From the NCBI GenBank assembly GCA_947561395.2, contig OX387186.1, positions 41,869,220 through 41,933,219 on the forward strand: a stretch of 64,000 nt of DNA. The letters are read 5' to 3'. Position 1 is the first letter of the stretch, and each line of letters opens with the position of its first letter. Position numbers and translations under genes: made by a program. This DNA comes from Buxus sempervirens (Eukaryota; Streptophyta; Magnoliopsida; Buxales; Buxaceae). Of this stretch, positions 1-64,000 are shown piece by piece. Below the pieces are notes generated by a model. That model was not told the origin of the DNA, did not search any database, and saw only the letters and a program-made list of their open reading frames with translations.

Positions 1-1262
1 ACAAGAAGACACAGTAGAACTACATAGTTACCCACTTTCTTGATCAGGCTTAAAAAAGAAAGAATAGAATACCTTTAATCTTGTTACTATCTGTTTGGTC
101 AATCATCAAACCTTGTTTTGATGCTCAAAGTATTTAATCTTTATACAGTTATGAAATAGCTTTGGAAGATGAATATCTTGTTCTTATTTTTCAATTAGAT
201 TTAGGACCCTTTGCCAGTATTTATGTTTTGTGTCTTTACCAATATGCTAGTGTTTACCATAGATTAAGGAAGATTTCCCACTTTTGGATTGCATCAAGGG
301 TTAAATTCTCAAACACAAACAAAGAAAAATGAAGCTTTGTTATTTTTTGTAGGAAGATAATATAGGTAAGTCTTTGGGAACCCATAAATTCTTACTCATT
401 TGATCTGTTGATGTATTTAACAAGATGACCACAAGGTTACGATACGATTTACCTTATGCAATAGAAAAAACAACAATAATCAAAATGCATAATCCCAACT
501 GGTAGGTGTCAGCAAGATATATTCTATTCCATGATCCCAGCATGTCACTAACCATTATCTTTAATCAAGTATAGAAGGTGTGTGATCAATTAGGTTTCAT
601 GTGTTCACATTGTTTACTTTAACCAGGTAAGCACCATTTTGAGATCGCTTGGATTAGTGTTACAGTTACGCATAATTCAAAAGGACCAGAAGAAAGCTAT
701 AGTGTTATTGAGCTATGCTGTAAAATTTGTCCTTAACTTGGAACCCCATATCATCAGTTAGATTTTATGTCTTCAAATCATTTACTTAAAAATATGTAAG
801 TACATTTTGTGATCAATTGAATTACACATTATTCAAAAGGACGAAAAGAAAACTAACCCATAATCAGGTACCATGCATGCTCTAGATATTGGCATATTGA
901 TATATTGTCCTTAACCTGGATTCAGTAGTGGTCATCCACTGGACTCTGTTGCATTTGCTTCTCAGCTTTAGGTGATAGTGCTTTTGCCTTCTGGTAATTT
1001 AGTTTTTGCTGGTTGCTTGTTCATATCTCATCATCCAAGGGGATCCACTTTAACAACTTTTATTATTTTGCCTATCATAACCTTTAATGATAGAGATCAT
1101 GTATGAGGTGCTTAAGGTGGATAGTGAGCAACATGAATCATGTGCTTTTTGATTGTTATATTGCACTACCTGATATATTGTAAATTTTTTTTGAAGTTTG
1201 CCTAGTTAATTGATAAATTTGTTTCTGATATGAGTTGATTCTATATTTGTTGTTTTGAGTAG
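1..1262 (+). other. Intron of SWAP70-like gene (3' part)
   Basis: This AT-rich stretch lies upstream of the first visible exon and ends in an AG acceptor at 1261-1262. No coding segment is recognisable in it. The gene's first exon, with the start codon and the N-terminal residues before the PH domain, must lie left of the window. Confidence 0.7.
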
Positions 1263-1324
1263 TTGAGGAAATGGAATGAGCGGTGGGTGATCTTAGACCC
1301 GACAACAGGAAAAATGGAATATAA
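1263..1324 (+). CDS. SWAP70: SWAP70 visible exon 1 (PH domain start)
   Basis: Starts after AG at 1261-1262 and reads LRKWNERWVILDPTTGKMEY plus two bases of a Lys codon. The donor GTATTG begins at 1325. It encodes the first PH-domain beta strands. Confidence 0.9.
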
Positions 1325-4300
1325 GTATTGTATCCTGACCTTTTTTAAAAGATCTCCATTTTCTTATACTATTTGTATTTTATTTTAATGTCTCCATTGT
1401 TTTCATGGTTTAGGAATCGGAGAAATGAGACTGTTATTAAAGGAACCATTGTATTTGATGCAAACAGCACGATTACAATGTCTCCTGTAAACTTTCAGTA
1501 AGATTGATGTTTTATTAAGAATCTTCTCTTGACATATTCTCAGTATTCAGTTATCTTGAGTTATTTTCTAGAGTGTACTAATCTGGGGTCCTCTTCTACA
1601 TGTTTCAGTGGACTACCAAAATATGACGGCTGTTGTTTCTGTATCCACATTATTCAAGGTCTGCTTTTTTGTTTGGTAACATAGAAAAGAATTTGGGTTT
1701 TGTGGTTCTTGGCATTAATAAAAGATTTTATCCTATTGTTAATCTTTAAATTCTATTAATTTTCAATGCTTCTTAACTAGTCACTAGATATTGGGACCCC
1801 CCAGAAGAAGGAGTACTATCTATGTGCAGAAACTCCTGGTGCTGCAAGAGCTTGGGTATCTACTTTACAGTAAGCTTATTGGAGCTTTAGCTATCCGCAG
1901 TTGTTCAAGATTTTATGTCAGTAGATTTTTTTGTTGCACTTGCTGATTATTATTTTGTCTTTTTTCAATCTTCATAGGATTCGTATAGATCTGAAAGTCT
2001 ATCATTGAAGAATTTTCTTTTGAATCCACATTGAAAACTAAACTGTAAAAATGAAATAGCATAAATATTTTTAGTTGACTTAAAATTTTTAAATATTGAA
2101 GTTTTTAAAATCTGAAAGTTGCCTCTGTCTATGTTTATAATTGACAGTAGAATGATCATTACAATCTATTCCTAGTATGTTGATATATCCTTTTTTCTTT
2201 TTAGAACTTGCGAATTGTGACTGCACACATTATCATGAAATTTCTTTTTATGTAAATAATATAAATTCTTTATCTAACCGTAGACCTAACCTTTGATTTT
2301 TTTGTGCAAAATAGTGTTCTCAGACTTGATCTTGCATTTTCACACTAGCAGTTGGGTTTTCCTATCAGATAAAGTGACAATCCCTACTTCGACATGTTTG
2401 TACATTTCAGATTAGATGAGCATAGACATTTTATTAACATGGACATGTTATGTGTCGTATATATGTTAACATGGCACATGTGTTTCATGTCAGCAAGTTT
2501 TCAACATGTTGAACATCTATAAGGACTGGTGTCCAAAGTACAATAGGCTAGAATTAAGATGACTCATTTATGTCCAAATCATTCCATTTTCTTAATTTAG
2601 TTTATTTTATGTTTAGTTTGGGGACAAATTCCACGTACGAGTCCTGAATTCTAACATTAAAAAGAACTGAAATATATAAAAGGAACAAAATAAGTAAGTT
2701 ATTACATCTTTTATTAAGAATGTTTTGACAAAGTTCCACTTTTGAACAAATAAATAAAGCATGATGTTTTCTGACAAGTTGGAAAATGATTTCTTGTCTT
2801 TATAACCATATTCAGTTTTTTTGAAATAAAATACACTGCAAATTTATACAAGGAAGGAAAGGAGGGAAAAACAGACATAAACAGTAGTGATTTCAAATCG
2901 ATTGAAACAAAAAATAAACGAAGGAAAAACTAAAACCAGTTGGAAGAGAAATTGAAGAAGTGAGAGAAAACTAACATAGAACTAAAGGAACAAGGGAACA
3001 TTGGCTTGTGCAAGGGAGAGATTTTCATCAAGAGGGGAAGAGAAGGAAACTATAATTCATTAATGAAGGAAGAAATGTAGAGAAATTCGATTTACCAAAA
3101 ATAAGAAGAAAGCTTTATTGCAACGTAGGAAGAAAGAAAATAAATTGACGTGATGGGGGATTTTTTCTGACATAATTTTGGCTTAAAGTCTGACGCCTTA
3201 TAACACAAAGAATACAGACTTGTTAAAGGAAAAAAAAAGAAAGAAAGAAAGGAAATTGAAAAAGCAGAAAATTTTTATACATAATAAAAAAGTATGTGTG
3301 TTCTTTAGGGACAGTGGGGAAATTATCCAAATCATTTTGATGAGAATGTTCATGTGGCATACAATCATGTATTGGACAATTTGTTGGGATTATTAAGTTG
3401 AAACTTGAAAACTTAAAGATCATTTCTTCACTATTTAAACGGACAATTAAGTTGAAACCTTTACATATTAGCCAATTTCCAAAATGAAACAGATTGTGTT
3501 TCTGTTAAAGCAAACTTTTTCCTGTTCATTTGGAAAAAGAAAAGTGTCTTAGGAACCTATACCTCACTTGTTTGTGTCACTAGTGAGAAAAGAATAAATT
3601 TTTTCTTATGACAAGAATATGAAAATGGAAGATTTTTCTACCGAAGGAACAACAGATCTCATCCCCCAGCAATTTGTAGTAAAATGTTTAGGATGCCCAT
3701 ACTTGGATTATGAAGGATGAAAAACATGCTCCTCATGTATGGTGTCAAAATTTATTTTAAGCCTCAATGCATTGGTCATGTGTGTCATGAGCAAGGCATG
3801 CCTCTTGGTCGTTCCTTAGAGCATACTCTGAGTCGCATCATGAAACTCATGCCACAAACAACTTTGAAGACACTGCATGGGATTCTCTTGCCCTTTTATT
3901 TGGCACTAGCAAATGTGAAAATTGGGGTGGAAGGATTCCAATTATTTATTTATGAGTGCAAGTTAACACAAAATTTTTAATCATCAAAACGAAACAGGAA
4001 CTTGTGTTCCCACTGAAACAAAATTTTCCTGTTCACTCTTAAGGAAAATGCTAGTATATTAGGGGTCTATAAATCTATCATATGAGTCATCAGTGTGAAT
4101 CAGAAGAATTAATTATGTGCTAGGATCATGAGCTCTCATGACAAATGGACACTAAATTTTTTTAATCTTTGGAACACCTGATCTCATCCCTCAGAAAATT
4201 GTGTTTTGTTGCAAGTGTACTAAAATTTTCGGAGGGGCTGCATTTTTGGCTTATGAGGCATGAAGAGAACTGGTCCCCATGTAGTGTGTTAAAATTTTAT

Positions 4301-7300
4301 TTCAAGCTGTAAGGCATCAGGCCCTTCTGTCTTGAGCTAGATGCTTTTCTTGGTGTTCCTTAGCCCCCTACCTTGAGTTGCTTTATGAGACTCTTTTTCT
4401 TTTCTGTTTTAAATTTAATATCAAACTCTTTTACCCAACTGTTGGGAGATCAGATCAGTTCTATTTCTGTTTCCTTGACAGATAATGCAACTGATAATAA
4501 TTTCTGACTATGATTCGTTCTTTTCCAATCGTCAGTGCAACTCAGTTAGTACTACGGGCCCATAGAGAGGCTGTGAATTCCTTGAGTGGAAATGGCTCTG
4601 CAAAATTGGGAACAGTTGCAACTGTAGTTGCTGCTGCCAACTCAACAGCCATGGAATCTGCTAAGGAAATTGAAGCAGCAATGCGAATATCCTTGAGAAC
4701 AGCTCTGGGAATGGTGACAAATAGAACAAATGATGGTCCAATGGATGATCTGGCAATCATGCAGGTACAAAAGTTCCTAGTTATCCTCTGACCTATGTCA
4801 GTATAGTGTTGAATGCTTCGGAAACTCATGGAAACTAAGTTCATTTTCAGCATACCTATTAGCTGTCATTCTGGGCCAGTAGGCCTCTTGGATATACATT
4901 GTAATGATTTTATATTTTGCAGGAGACATTGCGAGTAAAAGATGAGGAATTACGGCAGTTAGCTAGAAATATTCGAGAACGGGATTCAACAATTAAAGAA
5001 ATATCAGAGAAACTATCTAGTACGGCTGAAGCAGCTGAGGCTGCAGCATCTGCAGCTCATACAATGGATGAACAAAGAAGAATTGCTTTTGCAGAGGTGG
5101 AACGCTTATCTAAAGATTCAGAGAAGCAGATACGTTCATCCATGTTGCAGGTGCCAATTCATTCTTCCTTCTCTTGACAATGCAATAAATAGCCTGATTT
5201 TTTTACCTGCAACCTAAAATGGCAGAAAAATGAAGGGGATCATTAGTTGACAATTGTATCATTTTTCTTTTTGGTAACCACCAGTTCCAGGATTTGGAGT
5301 CCTGATGAGCCTTACCCTTTTAACTGACATTGGAAGAATGAAAGAATGGGAAAGACAGAGAAAAAAGAATGGGAAGAGGGGGCGGGGGGTGGGCTGCTGG
5401 CCATGGGTTGTGTTGGGTTGTTGTGGTGTGGTGGTGGCTGGGGTGGTAGGGGTATGAGGAGTTAGATTCATATAGTTTACACTGGTGGAACAAAAACAAC
5501 AATTGGAACAATAAAATCCTTGGATGATAAACAGATGTTTGCTCTCATGTGCCTCGGCCTAGTTGTAGATTGTGTCAACCTTTCTTGCTCTTTAGCCCAT
5601 CATCTCCTATATAACTTGAAGGAGTGACTTGCAGGGTATGGGATTGTGTCTATATGGAGAAGAGCCTCCATGTATGTAATCTCTGATGCCCATACTCTGG
5701 AAAAACTATCATGGAGCATCCTCCATGTTTTCATGGCTATATGCAGTGTGAGGCCTACTAGTATCAAGAGGAGGATGTGTCATCATTGTCATTGTATTTC
5801 ACTACATACCTCTGTAGATGATAAATCTTGCTACTGCTTGTTGCTCCTTGCATTGTGCTTGACATTATACGTGGCAATATAGTCATCTCCAATCATTATT
5901 GGTACAAATATTGAACCATTTGCACCTGATACTGAAGCACTAATAATGCTCCCAAATTCATCATCGACTCATAGTTTGATTTATTATCAACATCAATAGC
6001 ATGATAACAGGACCCGCTCCTGTCTTTTTCATTGACCCTGCATGTCTAGATCTTTGTATTTTGTTTCCGGAAGCATCCAGAAGGTGTTGGGTGTTTCTGT
6101 AAACATCCAGCATCTTCTCTTTCATTGACCCTTTCTTTTTTTTATTTGTGCAAGGAGGATCTTTCCTCTATTGTTGCACCCTGTCCAAGCCTTTCTCTGT
6201 GGAAACCATTGGTCCCTTATAAGATCAAAGTGTTTGTGTGGACTGTTCTGCTCTATAAATGAATACTGCATATCACCTTCAAACTTGGAGAAAATGACTA
6301 ACTTTGTCACCCAAGATTTGTATATCATGTATGGCCTAGGGAGAGTCTGTTGGTTACCTCTTTGTCCATTGTGCCTTTGCTACGGGATCTGGAGTTGGTT
6401 ATTGAGGGAGATTGGAAGATACTAGGCAATACCAAATTGCCAATTGCCAAGGAGGGTGGTTGAATTGCTCTGTCTGTGTAGGTTTCCAAGGCTAGGGAGG
6501 AGGGGGAAATTTATGTATAAGTTGCTGTTTCATGTGGTGTTGTAGTTCATATGGAACAAAAGAAGCAGCAGAATCTTTGATGAGGTGAAATCATCCGGAG
6601 AAACAGTGATTGAATCCATCAGGATAGCGGTTGCCTCATGGGCTATGAGATACCTAGAGTTCTGTAGTATCTATGAGGCTGAGATGGTGAGGAGCTGGGA
6701 TACAGTTTGTTGTTCCTCTTATTTTGCTGCAGAGTCTTACTGCTGTTGGGAGCCACCTGTGGAAGGGACTCGATGGGTTTTCTCTTGGAAACTTTGTCCA
6801 TCTGGTGTTAGGGTCTTCAAGAATCACAACGGTACAATTATTATTGCTTGTTGTCAGTCTACAGGAGAGACTGATTTCACTCAAGCTGAGCTTTTAGCAC
6901 TTAGCACAGGATTTCACCTTATTCGTAGAGAAGGACTTCAGGAGGTGCTGATTGAGGGGGATGCTGCCAATGATTTTAGATGGATTAGTAAGGAAGAGGC
7001 TGGTCCATGGAGGTACTTGGAGTTAATCAGACTAGCTAGCTCCTCGATATGAGGTTTGAATGTTTCATTCAACCAAATATCAGCCTGGTATCTCATAATA
7101 TTCTCTATAGCAATAAATTTTTGTTTAATTATTTAATTTCAGGCCTTAATAGATCTCCATTATTGGCAAATTTTAGCTTTCATTTTCACCAACCTGTTAG
7201 TGTTGCATATAAAAGAATTACCTTTTTGGGTATCTAATTTTGTCCTTTTTCCTATTGATCTTGGTCATATCCTCAAACATCAGTAAGGCAACTGCACACA

Positions 7301-10300
7301 CAGTTTAATAAAAGAGCCATATCTTTTCTATCAATAATTTCCCATCAATTCTAAAAGTATTATTATTGCTAATTACTGAAATAGATACCAAATATATGTA
7401 AATGATGTAATAAAAACAATAAGTTCGACGGTAGTTGCGGCGAACGATTGAGGCAGCGACGACGAAGGAGGTACTGATCGGAGGTAGCAGCGACGACGAA
7501 GGTAGCAGCGAACGTCGGAAGTAGCGAACGGAGGTAGAACTCTTGGATAGTAGGGAGTAGTTGCCGGTCCTACGATACGATGCCTTTACCAACAACTGCA
7601 GGAGGTGGTCATCGTTCCAATGGGTCCATTCGGAAAACTGAGTTACGAGTCCAACGGAAGGACCTACTGTTCGAAGGCTATGCTGGGAACTCTTGCCAGA
7701 TCGTCCGAATAACGGAGAAGTGTAAACGACGACCACGGTGGCTAATACTACAAGAAGATGAGTGGAGATGGTTAGTGTCTAATACAGAATCGATAATAAA
7801 TCGGTCAGGAGAGTACGAAGTGGTGGGAGTTAATAGGTCCGATTCAAGGAAGCTGGTCCTGGAGAAAAAGAAGAACAGGTGGGGGCATTTCTTGCAGTTA
7901 TCTGCATTTGAGTCAAGGGCGACTTGGAGCTTGATTTTCCCGATGAATGTCAGGTAGTACGGATGGAGATATATTGCCAAGGCTATTGATGAAGTTTTGA
8001 AGAAGAGACGAGATCCGGAGTACAGGATACCTAACTATAATGGGAGGGCTCCATCAATGAGGACGTATTCACCTTCGTTGAAATTACTTGACGCCATTAA
8101 ACTAAATGGGGTTTGTGGGCAGGTTCAGAACATGGGGTGGAGCCCAGTGGTGGGTATATGTCCGACAGATAACAAATGGAGCCTTGCGGTAATGTGCTCT
8201 CAGCCATTTAATACAACCAGGTGGGGCAAAGTCCAAGATGCTCTGCGACGCATTCATGACCCCAGTTGCTCTATCGTAGAATTGTCTGCCAGAAAAGCTG
8301 TCATCTTCTCTCGCTCTAAGGAAGATATGGAGAAACTTATAAGGAGGAAGGAGATTCAGGTCGAGAGAAAATTCAAGATTCGATTTTATCGACCAATGCT
8401 TCAAGGAGGGCTTAACGTGGGACTTGCTTCGGCAGGAGGTATTTGGATCTGCATAGTGGGAGTCCCACTTCATCTCCTTGCCCCAGAAACTCTGAAGTCG
8501 TTAGGAAGAGTGTGTGGAGGTGCTCAGGAGATAGGGGCCATTGAGTTGATGCAAAACGACTTGTGTAGGATTTACATGAAGGTCAATGAAGTTTTTGCTC
8601 GCAGAATTCCATCTTCTATTTGCATTTGGGATGGGTCAGCTGTCTTTGAAACAGCAATTTCGATCCTACCGGATAAGTTTTCTGTATCAGAGAGGGCATG
8701 GAGTTCGTTGCTGGAGGTTGAAGATGATGATGTGGACAGTGGGCCCCAGCGTCAGGGACAGGGCAGGGAGGCAGGCGGCGTTTTCAGCACGTCTGGACTT
8801 ACCATTAATGCTGGCCAAGAGACCGTTGAGGGTATTCATCACAATGGGCGATGGGCCCAGCCATCTCATCCAAGTGGATCCTTGCGATGGAGGCAGGTTA
8901 CCCAACAGAATGAGTCGGCCCAGGAAGCTTCTGATTCGCATGACCAGGACATCTGGTTGGACCCTATTGGGCCTGTTAACGAACGCCTTGTGCGAAGTAT
9001 GGCTGGGAAGGAGGGGGTCAGCCCTCGTCTTCGTCATGACCCGACCGAGACTTCTCGATTGAGACGACCCGATTGCCTGGGCGTCATAGTGCAGGATGGA
9101 GAGGGGGGTGCCAGCGCTTCTCCCATCTCCGATACCATATCTCAAGGGGTCACGGCGGACGTTGGAGATGTTCCGTCAAGGGTTAGAATCCCTTCGCCGA
9201 GTGTCGTAGAGGAGTTTCTTAGCAAGACTGATCCTTCGGCAGGAGAGGAAGGACTTGCTAAAGGGGATGAGAGCGTGGAAGTAGCTCTGTTACCTGAGGA
9301 GGTTGAATGTGTCAGTTCGTCGTATGGTTCGCTAGCAAGTCCTGCTTGCAATCAGAATCACGAAGCTATGTCGCCGTCGAACTTGGTGGAAGAGATGCAG
9401 AGGTCTCCGCAGGCGGATACCAACGAGCACGACCTTGGCAACGTGGAAGATTCAGGGATGCAGAAGCTCCGTGGTACACAATCAGAGGCCCGACGTAATC
9501 TGGAGAACCACTGGCAGCTGATGGAGATCTCTGAAGTAAGAGGCGAGTCCGTCAGCCCCATCGTTGCCATGTTACCTGAATCTCACTCACCGAGCCTTGG
9601 TCGAGAGCAGCGTTCAGGGGAAGACAGAGAGGAAGAGATTCAGGGGGAAGGAGATCGCTCGGAAAGGATACTGGACAAGATTATGGTTATGAGTCAAGTG
9701 TTGGGGGTGTCTTTTGAAGGTTTTGAGATGGAAGCATTTGCTCTCTTCTCGGCCATAGAAGCTCAGCACGAAAAAGAGAGGGAAGCTAATAAAAAAGTGG
9801 TTCGAGAGCTTAAGAAGCTAGCTTGGTCAGTTAACGAAAATCCGAGGATGTCAGGAGGAAGGAAGTGAACTCAAACAGGGGTAAACAGGGGCTCAGAGGT
9901 GATTTATGAAGATTAACATTATAAGTTGGAATACCAGAGGACTGAATGCAGGAGAAAAGAGGGTGACTGTTAAGTCTCTGCTACGAATTTGGAAACCTGA
10001 TGTTCTGATTATTCAGGAATCAAAGTTGGAAGAAGTGGATAGGAAGATCATGGGGGAGATATGGGATTGTAAAAGAGTGCAATGGATCTTCTTGCCATCG
10101 AAAGGGAGTGCTGGTGGGATCATTTTGGCATGGAAAAGTGCATCTTTCCAGCTTCAAAAGTCCTGGATAAAAGAGTATTCAGCATCTGTCCAATTGCAAG
10201 TTGTTGGTTCCTCAGTTCCGATTTTGGTCAGTGGAGTGTATGGCCCGAATGAGGTAACTTTGCAGGGTAGGGTGTGGGAGGAATTAGAGTATGTGAGGGA

Positions 10301-10322
10301 AAATCTTCAGGTTCCTTGGTGT

Positions 10323-10368
<46 letters not shown>

Positions 10369-13300
10369 TCAATGTGGTTAGGTATCCATCGGAGAGGACA
10401 GGGTGCAAGAATTGGACTACAGCAATGAAGAACTTCTCAGAATTTATTAACAGACTTGCATTGTTAGACATTCCAATATCAGGCTCAAAATACACTTGGT
10501 CTAACAAGAAGTCTTCCTCAAAAATCGACAGGTTCCTCGTTTCATCAGAGTGGGAGTCAAAATTTCCAAAATTGGCTTGTGACGCTATGTCGAGAGTAAT
10601 TTCAGATCATAAGCCCTTGCTGCTGAAAAGTGAGAATTTTATAAAAGAGGCTACTCCCTTTCGTTTTGAAAACATGTGGCTGGAAACTGCAGAGTTTGTT
10701 AACAAGGTCGAAAGGTGGTGGAACAAGCTGAAGGTTAACGGGACCTCGAGCTACATCTTAAGTCAGAAAATGAGGTTATTAAAAATAATTCTGAAGAAGT
10801 GGAATTATGAAGAGTTTGGAAGGGTGGATGAGCAGGCGTTAAAGCTGTTGACTCAGATAAGAGAGATTGATATCAAAACAGAGAAGGACCAATTAAGCAC
10901 TACGGAATGGTTGCTTAGGGAGAGATTGAAATCGGAGTATAAAAGATGGGCTTATTTGGAGGAAGTTAGTTGGAGACAAAAAGCAAGGGTACTATGGCTC
11001 AAAGCTGGTGATAGGAATACAAAGTTTTTCCACAAGCAAGCAAATGCAAGATGGCGGAACAATCACCTCAACAAAGTTGAGATAGACAGAATTATCTATG
11101 AAGACGAGGAGGCCATTAAGAGGAAGATTTCAGATGCTTATTGTATACACTTCAAGGAAGAATTTCAGTCTAGACCCAAGGTGGACGGGTTAGAATTTCA
11201 GATGTTGTCAGCGGAAGATAGCGATGGGCTAGAAAGGCCTTTCCTAGAAGAGGAGGTCAAAGGAGTCATTGATCAACTCAATGGAGATAAAGCTCCGGGA
11301 CCCGATGGATTCACTTTAGCCTTCTTCAAAGCATGCTGGAGAATTGTTAAGGAGGACTTGATGGCTACGGTGGAGGAGTTCCACAAATCAGGGAAATTTG
11401 AAAGAAGTATGAATGCTACATTCGTGGTACTGATTCCCAAGAATAAAGATGCATACACGTTGGATCAGCTCAGACCTATAAGCCTGGTCGGCAGTGTGTA
11501 TAAGATCATATCCAAACTGCTTGCTAATAGGATGCGGAAGGTGTTGGATCCACTGATTTCTCAGACCCAAGGAGCTTTTGTAGGGGGTAGGCAATTGCAA
11601 GATGGAGTTCTCATAGCAAGCGAATGCATTGATTCATGCCTAAAGGAGAAAACCCCGAAAATAATGTGCAAACTAGACCTCCAGAAGGCTTATGATAGTG
11701 TGAACTGGGAGTTTCTGTTATATATTATGAAGAGGATGGGATTTGGAGAAAGGTGGAGAAGGTGGATTCATTTCTGCATATCCTCTGCTAGTATATCATT
11801 GTTGATAAATGGTTCTTCAGTAGGCTTTTTCAAGACTCAGAAAGGTCTTAGGCAAGTGGACCCAATCTCACCACTCTTGTTTACATTGGTGATGGAGGTA
11901 TTTAGCAAAATGGTGACTCGACTTTCTCATCTTGGATCATTTCAAGGAGTAGATTTTGGAGGAGGCATTACCATAAGTCATTTACTGTTTGCAGATGACA
12001 TTCTCATGTTCTGTGATCCTACTCATCATTCTATTCAGTGGCTCAAAGGAGTGCTAATATGCTTTCAAGCGTGTTCAGGGTTGAAGGTGAACTTAGCCAA
12101 GAGTGAAATATTGGGGATTGGTGAAGTGCGAGGCCTAGAGGACTTAAGTATAGAACTAGGCTGCAAGGTGAATAAGCTGCCCATGACATATTTGGGAATT
12201 CCCTTAGGAGCTAAATTCAAGAATAGTTCGATCTGGAACACTCTAGTTGAAAAAATGGAAAAGAAATTAGCGTCGTGGAAAAGTTGTATCTTGTCTAAAG
12301 GAGGCAAATTGACCTTGGTTTCAAACGTGTTGGCAGGCCTTCCTACATTCCTTTTGTCAGTCCTAAAGATGCCCATGTCAATTGCTGCCAAGTTGGAGCA
12401 AATTCAAAGAAATTTCTTGTGGGAGCCCGGGGGAGAGGATAAGTTCCATTTAGTGAGCTGGAAATCAGTATGTAGATTGAAGGAGGAAGGTGGGCTTGGA
12501 TTGAGACCTTTACATATCTTTAACAAAGCCTTATTCCAGAAGTGGATATGGAGGTACGGTAATGAGGCGGAGAGCCTATGGAGAAGGGTTATCCATCATA
12601 AGTACGGGTCATCTTTTGGTGGTTGGTTTCCTCGTCAGCCTAAAGGCTCATTTGGGGTGAGCCTCTGGAGACCAATAGCAAGGGTTGCCGCATCAGTAGA
12701 GATTGATTGCAGATTTACTGTGGGTGATGGTAGGAAGGTCAGGTTATGGGAGGATAAATGGTGTGGTAATGGAACCCTGAAGGACAAGTATAAGGCCTTA
12801 TATAGTATTTGTAGGGACCCAGAGGCTTCAGTGCATGATTCTAGGGAGATAACATCTGCTGGAAAGGTGTGGAACATTACATTTAGGAGGGAATTGCAAG
12901 ATTGGGAGGTTGGAATTTTTGAAGAATTGCTGCAGGAGCTCTATAGTACCCAGCTGGACCAAGTGGAGGATGGTAGATTGTGGATAAAGGGTAAATCAGG
13001 CCTATTCTCAGTAAAGGAAGCCTATGCATGCCTAATCTCCATGGGATCAAAAATTCCAGTCTATAAGCTTATCTGGACAGAATTCATTCCAAGTAAGGTA
13101 TCTTTCTTTACCTGGGCAGCAATGCTAGACAAGATCTTAACAGTGAATCACTTAAAAAGTAGAGGTTGGCATATGCCAAATAGATGCATAATGTGCAAAG
13201 CAGATGAAGAAACAGTAGAACACTTATTAATCCACTGCAAGGAGGCTATGGCTATATGGAATAAAATTATTGCAAGGTTTGGAATATCGTGGGTCCAAGA

Positions 13301-16300
13301 CAAGAGTATTGACAAGGTGTTACATGCTTGGAGTGTAAAGAAAGGGAAAACTCGGAAGAACATGCTGTGGAATGTGACTCCGGCAGCCATTATTTGGGTA
13401 ATCTGGGGAGAAAGAAACAATAGAATTTTCAGGAGTGTAGAGCGATGTTTGCCAACTTTAGAAAGGAAAGTGCTAAGGCTTATGTATGATTGGATGGCAG
13501 TTCATGGTATGATGAATGACATACAAGTCCAGGACTTCGTCCTGTGTCAACTGTTTCCAGACTAGTTAAGAACTGGGTGTCAGTAAGGGGAGCTAGGCTG
13601 ATGGCAGCAGTGGAGAAACGGGAAGGAGTGTGGGTGTAGTTGAATTGTAAATACCCTTTTGGGTGCTGTATGGTTGACTCCATTGTATCATGGGTACACT
13701 ATTTGTGAACCTATGATCCAACTTCCTAGTTTACTTATAATATACCTTATTTACCTATCAAAAAAATAAAATAAAATAAAATAAAAATAATAAGTTAAAA
13801 TTTTACAAATGCAAATGAATTCAATAAAATATGGATGTCATTGTACAGCATTCTCCTCTTCCATCTCATTGATTGGCGTAAAAGCTAATTGTTTTGTCCT
13901 GTTAGCATTTGATAAATCTTTAAACCTAATAAATATCAAGTTCAACCAAGAAGTTGGTAATCTTCCTTCTCAGGGATGAGTCAGATGACCATCCATCCAA
14001 AATAGTCACAACATCAGACTTCCACCTTCACTTATGAAGCTTTTTTGCTTCTTCCTTTAGATATTTATCACTTGTCCAAGCGATTAAAATGGGGCTGTAA
14101 TATGCCTTATACTTTTTGATATCGAAAATTCGTTGAAACTAAAAGCTACTCCCCTTTTATGACTACTATATGACCCTCTTAATATACTAGGGCAGTCATA
14201 CTAAAACTAAATCTTGTTAATTCAATAGATGAATATTGAAAAAAAAAATAGCATTGAAATTTTATGATTTATATATATATTTAATTTTAATCCATGTATC
14301 ATGACAACAAACATAATAATTAAAGTTTTTGAGCATTTAAGAATTTTCAAGGACCATAGCTCGGTATAGGTCCCACTGAAGTAGAGTCCTAGGAGCAGAA
14401 GATTGCAATGACCTAACATTTGACATTTTTATGCAAAGTGGTTATGTTGAGAGTTGAAACTCATATCACACTGGTAGCTCAAGGTTTCTACTATCACACT
14501 GAGTGGATACCCATGGGCTAACTAAAGATATAGTCTTTGATAGATTGGGATGGAAGAACAAGATTCATGTTGCTGACCCCAATTAGTTGTGATAGTGCAT
14601 TTGGCTCTTGATTAATATATTTTAATATTAAACCAATTTATTTTAAAGATAATAAGGAAAAAAAACAAACAAACTAATGACGAATGGTATTTTTCCAAAT
14701 CCATGATCATAAAAAAATTAGAATTGTTTTTTCAAGCATTTAAGGCGCTTTTAATTAATTAATCAGTTTTACAAAATAAAGCAATTTATCAAATATATCA
14801 GAAAAGTATTCATGCATGGTATGGTCTGAACAGCGGTGGGTATGTGAAACCTTGATTCCCACAAATACTGGTGCAATTTGTTTTCTTATCATCATAGAAT
14901 TATAAAGGCAAGCTATGTCTGTTTCTTAATTCCAACAGAAACCTAGAACACCGCCAAAAGGACAAAAGAAAGAAAAATGGGAAACAAAGTGATGCAGTGA
15001 CAGTAAGAAGAACTAGAATTCAAGCTTTTAAATCTCGAACTCGGACTCGGTATCGCCCTCGGGCGATACCGAGTTAACTCGAGGGCGAGTTGCCCAATTA
15101 ATTCGAGAAAATTAATTAAAAAATCTGAAAAAATGCAGAAAAATATTAAAAATTAATCTAAAACTATACATGGGTAATAGGAGTTAAAATTATCAACATA
15201 GGCTTAAGAAATGACATATAAAATACAAAACGAATCACTGATGAACTATTTAATCATTAAATGTCTCATAAAAATCTAAGACTTATATTTTTAAGTTGTC
15301 AACATTTAACATAATGTTGGAAACTTGGAATAAACATGTAAACATACTAAACAACATATCCAAAAAAAGTTATGACTAACCTCATCACCATCCCCACCAA
15401 CTACTGGCTGAGTCACCACCCCTTTCTCCACTTTCATCAGCATCTTTTTGTTGATATGTATAATGAACTGGATTTGACCCACTCTCTGGGAAAAAAAATG
15501 ACACAAGCTCCTCTCCCTGTGGATGTCCGGACTCGACCGACTCTGTATAATCATAATATCCTGAAGTGCGGACCCCGGAACTACTGCTAGAATGAGGATG
15601 ATGTGACCCTGATCCATATGGATAATCTCCTCCCTGATGATCATAATATCCAACTGCACTACCACTGGAGTCTAACGATGGTTGCGGCTGCAATGGAGGA
15701 TACGGTCCTGGTCCATACGGATAAAACTGTGGATAGTCATGTGCATATGGAGGATGATGTGCCGACCCTGGATAATCTCCAAAGCCCAAACTGCCAAACC
15801 TATGTTGCAACTCATCATGAGGATAACTGTCAGGTGGCAAGGTCTCATCACTATCACGCCATACAGACTTCCCCTTATCCCTTTGACTCTGACTATGTGA
15901 ACGAGAATCACGTCCGCGTCGTTGATATGGCACGTGGTGCTGTGCCGCTCGATATGCATCTGCCTCCTCCACAGTCAAAGGTACACGCTCACTAGCACCA
16001 CCATCACCACCACCACCTCCATTACCATCATCAGATGGAGATGTGGATCCTCCTCCTGCACTAGCAGCACTGCCACTACTGGTACCAGAGCCTGAGTCAT
16101 GCTCGTCATCTATCTGTCTAGTACGTGCTGCATCCTCATGCTCCTCAGCATCGCTATCAACTGAAATGGCATCAGATCGACGCCGATCTCTGTTTCCCTC
16201 ATCATCTGATTGGATCCAATCATTTTGTACATTATCCAACAGTGCAACTTCTTGTTCCCTTGTCCACTCATCAAGCACATCATCCTCCTCAAAAATCACA

Positions 16301-19300
16301 TTCAGGTCTACTGGATTGTAGTATGCGTTATCATGATCTCTCATCTGTAGATTTCGCACCTTCAATCTCAAATTATAGTGCACAAACACTAGTTCATGTA
16401 ATTTCTTCGCCTTCAACCGGTTTCGAGCTTTAGTGTGGATTGTTTGAAACGTTTTCCAATTACGCTCACATCCAGATGAAGAGCACTTACATGGAAGGTC
16501 TCTTTCTCGTTGGTTGACAACTATGGCATCCCCAAAGCGTCCGACTGCATCTTCATAATCTCTAATCTATTAAATCAATAATTGAATGTTGTGACCATCA
16601 TGCAAATTTGTAATCTTTTGATAAGATGTTAACAACAAATAATACCTCATTCTCGGCTTTTGCTGCTCGATTCATGTCTGGCTCCAATCTCTCAATCACG
16701 CGCATTAAGCCTTCCCTAATCTCTTGGTGTGCAGTCATGTCGTATTTATACTGAAAAGCCGGATTAAGGAAGTATGCTGCGTATACAAAAAATTCATATT
16801 TCATATGAATACAGTATTAGTCTATTACTATTAGACATTATAGTAATATAATGTCTTATTAAATATTGGAATAAAGTTAACAACAAATAATACCTGCAGC
16901 GTGGATATCCTGATGCAATTGATTGTCCCATCTGTTATCAATGATCTTCCAAAAAGTTTTATAATGTTTCACTGAATTTTGCAATGCCAATTTGGCTCTA
17001 TCGATTGCTTCGTATAAGATGGGCATGGTTGGCTTCTTGTCTTGATCCACTAATTTCAAAACTTTTGCTAATGGCTCCATGACGTGAACTGCAAATTCAA
17101 TCTTCTTCCAACTGTCCTTCTGTAAGACAATGTCAACAACTTCCTTTGCCTCAGCCCTTTTCGCCTTTGTTGGGCACACAGATTTCTCAACATCATGCCA
17201 TTCATCAGATACAAATAACTGCTTCAAATTCTTTCGATACCGATAAAGAGACTCCATAGCTATGTACTCTGTACAAAATCTTGTAATCCCAGGTCTCAAC
17301 AACTCTCGGCCCTCAGTGAACTTTGCTTTCATTAAATTAACCAACCTTGCACTATTGTAGATGAAGGAGGTTATCTTCTTCCCTAGCACAAGTCCTTCTG
17401 CAACCTTGTCCACTTTTGCAATGTCCTCCAACATCAAGTCAATGGTATGGGCAGCACATGGAGTCCAATACAAATGCTTCCTCTTCTCCATCAATAATTT
17501 TCCAGCTGATTTATAGGAAGATTCATTATCACTGACAACCTATTAGAAATCAGGAGCGAAATACACATTTATTATGTTATCAAAATATCAATTTAGCAAT
17601 TTGTAATGAATTGTAAAGACAATTAAATGAAATATACCTGAACAACATTCTCCTCCCCTACTTCTTCAACCATGTTATCCATTAACTGAAATATAAATTC
17701 TTTTGTCTTTTTCTCGTTTGACACGTCTATACTCTTCATAAACATCATGTGTCGATCACAATACACGAGAAAATTTATTATGTTCGCTCGAGTACGTGAT
17801 GACCAACCATCACACATAATCGTAACTCCCCAAGTCTTCCATTTTCTTTTCTGTTCATTTATATATTCGTTGATTTCACCAACCTCCTCCTTCAGATACT
17901 TTCCACTCATCTGTGCTGGTGTGGGCCCCCTAACACCAGGCCCTGCTTGTGCAACAACATCAAGCATACTCTGGAAATATGGAGTGCTAGCGGCATTGAA
18001 AGGAATGGCATTATATGTAAAGAACTTCGTACACGCTCTCCCAACCCTTTGTATCCATTTTGTGCTAAATACGTCTTTTAGTCTTTTTTGCTTTCCATCA
18101 CGTGATGGATATAAATAAGGATCCATGCTCCTCAACTGATCTCCTCTATGTGCAGGCATAGATGGCATGGTACTCTCTCTCTGCCTCTGGGAGCCTCCCC
18201 CTCCCTCCCTTGTGCTACTACTACGTGCACGACCGAACTCAACTCCTCCTCGTTTACGTCCAGTCCCAGATCCCCCCCTACATCAAACTGAGAAGGCCGT
18301 ACTGATACAGAATGACGCCTCAAGTCATCCGTCTGCATAGTTTCCATACTCTGACGTCGAGCAAACTCTATCTGCTCTCTCTCCCACTGCTCCATGTCAT
18401 CATCACTATCAATGTCACCACTCATACCAATACTGGACCCACGGCCGAATATAGCTTCTTCATTTAAAGTATCTAACAAATTCTCCTTATCCCTCAATGT
18501 CTTCTCCTTCTTACTTTTCCCAGTCCTAAAATGTTGTTGCATCGCCCGCATTATCTCATCTGAGACTTTTGCACACCTAGCTACGTCACCCTTTTTATGT
18601 GCTAAGTGCTCCTTCAATCTAGTCACACCTCCCCACATATCTCGTCCACAATAGTTGCACATAACATGTCTCGCATTACCTCCAATAATCGTGCCATGTT
18701 GCCACCCAACATCACGATCACGTGGCATGATTAATTGATTATACCTAATAAAAATGATACAGATTAGAATATAAAATCAATCATACAAAGTTACAAACAA
18801 TATATAGTTTATAGATAATTAGACATTAATTATTAAATAAGATAATACAATAGCTAACAATTAACTTAAAAATAAAATATAAAATATACTTTATCAAACA
18901 AAGTATGGATTTTTAAAAACAGAAATAACTTAAAAAATATAAATACATACTTAAGAAACAAACTATAGTTGTTTGTGAAAAATCAATAATATAATTACAC
19001 AAATATGTTAAATATAAGTATAATTTATTCTTATTAAATCAATTAATATAATAAATAATATAATTTTATTTTTGTAAAATTAACGGAATGACATACAATT
19101 TCATATGAAGTTATTTACGTGTCTATGAAGTGAATACATGTGGAGGAAAACAAAAAAAAAAAGAAATTTTCAAAAATTTTCGGAATAGTAAAAACCCCCA
19201 ATTTTCACCCTTTGATTTGTCACAAATCCAAGTGTTTTTCGCAAAAACTTTGAATCTAATAGTCTCTACTAGCTTCTAAGATGATTTTAAGACAAAAAGA

Positions 19301-21523
19301 ATGAATTAAAACGAATCATAGAAGAAGAAATCACCTTTCTCGCAAATCTCCAAAAATCTGTCAACTTTCCTCCAAATCTTCAGATCTGCAACAACGAAGG
19401 CTTGATTTGCGTTTTTGTTGTTATAGGATTGTAGATGAGCTCAAAAAATGGAGGGGGGTGCAAGGATTCAGTGAATGGAGCTTTCTAGTGGGAGAAACGA
19501 GCTCGGGACTGCCAAAAATGGCGTCCCGAGTTCGTCAGGGGCTCTCGCCGAGACGTCGCGCCGAGACGACTCGGCGACTTTTGATAACAATAGGAAACGA
19601 TTCCTAATAACAATAATAACTGAATAGACTAAAATAATCCTCACTTAAAATAAGAAAACAACTAAAAAGAAACTCTAAAAAATAAACTTTAAAGTGATGA
19701 GTTGGCCTTTAGGAGGCCAACTCGTTAATTCAGCAGACTTAAATTAACGACTCCTAAAAGACTTAAAAAAAAGAACAGCAACAGCACTCCAACTTGTCAA
19801 GCTTTGCTTCTCTAAACATTTTTTGGCTAGATGTTCTACATGACAAAGGCTCTACTGTGTCATCCTTTTTTCACTTTTGTCCATGCAATCACTTATCATC
19901 ACTTCATTAAACTTGGACTAGGCCAGATAGTCAAACTTGTAAGGTTACCAACTGGTTCTCTTTCTGGGTTACGAAAAACCTGATTTACCGTTAAGAGTAC
20001 ATACTTGGTACTGGGTAGTGAATCATTGAGAGACAAGCTGCTGGTTCACTATTCAGCCTCTCAAACTTTCTGAGGAGATGAATTAGCTGACAAACCAATC
20101 AGTGCCAATCCTCAACACAAACGATTGAAGAGTTCAACCAGAGAACTAGACCCTTTTAGATCAATAAATTCTCAGGTTCAAAGTTACCATTTTTCACTAA
20201 ATTAGCACATAAAAATCAGTTCATCCAAAAATGTGCCAGGCTCTCCCAAAAGGTGTTTACTTTTCCCAGCATCCGTCTTTGTGTTGTAATGCTTGTTTCA
20301 ACTGCTAATATTTATCACATGAGATGTCATCATTCGCTAGCTAATCTTTTCTTTTTTCTTTTTTTTTTTTGGTTGTTTTTTAAATAAAATTTTTAGTTGA
20401 AAGCTTCTGAAGAAAAGGTTACAGCTTTATCTAGTGAGAGAGATCAACTGATTAAGCAAAGAGACTCCGCCCTTCAAGAGGCTCATATGTGGCGTTCTGA
20501 GCTTGCAAAAGCTAGGGAACGTGTTGTGATATTAGAAGGTGCTGTTGTTAGAGCCGAAGAGAGAGCTAGGGTTGCAGAGGCAGATGCTGAAGCCAGAATA
20601 AAGGAAGCTGTGGAGAAAGCATCAGCTGCTGTAAAAGAAAAGGAAGAGATTTTAGCATATGCGAATGTGTTGCAAGCACAAGTCCAAAGGTTATGTTTTC
20701 CTAATCCGTTTCCAATTTTAGAAATATAAATAACTTTGATGTCCAAGTAGTGAGGACAAACAAGGCTGGAAAAGAGGAGTTTCACATTTTCTGCCTCCAT
20801 CCAATTCCAATTTGATGTTCGCATAGTGAGATATCCTTAGCTGGGACAAAACCATGCCAATCAGATTATGATAACTTAATCCATCCTATTTTTTGGGTAG
20901 GAGAGAAGAAAATGATGCTTTGGGGAGGTAACATTGATTAAATGGCTTAAACATATAAGTAAATGAATTAGTCCTGTTGAACGAAGAATTATTCAGGTTA
21001 TCTTGAAAATTTATCATCCTGAAAGCATGTCTCATATGTCCCATTTCATAGGATGTGCATATTGAGTACAAAAAGTATTACTGCCCAACAAATTGGTGCA
21101 TTATTTATTTATCTTATAATCCTGAATCCTTAAATTTTTTTTTTGTTTTTTACTTCTAACAGCCAACAGAGTGATACAAAGCAAGTCTTTGAAGAGAAGG
21201 CAGGCTCTTCAGATGTTGGTAATACACTTCCATTGACGAAGCATGTGGATTTGTCAGATGAAAATGTTGACAAAGCATGTCTCAGTGTTTCAAGATCGGT
21301 CCCAATTTCAGGAGATGGTGTGGTCCAGGTAGCCATTGATCAAGTTGGCCGTCATTCAATCTGTGAGGGGGACTGGAGTGACATTCAGGCGACAGAGGCA
21401 CAGATATCCGATGTCAGGGAGATTGCCCCTGAAGCAGAAGCAACCAGCTTGGATATTCCTGTTGTGACTCCACCAGTTGGTGTTCAACCTGAGCAAGGGG
21501 GGCACCATTTTCATCAGCCTTGA
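1263..21523 (+). CDS. SWAP70: SWAP70-like PH-domain protein (5'-partial, eight visible exons)
   Basis: Joining 1263-1324, 1414-1497, 1609-1640, 1788-1869, 4536-4764, 4923-5150, 20397-20689 and 21163-21523 gives 1371 nt: 456 residues plus a TGA stop, in one frame across all GT-AG junctions. The first four exons encode a pleckstrin-homology domain (starts LRKWNERWVILD; ends with the C-terminal helix PGAARAWVSTL). Next comes an Ala/Glu/Arg-rich coiled coil (exons 5-7, including QRDSALQEAHMWRSELAKAR), then an acidic tail with WSDIQATEAQISDVRE. I recognise this as the plant SWAP70 homologue of Arabidopsis AT2G30880. About 40-50 N-terminal residues are missing because the window starts inside the gene. 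In rice, SWAP70 proteins are reported as guanine-exchange factors for OsRac1 in immune signalling; the same role here is inference. The coiled-coil region is split by a 15.2 kb intron full of transposons, but the reading frame is intact, so the gene is probably functional. Confidence 0.93.
1414..1497 (+). CDS. SWAP70: SWAP70 visible exon 2 (PH domain)
   Basis: Acceptor TTTAG at 1409-1413, donor GTAAG from 1498. Encodes NRRNETVIKG, then the beta-strand segment ending SPVNF. Enters in phase 2 and leaves in phase 2. Confidence 0.9.
1609..1640 (+). CDS. SWAP70: SWAP70 visible exon 3 (32-bp microexon, PH domain)
   Basis: Only 32 bp: acceptor TTTCAG at 1603-1608, donor GT at 1641. It encodes GLPKYDGCCF plus split codons at both ends, completing His before it and Tyr after it. 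The conserved PH segment GLPKYDGCC places it, and skipping it would shift the frame. Confidence 0.87.
1788..1869 (+). CDS. SWAP70: SWAP70 visible exon 4 (PH domain end)
   Basis: Acceptor CTAG at 1784-1787, donor GTAAGC from 1870. Encodes IGTPQKKEYYLCAETPGAAR and then AWVSTL: the last PH strands and the C-terminal alpha helix with its invariant Trp. Confidence 0.9.
1870..4535 (+). other. SWAP70 intron between visible exons 4 and 5 (2.7 kb)
   Basis: GT at 1870 and AG at 4534-4535. AT-rich with no host coding signal. It contains a purine-rich stretch (about 2900-3260) and a diverged direct duplication described separately (3485-4400). Confidence 0.75.
3485..4400 (+). repeat. Diverged direct duplication in SWAP70 intron
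   Basis: Two segments about 530 bp apart share ordered blocks: an AAACAGRAA...GTGTT block followed by TTTTCCTGTTCA (3485-3530 and 3990-4030), CTCATCCC(C/T)CAG (3660 and 4175), a TTATGAAGGATG/TTATGAGGCATG block near 3710 and 4252, then an AAAATTTATTTTAAGC-like block. The family is not recognised. It may be two decayed copies of one dispersed repeat. Confidence 0.45.
4536..4764 (+). CDS. SWAP70: SWAP70 visible exon 5 (post-PH Ala-rich helix)
   Basis: Acceptor GTCAG at 4531-4535, donor GTACAA from 4765. Encodes ATQLVLRAHREAVNSLSGNG, then KLGTVATVVAAANSTAMES and a helical stretch ending DGPMDDLAIMQ. 229 bp, leaving in phase 0. Confidence 0.92.
4923..5150 (+). CDS. SWAP70: SWAP70 visible exon 6 (coiled coil)
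   Basis: Acceptor TTTTGCAG ends at 4922, donor GTGCCA starts at 5151. Exactly 76 codons, starting ETLRVKDEELRQLARNIRER and ending DSEKQIRSSMLQ. Strong heptad character with Ala-rich centre (AEAAEAAASAAHTMDEQRR). Confidence 0.92.
5380..5457 (+). other. G-rich tract in SWAP70 intron
   Basis: A purine then G/T-rich run with many GG, GGG and longer G blocks (for example GGGGGCGGGGGGTGGG near 5380-5395, then GGTGGTGGCTGGGGTGGTAGGGG-like blocks). On the transcribed pre-mRNA it has the composition of a G-quadruplex-forming stretch. Open frames here are low complexity and not genes. Confidence 0.5.
6100..7060 (+). pseudogene. Decayed L1-type LINE 3' end (zf-RVT and RNase H remnants)
   Basis: Around 6190-6420 the broken frames read like the zinc-binding region of plant LINE ORF2 (kVFVWT...GIWSWLLREIG). 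From about 6720 to 7040 one frame keeps an RNase H-like domain: CCWEPPVEGTRWVFSW, VFKNHNGTIIIACC, ETDFTQAELLALSTGFHLI, then VLIEGDAANDFRWI. Frames change between blocks, so it is dead. It is more decayed than the L1 that follows and is probably an independent, older insertion. The 5' limit is approximate. Confidence 0.65.
7410..7425 (+). repeat. Target-site duplication, left side of L1
   Basis: ATAAAAACAATAAGTT here matches ATAAAAATAATAAGTT at 13781-13796 (15 of 16), bracketing the L1. Confidence 0.65.
7580..9868 (+). pseudogene. L1 ORF1 (DUF4283-like RNA-binding protein), interrupted by one in-frame TAG
   Basis: The frame opening at ATG 7580 runs to a TAG at 7955-7957 and continues in the same frame to TGA at 9866-9868, about 762 residues if the stop is ignored. 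The N-terminal half resembles plant L1 ORF1 proteins with the DUF4283 fold: a segment with NGRAPSMRTYSPSLKLL and WSLAVMCSQPF, then RKAVIFSRSKEDMEKLIRR and GGIWICIVGVPLHLLAPETL. The middle is Ser/Pro/Glu-rich and disordered. The C-terminus (about 9670-9860) is a charged helix (AIEAQHEKEREANKKVVREL) suited to multimerisation. I see no CCHC knuckle. The stop falls in a conserved stretch (FPMNVR, stop, YGWRYIAKAI), so it looks like a point mutation rather than a natural end. A shorter protein could start after the stop at 7997. Confidence 0.8.
7955..7957 (+). other. In-frame TAG stop interrupting L1 ORF1
   Basis: The reading phase is identical before and after this codon (7580 and 7997 are in the same frame). 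A single substitution is the simplest explanation. Confidence 0.8.
9906..13565 (+). CDS. L1 ORF2: endonuclease and reverse transcriptase
   Basis: 1219 codons, ATG 9906 to TAG 13563-13565. Domains in order: apurinic-type endonuclease, residues 1-240 (starts MKINIISWNTRGLN; QESK; DFNVV; closing SDHKPLLL); linker; reverse transcriptase about 460-760 (KAPGPDGF, LRPISLVGSVYKIISK, QGAFVGGRQLQDGVL, KLDLQKAYDSVNW, GLRQVDPISPLLF, LLFADDILMF); then the C-terminal zf-RVT region (YKLIWTEFIPSKVSFFTWA... RCIMCKADEETVEHLLIHC). The catalytic FADD is intact. Two oddities: a run of 12 Gly codons just before the DFN catalytic motif, coded by 38 G bases, and GLRQVDP where the family nearly always has GLRQGDP. 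Frame is open end to end, which implies a fairly recent insertion. Confidence 0.93.
10325..10362 (+). repeat. Poly-G tract (38 G) inside L1 ORF2 endonuclease
   Basis: 38 consecutive G bases between a TTG Leu codon and the GAGGATTTCAAT that carries the DFN catalytic motif. The frame is preserved. Plant L1 proteins have only about two Gly here. Either a true homopolymer expansion or an assembly or read artefact. Confidence 0.9.
13566..13780 (+). other. L1 3' UTR and A-rich tail
   Basis: Non-coding, ending TTACCTATC followed by an A-rich AAAAT-repeat tail at about 13759-13780. The tail abuts the right target duplication. Confidence 0.75.
13781..13796 (+). repeat. Target-site duplication, right side of L1
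   Basis: ATAAAAATAATAAGTT, pairing with 7410-7425. The exact border with the A-rich tail is ambiguous. Confidence 0.6.
15025..15032 (+). repeat. Probable 8-bp target duplication, left side of hAT-1
   Basis: CTTTTAAA here against CTTTTGAT at 19578-19585 (6 of 8). The length fits hAT elements. Imperfect, so tentative. Confidence 0.4.
15385..18728 (-). pseudogene. hAT-1 transposase (BED finger, DUF659, dimerisation), frameshifted
   Basis: Minus-strand exons inferred from GT-AG borders: 18728-17638, 17539-16894, 16776-16646 and 16566-15385. The N-terminus has a BED zinc finger (MCNYCGRDMWGGVTRLKEHL with the following Cys). The second part holds DUF659 (TIMCDGWSSRTRANIINFLV, then VVSDNESSYKSAGKLLMEKR across the first intron and YWTPCAAHTIDLMLEDIAKV). 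The last exon starts with the hAT dimerisation end (CSSSGCERNWKTFQTIHTKA) and runs into an acidic then Tyr/Pro/Gly-rich tail. Two defects: a one-base frameshift in a C7 run (18272-18278 on the + strand), after which the other frame gives the expected Ser/Gly-rich linker; and the usual W-W motif segment before CSSSGCERNW is missing. Confidence 0.82.
18272..18278 (-). other. Homopolymer frameshift in hAT-1 transposase
   Basis: A run of 7 C (G on the coding strand). Upstream the frame reads RPSQFDVGG. Downstream the conserved sequence (GRKRGGVEFGRAR, then STMPSMPAHRGDQLRSMDPY) continues in another frame. One base gained or lost explains it. Confidence 0.7.
19578..19585 (+). repeat. Probable 8-bp target duplication, right side of hAT-1
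   Basis: CTTTTGAT, paired with CTTTTAAA at 15025-15032. Confidence 0.4.
20397..20689 (+). CDS. SWAP70: SWAP70 visible exon 7 (coiled coil)
   Basis: Follows a T-rich tract and TTTTTAG acceptor. Reads LKASEEKVTALSSERDQLIK, QRDSALQEAHMWRSELAKAR, ERVVILEGAVVRAEERARVA and ends LQAQVQR with a split codon. The donor GTTATG starts at 20690. This is the exon beyond the 15 kb intron. Confidence 0.92.
21163..21523 (+). CDS. SWAP70: SWAP70 last exon
   Basis: Acceptor TTCTAACAG ends at 21162. Reads QQSDTKQVFEEKAGSSD, VDKACLSVSRSVPISGDG, DWSDIQATEAQISDVREIAP and ends PEQGGHHFHQP with TGA 21521-21523. Acidic, likely disordered tail with the conserved WSDIQATEA block. Confidence 0.93.
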
Positions 21524-22216
21524 CTGGGAACTCCTAATAAATAAGAACTTCAGAATATATGTGGGTCATACAATATTCCCAGGTCATCTTCTTAAAGGGT
21601 TTTCTTTTAAAGGTCAAATATTTTGTTGACAATGTTGGTGTAGAACTTGTAATATTTACTTCTGTTTATTTGAAGGACAATTGGCTTCCCTGTTGTGCAC
21701 ATTCCAAACTTTGCAGAAGCTATTTGGTTGGGGTTGGTTGTAATTGGAAAAATCTTAATTCTCATGTTCATATTACCCATAGTAAAAATTATTTGTATCA
21801 GTCTAGATCAAGATTTTGATCTTTAAATTAAGGTCTCAACAGTGTTCTCTCAATTTTGAAAGGATTCTTTGATCATGTTTCTAATTAAATTGTCTTCTTT
21901 GGCTTGAATTACGTTTATCAGTCCAACAATAAACTCAACGAGATTTCAAATTCTGGCTCCGGAAACCCTTAATGTGTGTGTGCCCACATAATGAGTCATA
22001 AGCACAAGGATGTGCTACTTGGCTCAATTCGGTTTGTGCACGTGGTAAAACCTATATTTTTATTTAAAAAAATTGCAACATGTACTGTTTCATTTTTTTC
22101 TTTTGTCTTGGCTGATGACCGCGGTCGGCAACCAACTTGCCTTTCTTTAACCCCTGTTTTGATGTAAGTATGGTCTGTGTTTTATCTTCTATTATTTCAC
22201 TTTTTTTTAAATATTA
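21524..22216 (+). other. SWAP70 3' UTR and downstream flank
   Basis: AT-rich, with AATAAA at 21536-21541, only about 15 bp past the stop, and another near 21926. The real cleavage site cannot be placed from sequence alone. Ends at the A that precedes the Helitron. Confidence 0.5.
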
Positions 22217-22229
22217 CTAGCAATTGTGT

Positions 22230-22244
22230 ACGTGCATTGCACGT
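22230..22244 (-). terminator. Helitron 3'-terminal hairpin
   Basis: ACGTGC, loop ATT, GCACGT. It lies 13 nt from the CTAG terminus, the standard place for the Helitron end-of-transposition hairpin. Confidence 0.8.
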
Positions 22245-23984
22245 TAAGATTGATTTTATTTTTTTTAATTTTTGAGTAACAGACTCTGGTTATTAAATGA
22301 AAATGCTAAAATTTTCTTACTAATTATTATGGTTATTCCCAAAAGATATTTCATTTCTCTTAAATTTCATTGGATTTATATTTCTTATTGCATAATTTTA
22401 TTTTTTCAGTTAGCAAATTGAAATTATTATATTCAATTATTTTATCACATTTAATTTTTCAAATATCAAAATAGTTTTGTATGTAATAGAGTTTAAATCT
22501 TTATTACTATTAACTACCTAAAGTGTGCTTTAATTTTACATACCAAAATATCCTTTTCAAGAATATTTGATTTCAAAAAGTGCCGTTTTTTTCTTTTGTT
22601 ATTATTGGAAGCCATTTTATTAGCCAAGCGTGTTGACTTCTTCTCCAATACTTATCAAAGTAAAAGGATTTTAGTAATTGCAATTAGTAATAACATCCCA
22701 CTTAAATAGACTCTTCTCTAATACTTCAATAAAAGAATTTTGATAATTGGAATTACTAAAAAAAATCCTACTAAATTCAAATAAAAAAAAAAGATCTATA
22801 GTAAATGTTTTCAACCCCTATTAGATGTGTTTTTATAATTTTTAAATTACAATTTTAATAATTTAATAATATAAAATTTAATAATTATATTCTTAAAAAT
22901 TAGCTTCAAAATGTGCGGCTTCACATAAAAAACACATAGTTTCACAATGAAAATTTTATTGTAAATAGTTGAATTTTGTTTTCTCATTATAAAGCATGGC
23001 ACGATTGTTATGTATAGCTGTCACACATTTTATATTTTGAATGATACTAACAAATTATGAATGATCTTAACAAATTATTTACATGAGTTAGACTTATAAA
23101 TATATTACTTAAAAATAAGTGTTATTCCTGCAACCTTCACTACCATCATTCCATATATGCCAACTTCTATTCCTCTATAATATGCATCTCATTAATGAAA
23201 TAGGTAAATCCATTATCATCACTAAGTAAATAAAATTCCATAAAAATTATATTCACTATTTCTCAATTTAATTATTGTTTAATTTTGCTTTTCTTTAATG
23301 AATTAGTCTAACTCTTGTTTAATTTTATTTGATTTTTGTTTGCTTTTACACAGTACTTAATTGAGATATTGGAGTAAACTAAATGTTTGGTAATCATAAG
23401 GTAAGTAATTTATTTTATTATATTTTACTTATTGGGTAATAGAAAAATTAATGATGATATTACTATGAATCTTAATTAATAATTGTCTATCCTTTGAATG
23501 GGTTAAGATATATAGCTAACCTCAAATTAACTTATTCAAAGTAACTCTAGTTATAACCTACGTACCCATTGAATATACCATACACATTTATTCACTATGC
23601 ATATACTTTGCATATAGTAGTTGTTAACAAATAAAATACCAATAGTATATTTGTCTTTTATGCTTCTTGTGTAAATTGATAATAAAATTTTATAATAAAT
23701 TGCTTTCAAGTTGAATTATTACTGAATTGAAATAAATGGCCACTAATAATATTTAAATATTAGGAAATCAATTCAAATTCAACTCTATTGGAATGCACAC
23801 ATATGAAGGCACATGCATGCACTCACACACACTCATACATACATGTATATATTAATATGTTAATTCATTTGTTTTGTACGACTACTTAAAATGTTTTAAT
23901 TCATTTTAATTAATTTATTTGAATTCTATGTTTTTTAGTTTTATAAGTCTCTTCTGACTATATTTTCTAATTTAGCATTACGTA

Positions 23985-24015
23985 TATATTTATACGTGTG
24001 TGTGTGTTTGTGTAT
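23985..24015 (+). repeat. (TG)n-like microsatellite
   Basis: ATACGTGTGTGTGTGTTTGTGT-like short tandem repeat inside the Helitron. Confidence 0.6.
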
Positions 24016-24331
24016 TATCTGTCACTGATCATAATAAACATCATAATATTTTTGAATCATATTGTCTACTAGAATACGAATGTGAACAATATTTTTTACT
24101 GGAAAATAGAAATAGTATTTCTATAATCTTACATTAACAAATAAATTCAGTCACATACATAATAAAAACTTATCTCGCCCTAATAATAAATATCAATATG
24201 AAATAACCTTTTTCCCAAGAGAGATTCCTACAAAGACAAACAGTAGGTTTTGACAACAAAATTTGATAAGAGGTTTTGAATTTTTTTTATATATATGATA
24301 TGTAATATAGAATTACAAATATATAATAATA

Positions 24332-24515
24332 TAGTTCGGTTTTTGGTTAGGTTCAGTTTCTCAGCTACCTATACCATAAACCAAACCAAACTAATTCAGT
24401 TTGAACAATTTCAAACCTAAACTGAATCGAACTAACAATAAACCCAAACCAAATTGAATTTTTTCGGTTTGGTTCAATCAGATTTTGGTTTACATCGAAA
24501 CAATTGACACCCCTA
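24332..24515 (+). repeat. Dispersed repeat rich in GGTTTGGTT / AACCAAACC
   Basis: Alternating GGTTTTTGGTT and AAACCAAACCAAAC words in both orientations, ending AATTGACACCCCTAATC. This looks like a small dispersed repeat inserted in the Helitron. The family is not named. Confidence 0.45.
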
Positions 24516-25270
24516 ATCATCTACCATCATAATCTCTTATTAATTAAATAATTAATTATTAGTACAATAACTATATTTAAGGTTAATGATTAATGTTTAT
24601 ATTATTCTTTTAAGCATATGTAAAAGTTATTTTATATTAAAATTCTTGTAATTTAATATTTTTTTAGAATATTGATTAAAATAATTATTGTTAAGATATT
24701 TTTATATTATTCAATTAGAATTCCTTTAGATAAATACAAGTAGTTTTGAATTAAGTTTTCTAGAATAATGGGTAAATATATAAATTTATTATTATCAATA
24801 ATTTAAGTTTACATTATTTAAATAGAAATCTTTTAGATAAATATAATTAAGGTTTATCTAATTAGTAGGATACACATAACCAAAAAATGTTAATTTTGAA
24901 ATTAAATATTCTATTTAAAATTCTTTTAGATAAAGTACAAGTAGTTTTTGAATTAAATATTCTAGAATAATGGATAAATAAATAAGTAATTGTTATTAAT
25001 AATATAGGTTTTATTATTTAATTAAAGTCTTTTAGATAAGTATAATTAAGGTTTATCTAATTTAGTAGGATTTTATTAGTTAAAGTTTATCCTAAATATT
25101 TACATACTCAAAGTTTATCTAATTTAGTAGAACTTTATTAGATTCACAACAATAAAAAAAAGAAAGTGTTATTTTTGAAAATAAATAAAGATTTTAGAGG
25201 AGGGTATTTTAGGTATGTGAAAATGAAAAACACTGAAGGTAGTTCATGCTTTTAATAGTATAGTATAGAT

Positions 25271-25835
25271 TTTGCATGCATAATTGGGAAAACACTGACT
25301 CTGTATTTTATGCTTGTACTCGACTTGGGTATAGAAGGTTTGAGTACATAATGGTTTCCAGGTTTTTGTATCCTAGGGGATGATATTGAGGGGTTCTTTA
25401 CAGTTGCACATATCTTCCACAAGGTGTGAATCACCTTATAGAAAATGACCTAGTCCATGTTAAACCAACTATTTCACTTAAAAGCTTAAGTTGAAAAGTG
25501 AAGGTTTACATATGTATATCAAAGGGCCCAAATACAATAACTCAATGCTCTCTTGGACATGCAACTTTGCATGGGAATATTTGGGGGAGGGAAAAAACTA
25601 GGCACCTAAACGCTGGATACAAATAAATGCAAAAGCAAACTCATCCCCAGGAGTTGAATATAAGACCTCCCGCTTTGATACCATGTTTAACAACTGTTAT
25701 ATTGAAAAGCTTAAGTTATAAGTGAAGATATAATTATCTATATCAAAGGGTCCAAATACGATATCTCAGCAGTCCATGCCTCAGGCTAAGGCCACTAGTT
25801 TCATTCAATGATGAAGCCAATTTTAGATTTTTTCA
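25271..25835 (+). other. Spacer between Helitron and CACTA with an internal direct repeat
   Basis: No gene. Two related segments (about 25481-25560 and 25710-25770) share GCTTAAGTT, AAGTGAAG and TATATCAAAGGG(C/T)CCAAATAC. Probably a remnant of an unclassified repeat. Confidence 0.4.
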
Positions 25836-27492
25836 CTACAACATTTTAGGTGAATTAGAGGCGAATTTTTACCGGTGGTTTAGAAAAACCGTCGGCAATA
25901 ACATATACGGTATTAACGGGTGTTTATTTTTATAAGCGCCGTAATTCATTTTTAGTGGCCGCTGCTAATAGAAGCTCGTCAAACTACTGCGCCCTCCGCT
26001 TCTTCCTCCACTCTCCCAAATTCCCAATTGAACATTTCTTCTCTCCATTGAAGCCCTAGCCATATCTAGCTTCAATCACATTTCTCTTTAGCTGGATTCT
26101 TCTCTCTCAATAGGCTTTGCATCAGCATTTCTCAAATCGGCGCAGGGAAGTTCAACGAACATTCAATACGGGATCCAGCGTTCTTTCACGAGATCTCTTT
26201 CGAAAATTTTTTTGCCTCTGATTCTCCTGATTTCGAGCTCTCTTTGCAAGCTTCCGAAGCCCTAATGGCGGATTTTCCATGTTTTTGCGGCTGATGAAGG
26301 CAATTCCAGTACCGAAATCAGGTAATTTATATTTTCTTTTCTTTCTTCTTTCATTTTGATTTCTCTTATTAGATCTGTAAATTATTTCTAATTAATATGG
26401 ATCTAGATCTTATTTCTAATTTTGTTTCTTATTGATTTTCGTTAGTTTCGCTTCTGATTTTTTCCTCAATGTTTGTATTTTTTTTTCCTCTCTTTTTCTA
26501 CCTTCGAGGGAATTCTAGTGGTTAACATTTCATGATCTGCATGTTACTCAATCTATCGGTTACTTGATTCATCTTTTCCAAATTAAAAACAGCCATTGTT
26601 GTTTTTATTGCTACGCGGCTGTTGTTTTGGCAGCAGATGTGAAGATGTAGGACGAGTGGGACCCAAAGTCTAGATTAGTTAGTTATTTAGTAAAAGTAGA
26701 ATTCCTGTTTTCTTGCATTAGGTATTTGAGTTATATTAGGAGTCTTTAAGAGGTTTTAGAGTTAGATTTTAACTTTAAGTTGTTTACTATGAGTAGGAGT
26801 CCTAATTTTAGTAGGTTTCTATCTTATTTTGGGGTCTTCAGAGGTCTATAAATAAGGGGTAAAGGTTGTACACGAATTTAGACATTATTTTTTTAAAAAG
26901 AACTACAGATCTTCCTTGCAGATTCAAGGTTATTTGCTAGTGGATTCCAATTTTCTAGGATTAACAAAGATTAATCCTTGTTTCGTAACTTTCATTGCGT
27001 CATGTGATTACCACAAATAAATATAAACTTGGCTGCATTGAAATGGTTGCGTTGGATACCAGTGAAATATAACTGAAGTAGTATGCTGTTGCTAATATCA
27101 TGTACAAGTGCATGGAAGATGGTAACACTATTAAGGTTATAGACTAGCCTGATCAGAGCATCTGCATACAAGTGACCTTCTTGTTACGTTGATCTAGTGC
27201 CTGTCTCACCGTGTAATTCAACTTTTATACTGTCATTAGTGTTGGCATCCTTGAAATTTCCTCTGTTACTGTCAAGCTAAATAGACAATAAAGCAATAGC
27301 AACTAGCACATTCCAGGGAACATTCGGGTCATTATGTATAGATTCATCCTACAATTTTTTTAACTATTCCCAAGCGTCTTTATCATAAAATGTCACTTTT
27401 ATCTTTGACTGGTTTATCCCATCCTTGTTTAGCTAAAGGAAAATCATTTATTGTATATGAAGTGTCCTCCAATTTAGTGGTACATGTAAAGC

Positions 27493-27580
27493 AAAAGTGA
27501 TTAGGAGTCTTTTTTTTGGATAAAGGCCTGGCCTAGGCAATTTCATTCCAAAAGTGATCAGGAGTCTTTTTTTGGGTTGA
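27493..27580 (-). mobile_element. Tiny LINE-like 3' end insertion with target duplication
   Basis: AAAAGTGATTAGGAGTC and AAAAGTGATCAGGAGTC, each followed by a T run, bracket a segment of about 32 bp that on the minus strand reads GGAATGAAATTGCCTAGGCC and ends in a tail of A. This looks like an extremely 5'-truncated retroposed LINE or SINE end. Confidence 0.5.
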
Positions 27581-28859
27581 TTTAATGAAGTGTTCCATAT
27601 AAACCTCCATGCGATTAATCAATAGTCTAGCTATTATTTTATAACAGAAATTACATACACTAAATGTATCTTCCAGGTTGGATCTATGTGCCTAGCCGAC
27701 ACACACATATAAAAATAAATGAAATAAAATAAAATAAAAGGGAAAAAATTAAAAAGATTTATTTCTGATTGATATCCATTTTAATCCATACTAGGTTGTT
27801 ATTGTGGATGACCTTTTTGCAGGTCACATGATTTCAATTCTTATGCATGTCAATTGAGGAATTTTGCATGAGAATAATAAAGAATGATAATAATGAATGA
27901 GGAATTCTGTTCACTTCAGATGGTACACCTCCATTCTCTGTCATGTTAACATGCAAGAGATGAACTTAAATGGTTCACAGCATTAATACAATTCTTACCA
28001 TTTCTCACATAATCAGTGGCATTCTCTGTTGATTAGTAATCTTATCTTTTTTACTAAACACCCATCTATCTTCATTATCACTGTTAAGAAAGTAAATCCT
28101 TATTTGCCACCATGCTGGGTTGGATTAATCTTCACTTGATCAAACCTGGAAAAGAATTCAGAAGGAGGCTGGCATTGAGACCTGGGGATCATTCTCTGGT
28201 TACTTTCTTTGACTGGGGCTTAACTCTTAAAGAAAGAATGGAATATTCTATTTTTTGAGATTGAGATTTGGCATTGTGGTTGGGATATCTGGGGATCATT
28301 GGAAAGATCAGTAGTAAGTTGAGCTTCTTTTTATTTCCCATTTTCATCCCCACTTGATTATTACTGACTTGTTATAAATACTTTCATGGGTCCATAGAAT
28401 GGTATCTTTAGAAACCTCAGCCAGAAAAAATAAGAAGAGTCAAGCGAAGAATGATTTTTGACCATTCTTTGGTGTTAACGAGGTGTGCATCTGTGATTAA
28501 CACGAAAAAAACAAGTTGGATTACGTGCTGTATATTAATTTCAGGATGAGGATTAACTGTTTAGATTTCAGTTGATTTGGCTCTGCCATGTATCTAATTA
28601 CTTGCATTTTTCAGGTGCATCAATTACTATGCAATGTATATTGGATTATAAATTTTTAGAATTGAAGGGAGCTCTGCTCGGTTCCATCTTTCTTGTTAAT
28701 TTCTGTTGGGATATATTCAAATGTTCTCCCAAGTTTCCTTCACAAACAGACAATGAGAGGGATCTATACTAGCTAGGGATCTATAGTAATTACTTCCCTT
28801 TTGTAAATTTCTAAAACCAGGACCGAAAGTCAATCCTCTTGTGTTTGGATAAAATTGCA

Positions 28860-29072
28860 GAGGCACTTAGGTATCAAATTGAAGTACAAAGACGACTAAA
28901 TGTGAGGTAATTAAATTCCATCATGTACTCTTATTTAACATTTCTTTTATTTATTGTATTAGAGAAAAATTTTACAAATTGAGGTCAACAATTTCTTTTT
29001 ATGTAGCTACAAAGGAAATTACAAATGAGAATAGAGGCACAATAATAAGCTGCAGAAACAGAATTTTACAGG
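28860..29072 (+). pseudogene. Captured fragment of a MYB-CC (PHR1-like) transcription factor gene
   Basis: After TTGCAG at 28855-28860 one frame reads EALRYQIEVQRRLNV, with a GT donor near 28906. After ATGTAG (ending about 29006) the next exon-like segment reads LQRKLQMRIEAQ then two stops. The pair matches the MYB-CC coiled coil that follows the MYB repeat in PHR1/PHL proteins (LHEQLEVQ-type helix), with the intron in the expected place; a few residues at the junction do not match. I do not see the MYB repeat nearby. Lying between CACTA ends, it looks like host gene sequence picked up by the transposon. The match is short. Confidence 0.5.
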
Positions 29073-29270
29073 TCTCTAAACTTATTTTACTAGTCATTTC
29101 AGTCATCGTGTTTACATTTTCTACTTTCTGAAATTCATATGGGACACCTTGCTTTTGATGGAGCTAATGAAAACCAAGCATAATCCATTTGAAAATAATC
29201 ATTATAGTGCACTCTAATGGAAACACATCTTTTGTAATAAACAGGTAGTCTCTTATTAATATATAATATC

Positions 29271-29501
29271 ATGGACAAAAGTTGGATTCAAAAATCAAGG
29301 CTTAGTGTAGAGTACAGAGAAGGAGTACAAGGATTTATCGAGCTAGCATTCGCTCGTGGAGCCACCTTGAATGGGAAGATAAGATGTCCATGTCCAAAGT
29401 GCAACAATGTTTTCTATCAGGATAGGGACACATCATTCATCCATATGATATGTAATGGATTTGATCAAAATTACAATATATGGGTTTTTCATGGGGAATA
29501 A
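29271..29501 (+). pseudogene. CACTA transposase N-terminal domain (Transpos_assoc) remnant
   Basis: A 76-codon frame starting MDKSWIQKSRLSVEYREGVQ, then GFIELAFARGATLNGKIRCP and CPKCNNV, ending NIWVFHGE. This is the transposase-associated zinc-binding domain at the start of plant CACTA TNP2 proteins (C-x-C-x2-C pattern). Translation stops where the full protein would continue, and no later transposase domain follows, so this is the surviving exon of a deleted element. Confidence 0.75.
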
Positions 29502-30787
29502 ATAGATAATCGCACTGCTGCAACAAATAACATGGTAGATGATGAAGCTAATGAAAATAATTGCACTCCTGCATGTGTGTGTTGAGGTCAATAATATCTT
29601 GTTGGGTAAAATCTGTTCTAGTGATGTACTTCAATTACTAATATTATGGTTTCTGGGTGTGATTGTGTTGAGGATGAATCAATGAACAAACAGGTTTAGG
29701 AGACTGGGTTCTGGATATAGGAGTTTAAATTTCAAGGATTCATCTTATCTTGGTGCCTCAAACCTCACCACCCAAATAATCGCACAACAACTGGTTTTGT
29801 TGTGGACTTTTTGGTGAATAGTTAGGTGGATTGGTCTTAGCTTTCAATTTAGAGATACCTCGCAGTTTGTTGAGAAATTTGATTTTAGTAGCAATCCAGA
29901 ATCTAGATCGTATGAATAGAATTTGTTTTGAATCTATGCCTGTTCTTTCTATGCAGCTTCTTATAAACTAGAATTCGTTTTGAATGGGAGTTTGTTTTGG
30001 GTCTTAGCTACTAAAAACCTGTTTTTTTAGTAGTGTGAGTGGCTTGTTATGCTATTTTCTGTTTTTCTGGTTTGGTGCACTTTCAAGACTTGCGGAGCCG
30101 GCGTCTTCCATTGGAAATTAGACTAGGAAAAGCTGGGCAGAAGTGTGTTTGGGGATTCAGGTAACTGTTTGCTGAGAAAGGAGAATTCTGATGGAAGGGA
30201 AGGAGAGCAGAGCGTGGACGATGCTCTCTTATTTATGGTTTTTGATTCTTGTGCAAGTGTTGTGATGGGGGTGAGTGCATGAGCACATGGGAATTTATTT
30301 GGGGTTTGCTGATTACTTTGAAGTTTGAACGCCAGTTGGGGTTTACTGCCTTCATATAAGTTTGAATGACAGTTGGAAATGCCCTCTTCTTTTGACCTTA
30401 TTTTGATCTAATGGAGTTAATAAATGATAATGGGCCTCCAAATAAGCTTTATATGTGGGGGCCCAAATAAGCTTTACACGCGCGGGGGTTAAGGGAGGGG
30501 AGTGCCCCTAACGGTTAAAAAAAAAAAAATTTAAATAGGCAATTACCTACAACCGCCGGTAATGGTCTAAACACAACAATGACAAACAGCGGCGTTTGGC
30601 GACACTAAAAGTATTTTTTTTTTTTATTACCGGCGCTTATAAAAACGCCGCTTAAAGCGCCGCATATACAATCTTCGACGCTAGATTTAATGGTAGTTGG
30701 GCAAACGCCAGTAATAGAATTACCGGCGGTTTTTTATTTTCACCGGTGGTTTTAAAACTGCTGGTAAAAACCTGTTTATTAGTAGTG

Positions 30788-31104
30788 TCTAGTAAAATAT
30801 AGGTACTATCTTTCCTTTATTTAATGTTCAGAAACCAACATAAATAAATTAATAAATGAAGATATATAGATTAGGAAGTAGAACATTTGGGCTCCACACG
30901 TAACAAGTTGAAAGACCAACTACATATGGTAATACACCTTCTGAAAGAGACAGGACTAACCAACTCAAAATAAGTCGGTCTTATTGCCAAGAGATGAACC
31001 AAAACTTAACATCAGAATAGGAAGATACAATAAATTAATAAATTAACTTAGGATGACATGTAGATACACAATTGACAAATCCAAGAAGGTCATATATATG
31101 TACG
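30788..31104 (+). other. Spacer, no recognised feature
   Basis: AT-rich sequence between the CACTA element and the RTE fragment. I see no gene or repeat structure. Confidence 0.5.
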
Positions 31105-31115
31105 TGAAGTTTCCA
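31105..31115 (+). repeat. Target-site duplication of RTE insertion (left)
   Basis: TGAAGTTTCCA, identical to 31674-31684. Confidence 0.7.
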
Positions 31116-31673
31116 TCATCATCATCGTTATTATCATCATCAAAAGCTAGTTTCAACCAAAGTGGGATCGGTGGCATGAATTTTGTCTCTTTATCTTGCT
31201 CTATCAAAAATCATATTTTCAGTTGATATACGTTTTTGTAAGTCTTGTTTTATACGCTCTATCCATGTCTTTTAAAGTCTTCCTCTTACTCGCTTAGGCG
31301 CTTTAGTAGGCATACTCTCGCACCTTCTTACAGATACATCTTTAGGTCTCCGCTTTATTTGACCAAACCAGCTTAACCTACTCTTCTCTATTTTATCCTT
31401 AATGCATGCTATGCCTAACCACTTTCAAATGTCTTCATTTCTTATTTTGTCTTTCCTAATTTTCTCACTAGCCCAACTTAGCATCCTCATCTCAGTAGCA
31501 CTCATCTTTTAAACATGTTGATTCTTTACCGCCCAATATTTTCCACCATATAACATAGCTCGTCTAATTTCTGTTTTATAAAACTTATCCTTTAATTTAA
31601 GTGGAACACATTTATCATACAGAACCCTAGAAACAACCTTCCACTTGAGCCAACTAGCTCTAATCTATGTTCA
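31116..31673 (-). mobile_element. RTE-clade LINE, 5'-truncated 3' end
   Basis: On the minus strand the sequence decodes, with frame breaks, to the conserved C-terminal part of plant [54 protein letters not shown], then SRLSWFGQIKRRP. The 3' end is a (GAT)n-like microsatellite (31116-31143 as TCATCATC on the + strand), the usual RTE tail. An 11-bp perfect target duplication brackets it. Confidence 0.8.
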
Positions 31674-31684
31674 TGAAGTTTCCA
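31674..31684 (+). repeat. Target-site duplication of RTE insertion (right)
   Basis: TGAAGTTTCCA, pairing with 31105-31115. Confidence 0.7.
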
Positions 31685-32465
31685 CCTAAGATTTTTGGAG
31701 GTATCCACATTAAGCTTGATAGACACAGTGAAGGACGATAGAGATGAAAAAAAGAGTAAGAGATTTGGAAGTACCCATGTAAAAATTTGAGAAAGAAATA
31801 CGAATCGAGAGTTAAAGTTTTCTATACACTCTCAACCCCATGCATTCCTAAAAGTCTGAATTGCCATACGAGTAAAAAAAGGGATACTTTCAAATTCTAA
31901 ATAAGGAATAGAAAGGGCCCCGTTAACACACTCACTCACCTACGCAACGCACAAGATGTCTCTTTAACAATGTGATTTTGATGGCTCTTACTCTTAACGA
32001 ATTGATTTAGATGGTCCATTCACTCAGTCGAAGAACTCCCAGTTGGACTTGGGTAGGACAGTGATTGACGTGGAAGTAGCCGACGCTAATGCTGACGATG
32101 AGGATTGAAATGTCTACAATTTCGTCGTCACCACAACAGCCCCAATGATGAGTGCTTTGAGACATCTGATGCTGCAGCATAGATAGGCCCCCTGCTGCTG
32201 GTGCACCTGAATTTGTGTCAGCATTATTGGTTGGTATTGGAATTCGCCCATTACAACTTCTCTGCTCCTCATTGCCATTGTTACTAGGCGTTTCTTAGTT
32301 TCAACATGTCAAGTGTCTCAACGTACTTTTGTACACACGTCACCGTATTTTCAATACACAGATCAATAATGGGGTGTTAAGAGAAATTTTAAGAGAAATA
32401 CAGATCAACATGTCAACGTTTGGTTTTGAAAAAGAAAGAAGATAAATACAAATGCAAGGACATTT
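31685..32465 (+). other. Unassigned sequence
   Basis: No gene recognised. Short open frames lack codon or motif support. Confidence 0.4.
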
Positions 32466-32872
32466 TTTTCTTTTTGGGTAGGGGAATAGAAATTTGTATT
32501 ACTGATTTAAGTATCTGTTACACTCAGCTCTCATCAGCGTCCTATATCTATTTACATGATCATTAATCCTAGTATTTACCTCTCCAATGAAAGATCCATT
32601 TTTGTCATCACGTCAGCAACCTTAATTATTTGCTTCTGTTCTTACATGTCGAACCTTCACTTGTGCAAACTTTAAAGGAGTTGCTTAACCTCCTGGAAGA
32701 TCGAGTAAGAGAACCATGGGTTCATTTCTTCAAGATTGCATTGATAACCTGCATATATAGCATCACCTTCAATCTCCAGACATTCCATCACTAATAATAA
32801 AGCTAGTTTAAGGCCTTTAAACAAGGCTAGCAGTTTAGTCTTAAAAACATCAATTCCAAAAGATTTTAAAGC
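32466..32872 (-). pseudogene. Decayed L1 3' end with RNase H-like remnant
   Basis: On the minus strand, 32850 down to about 32690 reads KTKLLALFKGLKLALLLVME then CLEIEGDAI, the typical core of the RNase H-like domain at the end of plant L1 ORF2. It continues broken toward a 3' end that reads ATTTCTATTCCCCTACCCAA followed by an A-rich tail, a typical plant L1 terminus. Not functional. Confidence 0.6.
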
Positions 32873-34013
32873 ACAAAAAAATAAAAAATAAAAAAAAAAT
32901 AAAAATAAAGAGAATTAAAGAAAAAAAAAAAAAAAACAAATAGTTTCTCCTTCATAGTTCCTTAAACACCTTCCCCTCCTCCTATCTCTACTTTTCTGGA
33001 CATTTCTAGACCACCATCTCTTCTTGTTTTCTTCCTCCACAACTCTCATTTCTACCTGAAAATTCAGCCATCTTAGCAGTGTTAACTTCTTTGTGTAACA
33101 TAATACTTAAATACCGCACTTTCAATTATCAGCCTTGGGTGAACATTAACTGATGCAGGGGGATTTGAGACAGATGATGCTGAGCTGTCAGATTGCACAT
33201 TGATGGCGCTGGAATACCATGAGTTGGCAGATCATCACAAAGGCAAGAAGTGATGGTGATATCTTTCTAATTGGGGCAGTTTTGAGTGCGTTTTAGTATT
33301 TCGGCCATAACTTTGGCTACGGTTATCGGAATCGCACCAATTCAGAAAGATATTTTCGGCGCGCACACTGTGGTATATGACTGAAGTCGATGTGCATCTG
33401 TTTCAACCTTAAATTCCGATGTTTTCCCCTCCGAATCATTATTCTTAGTTATTTGTTGCTATTTTTGGTAATACTTTGTTTTTGTCAATTAGGAAGTTAT
33501 TTTAAACCCGATTTGGGCTAGATTTTTCACAGGTTGCTTATTTTATTCTATATTTCGTTTAGGCATGCTTTAGGGGATTTTGCCGTTTTTAGTAACTTTC
33601 CAGTATAGACGATTTTTGGCTATAAAGTCCGGCTTGTGGACTGATTTTGGTATTACTTGATTAATTAATATTCAGTTGAATCTCAGAGATGTTTTCTCTG
33701 TGTTTTTGGGCAAAATATTTGCGTTCTTCCCTGTTCATCATCTGTTCCAACTAGCCTACAGAATAATCGCTATTCTGTCCGGCGTCATTAACCTTTTAAT
33801 GTCTATTTTATTTATGCTGTCCCATAATTTCCAGCATATAGTTAGAATCTTTTCTAGTATATTCAAACCTTTGTTAGCTGCTTCAGTGAGTCATTACATA
33901 TAAGCTTATCGTCTTAAGTCATTATGTTATTTAATGTGTGGTTTAGGTGCCATACTTGTTTTGTGAGATACATTTCTTAAAGATATGATTAATGTCTTCT
34001 ATTTCTTTGTAAC
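32873..34013 (+). other. Unassigned repeat-like sequence
   Basis: Starts with an A-rich run (about 32873-32940). From about 33265 to 33900 the text (CCATAACTTTGGCTACGG and neighbours) has the look of an LTR or its internal flank, but I could not find paired ends. No convincing gene; the 75-codon frame at 33676 is AT-driven. Confidence 0.35.
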
Positions 34014-34021
34014 ATTAAAGA
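34014..34021 (+). repeat. Probable 8-bp target duplication of hAT-2 (left)
   Basis: ATTAAAGA here against ACAAAAGA at 62632-62639 (6 of 8). Confidence 0.45.
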
Positions 34022-34039
34022 TAAGGATGCTAATCGTGC
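34022..34039 (+). repeat. hAT-2 left terminal inverted repeat
   Basis: TAAGGATGCTAATCGTGC; 16 of 18 match the reversed right end at 62614-62631. Confidence 0.65.
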
Positions 34040-34102
34040 TAGCTTGGCATGGTATGGACATTTTTAGCCCGTGCATGCCGGTCGCCTGCGGGCCTTGGGT
34101 AT

Positions 34103-34133
34103 TTTTCCGAATTTATTACAAAAATTCGGAAAA
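34103..34133 (+). repeat. Inverted repeat in hAT-2 subterminal region
   Basis: Arms TTTTCCGAATTT and AAATTCGGAAAA (12 bp, perfect) with a 7-nt loop. Confidence 0.6.
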
Positions 34134-34329
34134 TAGAAAAAAAGGAATAAATAAATAAACAACATAGAAAATTATAAATATATATATTTATTATTCACAC
34201 AAATTTCATACATATATTGGGATACAATTTTCTCAAAAAAGAAGAAGTATTTCTATTACTAAAAATTGTAACTTTGCATTTCTACAAATACAACTTTGCA
34301 AATGCAACAATACTTATATAGTTACATAT

Positions 34330-34334
34330 ATACT
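34330..34334 (+). repeat. Target duplication ATACT, left of LTR-A
   Basis: Identical to 37140-37144. Confidence 0.8.
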
Positions 34335-34769
34335 TGTAGACACCCCAAAATTGCACGATTTTTGATAAATCTTGAAGGAGAGAAATATTTTATTGGAATT
34401 TTCAATTCTTTGCATTGGGTTTGAGATACTTAACCCATTTGAATCCAAAACCGTAAAGGAAAAGGCCCGAATTCAATCTTTTGTGCAAAGTCAAACTTTT
34501 TCCGGTTGAATTTTGTTGACTTTTGACCCCAGAAAATGAAATATTTTTTAAAGCCAGATTTCAAGATAATTTTTCCCGGTAATCAGGTTTTTAGCCATGT
34601 TATTGCATAAAAGAATTTTTTGAGATTTTAAATCTTGACGAATACCTTGGTTTTAACATGTTGAATCTTTTTACCGGACCTGGAAAATCGGAATTTTGCC
34701 TAGAACTGGAAAGTTGACTTTTTATTCACTTGGAATTTGGGTCTGGAACTATTTTTAATGGATTCAAAT

Positions 34770-34784
34770 GGGGGGGGGGGGGGG
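34770..34784 (+). repeat. Poly-G tract in family-1 LTR
   Basis: 15 G. The same site has 11 G at 40844-40854 and 14 C at 57666-57679 (minus-strand copy), so it is an ancestral feature of the LTR that varies in length. Confidence 0.8.
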
Positions 34785-34790
34785 TGTTTG

Positions 34791-34872
34791 CTTATTTACA
34801 TGTAATATCTTAAGTAAATGGAGATTAAAAAATACGAGGACATTTACTTAAACGATATTACATGTCAATAAG
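34791..34872 (+). repeat. Long inverted repeat in family-1 LTR
   Basis: Arms of about 30 nt (left starts CTTATTTACATGTAATATC; right ends GATATTACATGTCAATAAG) around a 20-nt spacer. Also present at 40861-40942 and 57578-57659; absent from the shorter LTRs at 45125 and 59043. Confidence 0.8.
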
Positions 34873-34911
34873 TATTGCCTGTGTTAAAATTGGGATAAAA
34901 GCTTCTTTTTT

Positions 34912-35061
34912 TTTGTATCCGACAGATAATGCTGGATACAAAGGATCTTCTTTGTATCCGACAGATAATACCGGATACAAGTAGCCCTTAATGTATCCGG
35001 CATCATATGCCGGATACATTAAGGCACTTATGTATCCGGCCTGACATGCCGGATACATAAG
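34912..35061 (+). repeat. Multi-hairpin block upstream of TATA (LTR-A)
   Basis: Four hairpins in a row. 34912-34942: 9-bp stem TTTGTATCC. 34952-34980: 9-bp stem TTGTATCCG. 34986-35024: 18-bp perfect stem CCTTAATGTATCCGGCAT with a 3-nt loop. 35027-35061: 14-bp stem CTTATGTATCCGGC. They share GTATCCG/CGGATAC, but outer and inner arms differ between hairpins while staying paired. Confidence 0.85.
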
Positions 35062-35223
35062 TTTTGCTTAAAATTAGGGTTTTCCGAGAGATTTCATCTT
35101 TTACCATCATGTCCTTCATTAAATGAGGGGAAATCTCGGAAATAGCCTTAGGGTTAAGGTTGGTGGGCTATAGACATTATGTTGTGTCTACCATTCTCAC
35201 CAACCCTAACCCTAACCTTTGCC

Positions 35224-35230
35224 TATAAAT
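35224..35230 (+). promoter_or_regulatory. TATA box of LTR-A
   Basis: TATAAAT in the conserved context GCCTATAAATAGGAGGC, 163 bp after the hairpin block. The same motif occurs in all family-1 LTRs here. Confidence 0.75.
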
Positions 35231-35340
35231 AGGAGGCTCCTCCTTAAGCAAATGGCCATTAACTCTCTTGCCAATAATTCTTGCCAAGAATAGCTCCGAG
35301 TGAAGAGGGAAACCGCTGCGGAATTGCTTCCAGAACTCAG

Positions 35341-35414
35341 GTAAGCCTCAAACTTATCTTTTATTTTCTATTTTAAATTTCTAGATCTAGATCTCTTCTT
35401 TTACTTTTCTGTAG
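35341..35414 (+). other. Putative short intron in the LTR-A transcript leader
   Basis: CAG|GTAAGCC donor, pyrimidine-rich interior and TTTTCTGTAG acceptor, 74 bp. Matching positions in the other family-1 LTRs keep both borders. Confidence 0.5.
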
Positions 35415-37139
35415 AATAAGGCCTTGTCGTGTGTATGAAAACCCTTCCCCGGCTCAAAGTATCTCAAGACTCCCCTTAGTCGTAAAACGTGAAGGCGGGA
35501 TCTAGGAGAAACGAGACTGGGGATTGACCCTAGTACTAGAACCTATTTAGAATAAAGCTTTTTGAATCTTTGAAGCCCGTTTCATATTCAAAGTACCCCA
35601 AGATTATCTTGAAGAATCGTGTTTAACGGGGAGAGGGAACTAAGGGAAACGATAATGGAACGGAACCCTAGGTTGCTTTTAGAACCCTATTTTAAATGAA
35701 TGAGAATGCATGCTATGTTGTTATATTGTTCTTGAATGATTTTCACTTACACATACATTGCATCCGTTTTGGCGGGATAGGCTCATATTTTGGGTTTATT
35801 ACATTTATTGTGATAAATCTGAAATAAATGGCCTCAATCAATTCTGGAATGTTTTTAAAAGGTTTTTAAAAGATTTGGATTCATCTTGCACGAATCACAC
35901 ACACCTTATCACAGTTTTGAGTTGGTTTTGTTAAAAAAAGGCTTAACTTGACAGCAACTGTACCCCTACTTTGGACACTCATAACTTCATCGTCCGGATG
36001 AATTTTGGAGTGATTACAAAACCATGGGAAAGGTGAGACTGTCTAGTTTATGCCTACCAAATTTCATTAATTTCTATCAAACAGATTTTTGACACCTCTC
36101 TGTCGAAGTTGATTGGTCAGTTCAGGTTTAAATACGGAACTTGTCACTTCGACTGAGCGCCGTGTGTTCGTTTTAAATTTGATTTGAGTGATTTTTGTTT
36201 TTGGGCACTCCTCTATAAGTCTATTTTCAAATCTAATTGGTTTCATAATTTTTTGACTCCATTTGTGTCGTGAGCAACAGATTTACTCAGAACTGCTCAT
36301 CAGTACTTTTCTGGGTAAATCTGTGATCGTCGAGGCCTGTTCGGGAGACCACCCAAGGCACATCCGAATGAATTTTTGTATGAGGCTAGTTCCATCTGAA
36401 AGTTGGCCATACAGACTTCAATCACACCAAATTTCATGGATTTTTATGGAGTGGAGTTTTCTAGGTGATTTTCCAAACTTGCATGCTTGTCACTTTTGAT
36501 TTTCCCCAGCAGCAACTTTAAAGGAGCATAACTCCTAGGTTTTCAACCGGATTTACTTGAAATTTTACATGAGTCTCCTATTTACCATAATATTTCAAAT
36601 GGATTTGGTTTGATTCAATTTAAAATTGGATTTGAATGATTTCAAGACTAATGGCATTACTTTTACCGAATTCTCCGGATTGAACTCAACTTGGTTTTGT
36701 GCAACTTTTGCTTTGATTTCCATTTATTGTTGATATTCCAGAAATGATATTGACATAAAAGAGGATCTGAAATCCATTTGGATCTTCATGTGAAGATATC
36801 ATACATTGGTCCTTTTTCAAGGTTTTTAATGATTTTTAGCAAGCTTTCTTACTTTTTGCATGAACAAACACTTGGCAACCACCTTGTGTGGGTGAATGGG
36901 GGTGCCTAACACCTTCCCCCATTCATAATCTAATCCCCTTACCCATTTCTGGATTTGATTTTCAAGTAGGGTTATTTTTACTCTAGAATTTGCCTTTTAG
37001 CTATTTTTGCTTATTTTTGAACTTTTTGGTGTCCATTCACACCCCAAAATTCTGAATGGTGGCGACTCTCCCAATTTTGCGTTGAGCCCGTGTGCTGACG
37101 GAGGGGAAATCATCCCGGTGATTTTTCCCGTGTCTCACA

Positions 37140-37144
37140 ATACT
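37140..37144 (+). repeat. Target duplication ATACT, right of LTR-A
   Basis: Identical to 34330-34334. Confidence 0.8.
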
Positions 37145-37344
37145 ACTGCATGACTATAGTATGAGCACATCCCAACTAGGTTGGCACCCACTTATTTATC
37201 TTTCATTTTCAGTTTCAAAAAAAGAAGAGAAGGAAAGTTTTTAAATTGAAACTTTTACATTGTTTACAAAAATAAAATAAAACTTTAAATGATCTTCAAT
37301 ATTCAAATCATAAAAGTCTCCAACAAGTTGATCATCAGTAAACT

Positions 37345-38034
37345 CTTAATCTCTCATTTCCACCTTTAGCCATTCCATTAGGCAAAAACATACTTGCACA
37401 ATCTCCAGTGCTAATCTGCCCTTGTACTCGTCCACCGTCCATTCACCTGTATTAAAAGCTGATTCCGATGCAACTGTAGACACCAGAATCGTTAGCAGAT
37501 CATGTGCCGTGGTGGAAAGCACAGGATAATGAGACTGATTTTGCTTCCACCATGACAAGTATTAAAAGAATTATACTCTTTTTTAGTATTGAATCTTAGT
37601 TGGGGGCCTTCTAAATATATCCTTAACTCAGACGATCCATCACTACCAGATGCTGGTTGTTTGCCCCCTTCTACAACTTAAAAAATTCCAAGGGGATCTA
37701 TCTGGTATTGTTTGGTTGGGTCTGAGTCAGACCCTGTCTGATAGTATCATATTAAAAAAAAATGTTTTTCTAAAAGGTTTTTTATTTTACTTGTATCTAT
37801 TTGATAAGAAGATTTCATTTATTTATTTATTATTTCTATTAAATCTTCTACTCCTATCAATTTAATCCTAGGGTCCAATGCAATAGCTCATAATATAAAG
37901 GGGACATTTCTTCCCAATATTTTAAAATTTTAGATTCCCTTGTTGGGCAAATAGCATTAGCAACGGGCATGTCTTTATATTTTTCAAAGCAACAACTTAT
38001 TTGAAATAGTATATTTAAAATATTTGGGGATGGG
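37345..38034 (-). pseudogene. hAT-2 transposase C-terminus (dimerisation domain)
   Basis: Minus strand from 37558: SWWKQNQSHYPVLSTTAHDL then LLTILVSTVASESAFNTGEW, and EIVQVCFCLMEWLK before the stop. This is the hAT C-terminal dimerisation domain of the RICESLEEPER type (WW..N...P.L...A.D.L..PVSTVASES.FS). Sequence upstream to 38034 is a decayed continuation and the frame is broken. Confidence 0.75.
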
Positions 38035-38038
38035 TAAT
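38034..38038 (+). repeat. Target duplication GTAAT, left of unclassified solo LTR
   Basis: Identical to 39142-39146. Confidence 0.75.
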
Positions 38039-39141
38039 TGAAAAACACAGTTTAGACTCTATAACACCTAGAGGGGGCTGAATAGGTGAAAACGATTGCG
38101 GAATAAAATTTCTACTAATTAAAAACAAGTTCTTAAGTAATAGGCATGCACAAGTCTTGAGCAATTAACAATCAATCACACAAAATTGAAAATAAGGTAA
38201 GAGACAACACAAGCAGTTTTGGTGATGAAGGGAAAACTCTAAGAGAACTCTCAAAGAGAAAAACCCTCTAGGCGATAAGGTGCCACCTCTGAAAAATCAC
38301 TATAAGAAGAAGACTTACAATACAATGGTTCAGACGACCCAACAAGACTCTGACACACAATGCAAGTATCTGAAGAATTCTTCAGATTTGCAACCTTGCA
38401 ACGATCCAGAACTCTAAATATCTTCTTAGTGAAGCGCCAAACGAACTTGCTTAGCAACCGCAGGAACTCCCAGAGCAAACTCTCCAACTCGGAACTCCAA
38501 GGTAGAAAAGAAAGATGAAGAAAAGCTTTGATGGCTCAAAGAAGGAGAAGGAAGAGAAGGAAGATCTCTTGCTCTCACACACGATTTTAGGGTTCTCTAA
38601 AACGTCTTGGGTAACCCAAACAATCGTCTAAACACTCCTTATATAGATTAGGAGAAGGTGGAAACGGAAAAGGAAATAAATCAGAAAAGATCGGAATTCT
38701 AAAACTGGATTTTCTTAATGAACGTTCGAACGCTTAGCGAATGCGGCTCGAACGTTCAATACAAAAACTCACTTTTCCTCTTCTCGTTCGAACGGCCAGA
38801 GAACATTAGGCGAACGTTACTCTCGGGTTTTTTTGTGGAGCATGAACGTTCGAACGATCAGCGAACGTTGGTCAAACGCTAGTCTCGGGTTTCTTTGTGG
38901 AACATGAACGGTCGAACGGCCAGCGAACGTGAGGCAAATGCTGCTCTCGAGTTTCTCTGCAGAACACCAACGGTCGAACGGCCAGCGAACGTTCATCGAA
39001 CGTTGGTCGTAATTTCATCAAATTGACTCCGACTTTAACCCCGTTTGAACCGCAACACTTATAACCTAACCCAAATACTTTGACCACTTTAAATAAAACC
39101 TTTTTGACACGGAATAAAACCAATACAAAATATTCCTAACA
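38039..39141 (-). mobile_element. Solo LTR (unclassified, 1.1 kb) inside hAT-2 transposase
   Basis: On the minus strand it starts TGTTAGGAATATTTTG and ends AACTGTGTTTTTCA, a TG...CA structure with a perfect 5-bp duplication. Contains CACCTAGAGGGGGCTGAATAGG-like text near the + strand left end, as seen in many plant LTRs. The segment 38715-39010 is a run of CGTTCGAACG-type palindromes. I suspect a Ty1/copia element but no coding region is left to prove it. Confidence 0.75.
38715..39010 (-). repeat. Tandem palindromic AACGTTCGAACG units in the solo LTR
   Basis: Units of roughly 65-80 bp, each with (A)ACG(T/G)TCGAACG followed by GCGAACGT, separated by CTCTCGGGTTT...TGTGGA(A/G)CAT spacers. Includes repeated GAACGTTC, which fits GAAnnTTC. 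Confidence 0.7.
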
Positions 39142-39146
39142 GTAAT
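39142..39146 (+). repeat. Target duplication GTAAT, right of unclassified solo LTR
   Basis: Identical to 38034-38038. Confidence 0.75.
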
Positions 39147-40260
39147 AAACCCTTGATAGGAATGTTATTGCATCAAAGAAAACTTTAAAAAATCTTGTAA
39201 AATTTCTGCTATTTGCCAGTCAATTGCTTCTAGTTGGCTTCCAGGCACTTTTGTTTTATATAAAAAATTGTAAGCACATCTTTAAGTTCTAGTGCAACAT
39301 CTAACATTAAAAATGTTGAATTCCATCTATGGTCAACATCTACGGTGATTTTTTTATATTGTTTTCCAATAGTTGCACAATAATTTTAAATTCTCTAATA
39401 GTTGTGCTAGATTGTCTTAAAAATTTTACTGCTTCTTTAATATTTACTATACTTTGTTTCACAATTTTTAATCCATCCTGTACAACTAAATTTAGGATGT
39501 GACAAGCACATCGAAATAAACATCCGTCTAAACTTAACTTTAATTGTTGCTTTAGTATGTCTATTGCAACATTATTAGCACTTCCATTATCAAGTGCTAT
39601 AGCCATTATTTTATTTTATAATTTATCCTCTCTTATATTATGTGCTATAGAAGTTCCTATAGCTGCTCCAGAATGTCTATGATCTAGTGACATTAAAGTT
39701 ATTATTCTTTTTCCATCCTCAAATTCTCATCTATATAATGTGCAGTTATATCTAAATAACTTGTCCAAATATCTGAGGTTAAAGCCACCTTAAAACTACA
39801 ATTTGAAAAAGTTTCTATCAATCCTTTTTTCACTTTTTAAATAATTTAAAGGCATCATTTCTTAGAAGGTGGCGTGAAAATGGTTTAAATTTTGGTGATA
39901 GATATTTGGTTACCAGATGGACGAATATTTTACTCTCCATTAGTCTAAAGGGTAATTCATTTTATATTACCCACTCGACATTTTATTCCCTACTCTCTTT
40001 ATTGTTAAACATATAGCTGGACAAATTGGAGCTACTAGTAGAGATTTGGGCTTCCCTACGGGTCTAATTGGCCATGTTTTGGAAGGAATTTCTGCAAATG
40101 CTGCTGCAAGTGGCCTATACCACCTGAACTTTTGCAGCTAAAAGTTTTTTGTAGTGGTTACAAATTGCCCTCTCTTACCCTCTCTATAGTTTGAATTACT
40201 AAATTTTGCCAGACACCAGAGGTTCTAGTCCTATTTTCGCTCCTAGGTATTCTGGAAGAT
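39147..40260 (-). pseudogene. hAT-2 transposase N-terminal and central region, decayed
   Basis: Reading down the minus strand: a BED-finger remnant (GGIGHLQQHLQKFLPKHG near 40120-40050), a segment with ALTSDIWTSYLDITAHYIDE (about 39810-39735), then MAIALDNGSANNVAIDILKQ and CRFACHILNLVVQDGLKIV-like text (39606-39340; the actual residues are CLFRCACHILNLVVQDGLKI). These are the order and motifs of RICESLEEPER-type hAT transposases. Several stops and frame changes show it is dead. Confidence 0.75.
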
Positions 40261-40405
40261 GATCCCATTTCTGTGGGATCTTGAAGGGGAGGGCCCTTAG
40301 GGATAGGGTCATTATCTTAGGGTTGGGTCTCATCAAAATAATTAGAAAAAGGCTGGGTCAGGAAGAGGTCTAAGAAAGTCCCTTTTCTCAGTGTTAAAGT
40401 AAAGA

Positions 40406-40410
40406 GGGTG
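40406..40410 (+). repeat. Target duplication GGGTG, left of element B
   Basis: Identical to 52558-52562. Confidence 0.75.
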
Positions 40411-40860
40411 TGTAGACACCCCAAATTGCACAATTTTTGATAAATCTTGAAGAAGAGAAATATCTTATTGAAATTTTCAATTCTTAGAATTGGCTTTGAG
40501 ATCCTTAACCCATTTGAATCCAAAACCACAAAGGAAAAGGCCCAAATTCAGTCTTTTATGCAAAGTCAAACTTTTCTGGTTGAATTTTGTTGACTTTTGA
40601 CCCAAAAAATGAAGTTTTTTTAAGACAATATTTCAAGATAATTTTTCCCGGTAATCAGGTTTTTAGCAATGTTATTGCATAAATGAATTTTTTGAGCCTT
40701 TAAATCTTGACAAATACCTTAGTATTAACATGTTGAATTTTTTTTACCGGACCTGAAAAACCGGAATTTAGCTTTGAACTGGAAAGTTTGCTTTTTATTC
40801 ACTTGGAATTTGGGTCTAGAACTATTTTTAATGGATTCAAATTGGGGGGGGGGGTGTTTG

Positions 40861-40942
40861 CTTATTTACATGTAATTTCTTAAGTAAATGGAGATTAAAA
40901 AATACGAGGACATTTACTTAAATGATATTACATGTAAATAAG
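40861..40942 (+). repeat. Long inverted repeat in element B LTR
   Basis: Same arms as 34791-34872, about 30 nt each, next to an 11-G run at 40844-40854. Confidence 0.8.
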
Positions 40943-41078
40943 TATTGCCTCTGCAGGTAAGGGTCAAGGCTATGCAGAAGCTGTGTAAATAGTGTTTTTT
41001 GCCCTGAACTGAAAACTCATTTCGGTCATGAAGTTTTTATGTATATCCATAATAATATGTCGGATACATATATATATT

Positions 41079-41149
41079 CTTTGTATCTGAAATATTATTT
41101 CGGATACAAAGATTTTTGCTTGTATCCGACCTAAGTTGTCGGATACAAG
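41079..41149 (+). repeat. Multi-hairpin block upstream of TATA (element B LTR)
   Basis: 41079-41111: 15-bp stem CTTTGTATCTGAAAT (one T-G pair), 3-nt loop. 41119-41149: 12-bp stem CTTGTATCCGAC, loop CTAAGTT. A weaker one precedes at about 41041-41070. Stems differ from LTR-A. Confidence 0.85.
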
Positions 41150-41346
41150 TGTTTTATTCCAAGTTGAAAAACCCTGCGAGCTTTCACTTATTTACGTCCA
41201 TACCTCTCCATCTAGGATGTCTGAATTCCCCAAATTGGCCTCCGAAATTGGTCAAATTCCTCCGATTCATGCCTTAGACTTGAGTTGCAAGATTCTAGAC
41301 ACACTTTTGTGTCTACTCTCGGGTCTTTTCTACCCTTGGTCTTGCC

Positions 41347-41353
41347 TATAAAT
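41347..41353 (+). promoter_or_regulatory. TATA box of element B 5' LTR
   Basis: TATAAAT in GCCTATAAATAGAGGGC, 198 bp after the last hairpin. Confidence 0.75.
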
Positions 41354-41461
41354 AGAGGGCGCTTCCTCTAGCAAAGGGTTGAGAATTTGAAGTTTGAAGA
41401 GCTCTTGAAAAAGAAGGGAATCTCTGCCCAATTCTCCCCTTAACTCTCTCAAGCAACCAAG

Positions 41462-41531
41462 GTGAGCTTCTAACCTCTCTCTTTTCTTTTATTTCAATTC
41501 AAGCACTCTCTACTCTTCTTCCTTTCTGTAG
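41462..41531 (+). other. Putative short intron in element B leader
   Basis: AAG|GTGAGC donor, pyrimidine-rich body, TTTCTGTAG acceptor, 70 bp. Same place as in LTR-A. Confidence 0.5.
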
Positions 41532-43363
41532 ATAAAGCCTCCTGTTGTGTTTAAAGCCCCAAACCATGCTTAAAGTACCTTAAGTACCCTCTCTAGCCGT
41601 AAAACATAAAGAGAAAGCTAGGGGAAACAAGTGTTGGAATGGATCCTCTAGATTTAGAACCAATTTTCATGATATTCTTGCATGATTCATATTGATTTGT
41701 GTGTGGTTGCTGTTTGTGCTTGTTTTGATTTCAAATCTGGAAGAATTACAAAGATCTATGCTCTTTATAGCATTAGATCTCATTTCTCTCCTTAAAATCT
41801 GATTTCCTACACAATTCCAAGCACACATCACTTGAGTTTTGTCAAAATAGGCATAGATCTTAGATCTACTATGCTCAATATAGTAGATCTGAGATCAGAG
41901 GCCTTAGAGCAACTTATTAGGACTTCATGAATTGATTTTAAGTATTTTAATCTTCTAGAGAAGACCTCATGGTCTAATCTCTCTTATGTGAGATAATTCT
42001 CACCAATTTGGGTAGATTTGGCTTTTCCTCTCCAATTAATGAGATTTCAGCCAAACGCATGCCTTAAATGTTCTGAGTGTTTTTCAACTCATTTCAAATG
42101 ATTTCAAATCAAACCATGTTTATCAAACACACACACACATTGTTTTGGCTTAGTTTTACTTAAATTTTACAAATCTGGATAGAACTTGTACCCTGTCTTG
42201 AATCATTCATAACTTCGTCATATGGATGAATTTTTGAATGATTCCAAAGACATGTGATAGGTGAGGATGTCTAGTTTATTCCTGTAAAATTTCAGCAATT
42301 TATATGGAGCCCTTTTTTCAAACCATTTGATTAAAGTTGATAAATCAGATCAGATCAGATTGTTGAACTTGTCACTTTGATTGAGCACCAAAGACTTATT
42401 TTAACTCCGATTTGAGTGATTTCAATTTTGAGTCTTTCTTTATGAGTATAATTTCAAATCCAATTGGTTTTAAGAGTTTTCATTTTAATTTGTGCTTTGT
42501 GTGCTTGATTGACCCTGTACTACTCAGTAGCAGATTACAGAGTCAATCTGTGATCCTCTAAGCATGTTTGAGAGAGCACACAAGCCACAAGTGGATGAAG
42601 TTTTGATTGAGGCCTATTCCATTCTAAAGTCGACATCTCATATTTCATTCACACCAATTTTTAAGGATTTATATGGAGCCAATCTCCATGAATAGGCTTT
42701 CAAAGTTGGCTACTCATCACTTTACTATTTTACAACAGCAGATTCAAACAATCATATCTTCTTTGATTTTTATCTAATTCAATTGAAATTTTCACTGAAA
42801 TTTTTACTTCATATAAGCTTTCAAATGACTTTGGTTTCATTTAATTTGAATTTGAATTGAATGATTTACGGTTGGTTGAGTTTTCCATGCTTACATGGAT
42901 TAATCTTGAATTGATTTTTACAGATTTGATTTAAATTGCTTTTCTTCAAGTTTTACTTTGATTTGTACTTGATCATGAAGTCCTAGAGGTGATATATCCA
43001 TAGAGAGAGTCCAGAATCTATTGGACTACTCATATGAAGGAATCACATACACATTTGTTTACTTTACATGTTACTTTTGAGTATTTTTGTTTGCAAACAA
43101 TTTTCAAGCAGGAATAGCATATGACAACCATCTTGTATGGATGATTAGAGGTGCTTAAAACCTTCCTCTACTCATAAACTAACCCCCTTACCTGATCTCT
43201 GGATTAAACCATGAATTAGAGCTACTTTTAGCTCTATTTTTACTTTTTATGCACATTTTGGTGTCCATTCACACCTTAACTTGAATGGTGGCGATTCTAA
43301 TATTTTATGAACCCTATGTGATGATTAGGAGATCACGTAGGTGATTTTTCCATATCTCACAAC

Positions 43364-43382
43364 TGGCGACTCCGCTAGGGAC
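43364..43382 (+). other. Primer-binding site (tRNA-Arg-like) of element B
   Basis: TGGCGACTCCGCTAGGGAC two bases after the LTR end. It is complementary to the 3' end of a plant tRNA-Arg (stem GCGGAGTCG plus CCA), the primer reported for Ogre elements. The one mismatch is A for G in CTAGGG. Confidence 0.75.
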
Positions 43383-43449
43383 TTGTGGGTTTACGCCATA
43401 GTTGTTTGTTTATTCATGCTTTACCATGATTTTGCTTGCTTGTTTTTTC

Positions 43450-43700
43450 GTTGATCATAATAACATGTTTAGCATGCTTGGTTCTGATTTTTTGAGGTTA
43501 TTTATTAATCATGAGCATGCTTTGCATGGGATTTATATGCCTTGGTATGCTTGTGGGTTTGAACCATGTTTCAAATGTTTTATCATGCTCTCCATGCTTA
43601 CTTGCTTTTTGTTTGATCATGATAACATGATTGGTATATTTGACAATGACTTTTTGAGATTATTTGATAATTATGAGCATGCTTATGTGCTAGATTATTT
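43450..43700 (+). repeat. Diverged tandem repeat in element B leader
   Basis: Two units about 165 bp apart share GATCAT(A/G)ATAACATG, TTTTTTGAG(G/A)TTATTT and AATTATGAGCATGCTT-like text (43456-43525 and 43615-43685). Open frames here (43402-43719) follow the repeat and are not judged coding. Confidence 0.55.
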
Positions 43701-44636
43701 TCCATGCTACTTGTATTAGCTTCTTTATATGTGATCTCCATATCATGCCTTTGAATGGGAATATGAATGTGCTTGGCTATGAAAAAGAGTGGCATGGGTT
43801 GGGTCGTTGTGTGAATGATCCTAATGTTACAAATGCACTTGTGCACCTTTTTAAACCCTTTTGCACAGCCACCTATTACTTATAGGAAGTTGAACGGGAA
43901 TGTATGTAACTTAACGCACCGAGGTCGTTACTTCGGAAAGCGAAAGTGAAAGCATTCACCCTAGATCTTAGGCTAATGATGTGCTTATATTGTGGATCTA
44001 TTGATTCTGATCATGCACTAGGCTTGAGTTTCCAAAACCCAAAACCTCAATGCTTGAAGGCGGTGTTATACACATTTTGGCCAAAATGAGCCCAAACTAC
44101 GTATGGGGAAGGGATTTGCAATTGAATGAGGCCGTTTACATGGTGTGGAAGTATGATATGAATATCATGTATGGTAGAAATAATGCAAGGTAATCTCATT
44201 TTTAATCCATGTTCCATAATTTTGGTGTACTTTCCAAGTTATGCTCAAGGTGTCAATGTTGCTTGGGAATTCCATGTTCCCTATGTTTATCTCATTTTAA
44301 GCTTGGTGTGATCCTTAGGGAGGGTCTCAAGACTCTTTTAGATGCATACCCTACCTATGAACCAAAAGAGGCAACCCAAGAGTACAAGTCCCATGCATTT
44401 GGTGTCTAATTTGGAGGGATTTAACGCCCACTTTTTGCATGAAAGGGTACTAACTCTCATTTTGTAGGTATTCAAGATTTGGAGTATAGGGGAAAGTAAG
44501 GGAGATCAAGAGCTTTATTTTTTTAGAGTAGGAATTGTTAATTTTGAATGCCCATTTTGAAGGCATTTGATGTAATATTAATGGTCCTTGAAGGCCAAGT
44601 TGTATTTTGTTTGTCCCGTTCTCTTCTATTCTCAAG

Positions 44637-44641
44637 CCCTC
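44637..44641 (+). repeat. Imperfect target duplication CCCTC/CCCTT, left of LTR-E
   Basis: CCCTC here against CCCTT at 50066-50070 (4 of 5). Confidence 0.5.
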
Positions 44642-44696
44642 TGTGCGCACGTCGTGAGAACGCGAGGGAGCACATGCGATGAAAATGTGAGGGAAA

Positions 44697-44709
44697 GGGG
44701 GGGGGGGGG
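44697..44709 (+). repeat. Poly-G tract in LTR-E
   Basis: 13 G just left of GAGTCGCCA. Not present in the other family-2 copies at this spot. Confidence 0.8.
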
Positions 44710-45119
44710 TTAGGAGTCGCCACTGCCTGATGGGGTGCAGGCAGACACTTGGGTGCCCTAAGGATGTCTACTTTGTTCTGTGGCTTGAGATTCCGGCTAA
44801 GGTCTCGATTACGGTCCGGGGAAGTCCGTAGACACCCCGGTCTGCCTCGTCGGTTGACAGGTCCCATGGGTTTCCCTGGTTCGAGTCAATTTTGGTTCAA
44901 CTCACCCTTATGTCCTAAACCAACATGCTCACTTATTAAGTCTAAATGAGACCTTCAAAGGTGTGGGTCCCTTTTATTTTAATTGATTTTATCTTTTTAT
45001 CCAGGTGATGTTAGTCTGATGTGGGCCCTGTTGGAAGGCCCATTGGATACCAAAGAGGGCTTAGGTCAAGCCCAATTCCCATTTGGGATTACGTCGGATA
45101 ACCCAGCTTATTGGATTTG

Positions 45120-45124
45120 GTTAT
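45120..45124 (+). repeat. Target duplication GTTAT, left of LTR-C
   Basis: Identical to 47573-47577. Confidence 0.8.
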
Positions 45125-47153
45125 TGTGAGACATGGGAAAATCACCTAGATGATTTCCTTTATCATCACACGGGCTCAACAAAATGCGAGAGTCGCCACT
45201 ATTCAATTTTTAGGTGTGAATGGGCACCAAAAATAATTAAAATAAGCAAAAGGACACTAGAGTAAAAATAACTCTACTTAAAAATAAAATCCAGAGATGG
45301 TTAAGGGGATTAGATTATGAATGGGGGAAGGTGTTAGGCACCCCCACTTACCCACACAGGTGGTTGCCAAGTGTTGTTTATGCTCAAAAATAAGAAAGCT
45401 TGCTAGAAAAATAAAAAACCTTTAAAAAGGATTAAACAAATGTATGATACTTCCATATGAGAAATCCAATGAATTCCAGATCCTCTTTTATGTTAGTATC
45501 ACTTCTGGGATATCACCATTAAATGGAAATCAAGGCAAAACTTGAACAAAACCGAGTTGAGACAAATCTGGAAAATTCGGTAAAAGATAGAGCCATTTGT
45601 CTTGAAATCATTCAAATCAAATTTAAATTGAATCAAACCAAATTCATTTGAAAGCTTATGATAAATAGAAGACTCATGCAAATTTTCAATTAAATCCGGT
45701 TAAAACCCTAAGAGTTATTCTCCTTTGAAATCTTCTGTTGGAAATCGGTAAAAGTAACAAGTGGGCAACTTTGGAAGTTCATTTAGAAAAATTGGCTCCA
45801 TGTAAATCCATGAATTTTTGCATAAATGAAGTCTGTAGGGCCATCTTTCAAATGAAACTAGCCCCATACCAAACTTCATCCGGAGGTGCCTTGGGTGGCC
45901 TCCCAAACAGGCCGCGAGGATCACAGATTAGCCCAGAAAGGTGTTGTTGAGCAGTTCTGAGTAAATCAGCCACTCACGATACAAATGAAATCAAAAAATT
46001 ATGAAACCAACTGAATTTGAAATTAGGCTCATAAAGGAGAACACAAAAACAAAAATCACTTGAATCGGATTTAAAACGGGCAGATAGTGCTCATTCAAAG
46101 TGATAGGTTCAGCAGTTTGACCTGAACTAACCTATCAACTTCGACTGAATGGTGTCAAACATCTACTCCATAAAAAATAACAAAATTTTACAGACATGTA
46201 CTAGACTGCCTTGTCTTTCCCATGGCCTTAAAATCACTCCAAAATTCATCCGGATGATGAAGTTATGAGTGTCTGAAGTTAGGGTACAGACGCTGTCTAG
46301 TTTTGCCATTTTTAAGTAAAATTATCCCAAAACGGTGATCAAGTGTGTGTAATCCGTGCAATATAAATCAAAATCATTTAAAAAGTGTTGAAAAACCTTC
46401 AGGGGAAATAGGGCACAAGTTTGGCTCACCATTCTCTCCGATTGGAGAGAATATGCCAAAAACCTAAAATGGAGCAAAAATGCCCAAATCCGAGAGGTTA
46501 GTCCTAGAGGTTTTCAATACTCGAGATAAACTCGTTTGAAATCAATAAGAAATATCCCAGAAATGCTTGGGGCTATTTATTTCAAATCTATCACAATGAA
46601 TGCAATAAATCCCAAATACAAGCTGATTCCGATAAAACAAGTGCAATATGTGCATGTGTACAAATTAACTCTTCAATCACATACATAACAACATATAGCA
46701 TTCATATCAATCAAATGGGGTTCTAAAAATCCTAGGGTTTCGTTCCATTCTCGTTTCCCTTAGTTCTCTCTCCTCGTTTTACGGTTCTTCGAGATAGTCT
46801 TGGGGTACTTTGAGTATGAAACGGTTTTCATAGAATCAAAAGGCCAATCAAGAGGGTTCTATAACTAAGGATCAATCCCCAGTCTCGTTTCCCCTAGATC
46901 CCTCTTCACGTTTTACGGCTAGAGGGAGTCTCGAGGTACTTTGAGTAGAGGAAGGGGTTGCATACACAAAGAGTAGGCTATTATTCTACATAAAGGTAGA
47001 AGAAAAGAGCTAACCTTAGAATGTAAGAACAGAAAAATAAAGAGGGTTTTAGGCTTACTTGGGTTTCTGGAAGCAGTGCGGCAGTGATTCCCTTCTTCAC
47101 TCGGAGCTCTTCAATCTCCAACTTATGGCCATTTGCTTGAGGAGGGGCCTCAT

Positions 47154-47160
47154 ATTTATA
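47154..47160 (-). promoter_or_regulatory. TATA box of LTR-C
   Basis: TATAAAT on the minus strand, about 165 bp downstream of the hairpin block. Confidence 0.7.
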
Positions 47161-47325
47161 AGCAAAGGCTAGGGTTAGGGTTTGCATGATGCTAGACACA
47201 AAATGATGTCTAGAGTCCCCCACACTTAACCTTAAGGCTATTTCCGAGATTTCCACTTCATAAGGATGTGTAAAACAGTAAAAATATGAAAAACTCTCCG
47301 TTTTACTCAATTTTGAGCAAAAAAG

Positions 47326-47473
47326 CTTGTATCCGACAACTTAGGTCGGTTACAAGTAAACATTTTTGTATCCGACATATGTCGTCTGATACACTAATAT
47401 CTGCTTGTATCTGATGACTTTTGTCGTATATAAAAAGATTTGCTTGTATCTGATGACTTGTGTCGGATACAAG
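47326..47473 (-). repeat. Multi-hairpin block upstream of TATA (LTR-C)
   Basis: 47326-47356: 12-bp stem CTTGTATCCGAC with one mismatch. 47443-47473: 11-bp stem CTTGTATCTGA with one T-G pair. Two weaker ones lie between. Arms differ from LTR-A and element B. Confidence 0.75.
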
Positions 47474-47572
47474 AAAGAATGCTTAAATTTGAATTTTCGT
47501 GCTGGTTACAAAGGAAAGAATGATTTTTGCCAATTATTCATCATTTTCACTGTGCAATTTGGGGTGTCTACA

Positions 47573-47577
47573 GTTAT
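47573..47577 (+). repeat. Target duplication GTTAT, right of LTR-C
   Basis: Identical to 45120-45124. Confidence 0.8.
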
Positions 47578-49449
47578 GTGGTTTGAAGGTTAATGGAATG
47601 TACAAGATTGGTGGGTTTATTGGACTTAACCACAGAACATGTGCGATTTGGCTTCAACCGCACATGCGGTGCGGTTCCGGCCAAACCGCTCTGTGTGTGC
47701 GGTTCCGGCCAAACCCAAAAAAGCAATTTTTCTTGGGGGCTTCGGCTTTCTGGGCTTTTTGTGGTATTTTAGTAGTAGTGTGGACCCCTGTGTGGGCCCA
47801 CAGTGGTTCTGGGAGAGGGGAAGACCCCCTTTTGTCTCTTTTTGGGCTTCTACCACAAGGGAAGGAGAGGGGGAGGCAAGGGAGGCTGCCTCCTCATTTC
47901 TTTTAAGCGACTCCAGCAGTGGCCTAGGGGTCTTAGCACCCCTATCTTGGACATTCTGCTTCACCAATCAATAGACCATTAAAGTCCAACAGCAAATCAC
48001 ATTATACTATACAAGTTGAACACCGAACAATGCATGCAAAGTAGTAAGACAAGAGAGGGGGTCTGCTGCTGTCCCCAGCAGCAGCTCCTACTAATCAAAC
48101 AACAGGGGATTGTGGGGTGAAGGAAGCATACTTATCAACCACAAAACAACAAATGATGTAAAGGGGCTGGGTGATCATGGCCATGGGGGTTTACACAAGC
48201 ATTCAATGGGTTTGAGTGCTAAGCATGCTAGGTAGATTTCATCATGAAAAGACCTGCTATAGATGTTGAGAACAGTAGCCCCCGGAGGAAGTGTAACATG
48301 CTAATGGGGGTCATGGGGGATGCGGTGGCATTCATACATGGCATTTGGGGTGGGGCTGCCCTGAAGGTGCAAGCAGGTGGGTAAACCTGATGGGCACAGC
48401 ACCTGAACCATAGGGGGTTTAGGCATGCTAAAATCTGCAAGCGTCAAAGGGGGAGGGGATCATGCTTATATACACAAAAACAGCAAGTTACAGCGGGAAG
48501 GGGAGCATCCATTCACACAAAAAAAGCAATCCAAGCATGCAAAACAATAAAAAATTAGTAACACATACGTGCATATGTGTGTTCATCATACTATTTTTCA
48601 AGAACATTTGGAAATCAGAAATGGGACCATGAGATAGGACAATGTAGAAACTATAAGGGGCTGCATTCCTACATCCTACCAGCAAGTGATGCCGTGCACC
48701 CTTCTTGGTACCAAGCCAACACGTGTATAAGAGAAATCAGCAAGGGCATATTTATACAAAAAGGACACAGCAATGATCTAGCATATATCACCTATGATTT
48801 CTAGCAAAATCTGAACTCAAATTCCATGTTAAACCCAAAGAAATTTAGAGAAGGGAAAGAGAAGGGGGGCTTACATGACAGTACATTGGAGTATCATGCA
48901 AGGGGAACATGCTCCCCACCAAAAATAATTAGGACAAACTCACAACAGTAACTTGAAAGACTAAAAAACGTGAGAAAAATATCTCATCTTCTTATTGAAA
49001 CCAAACGTATACATCACCTCTCCCTTGGAGCCTCTCATGTGATGTAATCGGCAAACAAAGGCATGGAAATCCCATAGGAAAAGTGATTCAAAGCAAGATA
49101 GAGACCATACTTTCCTAAACATCATGGGATGAATTCATTCTCATATATGTAATGTAAAATATAGTGGGAAACAATACGTGGTGACTTAACAAGCCTTTGG
49201 TGGTGTGTAGACACTTCCTTGAGGCAAAACAACAGTTGAAGCTCCTTCCTTCAACTTCCCAGCAAAGAAACCCAGCTTCCTTCTTACTTTGATTGGAGAA
49301 GAAGAGACCGGAGTGATGTTTAAGGGGATCAAGTTAGGTTTAAGGCTTTAGAATAGTTAAGAAGGGTAGTTCGGAGGTTCAGAAGGTTGAGGAAACAAAG
49401 AAGGAACAGTGGAAAACCATCCATCCTTTGTCCCATGTTCGAATTTGCC

Positions 49450-49456
49450 TTTTATA
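49450..49456 (-). promoter_or_regulatory. TATA box of LTR-E (family 2)
   Basis: TATAAAA on the minus strand (TTTTATA on +), 13 bp from the nearest hairpin of the upstream block. Confidence 0.65.
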
Positions 49457-49468
49457 GAACACTGGGAC

Positions 49469-49721
49469 AAAACCACATACTAAATGCGGTTTTGCCGAAA
49501 ATGAATAATAACCGCACATACCGTGCAGTTTGGTCGAAACCGCAAGATATGTGCGGTTTTGGCCCTGTCTTTTCAGCATTTAATAGGGGGACAAATTGGT
49601 CAGCGCAGTCTGGCACGCCATGCAACCGCACTGTAAGTGTGGTTACTTTTCGCACGCCGCTTGCGCTGATTGGCTCGTGCGAGCGGTGGCCGAAAAATCG
49701 ACCGCACTTCATATGCGGTCG
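49469..49721 (-). repeat. Multi-hairpin block upstream of TATA (LTR-E)
   Basis: Five hairpins built on AACCGCAC / GTGCGGTT: 49469-49493 (10 bp, one mismatch), 49510-49530 (8 bp, one mismatch), 49537-49559 (8 bp perfect, AAACCGCA), 49624-49644 (8 bp, one G-T), 49699-49721 (8 bp perfect, CGACCGCA). The motif is entirely unlike family 1, but the placement upstream of TATA is the same. Confidence 0.8.
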
Positions 49722-50065
49722 CTGGTTGAGTTGATGGCTGAGGTGACTCAGCCGCCCACTCGGACGAATTAGACTTCCCCAATTTTATTATTTCCCATTT
49801 ATCTTAATTAGTTTAATTAAGATATTTTAACTTTGACGGATTTGCCCTTGGGACTATTTTGCTCATATCTTCTTTATCCGGGCTCCGATCCCTGCAAACT
49901 TAATTGCGTTGGAACCGTGTCGGGATGCTCTACCCATTAGGATAGGGTATATCAATCAATTTGGCCTCAAGGGTAAAGTCACCTTTTGCTCTTTAGTGTT
50001 TAGACCTGTCTTTTAGGGTTTTACTTTCGGGCTTTTTAGATGGGTACAAAAATGAGGTGCTTACA

Positions 50066-50070
50066 CCCTT
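50066..50070 (+). repeat. Imperfect target duplication, right of LTR-E
   Basis: CCCTT, paired with CCCTC at 44637-44641. Confidence 0.5.
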
Positions 50071-50901
50071 AAAGGCCATTTTGTATATATTTTCTTATCA
50101 TTATTTGATGAGCTTATTGTATACTAACATGTACGTCTTCTTCTTATGTGTTCATGGTCCTCATGTTCAATTAGAATTAGTTTAGAGTCAAGCCCAATTT
50201 GGGGCATTCCCTAGGTGCAAACAAAGGTGGACAAGGAGTTTGAACAAAGATCAGATGTTCAAGAAACTTAGAAAGCAATTAAATTAAAGAAAGCCTTTTT
50301 CTAGGCAATAACTGAATACACAGATTAGTTACAAAGCTTTAATCTCATAACCGATATTTTAGTTCAGTAAAACAATTGTTTTGGAATAACCGAACATAAA
50401 ATCCGGTTACATTAAAAGTAGTCTTTAACCAATCTGATACTTTGGTTACAAGACAGGAAATTCCGAAATGCTTTTCATTTCCCATTTCTCTCAATTGGTC
50501 ATACCCAAAACTTTTTAAATGACTTGTGAGCACCTCAATGACATTAATTGAGATTAATTAAATGTTCAAGAGATGGAATAATGGATTAAACATAATTTTG
50601 GGACAAATCTCATTACCTTTGTCAAATGCCAAAGCAAAAAGCCTATAAAGAAATTAAAGTACCATCTTTCTTGGTACCAATTTTTCTCTAGCAAGTTTCA
50701 ATAAGGTTTCTAAACCTAAAATCATAAAAAAAGTTTTGGGTTGGTTTGAAATTTAAAATATTAAAATACTTTCCCAAATTTTATCCCTTAAGCTATTGTA
50801 AGACATAGTCATGGCATAATTCAATTTGTCATGGACTAATCTTATATTGGCTTATTTTGGCAAGGGATTTAATTTGACCAATTGAGAATTCCATAGGTCC
50901 A

Positions 50902-51726
50902 TTGGGAACCTTGGAATCCCAAAATTTTTTTCAAAATTCCTCTCATAGGTCTATTGGGAACCTTTGAATCCCAAAAACTTTTCAAAATAAATCTCATAGG
51001 TCCATCGCGAACCTTTGAATCCCAAAAACCTTTCAAAATCATTCATTGTCAATTGGGAACCTTTGAATCCCAAAAACTTTTTAAAAATTTTTTCTCATAG
51101 GTCCTTTGGGGAACCTTGGAATCCCAAAAGTTTTTCAAAATTCTTCTTCAGAAGTCATTTGGAAACCTTTGAATTCCAAACAAAAATTTTAAAAAAAATG
51201 CAAAAAGAAAAATCATAAAAAATCATTTTCTTTGAAATAAATTGGAGCTTCTTTTTCACCCCATAAGCTGAAAATCATTTCAAAAACTTCATAGGCCATC
51301 TGAAAGCCTTTAATTTTTAGAATCCTTCCAAATTTCACAATTCATTCCATAGGCCCCTAAAAGCCTCTAAATTTCAAATTTTAATCTCATAGGCCTTTAG
51401 GAAGCCTGAGTAATTCCTAAAACTCATAGGATTGCTGGAAGCCTGAAATTCCAGATATTTCAAATTCATAGGCTCCTGAAAGCCTGCGTAATTTCAGGGG
51501 GCATTTGGAAGCATCAATTCCAAACCTTCATAGGCCTTTAGAAGCCTGAGTAATTCTAGAAACCTTTGCTTGGGTCGTCTAAAAGCCTTTGAATTTTAGA
51601 CACAACCTTTTTGGACCGTTTGAAAGCCTTTGAATTTCAAACATCAATTCTTTTGGGCCGTCTAAAAGCCTCTGAATTTTAGACATTTCTCATTCTTTGG
51701 GACTTCTTGGAAGCCCTTAAATTCCA
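50902..51726 (+). repeat. Array of small hairpins with conserved loop and co-varying stems
   Basis: About 17 units spaced 40-80 bp, many preceded by CATAGG(T/C)C. Best stems: 50902-50922, 50954-50974 and 51053-51073 (TTGGGA/TCCCAA); 51158-51180 and 51504-51524 (TTTGGAA/TTCCAAA); 51299-51321 (TCTGAAA, one G-T); 51396-51421 (TTTAGGAA/TTCCTAAA); 51435-51454 (CTGGAA/TTCCAG); 51473-51500 (CTCCTGAAA/TTTCAGGGG); 51537-51560 (TTTAGAA, one G-T); 51577-51601 and 51660-51684 (GTCTAAAA/TTTTAGAC); 51618-51642 (GTTTGAAA/TTTCAAAC); 51708-51726 (TGGAA/TTCCA). Loops are ACCTTTGAA, GCCTTTGAA, GCCTCTGAA or GCCTGAGTAA. Units near 51005 and 51357 are degenerate. No coding content. Confidence 0.85.
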
Positions 51727-51885
51727 TATTCTTTTGGATAGTCATTTGTACCAATAACTTTTCTTCACAAGGTCAATTTCGACCAAAACAAAAAAAGAAA
51801 AAAATATTAAAATAAGAAAAAAAAATTGTAGTTCAGACTCCTGTTACCCCAAAAATGCATACATGCATTCATGAATTGTGTGAGT

Positions 51886-52557
51886 TTCAAAGTCGGCTAC
51901 TCATCGCTTTTACTATTTTACAACAGTAGATTCAAACAAGCATATCTTCTTTGATTTTTATTGGATTCAATTGAAATTTTCACTGAGTCTTCTACTTCAT
52001 ATAAGCTTTCAAATGGCTTTGGTTTCACTCAATTTGAGTTTGAATTGAATGACTTATGGTTGGTGGAGTTTTCCAAGCTTACATGGATTAATCTTGAATT
52101 GATTTTTCCAGATTTGATTTAGATTGCTTTTCTTCAAGTTTTACTTTGATTTTTACTTGATCATGAAGTTCTAGAGGTGATATATCCATAGAGAGAGAGA
52201 GAGAGTCCAGAATCTATTGGACTACTCATATGGAGGAATCACACATCTATTTGTTTACTTTAAATGTTACTTTTGAGTATTTTTGTTTACAAGCAATTTT
52301 CAAGCAGGAATAGCATATGGCAACCATCTTGTATGGATGAGTAGGGGTGCTTAACACCTTCCCCTACTCATAACCTGACCCTCTTACCTGATCTCTGGAT
52401 TAAACCGTGAAGTAGAGCTACTTTTAGCTCTATTTTTACTTTTTATCCACATTTTGGTGTCCATTCACACCTTAACTTAAATGGTGGTGATTCTAATATT
52501 TTATGACTCCCGTGTGATGATCAAGAGATAACGTAGGTGATTTTTCTATGTCTCATA
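51886..52557 (+). repeat. Element B truncated 3' LTR
   Basis: Colinear with about 42700-43361 of the 5' LTR (GGCTACTCATC, ACAACAGTAGATTCAAACAA, and the end TTTTTCTATGTCTCATA). The first roughly 2.3 kb of the LTR is missing here. Confidence 0.8.
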
Positions 52558-52562
52558 GGGTG
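52558..52562 (+). repeat. Target duplication GGGTG, right of element B
   Basis: Identical to 40406-40410. Confidence 0.75.
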
Positions 52563-53108
52563 CCTAGGGTCTATTTTCAAATTTGTAAAAAAAAGTGCTT
52601 AATAAATAATATACTAATAAATTTTTTGGAGATACATTGTCGTATAGTAAAGTAAGGAATAATGTACACAAGAATGCTCTAGGAAAGTTCCTAGATAACT
52701 TAAGGGGTCACAAACGATCTCGCTTAAAGCCCCGTTTCCTTAGGCAATTATCTCGCCCTTTGTGACAGAACTTTCCTAGAATTGCATTTAGCTACATAGT
52801 ATATCACCCACTATACTAGGCTTACAAATAATAAGAAAGGTAGAAGGAGATACTTACTTATATGTATAATATTTAGAATGAAATTTAAAATCAAAAAATT
52901 AAATAGAAGAATACCTCTTGAGACTTGAATCCTGAATGAAGCTTGAACTTTGCAGTTAAAACCTTCAACCTCCAGACTCCACTTCCCACCTTTGATGTTT
53001 GAGCAATTTAAAAAAAATTACTTGAAAACTAAAGAGATGAAGAGAGCTTGATTGCTAATAAGAGAGATTGTAGAAGAGTGTAAGAGAGATTGTTGAAGAG
53101 TTGAGAAG
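52563..53108 (-). other. hAT-2 5' non-coding part between insertions
   Basis: AT-rich, no coding signal. By position it is the promoter-side region of the hAT between its BED exon and its right terminus. Confidence 0.5.
53104..53108 (+). repeat. Target duplication AGAAG, left of LTR-F
   Basis: Identical to 62191-62195. Confidence 0.75.
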
Positions 53109-53994
53109 TGTGCGCGTGTCGATCCACGGGCTGCATTGCTGGGCACACGAGAGTGCATGCCTCCATTTTGGGAAATTGGGAATGAGGAGTCGCCACTGCC
53201 TGATGGAGTGCAGGCAGATACCTGGGTGCCTAATGTTTGTTTATTAGTGGTCTATGGCTTAAGATTCTAGCTAAGTTCTCAGTTACGGTTTGGGGAAATC
53301 CGTAGACACCCTGGTCCACCCCGTCTGGTGACAGGTTCCGCGGGTCTTCCTGGTTTAGAGTCAACTTTGTCTATCTCACTCAATCCTACTCAGATATGCA
53401 TTCCTTATTTTAAGTCTGTGTGGGGACCACCTAAGTGGTGTGGGTCCCCTTTATCTATTTTTATCTTCTTTAATTAAAATAATCTTAGTTTGATTAGGTG
53501 GTGGACTAGGTATAGCCCACATGTCCCTTTGGTGGGCTTTAAACTAACCCTAAAAAGCCTTTTAGGGTTTGGTTTAATTTGATTGCTTTTATTTAAGGTT
53601 TAGCAAGAAATTAGGTTTAAGATTTATTTGGTGGGCCTGGATAGTCTGTGGGCCCATTGGGTGGGCCTCACAAGAGTTCCCTTTTGATTTATTTATCTTT
53701 AGTTTAATTCATCTCCAAATGGGCTAGGAATGGGCTTGGGGCCCACTTCCTAGGCTTAGGTTTGAGGCTTTGTTTGTTAAGGGATGGGAATCCCCACCTT
53801 AATTTGATAAATGGGTTGTGAGATCCCAAGTCCCACATTGCTCGAGGAGGAGAAGGTGAAGGTTTATATATGTAGGCTTGTGACTCCCTCAAGTAACGAG
53901 GCCTTTTGGGGTAAAACCCAAGAGCAAAACCGTGATGCCCAGTGGGCTAAAGCGGATAATATCATTGCAGTTAGGGAGTTGAGGAGTGACAGAA

Positions 53995-54007
53995 TGGTAT
54001 CAGAGCC
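53995..54007 (+). other. TRIM primer-binding site
   Basis: TGGTATCAGAGCC, three bases after LTR1; the classical initiator tRNA-Met complement of plant retrotransposons. Confidence 0.85.
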
Positions 54008-54107
54008 GGACCCCAACCGGAAATGTGGGACCCAGACATTGGTTGGTGCATGTGGGCAGGCCCAAGATAATGGCTGGCAGGCTACTGCACGAGGACGTGC
54101 AGCCCTT

Positions 54108-54119
54108 AAGGGGGTGGAT
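54108..54119 (+). other. TRIM polypurine tract
   Basis: AAGGGGGTGGAT immediately before LTR2. Confidence 0.75.
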
Positions 54120-55321
54120 TGTGAGATCCCAAGTCCCACATTGCTCGGGGAGGAGAAGGTGAAGGTCTATATATGTAGGCTTGTGACTCCCTTAAGCAAT
54201 GAGGCCTTTTGGGGTAAAACCCAAGAGCAAAACCGTGAGGCCCAGTGGGCTAAAGCGGATAATATCGTTGCAGTTAGGGAGTCGGGGCGTGACAACATGA
54301 CTAAGAGTAAACAGATGTTGTTGACCTAATCTCATGATAGCTTAATTACTGAGTCATGCTAAAATATTTAAAGCCACTTGTAATAAAAAGTGACCATAGC
54401 TTTGTATAGTTTTGTGATGTGAAAGATAAAATTTATCATAGTCATGGAATAACTAAATTAACATAAAAAAATATTTCAAGCTACTTGAGTCTCCATGTTG
54501 TTCCATGTGGTTATTAAACCAAGACAAAAGAGTGTCTCCGACAAAAGAAAGACCATGGTAAGACATGACCTCATGGCTTACACATGGGTAAAACCATGAT
54601 GAAAGAGATACCATGGAAAGACCATGGTGTCATGGTTTGCACATGGGTCAAAACATGATAAAACAAATAGCATGTCATCTTGTATTACCCATTCGTATGA
54701 TACATGAAATACACCCACTCGAGAAACACCCACAATGTGATTTGACACATACTTTTCATTAATCACCCAAGCACATCAGCAACACTCATCATCGTGATTC
54801 ACAACACATGCTTTTCATCAAATAGGAATAACAACAACACCATTAACGTGATTTACGGATCATGTTGACACATGCTTTCGTTAACAGTTTTTCTGAATAT
54901 TAAAGTGTACAAAAACAAGATTCAATGAATTGAAACTTGAGAGAGAACTTCAGTGAATCAACTCATATATGAAATCTGAACATTCATCTCCATGGGGTTT
55001 CATGATATCTTCTAAATAATATATTATTTAATGAGAATGATGCACAAATCATAAAAGGAAAATTAACCCACTTACCTTTGATTTCTTGGATTAAAAGCAC
55101 CAAATTTGAAGTTTCTCCTAAAATTTCTTTTTCCCCAAGAGGATGGAGACTAGGGTTCAAGATGAAAAGGAGAGAGAATGAGAAAATGGGGCAAGAGGGG
55201 GAAACAAGAGTGAAAAGGAAAAGGGGCGAGAGAGAGAGAGAGGGAGACGGTTTGAAAAGAAAATTTTTAGAAGAGATTGTATACGACTAGGGTTTTTAAT
55301 GTGTGGTGATTGGGTGTGTGT

Positions 55322-55326
55322 GCAGG
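55322..55326 (+). repeat. Target duplication GCAGG, left of LTR-I
   Basis: Identical to 58115-58119. Confidence 0.8.
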
Positions 55327-57037
55327 TGTGAGACATGGAAAAATCACCCGAATGATCATCCCTCCATCAACACATGGGGCTCGAAATAAAAGTTGGAGAG
55401 TCGCCACCATTCATAATTTTGAGGTGAGAATGGACACCAAAATCATCAAAAATCATCAAAAAGTGTAAAAAGGCAAATTCTAGGGTAAAAATAACCCTAC
55501 TTGAAAATCAAATCCAGAGATGGGTAAGGGGATTAGATTATGAACGGGGGAAGGTGTTAGGCACCCCCATTCATCCACACGAAGTGGTAGCCAAGTGTAT
55601 GTTCATGCAAAAATAAGAAAGCTTGCTAAAATCATAGAAAACCTTGAAAAGGACCAATGTATGATATTTTCACATGAAGATCTAAATGGATTCTAGATCC
55701 TCTCTTATGTTAATATCATTTCTGGAATATCACAAAAGATGGAAATCAAAGCACAAGTTATTCAAAAACCAAGTTGAATCAAATCCGGAAAATTCGGTGA
55801 AAAGTAATGCCATTTGTCTTGAAATCATTCAAATACAATTTTAAATTGAACCAAACTAAATTCATTTGAAAGATTACAGTAAATAAGAGTCTCATGCAAA
55901 ATTTCACTTCATTCCGATAAAAATCCTAGGAGTTATGCTCCTTTGAAGTTGCTGCTGGGGATTTTTAAAAGTGATAAGTGGGCAACTTTGGGAAATTGCA
56001 TAGAAAAATCCACTTCATAAAAATCCAAGAAATTTGGTATGATTGAAGTCTGTGTGGCCATATTTCAAAATAAACTAGCCTCATACAAAAATCCCTTCGG
56101 ATGTGCCTTGGGTGGTCTCCCGAACAGGCCCCGAAGATCACAGATTTACCCAGAAAAATGCCATTGAGCAGTTCTGAGTAAATCGGCTACCAATAATTCA
56201 AATGGAATCAAAAAATTATGAAACCAACTGGATTTGAAAATAGAATCATAAAGGAGTGACCAGAAACAAAAATCATTCGAATCGGACTTAAAACGAACAC
56301 ATGGCGCTCCGCCGAAGTGACAAGTTCTGTATTTGAACCTGAACTGTCCAATCAACTTCGACAGAGAGGTGTCAAAAATACGTTCGATAGAAATTTATGA
56401 AATTTGGTGGACATAAACTAGACAGCCTCACCTTTCCCATGGTTCTAGAATCGCTCCAAAATTCATCTGGACGATGAAGTTATGAGCGTCCGAAGTAAGG
56501 GTACAGGTGCTGTCCAGTTAGGCCCTTTTTGAGTAAAACCAACTCAAAACTGTGATAAAGTGTGTGAGATTCGTGTGAGATGAATCCAAAACCTTAAAAA
56601 ATCACTTGAAAACACTCCAGAATTGATTGAGGCCATTTATTTTAAATTTATCACAATGAATGTAATAAACCCCAAATATAAGCCTATCCCGTCAAAATGG
56701 TGCTATGTATGTGCAAATGTGAGAAACTATATAAGATCAATAGAACAACATAGCATGCATCAAAATAAGGTTCTAAAACAACCTAGGGTTCCGTTCCATT
56801 ATCGTTTCCCTCTGTTCTCACTCCTCGTTAAACACGGTTCTTCAAGATAATCAAGGGTACTTTGAATATGAAACGGTTTACAATCAATCAAAATGCCTTA
56901 TGCTATATGGATTCTAGCACTAGGGTCAATCCCCAGTCTCGTTTCTCCTAGATCCCGCCTCCACGTTTTACGGCTAGGGGGAGTCTCGAGATACTTTGAG
57001 CCGGGGAAGGATTTTCACACACAAAGAAGGCTTTACT

Positions 57038-57112
57038 CTACAGAAAGGTAGAAGAAGAGATCTAGATCTAGGAATGTAAAGACAGAAAATAAAAGAAAAG
57101 TTTGAGGCTTAC
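57038..57112 (-). other. Putative short intron in LTR-I
   Basis: Minus strand CCAG|GTAAGCC donor and TTTCTGTAG acceptor, 75 bp, colinear with 35341-35414. Confidence 0.5.
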
Positions 57113-57230
57113 CTGGATTCTGGAAGCACTCCTGCAGCGATTTCCTTCTTCTCTTGGAGTTCTTCTTTGCGAGAATTCAAAACAAGAGTTGGTTGCCATT
57201 TGCTTAAGGAGGAGCCTCCTATTTATAGGC

Positions 57231-57237
57231 AAAGGTT
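57231..57237 (-). promoter_or_regulatory. TATA box of LTR-I
   Basis: TATAAAT on the minus strand in GCCTATAAATAGGAGGC, about 157 bp from the hairpin block. Confidence 0.75.
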
Positions 57238-57393
57238 AGGGTTAGGGTTGGTGAGAATGGTAGACACAACATAATGTCTATAGCCCACCAACCTTAACCC
57301 TAAGGTCATTTCCGAGATTTCCACTCATTTAATGAGGGATATGATGGTAAAAGTGAAAAGCTCTCGGAAAACCCTAATTTTGAGCAAAACTAA

Positions 57394-57539
57394 TGTATCC
57401 GATATATCAGGCCGGATACACAAGGGCTTTAATGTATACGGCCTATGATGCCGGATACACTAAAGCTTCCTTGTATCCGGCCTTTTCCACCGGATACAAA
57501 GAGGAGTACTTGTATCCGGCCTGAGTTGCCGGATACAAG
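57394..57539 (-). repeat. Multi-hairpin block upstream of TATA (LTR-I)
   Basis: Four hairpins: 57394-57420 (8 bp TGTATCCG), about 57431-57463 (one mismatch in TGTATACGGC), 57471-57499 (10 bp perfect TTGTATCCGG), 57509-57539 (12 bp perfect CTTGTATCCGGC, loop CTGAGTT). Confidence 0.85.
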
Positions 57540-57577
57540 GAAAAAAGCCTTTTTTCCGAATTTTAACACAGGCAATA

Positions 57578-57659
57578 CTTATTTACATGTAATATCATTT
57601 AAGTAAATGTCCTCGTATTTTTTAATCTCCATTTACTTAAGATATTACATGTAAATAAG
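57578..57659 (-). repeat. Long inverted repeat in LTR-I
   Basis: Reverse-complement copy of the arms at 34791-34872, next to a run of 14 C (57666-57679). Confidence 0.8.
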
Positions 57660-58114
57660 CAAACACCCCCCCCCCCCCCATTTGAATCCATTAAAAATAG
57701 ATCCAGACCCAAATTCCAAGTGAATAAAAAGTCAACTTTTCAGTTCTAGGCAAAATTCCGATTTTTCAGGTCTGGAAAAAAGGTTCAATATGTTAAAACC
57801 AAGGTATTCGTCAAGATTTAAAATCTCAAAAAATTCTTTTATGCAATAACATGGCTAAAAACCTGATTACCGGGAAAAATTATCTTGAAATCTGCCTTTA
57901 AAAAATATTTCATTTTCTGGGGTCAAAAGTTAACAAAATTCAATCGGAAAAAGTTTGACTTTGCACAAAAGATTGAATTCGGGCCTTTTCCTGTACGGTT
58001 TTGGATTCAAATGGGTTAAGTATCTCAAACCCAATGCAAAGAATTGAAAATTCCAATAAAATATTTCTCTCCTTCGAGATTTATAAAAAATCGTGCAATT
58101 TTGGGGTGTCTACA

Positions 58115-58119
58115 GCAGG
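58115..58119 (+). repeat. Target duplication GCAGG, right of LTR-I
   Basis: Identical to 55322-55326. Confidence 0.8.
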
Positions 58120-59037
58120 TAGGGAAGTGTATGCTTGTCACCAATCAAATCTTAAGATAGATAGGACTTTGACCGGTCAAATTTTGACTCTGGTCAAAAT
58201 TTCAAACAAGATTTTTAAGTCCTTACAATCTACCCTCCTTAAAGAAAGAGGTAGGGCCTGATAGGCCCAAACCCTAGTCCCAGCCAAACCAATCCTAATC
58301 TAACCAAACATGCTTTTCATTGGGCTTTTATTGGGCCTCAAGTGGTGTGGCCCTTAATTAGATTATTTGTTGCTTAAAAAACCTGTTAGTTGGACTGGGT
58401 GGGCACCACGGGAAGGCCTATGGATTCTTACTCTGGGTCCACTTGGCCCAAGACCCATGTTGGGTTAGGGAATGACCCAGAAACCCTGCTAGATAAGTTG
58501 GTTAATTGAAAAAGGGTTAAAAATGATCAAGGGAATAGAATTTGCACATTTAGGGATTTCTGGATGTAGCTGAAATTAAATTTCGGCTACACCTTAATTA
58601 AACAAGACTTAAGACATGCCATAAAACAGTGGATTAAAGTGTGTGTTTGTACATGTTAATACTCATGCGAATGAAGTGAAACTAAGGAAGGAAACCTATG
58701 CATGCTTTCCAAGTGTGTCATGTGCTTGGTGTACATGAAGAGAGAGGGGGAGCATGCCAAAGAAGACACCAAAACAGTAGGTGAAAAGTGCATGGGGTCA
58801 TGGCAATGGGGATTCATTCTAAGGGAAATAATGAGCAAAAGTGCTTACTATGTTGTGCAAGCACACATGAAGTACAACTAATTCATGCAAGCAGATCTAA
58901 AAAACCTATGCAAGCATACTAAGGATAGTATGAATAATCTATGCAAGCATGCATGTAACCAACACCTTCAAATAAAAAATAAACAATAGTGATAAACCAC
59001 ATTCAAGAGAGAGCAAATAGAAGAAAGGATATGGGGG
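58120..59037 (-). other. LTR-F sequence between nested LTR-I and LTR-J
   Basis: No gene. Low-complexity pieces only; continuous with the rest of the family-2 LTR by position. Confidence 0.5.
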
Positions 59038-59042
59038 GTAAC
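59038..59042 (+). repeat. Target duplication GTAAC, left of LTR-J
   Basis: Identical to 60850-60854. Confidence 0.8.
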
Positions 59043-60000
59043 TGTGAGACATGGGAAAAAATCAATTTCCATTGACTTCCTCAATCATCACACAGGATCA
59101 AATAAAACAAAGAGTCGCCACCATTCAATTTAGGTGTGAATGGACACCAAAATATTAAATAAGCACAAAAAGGCAATTTTAGGGTAAAAATAACCCTCCA
59201 AAAAAAAAACAACCAGAGATGGGTAAGGGGATTAAGTTATAAACAGGGGAAGGTGTTAGGCACCCCTATTCATCCACACAAGGTGGTTGCCAGGTATTGT
59301 TCATGTTTTTCAAAGAAGAAAGGCTTGCTATAAAAATCAGGAAAAATCACAAAAAAGACAAAATATATGGTTTTTTCATACGAATAGTCTGATTGATCCA
59401 AAACTTTCAAATATGATCATACCATTCCTAGAGTTCATGATAAAAATAAAATTAAGATAAAATCAAATAAAATCAATTTAAAGTGAAAAATCCAAAAATC
59501 TGGTTTCAAGTCAAATTCTAGAAATCTAGAAAATATGATTTTTATAAAATATTTCAAAATTGAACTTGAATAGTCCAGGACATATATATAGTCCAAATTT
59601 CACATTAAATCAAGAAATCAAAACCAAAAATACCCACGTTGATGAAAAACACCAAAAGGGGAGAACTTAGACCATAGGGTCTTCTCTCAATAATGAAAAA
59701 CAATTTAAAAACAACATCATGAAACCCTAGAATTTATTTTCAGGCTTCTGGATCCAGATCTATCATATTGATCATGATAAATCCAAGATCTTAGCCTAAA
59801 ATCCCAAAAATCACGAAAACAGTGCTGTAGGTGCAAAAGTGGGAAAAATCCAAATTTTAGCAAAAAGTGGGGATCTCATGCTATAAACATCATAGATTCA
59901 TGTGATTCATCTAGATTCATCATAAAAACCATTAAAACATGATCAAGATATTTAAAACAGCCACATCTCACAGATTAAAGCACATGGGGGTCTACCCTAC

Positions 60001-60240
60001 GGATCCACCTGTTCTCTTTTCCCTTAGCTCTCTCTTCACGTTTTACGGCTAGAGAGGATTCTTGAGGTACTTGGAAATAGGTTTGGGTATACAAACACAA
60101 TCAAAGGCTTTATTCTAAAAGAAAGGAGAAAAACAGATATGGGGTTCTATTCTAGGGATCCACCTGTTCTCTTTTCCCCTAGCTCTCTCTTCACGTTTTA
60201 CGGCTAGAGAGACTCTTGAGGTACTTGGAGGCAAGTTTAG
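60001..60240 (-). repeat. Tandem duplication around CGTAAAACGTGAA in LTR-J
   Basis: GGATCCACCTGTTCTCTTTT and the following CTCTCTTCACGTTTTACGG occur at 60001 and 60156. Single or diverged pairs of the same motif occur in the other family-1 LTRs (35481, 46907, 56963), so it is a conserved element of this region. Confidence 0.7.
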
Positions 60241-60268
60241 GAATACAAGTACAAAAGATGGCCTTATT

Positions 60269-60338
60269 CTACAGCAATAGAGAAGATCCTATTACATCTA
60301 GAATTGAAGACAGAAAATAAAAGGGAAAAGGGACTTAC
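60269..60338 (-). other. Putative short intron in LTR-J
   Basis: Minus strand CCAG|GTAAGTCC donor, pyrimidine-rich body, TTGCTGTAG acceptor, 70 bp. Confidence 0.5.
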
Positions 60339-60435
60339 CTGGATTGAGCAAGCAAGGCAGTAGGGGTTCCTCTCTTCTCTTGGAGCTTCTTAGACTTCAA
60401 ATTTTCGTGGCCCTTTGCTTGAGGAAAGGCCCTCT

Positions 60436-60442
60436 ATTTATA
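60436..60442 (-). promoter_or_regulatory. TATA box of LTR-J
   Basis: TATAAAT on the minus strand in GCCTATAAATAGAGGGC. Confidence 0.75.
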
Positions 60443-60642
60443 GGCAAACTCAGGGGTATGGTTGGTCCAAGGTTTGGCAAGATAGAGTTTCAGTTTGAGT
60501 TAAACACAAGATCATGCCCATCCTTTATCCACAAAGATATTTCGCACGAATAAAATATATAATTCGCTCATTTAAAGGGATATTGGACTAAAGATAAGGC
60601 TCAGAAATCGAGAGAAGAACAGAACTCGCACGAGTCTAAAGT

Positions 60643-60746
60643 GACCGTAAATGATTTACGGTCCAATGGTGCCCGTATTATCACTACGGGCGCGCCCGAC
60701 CGTAGAGACATTTCGGGCACGACCGGCCCGTGAATAAAATACGGGC
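60643..60746 (-). repeat. Multi-hairpin block upstream of TATA (LTR-J)
   Basis: Four hairpins: 60643-60663 (9 bp GACCGTAAA, 3-nt loop), 60671-60691 (7 bp GCCCGTA), 60694-60718 (6 bp GCCCGA), 60726-60746 (6 bp GCCCGT). The GTATCCG motif of its relatives is wholly replaced. Confidence 0.85.
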
Positions 60747-60849
60747 AAAGCATGCTTTGTCAGTTTTTATGCATTTTTGACCTATTTTAAGCTCTAATTA
60801 CATGTTTTTACTATTTTCTCATTCTGTAGTGCAATTTGGGGTGTCTACA

Positions 60850-60854
60850 GTAAC
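60850..60854 (+). repeat. Target duplication GTAAC, right of LTR-J
   Basis: Identical to 59038-59042. Confidence 0.8.
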
Positions 60855-61441
60855 CTTATGGAGGGATACATTGGATAGGGATAGGGAGAACATACTCGAT
60901 CTCCTTTAGTTTAATGAAATAAGATGAGAGAAAACAGAAAAAATGAGCTTTAGAATGATGCTCTAGACACTTTTAACATGGTCCCTCTTCCTTTATTTCG
61001 AGCATGAACCCTTCCCCTCACCATGGGACTTTACTTTTATGGTGGAAATGAAGAGAAAGATAGAGAAGAGAAGATTGGGGAACAAAATACAGCAAGATAT
61101 AGCAAAAGTATTGAAGCATGCTCATATCTCACTCATTCTCATATATGTTGAACAAAATATACCAAGGAAGCTTACCTTGGGGTTAGAAGACTTGTTTGAA
61201 GTGTATTGGAGCTCCTTTGAAGTGAAGACAGTAACCAAAGTCCCTCCCCTTTAGTTCTCCAGCACTTCTCTTCTTCCTTCTTGGTTCAAGATGAAGAAGG
61301 AGAGGGTAGGAAGAGATTGGGAGAGAGTGGTTTGAGGGCTTGGAGGGTGATAGAGAGGGGTTAGGAAAGAGTTTTGTATAGTGAGAGGAGAAGGGAGAAA
61401 AGCCAAATCAACCAACCCATGCAAATGAGCCATTGATTTGG

Positions 61442-61448
61442 TTTTATA
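61442..61448 (-). promoter_or_regulatory. TATA box of LTR-F (family 2)
   Basis: TATAAAA on the minus strand, within a few bases of the first hairpin. Confidence 0.6.
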
Positions 61449-61451
61449 GAC

Positions 61452-61690
61452 AAAAATAATGTAGCCAAAGTATCAGGTCAGCTACATTATTTTTATGTAT
61501 AGCCAAAAATAATTTTCAGCTATACATATTTTCTTTGTATCTGAAATTGTATTTCGGATACATGTTTTCTTATCAGAAATCATTACCTGCAAGGATAAGG
61601 TCAGAGAATCTTGACACGAAACCTGGGAATCTTATCTTGTATCCGAAATATAATTTTGGATATACACAAAATGTTTATATCCGAAATATA
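61452..61690 (-). repeat. Multi-hairpin block upstream of TATA (LTR-F)
   Basis: 61452-61494: 14-bp stem AAAAATAATGTAGC. 61495-61527: 9-bp stem ATGTATAGC. 61536-61562: 12-bp stem TGTATCTGAAAT with one T-G and a 3-nt loop. Near 61639-61662: TATCCGAAAT with one mismatch or wobble. A weaker one follows near 61677-61700. Confidence 0.8.
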
Positions 61691-62190
61691 TTTTTGAATA
61701 TTTTAGGAAAAATCAGATTTTTCTAGATTTGCCCCTCTCTCTCTCTCTCTCCAATTTAGCTGATTTGATGTTGGATTTTCTCATTTAATGAGATAATCCG
61801 ATTTTTGATTTCTTATTTATTTTAATTAATTAAAAGAAGATATTTTGCAAAAATAATATTATTTTATTCAAGATATTTTACTTCTCGTCCTTTTTGTCCT
61901 TTAACTTGCCACTTGGCAAATGTGACTTGCACATTTGCCACGTAGAGTAAACAGAATTTCTGCATTTTTGCCCTTAGGGTTGTTCTGCTCATATCTCCTT
62001 CATTTGGGCTCTGATTTTGGCAAACTCAATTGCATTTGAACCGTGTCAGGATTTCCTATCCACTGAGATAGGGTATGGTAGTCAATTCAAGCTTAATTAG
62101 AAAGTCAATTTTTGCTCCCTAGGGTTTGACCTGTCTTTCAGGATTTTCATTTCTAGCACTTTCGAGAGGTGCAAAAATGAGGTGCTTATA

Positions 62191-62195
62191 AGAAG
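62191..62195 (+). repeat. Target duplication AGAAG, right of LTR-F
   Basis: Identical to 53104-53108. Confidence 0.75.
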
Positions 62196-62613
62196 ATAGA
62201 TGTGATTTGGAGTGAAAAGGGTTAGGCCTATTTATAGAAAACCAAAAGTAACTTTTTACCACTTCTACCCTCAAATATGACTGTTATTTGACTATTGGAA
62301 GGGTAGAAATGGTCATTTACATTCAATTACAAGTATATCCCCATAATATGACTGTTATATAGCTATTAGGGGATAAAAAGATAAAAAATGCCCCATAAAA
62401 GCAAACTTTTTAATGCCAAATGGCACAAAAGCCCGCGGGTTTGCACACTTAACGAGCGTCGTGCCGCCCACGTGATTTGCAGGCCATGGCCCGCTGGGTT
62501 GTCGTGCGTGGTGGGCCGTGCCTTGCCAAGCCTAGGGCCTGGAATGGCTGGCATGGAACGGCTTGCTACTAGGGCACGGGCACGCTTTAAGCGTGCTGGG
62601 CAGTGTTGGCTCA

Positions 62614-62631
62614 GCCCGATTAGCATCCCTA
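62614..62631 (-). repeat. hAT-2 right terminal inverted repeat
   Basis: On the minus strand TAGGGATGCTAATCGGGC, matching the left end at 34022 in 16 of 18 positions. A GC-rich subterminal zone precedes it (62430-62610). Confidence 0.65.
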
Positions 62632-62639
62632 ACAAAAGA
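62632..62639 (+). repeat. Probable 8-bp target duplication of hAT-2 (right)
   Basis: ACAAAAGA, paired with ATTAAAGA at 34014-34021. Confidence 0.45.
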
Positions 62640-62757
62640 TGCATTTAGTATCTAAGAATGCTTTTAGATCATCGATTTCAACAAATTCGAGGATTTTAAA
62701 GTTGACCAAATACCTCTATACACGATATCATTATCCTCATCTTTTGACTTTGGTATT

Positions 62758-64000
62758 TGTGCGCACGTCCCGCGAGAGGCACCACATTAAAATGGGAGGT
62801 ATCGGAGTCGCCACTGCCTGATGGGGTGCAGGCAGACACCTGGGTTGCCTATACAGGTCTACTTGGATGGTCTACGGCTTTTTAGAGATCCTGGTTAAGT
62901 TCTCGGTTACAACCTGGTGTGAGACATGGGAAAAAATCAATTCAATGACTTCCTTAATCATCACGCGGGATTGGTAAAAACAAAGAGTCGCCACCATTCT
63001 GTTTAGGTGTGAATGGACACCAAAATATCAAATAAGCTCAAAAAGGCAATTTTAGGGTAAAAATAACCCTCTAAAAAAACAACCAGAGATGGGTAAGGGG
63101 ATTAGGTTATGAACAGGGGAAGGTGTTAGGCACCCCTATTCATCCACACAAGGTGGTTGCCAGGCATTGTTCATGTTTTTCAAAGGAAAAAAGGCTTGCT
63201 ATAAAAATCATAAAAAATCACAAAAAAGACAAAAATGTATGGTTTTTTTCATACGAATAGCCTGATTGATCCAGAACTTTCAAATATGATCATACCATTC
63301 CTAGGGTTTCATGATTAAAATAAAATTGAGATAAAATCCAATAAAACCAATCTAAAGTGAAAACTTAAAAAATCTGGCTTCAAGTTAAATTCTAGAAATC
63401 TAGAAACAATATGATTTTTATAAAATATTGCAGAATTGAACTTGAACAGTCCAGGATATAGGTATAGCTCAAATTTCACATTAAATCAAGAAATCATAAC
63501 CAAAAATACCCACGTTGATGAAGAACATCAAAAGGGGAGAACTTAGACCGTAGGGTCTTCTCTCAAACATGAAAAAGGATTTAAAAACCATATCATGAAA
63601 CCCTAGAAGTTACTTTCAGGCTTCTGAATCCAGGTCTATCATACTGATTATGATAGATCCAGGATCTTAGCCTAAAATCACAAAAATCACGAAAACAGTG
63701 CTGTAGGTGCAAAGATGTGAAAAATCCAAATTTTATAAAAAAGTGCAGATCTCATGCTATAAACATCATGGATTCATATGATTCATTCAGATTCAACATA
63801 AAAACAATTAAACATGATCAGGATATCCAAAGCAACCACATCTCACAGATTAGAGCACATGGGGGTCTACCCTGCGGATCCACCTGTTCTCTTTTCCCCT
63901 AGCTCTCTCTTCACGTTTTACGGCTAGAGAGGATTCTTGAGGTACTTGGAGATAGGTTTGGGTATACAAACACAATCAAAGGCTTTATTCTAGAGAAAGG
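62758..64000 (-). mobile_element. Family-2 LTR (LTR-G), left end only, runs off the window
   Basis: Left end TGTGCGCACGTCCCGCGAG, then GGAGTCGCCACTGCCTGATG as in LTR-E and LTR-F. Interrupted after 160 bp by LTR-H. The right end is outside the window. Confidence 0.7.
62918..64000 (-). mobile_element. Family-1 LTR, short variant (LTR-H), runs off the window
   Basis: Left end TGTGAGACATGGGAAAAAAT. Colinear with LTR-J from 59043 onward, including CTCTCTTCACGTTTTACGG near 63904. Left flank CCTGG should be its duplication, but the right end is not visible. Confidence 0.8.

Follow-up and report, generated by a model that had tools for sequence, protein, structure and literature searches.

Tandem repeats are common at the 3' ends of large plant retrotransposons and give rise to new satellite DNA (PMC7004042). 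The relevant passages of PMC7004042 treat them as hypervariable, without reference to structure, and the terms 'hairpin', 'palindrom' and 'secondary structure' do not occur in its main text. Elements of the Tat lineage, such as Ogre and Retand, carry hypervariable tandem repeats of this kind in the 3' UTR (Macas et al. 2009, as cited in PMC7004042 and PMC6317226), and the same two sources report long LTRs, non-coding expansions and tandem repeats in plant non-chromovirus elements, including Ogre and Tat. Stem-loops are described in LTRs, and one around the polypurine tract (PMC3601003), and TE-derived stem-loops in a plant RNA (PMC10578108); as far as these accounts go, neither is a co-varying array. 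Template switching, for its part, is described as a process that creates and repairs RNA stems while the loop is retained (Monttinen and Loytynoja 2022, PMC8794818).

The locus considered here lies in Buxus sempervirens, in a stretch of 64,000 nucleotides that was analysed as a whole and is called the window below. It holds a real and statistically strong array of co-varying hairpins within a plant LTR retrotransposon.

Layout of the array

A preliminary description of this DNA, made from its letters, had claimed about 17 consecutive stem-loop units. Seventeen are found, each made of an 8-nt left arm, a near-constant loop of 7-10 nt and an 8-nt right arm. The loop starts with [A/G]CC[T/C], the exception being GCAT in unit 12. 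Unit starts are 29-57 nt apart, apart from one step of 141 nt between units 6 and 7, and tandem repeats reported by TRF within 50500-52200 have a period of 52 at 50892-51180 and of 42 at 51570-51686. The features of the array, all on the forward strand, are as follows.

50900-51729, +, hairpin array of 17 units (tandem scan, arm pairing, covariance model)
50900-51181, +, block 1, units 1-6, loop ACCTTTGAA/ACCTTGGAA (arm pairing; TRF period 52)
50900-50924, +, unit 1, arm-loop-arm core
50952-50976, +, unit 2, arm-loop-arm core
51003-51027, +, unit 3, arm-loop-arm core, broken
51051-51075, +, unit 4, arm-loop-arm core
51105-51129, +, unit 5, arm-loop-arm core, one mismatch
51157-51181, +, unit 6, arm-loop-arm core
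51182-51297, +, A/T-rich stretch separating blocks 1 and 2, no unit by covariance model
51298-51729, +, block 2, units 7-17, loop GCCT... (GCAT in unit 12, GCCC in unit 17) (arm pairing; TRF period 42)
51298-51322, +, unit 7, arm-loop-arm core, one G-U
51355-51379, +, unit 8, arm-loop-arm core, broken
51396-51421, +, unit 9, arm-loop-arm core
51433-51456, +, unit 10, arm-loop-arm core
51474-51499, +, unit 11, arm-loop-arm core
51503-51525, +, unit 12, arm-loop-arm core
51536-51561, +, unit 13, arm-loop-arm core, one G-U
51577-51601, +, unit 14, arm-loop-arm core
51618-51642, +, unit 15, arm-loop-arm core
51660-51684, +, unit 16, arm-loop-arm core
51705-51729, +, unit 17, arm-loop-arm core

Units were placed by the loop-start motif, which occurs at 20 sites; those at 51026, 51522 and 51560 directly follow a unit's right arm and were omitted. 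The loop length of each unit (7-10 nt) was chosen by eye for best fit, a choice that the swap test described below redoes for every pairing. A covariance model of the 17 units recovers all of them, with E values from 2.5e-08 up to 0.018 (unit 12). Scanned over the 64-kb window, it gives no further unit and no second copy of the array, the next match lying on the opposite strand at 35853-35878 (E 0.11).

Pairing and covariation of the arms

Perfect stems with loops of 7-10 nt reach at least 5 bp in 13 of the 17 units, at least 6 bp in 11 and at least 7 bp in 7. Composition-preserving shuffles of each unit, which the preliminary description had named as a possible refutation should they form as many stems, yield stems of at least 6 bp in a mean of 0.18 and a maximum of 2 of 17 units over 2000 rounds, and chance stems are thereby ruled out. 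The further claim that the arms match each time holds for most units; the exceptions are units 3 and 8, whose stems are broken, unit 5, with one mismatch, and units 7 and 13, each with one G-U pair. Over the inner six positions (n = 102), 94 cells are Watson-Crick, 2 are G-U, 3 are A-C and 3 are other combinations; over all eight (n = 136), the numbers are 110, 3, 10 and 13.

The two arms change together, as had been proposed. When arms are swapped between units, a mean of 83.9 of 136 cells pair (sd 5.0, maximum 103), compared with the 110 found with a unit's own arm, a value reached in none of 20,000 swaps. With one representative of each distinct stem (13 units), 82 pairs with own arms stand against 63.6 after swapping (0/20,000), and with units 7-17 only, 73 against 58.2, two of 20,000 swaps being as good. 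Both-sided changes are seen in seven of the eight paired columns. The covariation score of 0.463 is reached by none of 500 shuffles and falls to 0.281 or 0.218 when the partner is slid by one column; further pair types are no more numerous than in shuffles, of which 395 of 500 reach the observed count. Under a tree-based null that keeps the tree and the number of changes per column, a self-made procedure rather than R-scape and limited by a tree derived from the same 33 columns, the observed covariation appears in none of 2000 simulations. The plain count of paired cells is reached in 18 of these 2000, and the argument therefore rests on covariation and not on pairing alone. RNAalifold gives a consensus stem of 6 bp with both-sided changes in five of its six pairs. 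Pair parsimony, applied to pairs 1-7, puts the both-sided changes at about 6 for the same-column tree and at about 13 for a tree of non-stem columns; the corresponding figures are 13 and 15 for one-sided losses of pairing, 2 and 2 for changes to G-U, and 6.5 and 12 for restorations.

Differences between individual units follow the same pattern in part. In the close triplet of units 14-16, the loop differs at no more than one position, and both stem pairs that differ are compensated, with no uncompensated difference. Units 9 and 13 have the same loop and left flank, and each arm of unit 13 appears one base shorter at facing places (by eye); a third difference between them affects one side only and is uncompensated. 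Among all unit pairs, compensated differences number 224 and other differences 207 (17 units, first seven positions); without the broken units 3, 5, 8 and 17, the numbers are 144 and 24 (first six positions). Mean pairwise identity over the 17 units is 0.82 and 0.74 for the two loop ends, 0.63 and 0.67 for the arms, and 0.49 and 0.43 for the flanks, the flank values being depressed by insertions and deletions. For units 7-17 alone, the 3' loop end (0.68) is no better conserved than the arms (0.70 and 0.69). Selection for unlike neighbouring stems, by which cross-pairing would be avoided, was considered and rejected: adjacent units are no more different than others, with a mean of 5.05 against 5.06 after permutation in units 7-17, and of 5.25 against 4.69 over all 17, where adjacent units are more alike.

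The host element

The array belongs to an LTR retrotransposon on the forward strand, delimited by the features below.

40406-40410, +, left target-site duplication GGGTG
40411-52557, +, LTR retrotransposon carrying the array (LTR pair and target-site duplication)
40411-43361, +, 5' LTR 'B', 2.95 kb, TGTAGACACCCC...ATCTCACA (self-comparison)
43364-43381, +, primer-binding-site-like TGGCGACTCCGCTAGGGA, 2 nt past the 5' LTR, TGG-initial
51790-51826, +, A-rich tract resembling a polypurine tract (PPT-like)
51827 on, +, TGTAG...ACCCCAAAAATGCA, tentative remnant of the 3' LTR start
51885-52557, +, 3' LTR remnant 'G', 92% identity to the last ~664 bp of 5' LTR B
52558-52562, +, right target-site duplication GGGTG

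Remnant G is 92% identical to LTR B and 77-79% identical to the five other LTRs in the window. This match, together with GGGTG on both sides, is the reason why B and G are taken as the ends of one forward-strand element, whose 3' LTR has lost its first part, about 2.3 kb. The array ends about 155 nt before the recognisable remnant, in the non-coding 3' part of the element. The tentative LTR start at 51827, behind the A-rich tract, would put the array in the 3' UTR; the match is weak, since 14 of 3000 background windows and 5 of 172 in the adjoining region score as high. A reading of the array as part of a transcribed LTR leader, suggested by a TATA-like sequence near 50644 (by eye), was dropped given GGGTG and the LTR pair, which fix 51885-52557 as a 3' LTR remnant; it keeps some likelihood, as that LTR lacks its initial 2.3 kb.

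The interior is interrupted by LTR sequence on the opposite strand, namely a solo LTR at 45125-47572 and a leftward LTR-like start at 50067. A Pfam search of 10 reading frames (four at 43.4-44.9 kb and two at 47.6-49.8 kb within the element) gave no domain above the cut-off and two sub-threshold matches, no reading frame of at least 85 amino acids occurs in 50068-51826, and no tRNA gene was found in the window. The element is a dead plant LTR retrotransposon without recognisable coding sequence left. The earlier placement of the array at the 3' end of an LTR element is thus borne out by the GGGTG duplication and the matching LTR pair, and its label 'Ogre-type' is not established, no domain having appeared above the cut-off in the 10 frames. 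Tandem repeats in a non-coding 3' region, a Tat/Ogre trait, are present here as a shared feature that is not sufficient for membership.

By self-comparison, the LTR family in the window starts with the same letters as LTR B and ends with TCTCACA. Four solo LTRs of one family lie within about 27 kb, at 34335-37139, 45125-47572, 55327-58114 and 59043-60849, with intact 5-bp target duplications that read, in this order, ATACT, ATAAC, CCTGC and GTTAC in the flanks. U3-like LTR parts contain clusters of inverted repeats at 34912-35070, 41051-41149 and 50340-50450, and on the reverse strand at 47320-47480, 49480-49780, 57394-57550, 60640-60760 and 61450-61700. Their stems (TTGTATCCG, AACCGCA, GCCCGTA/GACCGTA, TAACCG and TGTAGC) are subfamily-specific by eye, similar within an LTR and different on both arms between subfamilies, and these clusters are possibly the same phenomenon as the array in another place. 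TATA-like boxes inside LTRs, at 41347, 47160 (-) and 61448 (-), are followed within about 100-270 nt by splice-donor-like AAG-GT(A/G)AGC or AA-GTAAGC, a by-eye hint of long transcribed R-U5 leaders with an intron.

Other sequences in the window include open reading frames at 7958-13565 that resemble a LINE (endonuclease-RT), with a poly-G run of 38 at 10325-10362, and frames at 15385-18776 (-) that resemble a hAT-type transposase, both named by eye. A direct repeat of 180 bp, 94% identical and containing GAGATCCCAAGTCCCACATTG, lies in one open frame at 53811-54329 and has one sub-threshold Pfam match. A tandem repeat of period 62, present in 3.3 copies, occupies 38788-38993 and has an inverted repeat inside it at 38845.

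Decay since insertion

Between LTR B and remnant G, 54 of 664 sites are different (38 transitions and 16 transversions; K = 0.087), that is, about 4.3% of sites changed per copy. If the inner six pairs of each stem had been perfect at insertion, this divergence would predict 8.7 broken pairs of 102, on the assumption of equal neutral rates in LTR and array; eight are observed, five of them transitions, a share consistent with 38 of 54 in the LTRs. The stem length of six was picked with the data in view and the fit depends on it: with five pairs, 5 are broken against 7.2 expected, with seven 15 of 119 against 10.1, and with eight 26 of 136 against 11.6. We read the deviation at outer positions 7-8 as a sign that these were never part of every stem.

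The agreement of 8 with 8.7 indicates that the inner six pairs were nearly complete when the element inserted and that only decay followed, in keeping with the preliminary expectation that ordinary decay would break pairing. On the six-pair reading, the compensated changes predate insertion, and no stem has been repaired since. This argues against a process that equalises arms in the chromosome and leaves either selection in the active lineage or the element's own replication.

RNA folding and G-U pairs

Compared with 20 shuffles each, the sense strand of the array is more stable at z = -3.9 (0/20 as stable) and the antisense strand at z = -2.1 (1/20). In RNA partition functions, a unit's own stem has a mean probability of at least 0.5 in 6 of 17 units in full context and in 3 of 17 at a span of up to 60. 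Arms of different units cross-pair in minimum-energy folds; at a span of 35, the minimum-energy fold contains 10 of the 17 own stems, as read. Rfam gives no match above the gathering score in the whole window. A known RNA family for the array was rejected, the sole candidate being a match to snoR64 below the threshold (E 1.5), at 51075-51156 on the opposite strand.

The same LTR family contains a second co-varying stem, a single hairpin with the loop TGC(C/T)TAA(C/A)ACCTT that sits about 200-235 nt before the LTR end, in all seven LTR copies examined.

52337-52371, +, single LTR hairpin in remnant G, co-varying stem
36892-36926 and 43141-43175, +, other copies of this hairpin
45317-45351, 55540-55574, 59239-59273 and 63109-63143, -, other copies of this hairpin

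In these copies, 97.4% of the cells are paired, the covariation score is reached by 1 of 500 shuffles and the count of both-sided pairs by 74 of 500. The LTR hairpin carries G-U pairs in 7 of 77 cells, in the manner of RNA structures; the share in the array, 2 of 102, is lower (Fisher p = 0.04). Within the array, G-U pairs show no excess over A-C (2 and 3, with 3 other mismatches among 102 cells), and all of these may be post-insertion decay. A comparison of G-U with A-C was accordingly abandoned as a discriminator there, the mismatches being too few and the inner ones fitting such decay. A wider tally over nine LTR segments, delimited here and read on what is presumed to be their sense strand, covers 70 hairpins with 13 G-U, 5 A-C and 17 other mismatches; it is suggestive only, because related copies are counted separately.

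Proposed mechanism and rival explanations

The preferred reading, to which we give a probability of about 0.48, is that selection maintained a multivalent array of RNA stem-loops while the element was active; arm-templated copying is a serious rival or helper. During replication of the lineage, selection on the forward-strand RNA would have preserved a stem-loop in every unit. It would have constrained the pairing and the loop sequence ([A/G]CCTTTGAA and variants) and left the identity of the stem bases free. One loop presented in many copies on interchangeable stems would suggest a platform for multivalent binding. Its binder would most likely, and as a guess, be a protein of the element's own particle, Gag, acting in packaging, by analogy with dispersed packaging signals, which have a shared loop motif and variable stems. 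We infer that RNA rather than DNA was the selected form and that binding was its role.

Several results count for a selected structure: covariation beyond arm swaps, column shuffles and the tree-based null; loop ends that are more alike than arms and flanks over the 17 units; the compensated differences of units 14-16, together with broken pairs close to neutral decay; and the stability of the sense-strand fold, together with the co-varying LTR hairpin of the same family. Other results weigh against it. Classical stepwise RNA evolution would leave more G-U pairs than the array has, and the facing one-base losses of units 9 and 13 are poorly explained by two-step selection. The decay fit is tied to six inner pairs, which is a weakness of the selected-structure reading, the 3' loop end of units 7-17 speaks against a loop constraint, and the few own stems in full-context folding, with arms pairing between units, count against a selected structure as well.

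The two options offered in the preliminary description, a selected structure or stems rewritten by template switching, are still the live ones. In rewriting, the strand would fold back or switch during reverse transcription (or DNA replication) and copy the opposite arm, so that a mutation in one arm passes to the other and pairing is maintained without any hairpin function; we consider this somewhat unlikely. The inner stems are nearly pure Watson-Crick, with G-U no commoner than A-C, as such copying would leave them, and the lower G-U share of the array is the main, if thin, evidence for it over two-step selection. The paired one-base difference between units 9 and 13 and the two compensated pairs of units 14 and 15 resemble footprints of the kind set out in PMC8794818, and Macas et al. 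2009, as reported in PMC7004042, tie the origin of 3' UTR repeats to abnormal strand transfers. By itself, however, rewriting leaves unexplained why loops are more conserved than arms and flanks over the 17 units; inverted loops are seen in none of the 17 units (by eye), and one difference between units 9 and 13 is uncompensated. As the chromosomal copy bears no sign of repair, such copying could have acted only in the element's replication. In another explanation, stems would have driven amplification, by stalling reverse transcriptase and causing strand jumps that duplicate only units with intact stems, the array then being a by-product that filters for pairing. The tandem layout in the 3' non-coding part, where repeats of the Tat lineage are proposed to stem from strand transfers (PMC7004042), and the near-complete inner stems at insertion suit this explanation, which is nevertheless improbable, since it picks intact stems and cannot make new compensated ones, does not require loop conservation and sits poorly with the uneven spacing of 29-57 nt. 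A combined view is unlikely yet worth stating: reverse transcription would make the hairpins self-amplifying and self-correcting, with stems stalling the enzyme, strand jumps growing the array and fold-back copying rewriting the arms, so that a multivalent, loop-recognised array is made and kept in the active lineage. If it is true, part of what is called 'hypervariable 3' UTR repeats' in plant elements would be not junk but structured RNA.

A role in DNA, as palindromic sites for a dimeric DNA-binding protein or as cruciforms, recalls the perfect inverted-repeat clusters in U3-like parts of the same LTR family, such as TTGTATCCG...CGGATACAA at 34912-35070, 41119-41149 and 57400-57540 and AACCGCA...TGCGGTT at 49494-49730. 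A sequence-specific protein would, however, fix the arms and free the centre, and in the array the centre is more constant than the arms; the array also lies outside the U3-like parts as placed here, and the DNA reading is very unlikely. There is a similarly slim chance that the units form tandem H-type pseudoknots, in which an upstream AGG[T/C] pairs with the loop [A/G]CCT while the arms pair. Four such pairs can form in 9 of 17 units (AGGT-ACCT in 1, 2, 3 and 5; AGGC-GCCT in 7, 8, 9, 11 and 13), and the covariation score is reached by 12 of 500 shuffles. On the other side, the switch from T to C divides the two blocks and so may have happened only once, the share of paired cells (72.1%) is not above that of shuffles (70.1%; 121/500), the helix slid by one column scores higher (0.285 against 0.210), and 4 of 17 units allow only two pairs.

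Should arrays of this kind prove to be co-varying hairpins, they would form a cis-acting RNA module. They would also offer a natural experiment on a long-standing question, whether stem pairing evolves through selection in two steps or through template switching in a single one. The answer can come from a plant genome that contains several copies, because dated insertions separate change in the active lineage from change in the chromosome.

Comparison with known systems

The statement that no equivalent is described proved too broad, since Tat/Ogre repeats (PMC7004042) and template-switched stems (PMC8794818) are both on record in the parts of these papers that bear on them. Their combination is another matter: co-varying hairpin arrays in Tat 3' UTRs, or an equivalent, did not appear among the matches listed from one open-access library, most subscription papers lying outside this scope. 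A literature query with the letters TGGCGACTC returned nothing on retrotransposons among the matches listed, and exact-pattern scans of viral contigs gave no match.

Several described systems share single aspects with the array. The stems of PMC8794818, as presented there, are alike in that both arms change together, with multiple changes per stem and the loop kept; they belong to RNA genes, chiefly rRNA, whereas the array is a tandem repeat of a mobile element and has shown no sign of repair after it inserted. In RNA viruses, multiple packaging signals dispersed over the genome (PMC6281560, in the features given there) likewise comprise many stem-loops with a common recognition motif in variable surrounding sequence; the array differs in being tandem and in a retrotransposon, and binding of a coat or Gag protein to it is hypothetical. 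The packaging and dimerisation structures of Ty1 (PMC5454406) are, like the array, structured cis-acting RNA of an LTR retrotransposon; they are located at the RNA's 5' end and the array in the 3' part, and a tandem array is not mentioned in the relevant part of that account. The 3' UTR repeats of the Tat lineage are, like the array, tandem and non-coding and stand before the 3' LTR of a large plant element with a 5-bp duplication and long LTRs. The array departs from them in its short hairpins, near-constant loop and co-varying arms. Tandem repeats in this 3' position are already known, and what appears new here is an array whose units are co-varying hairpins.
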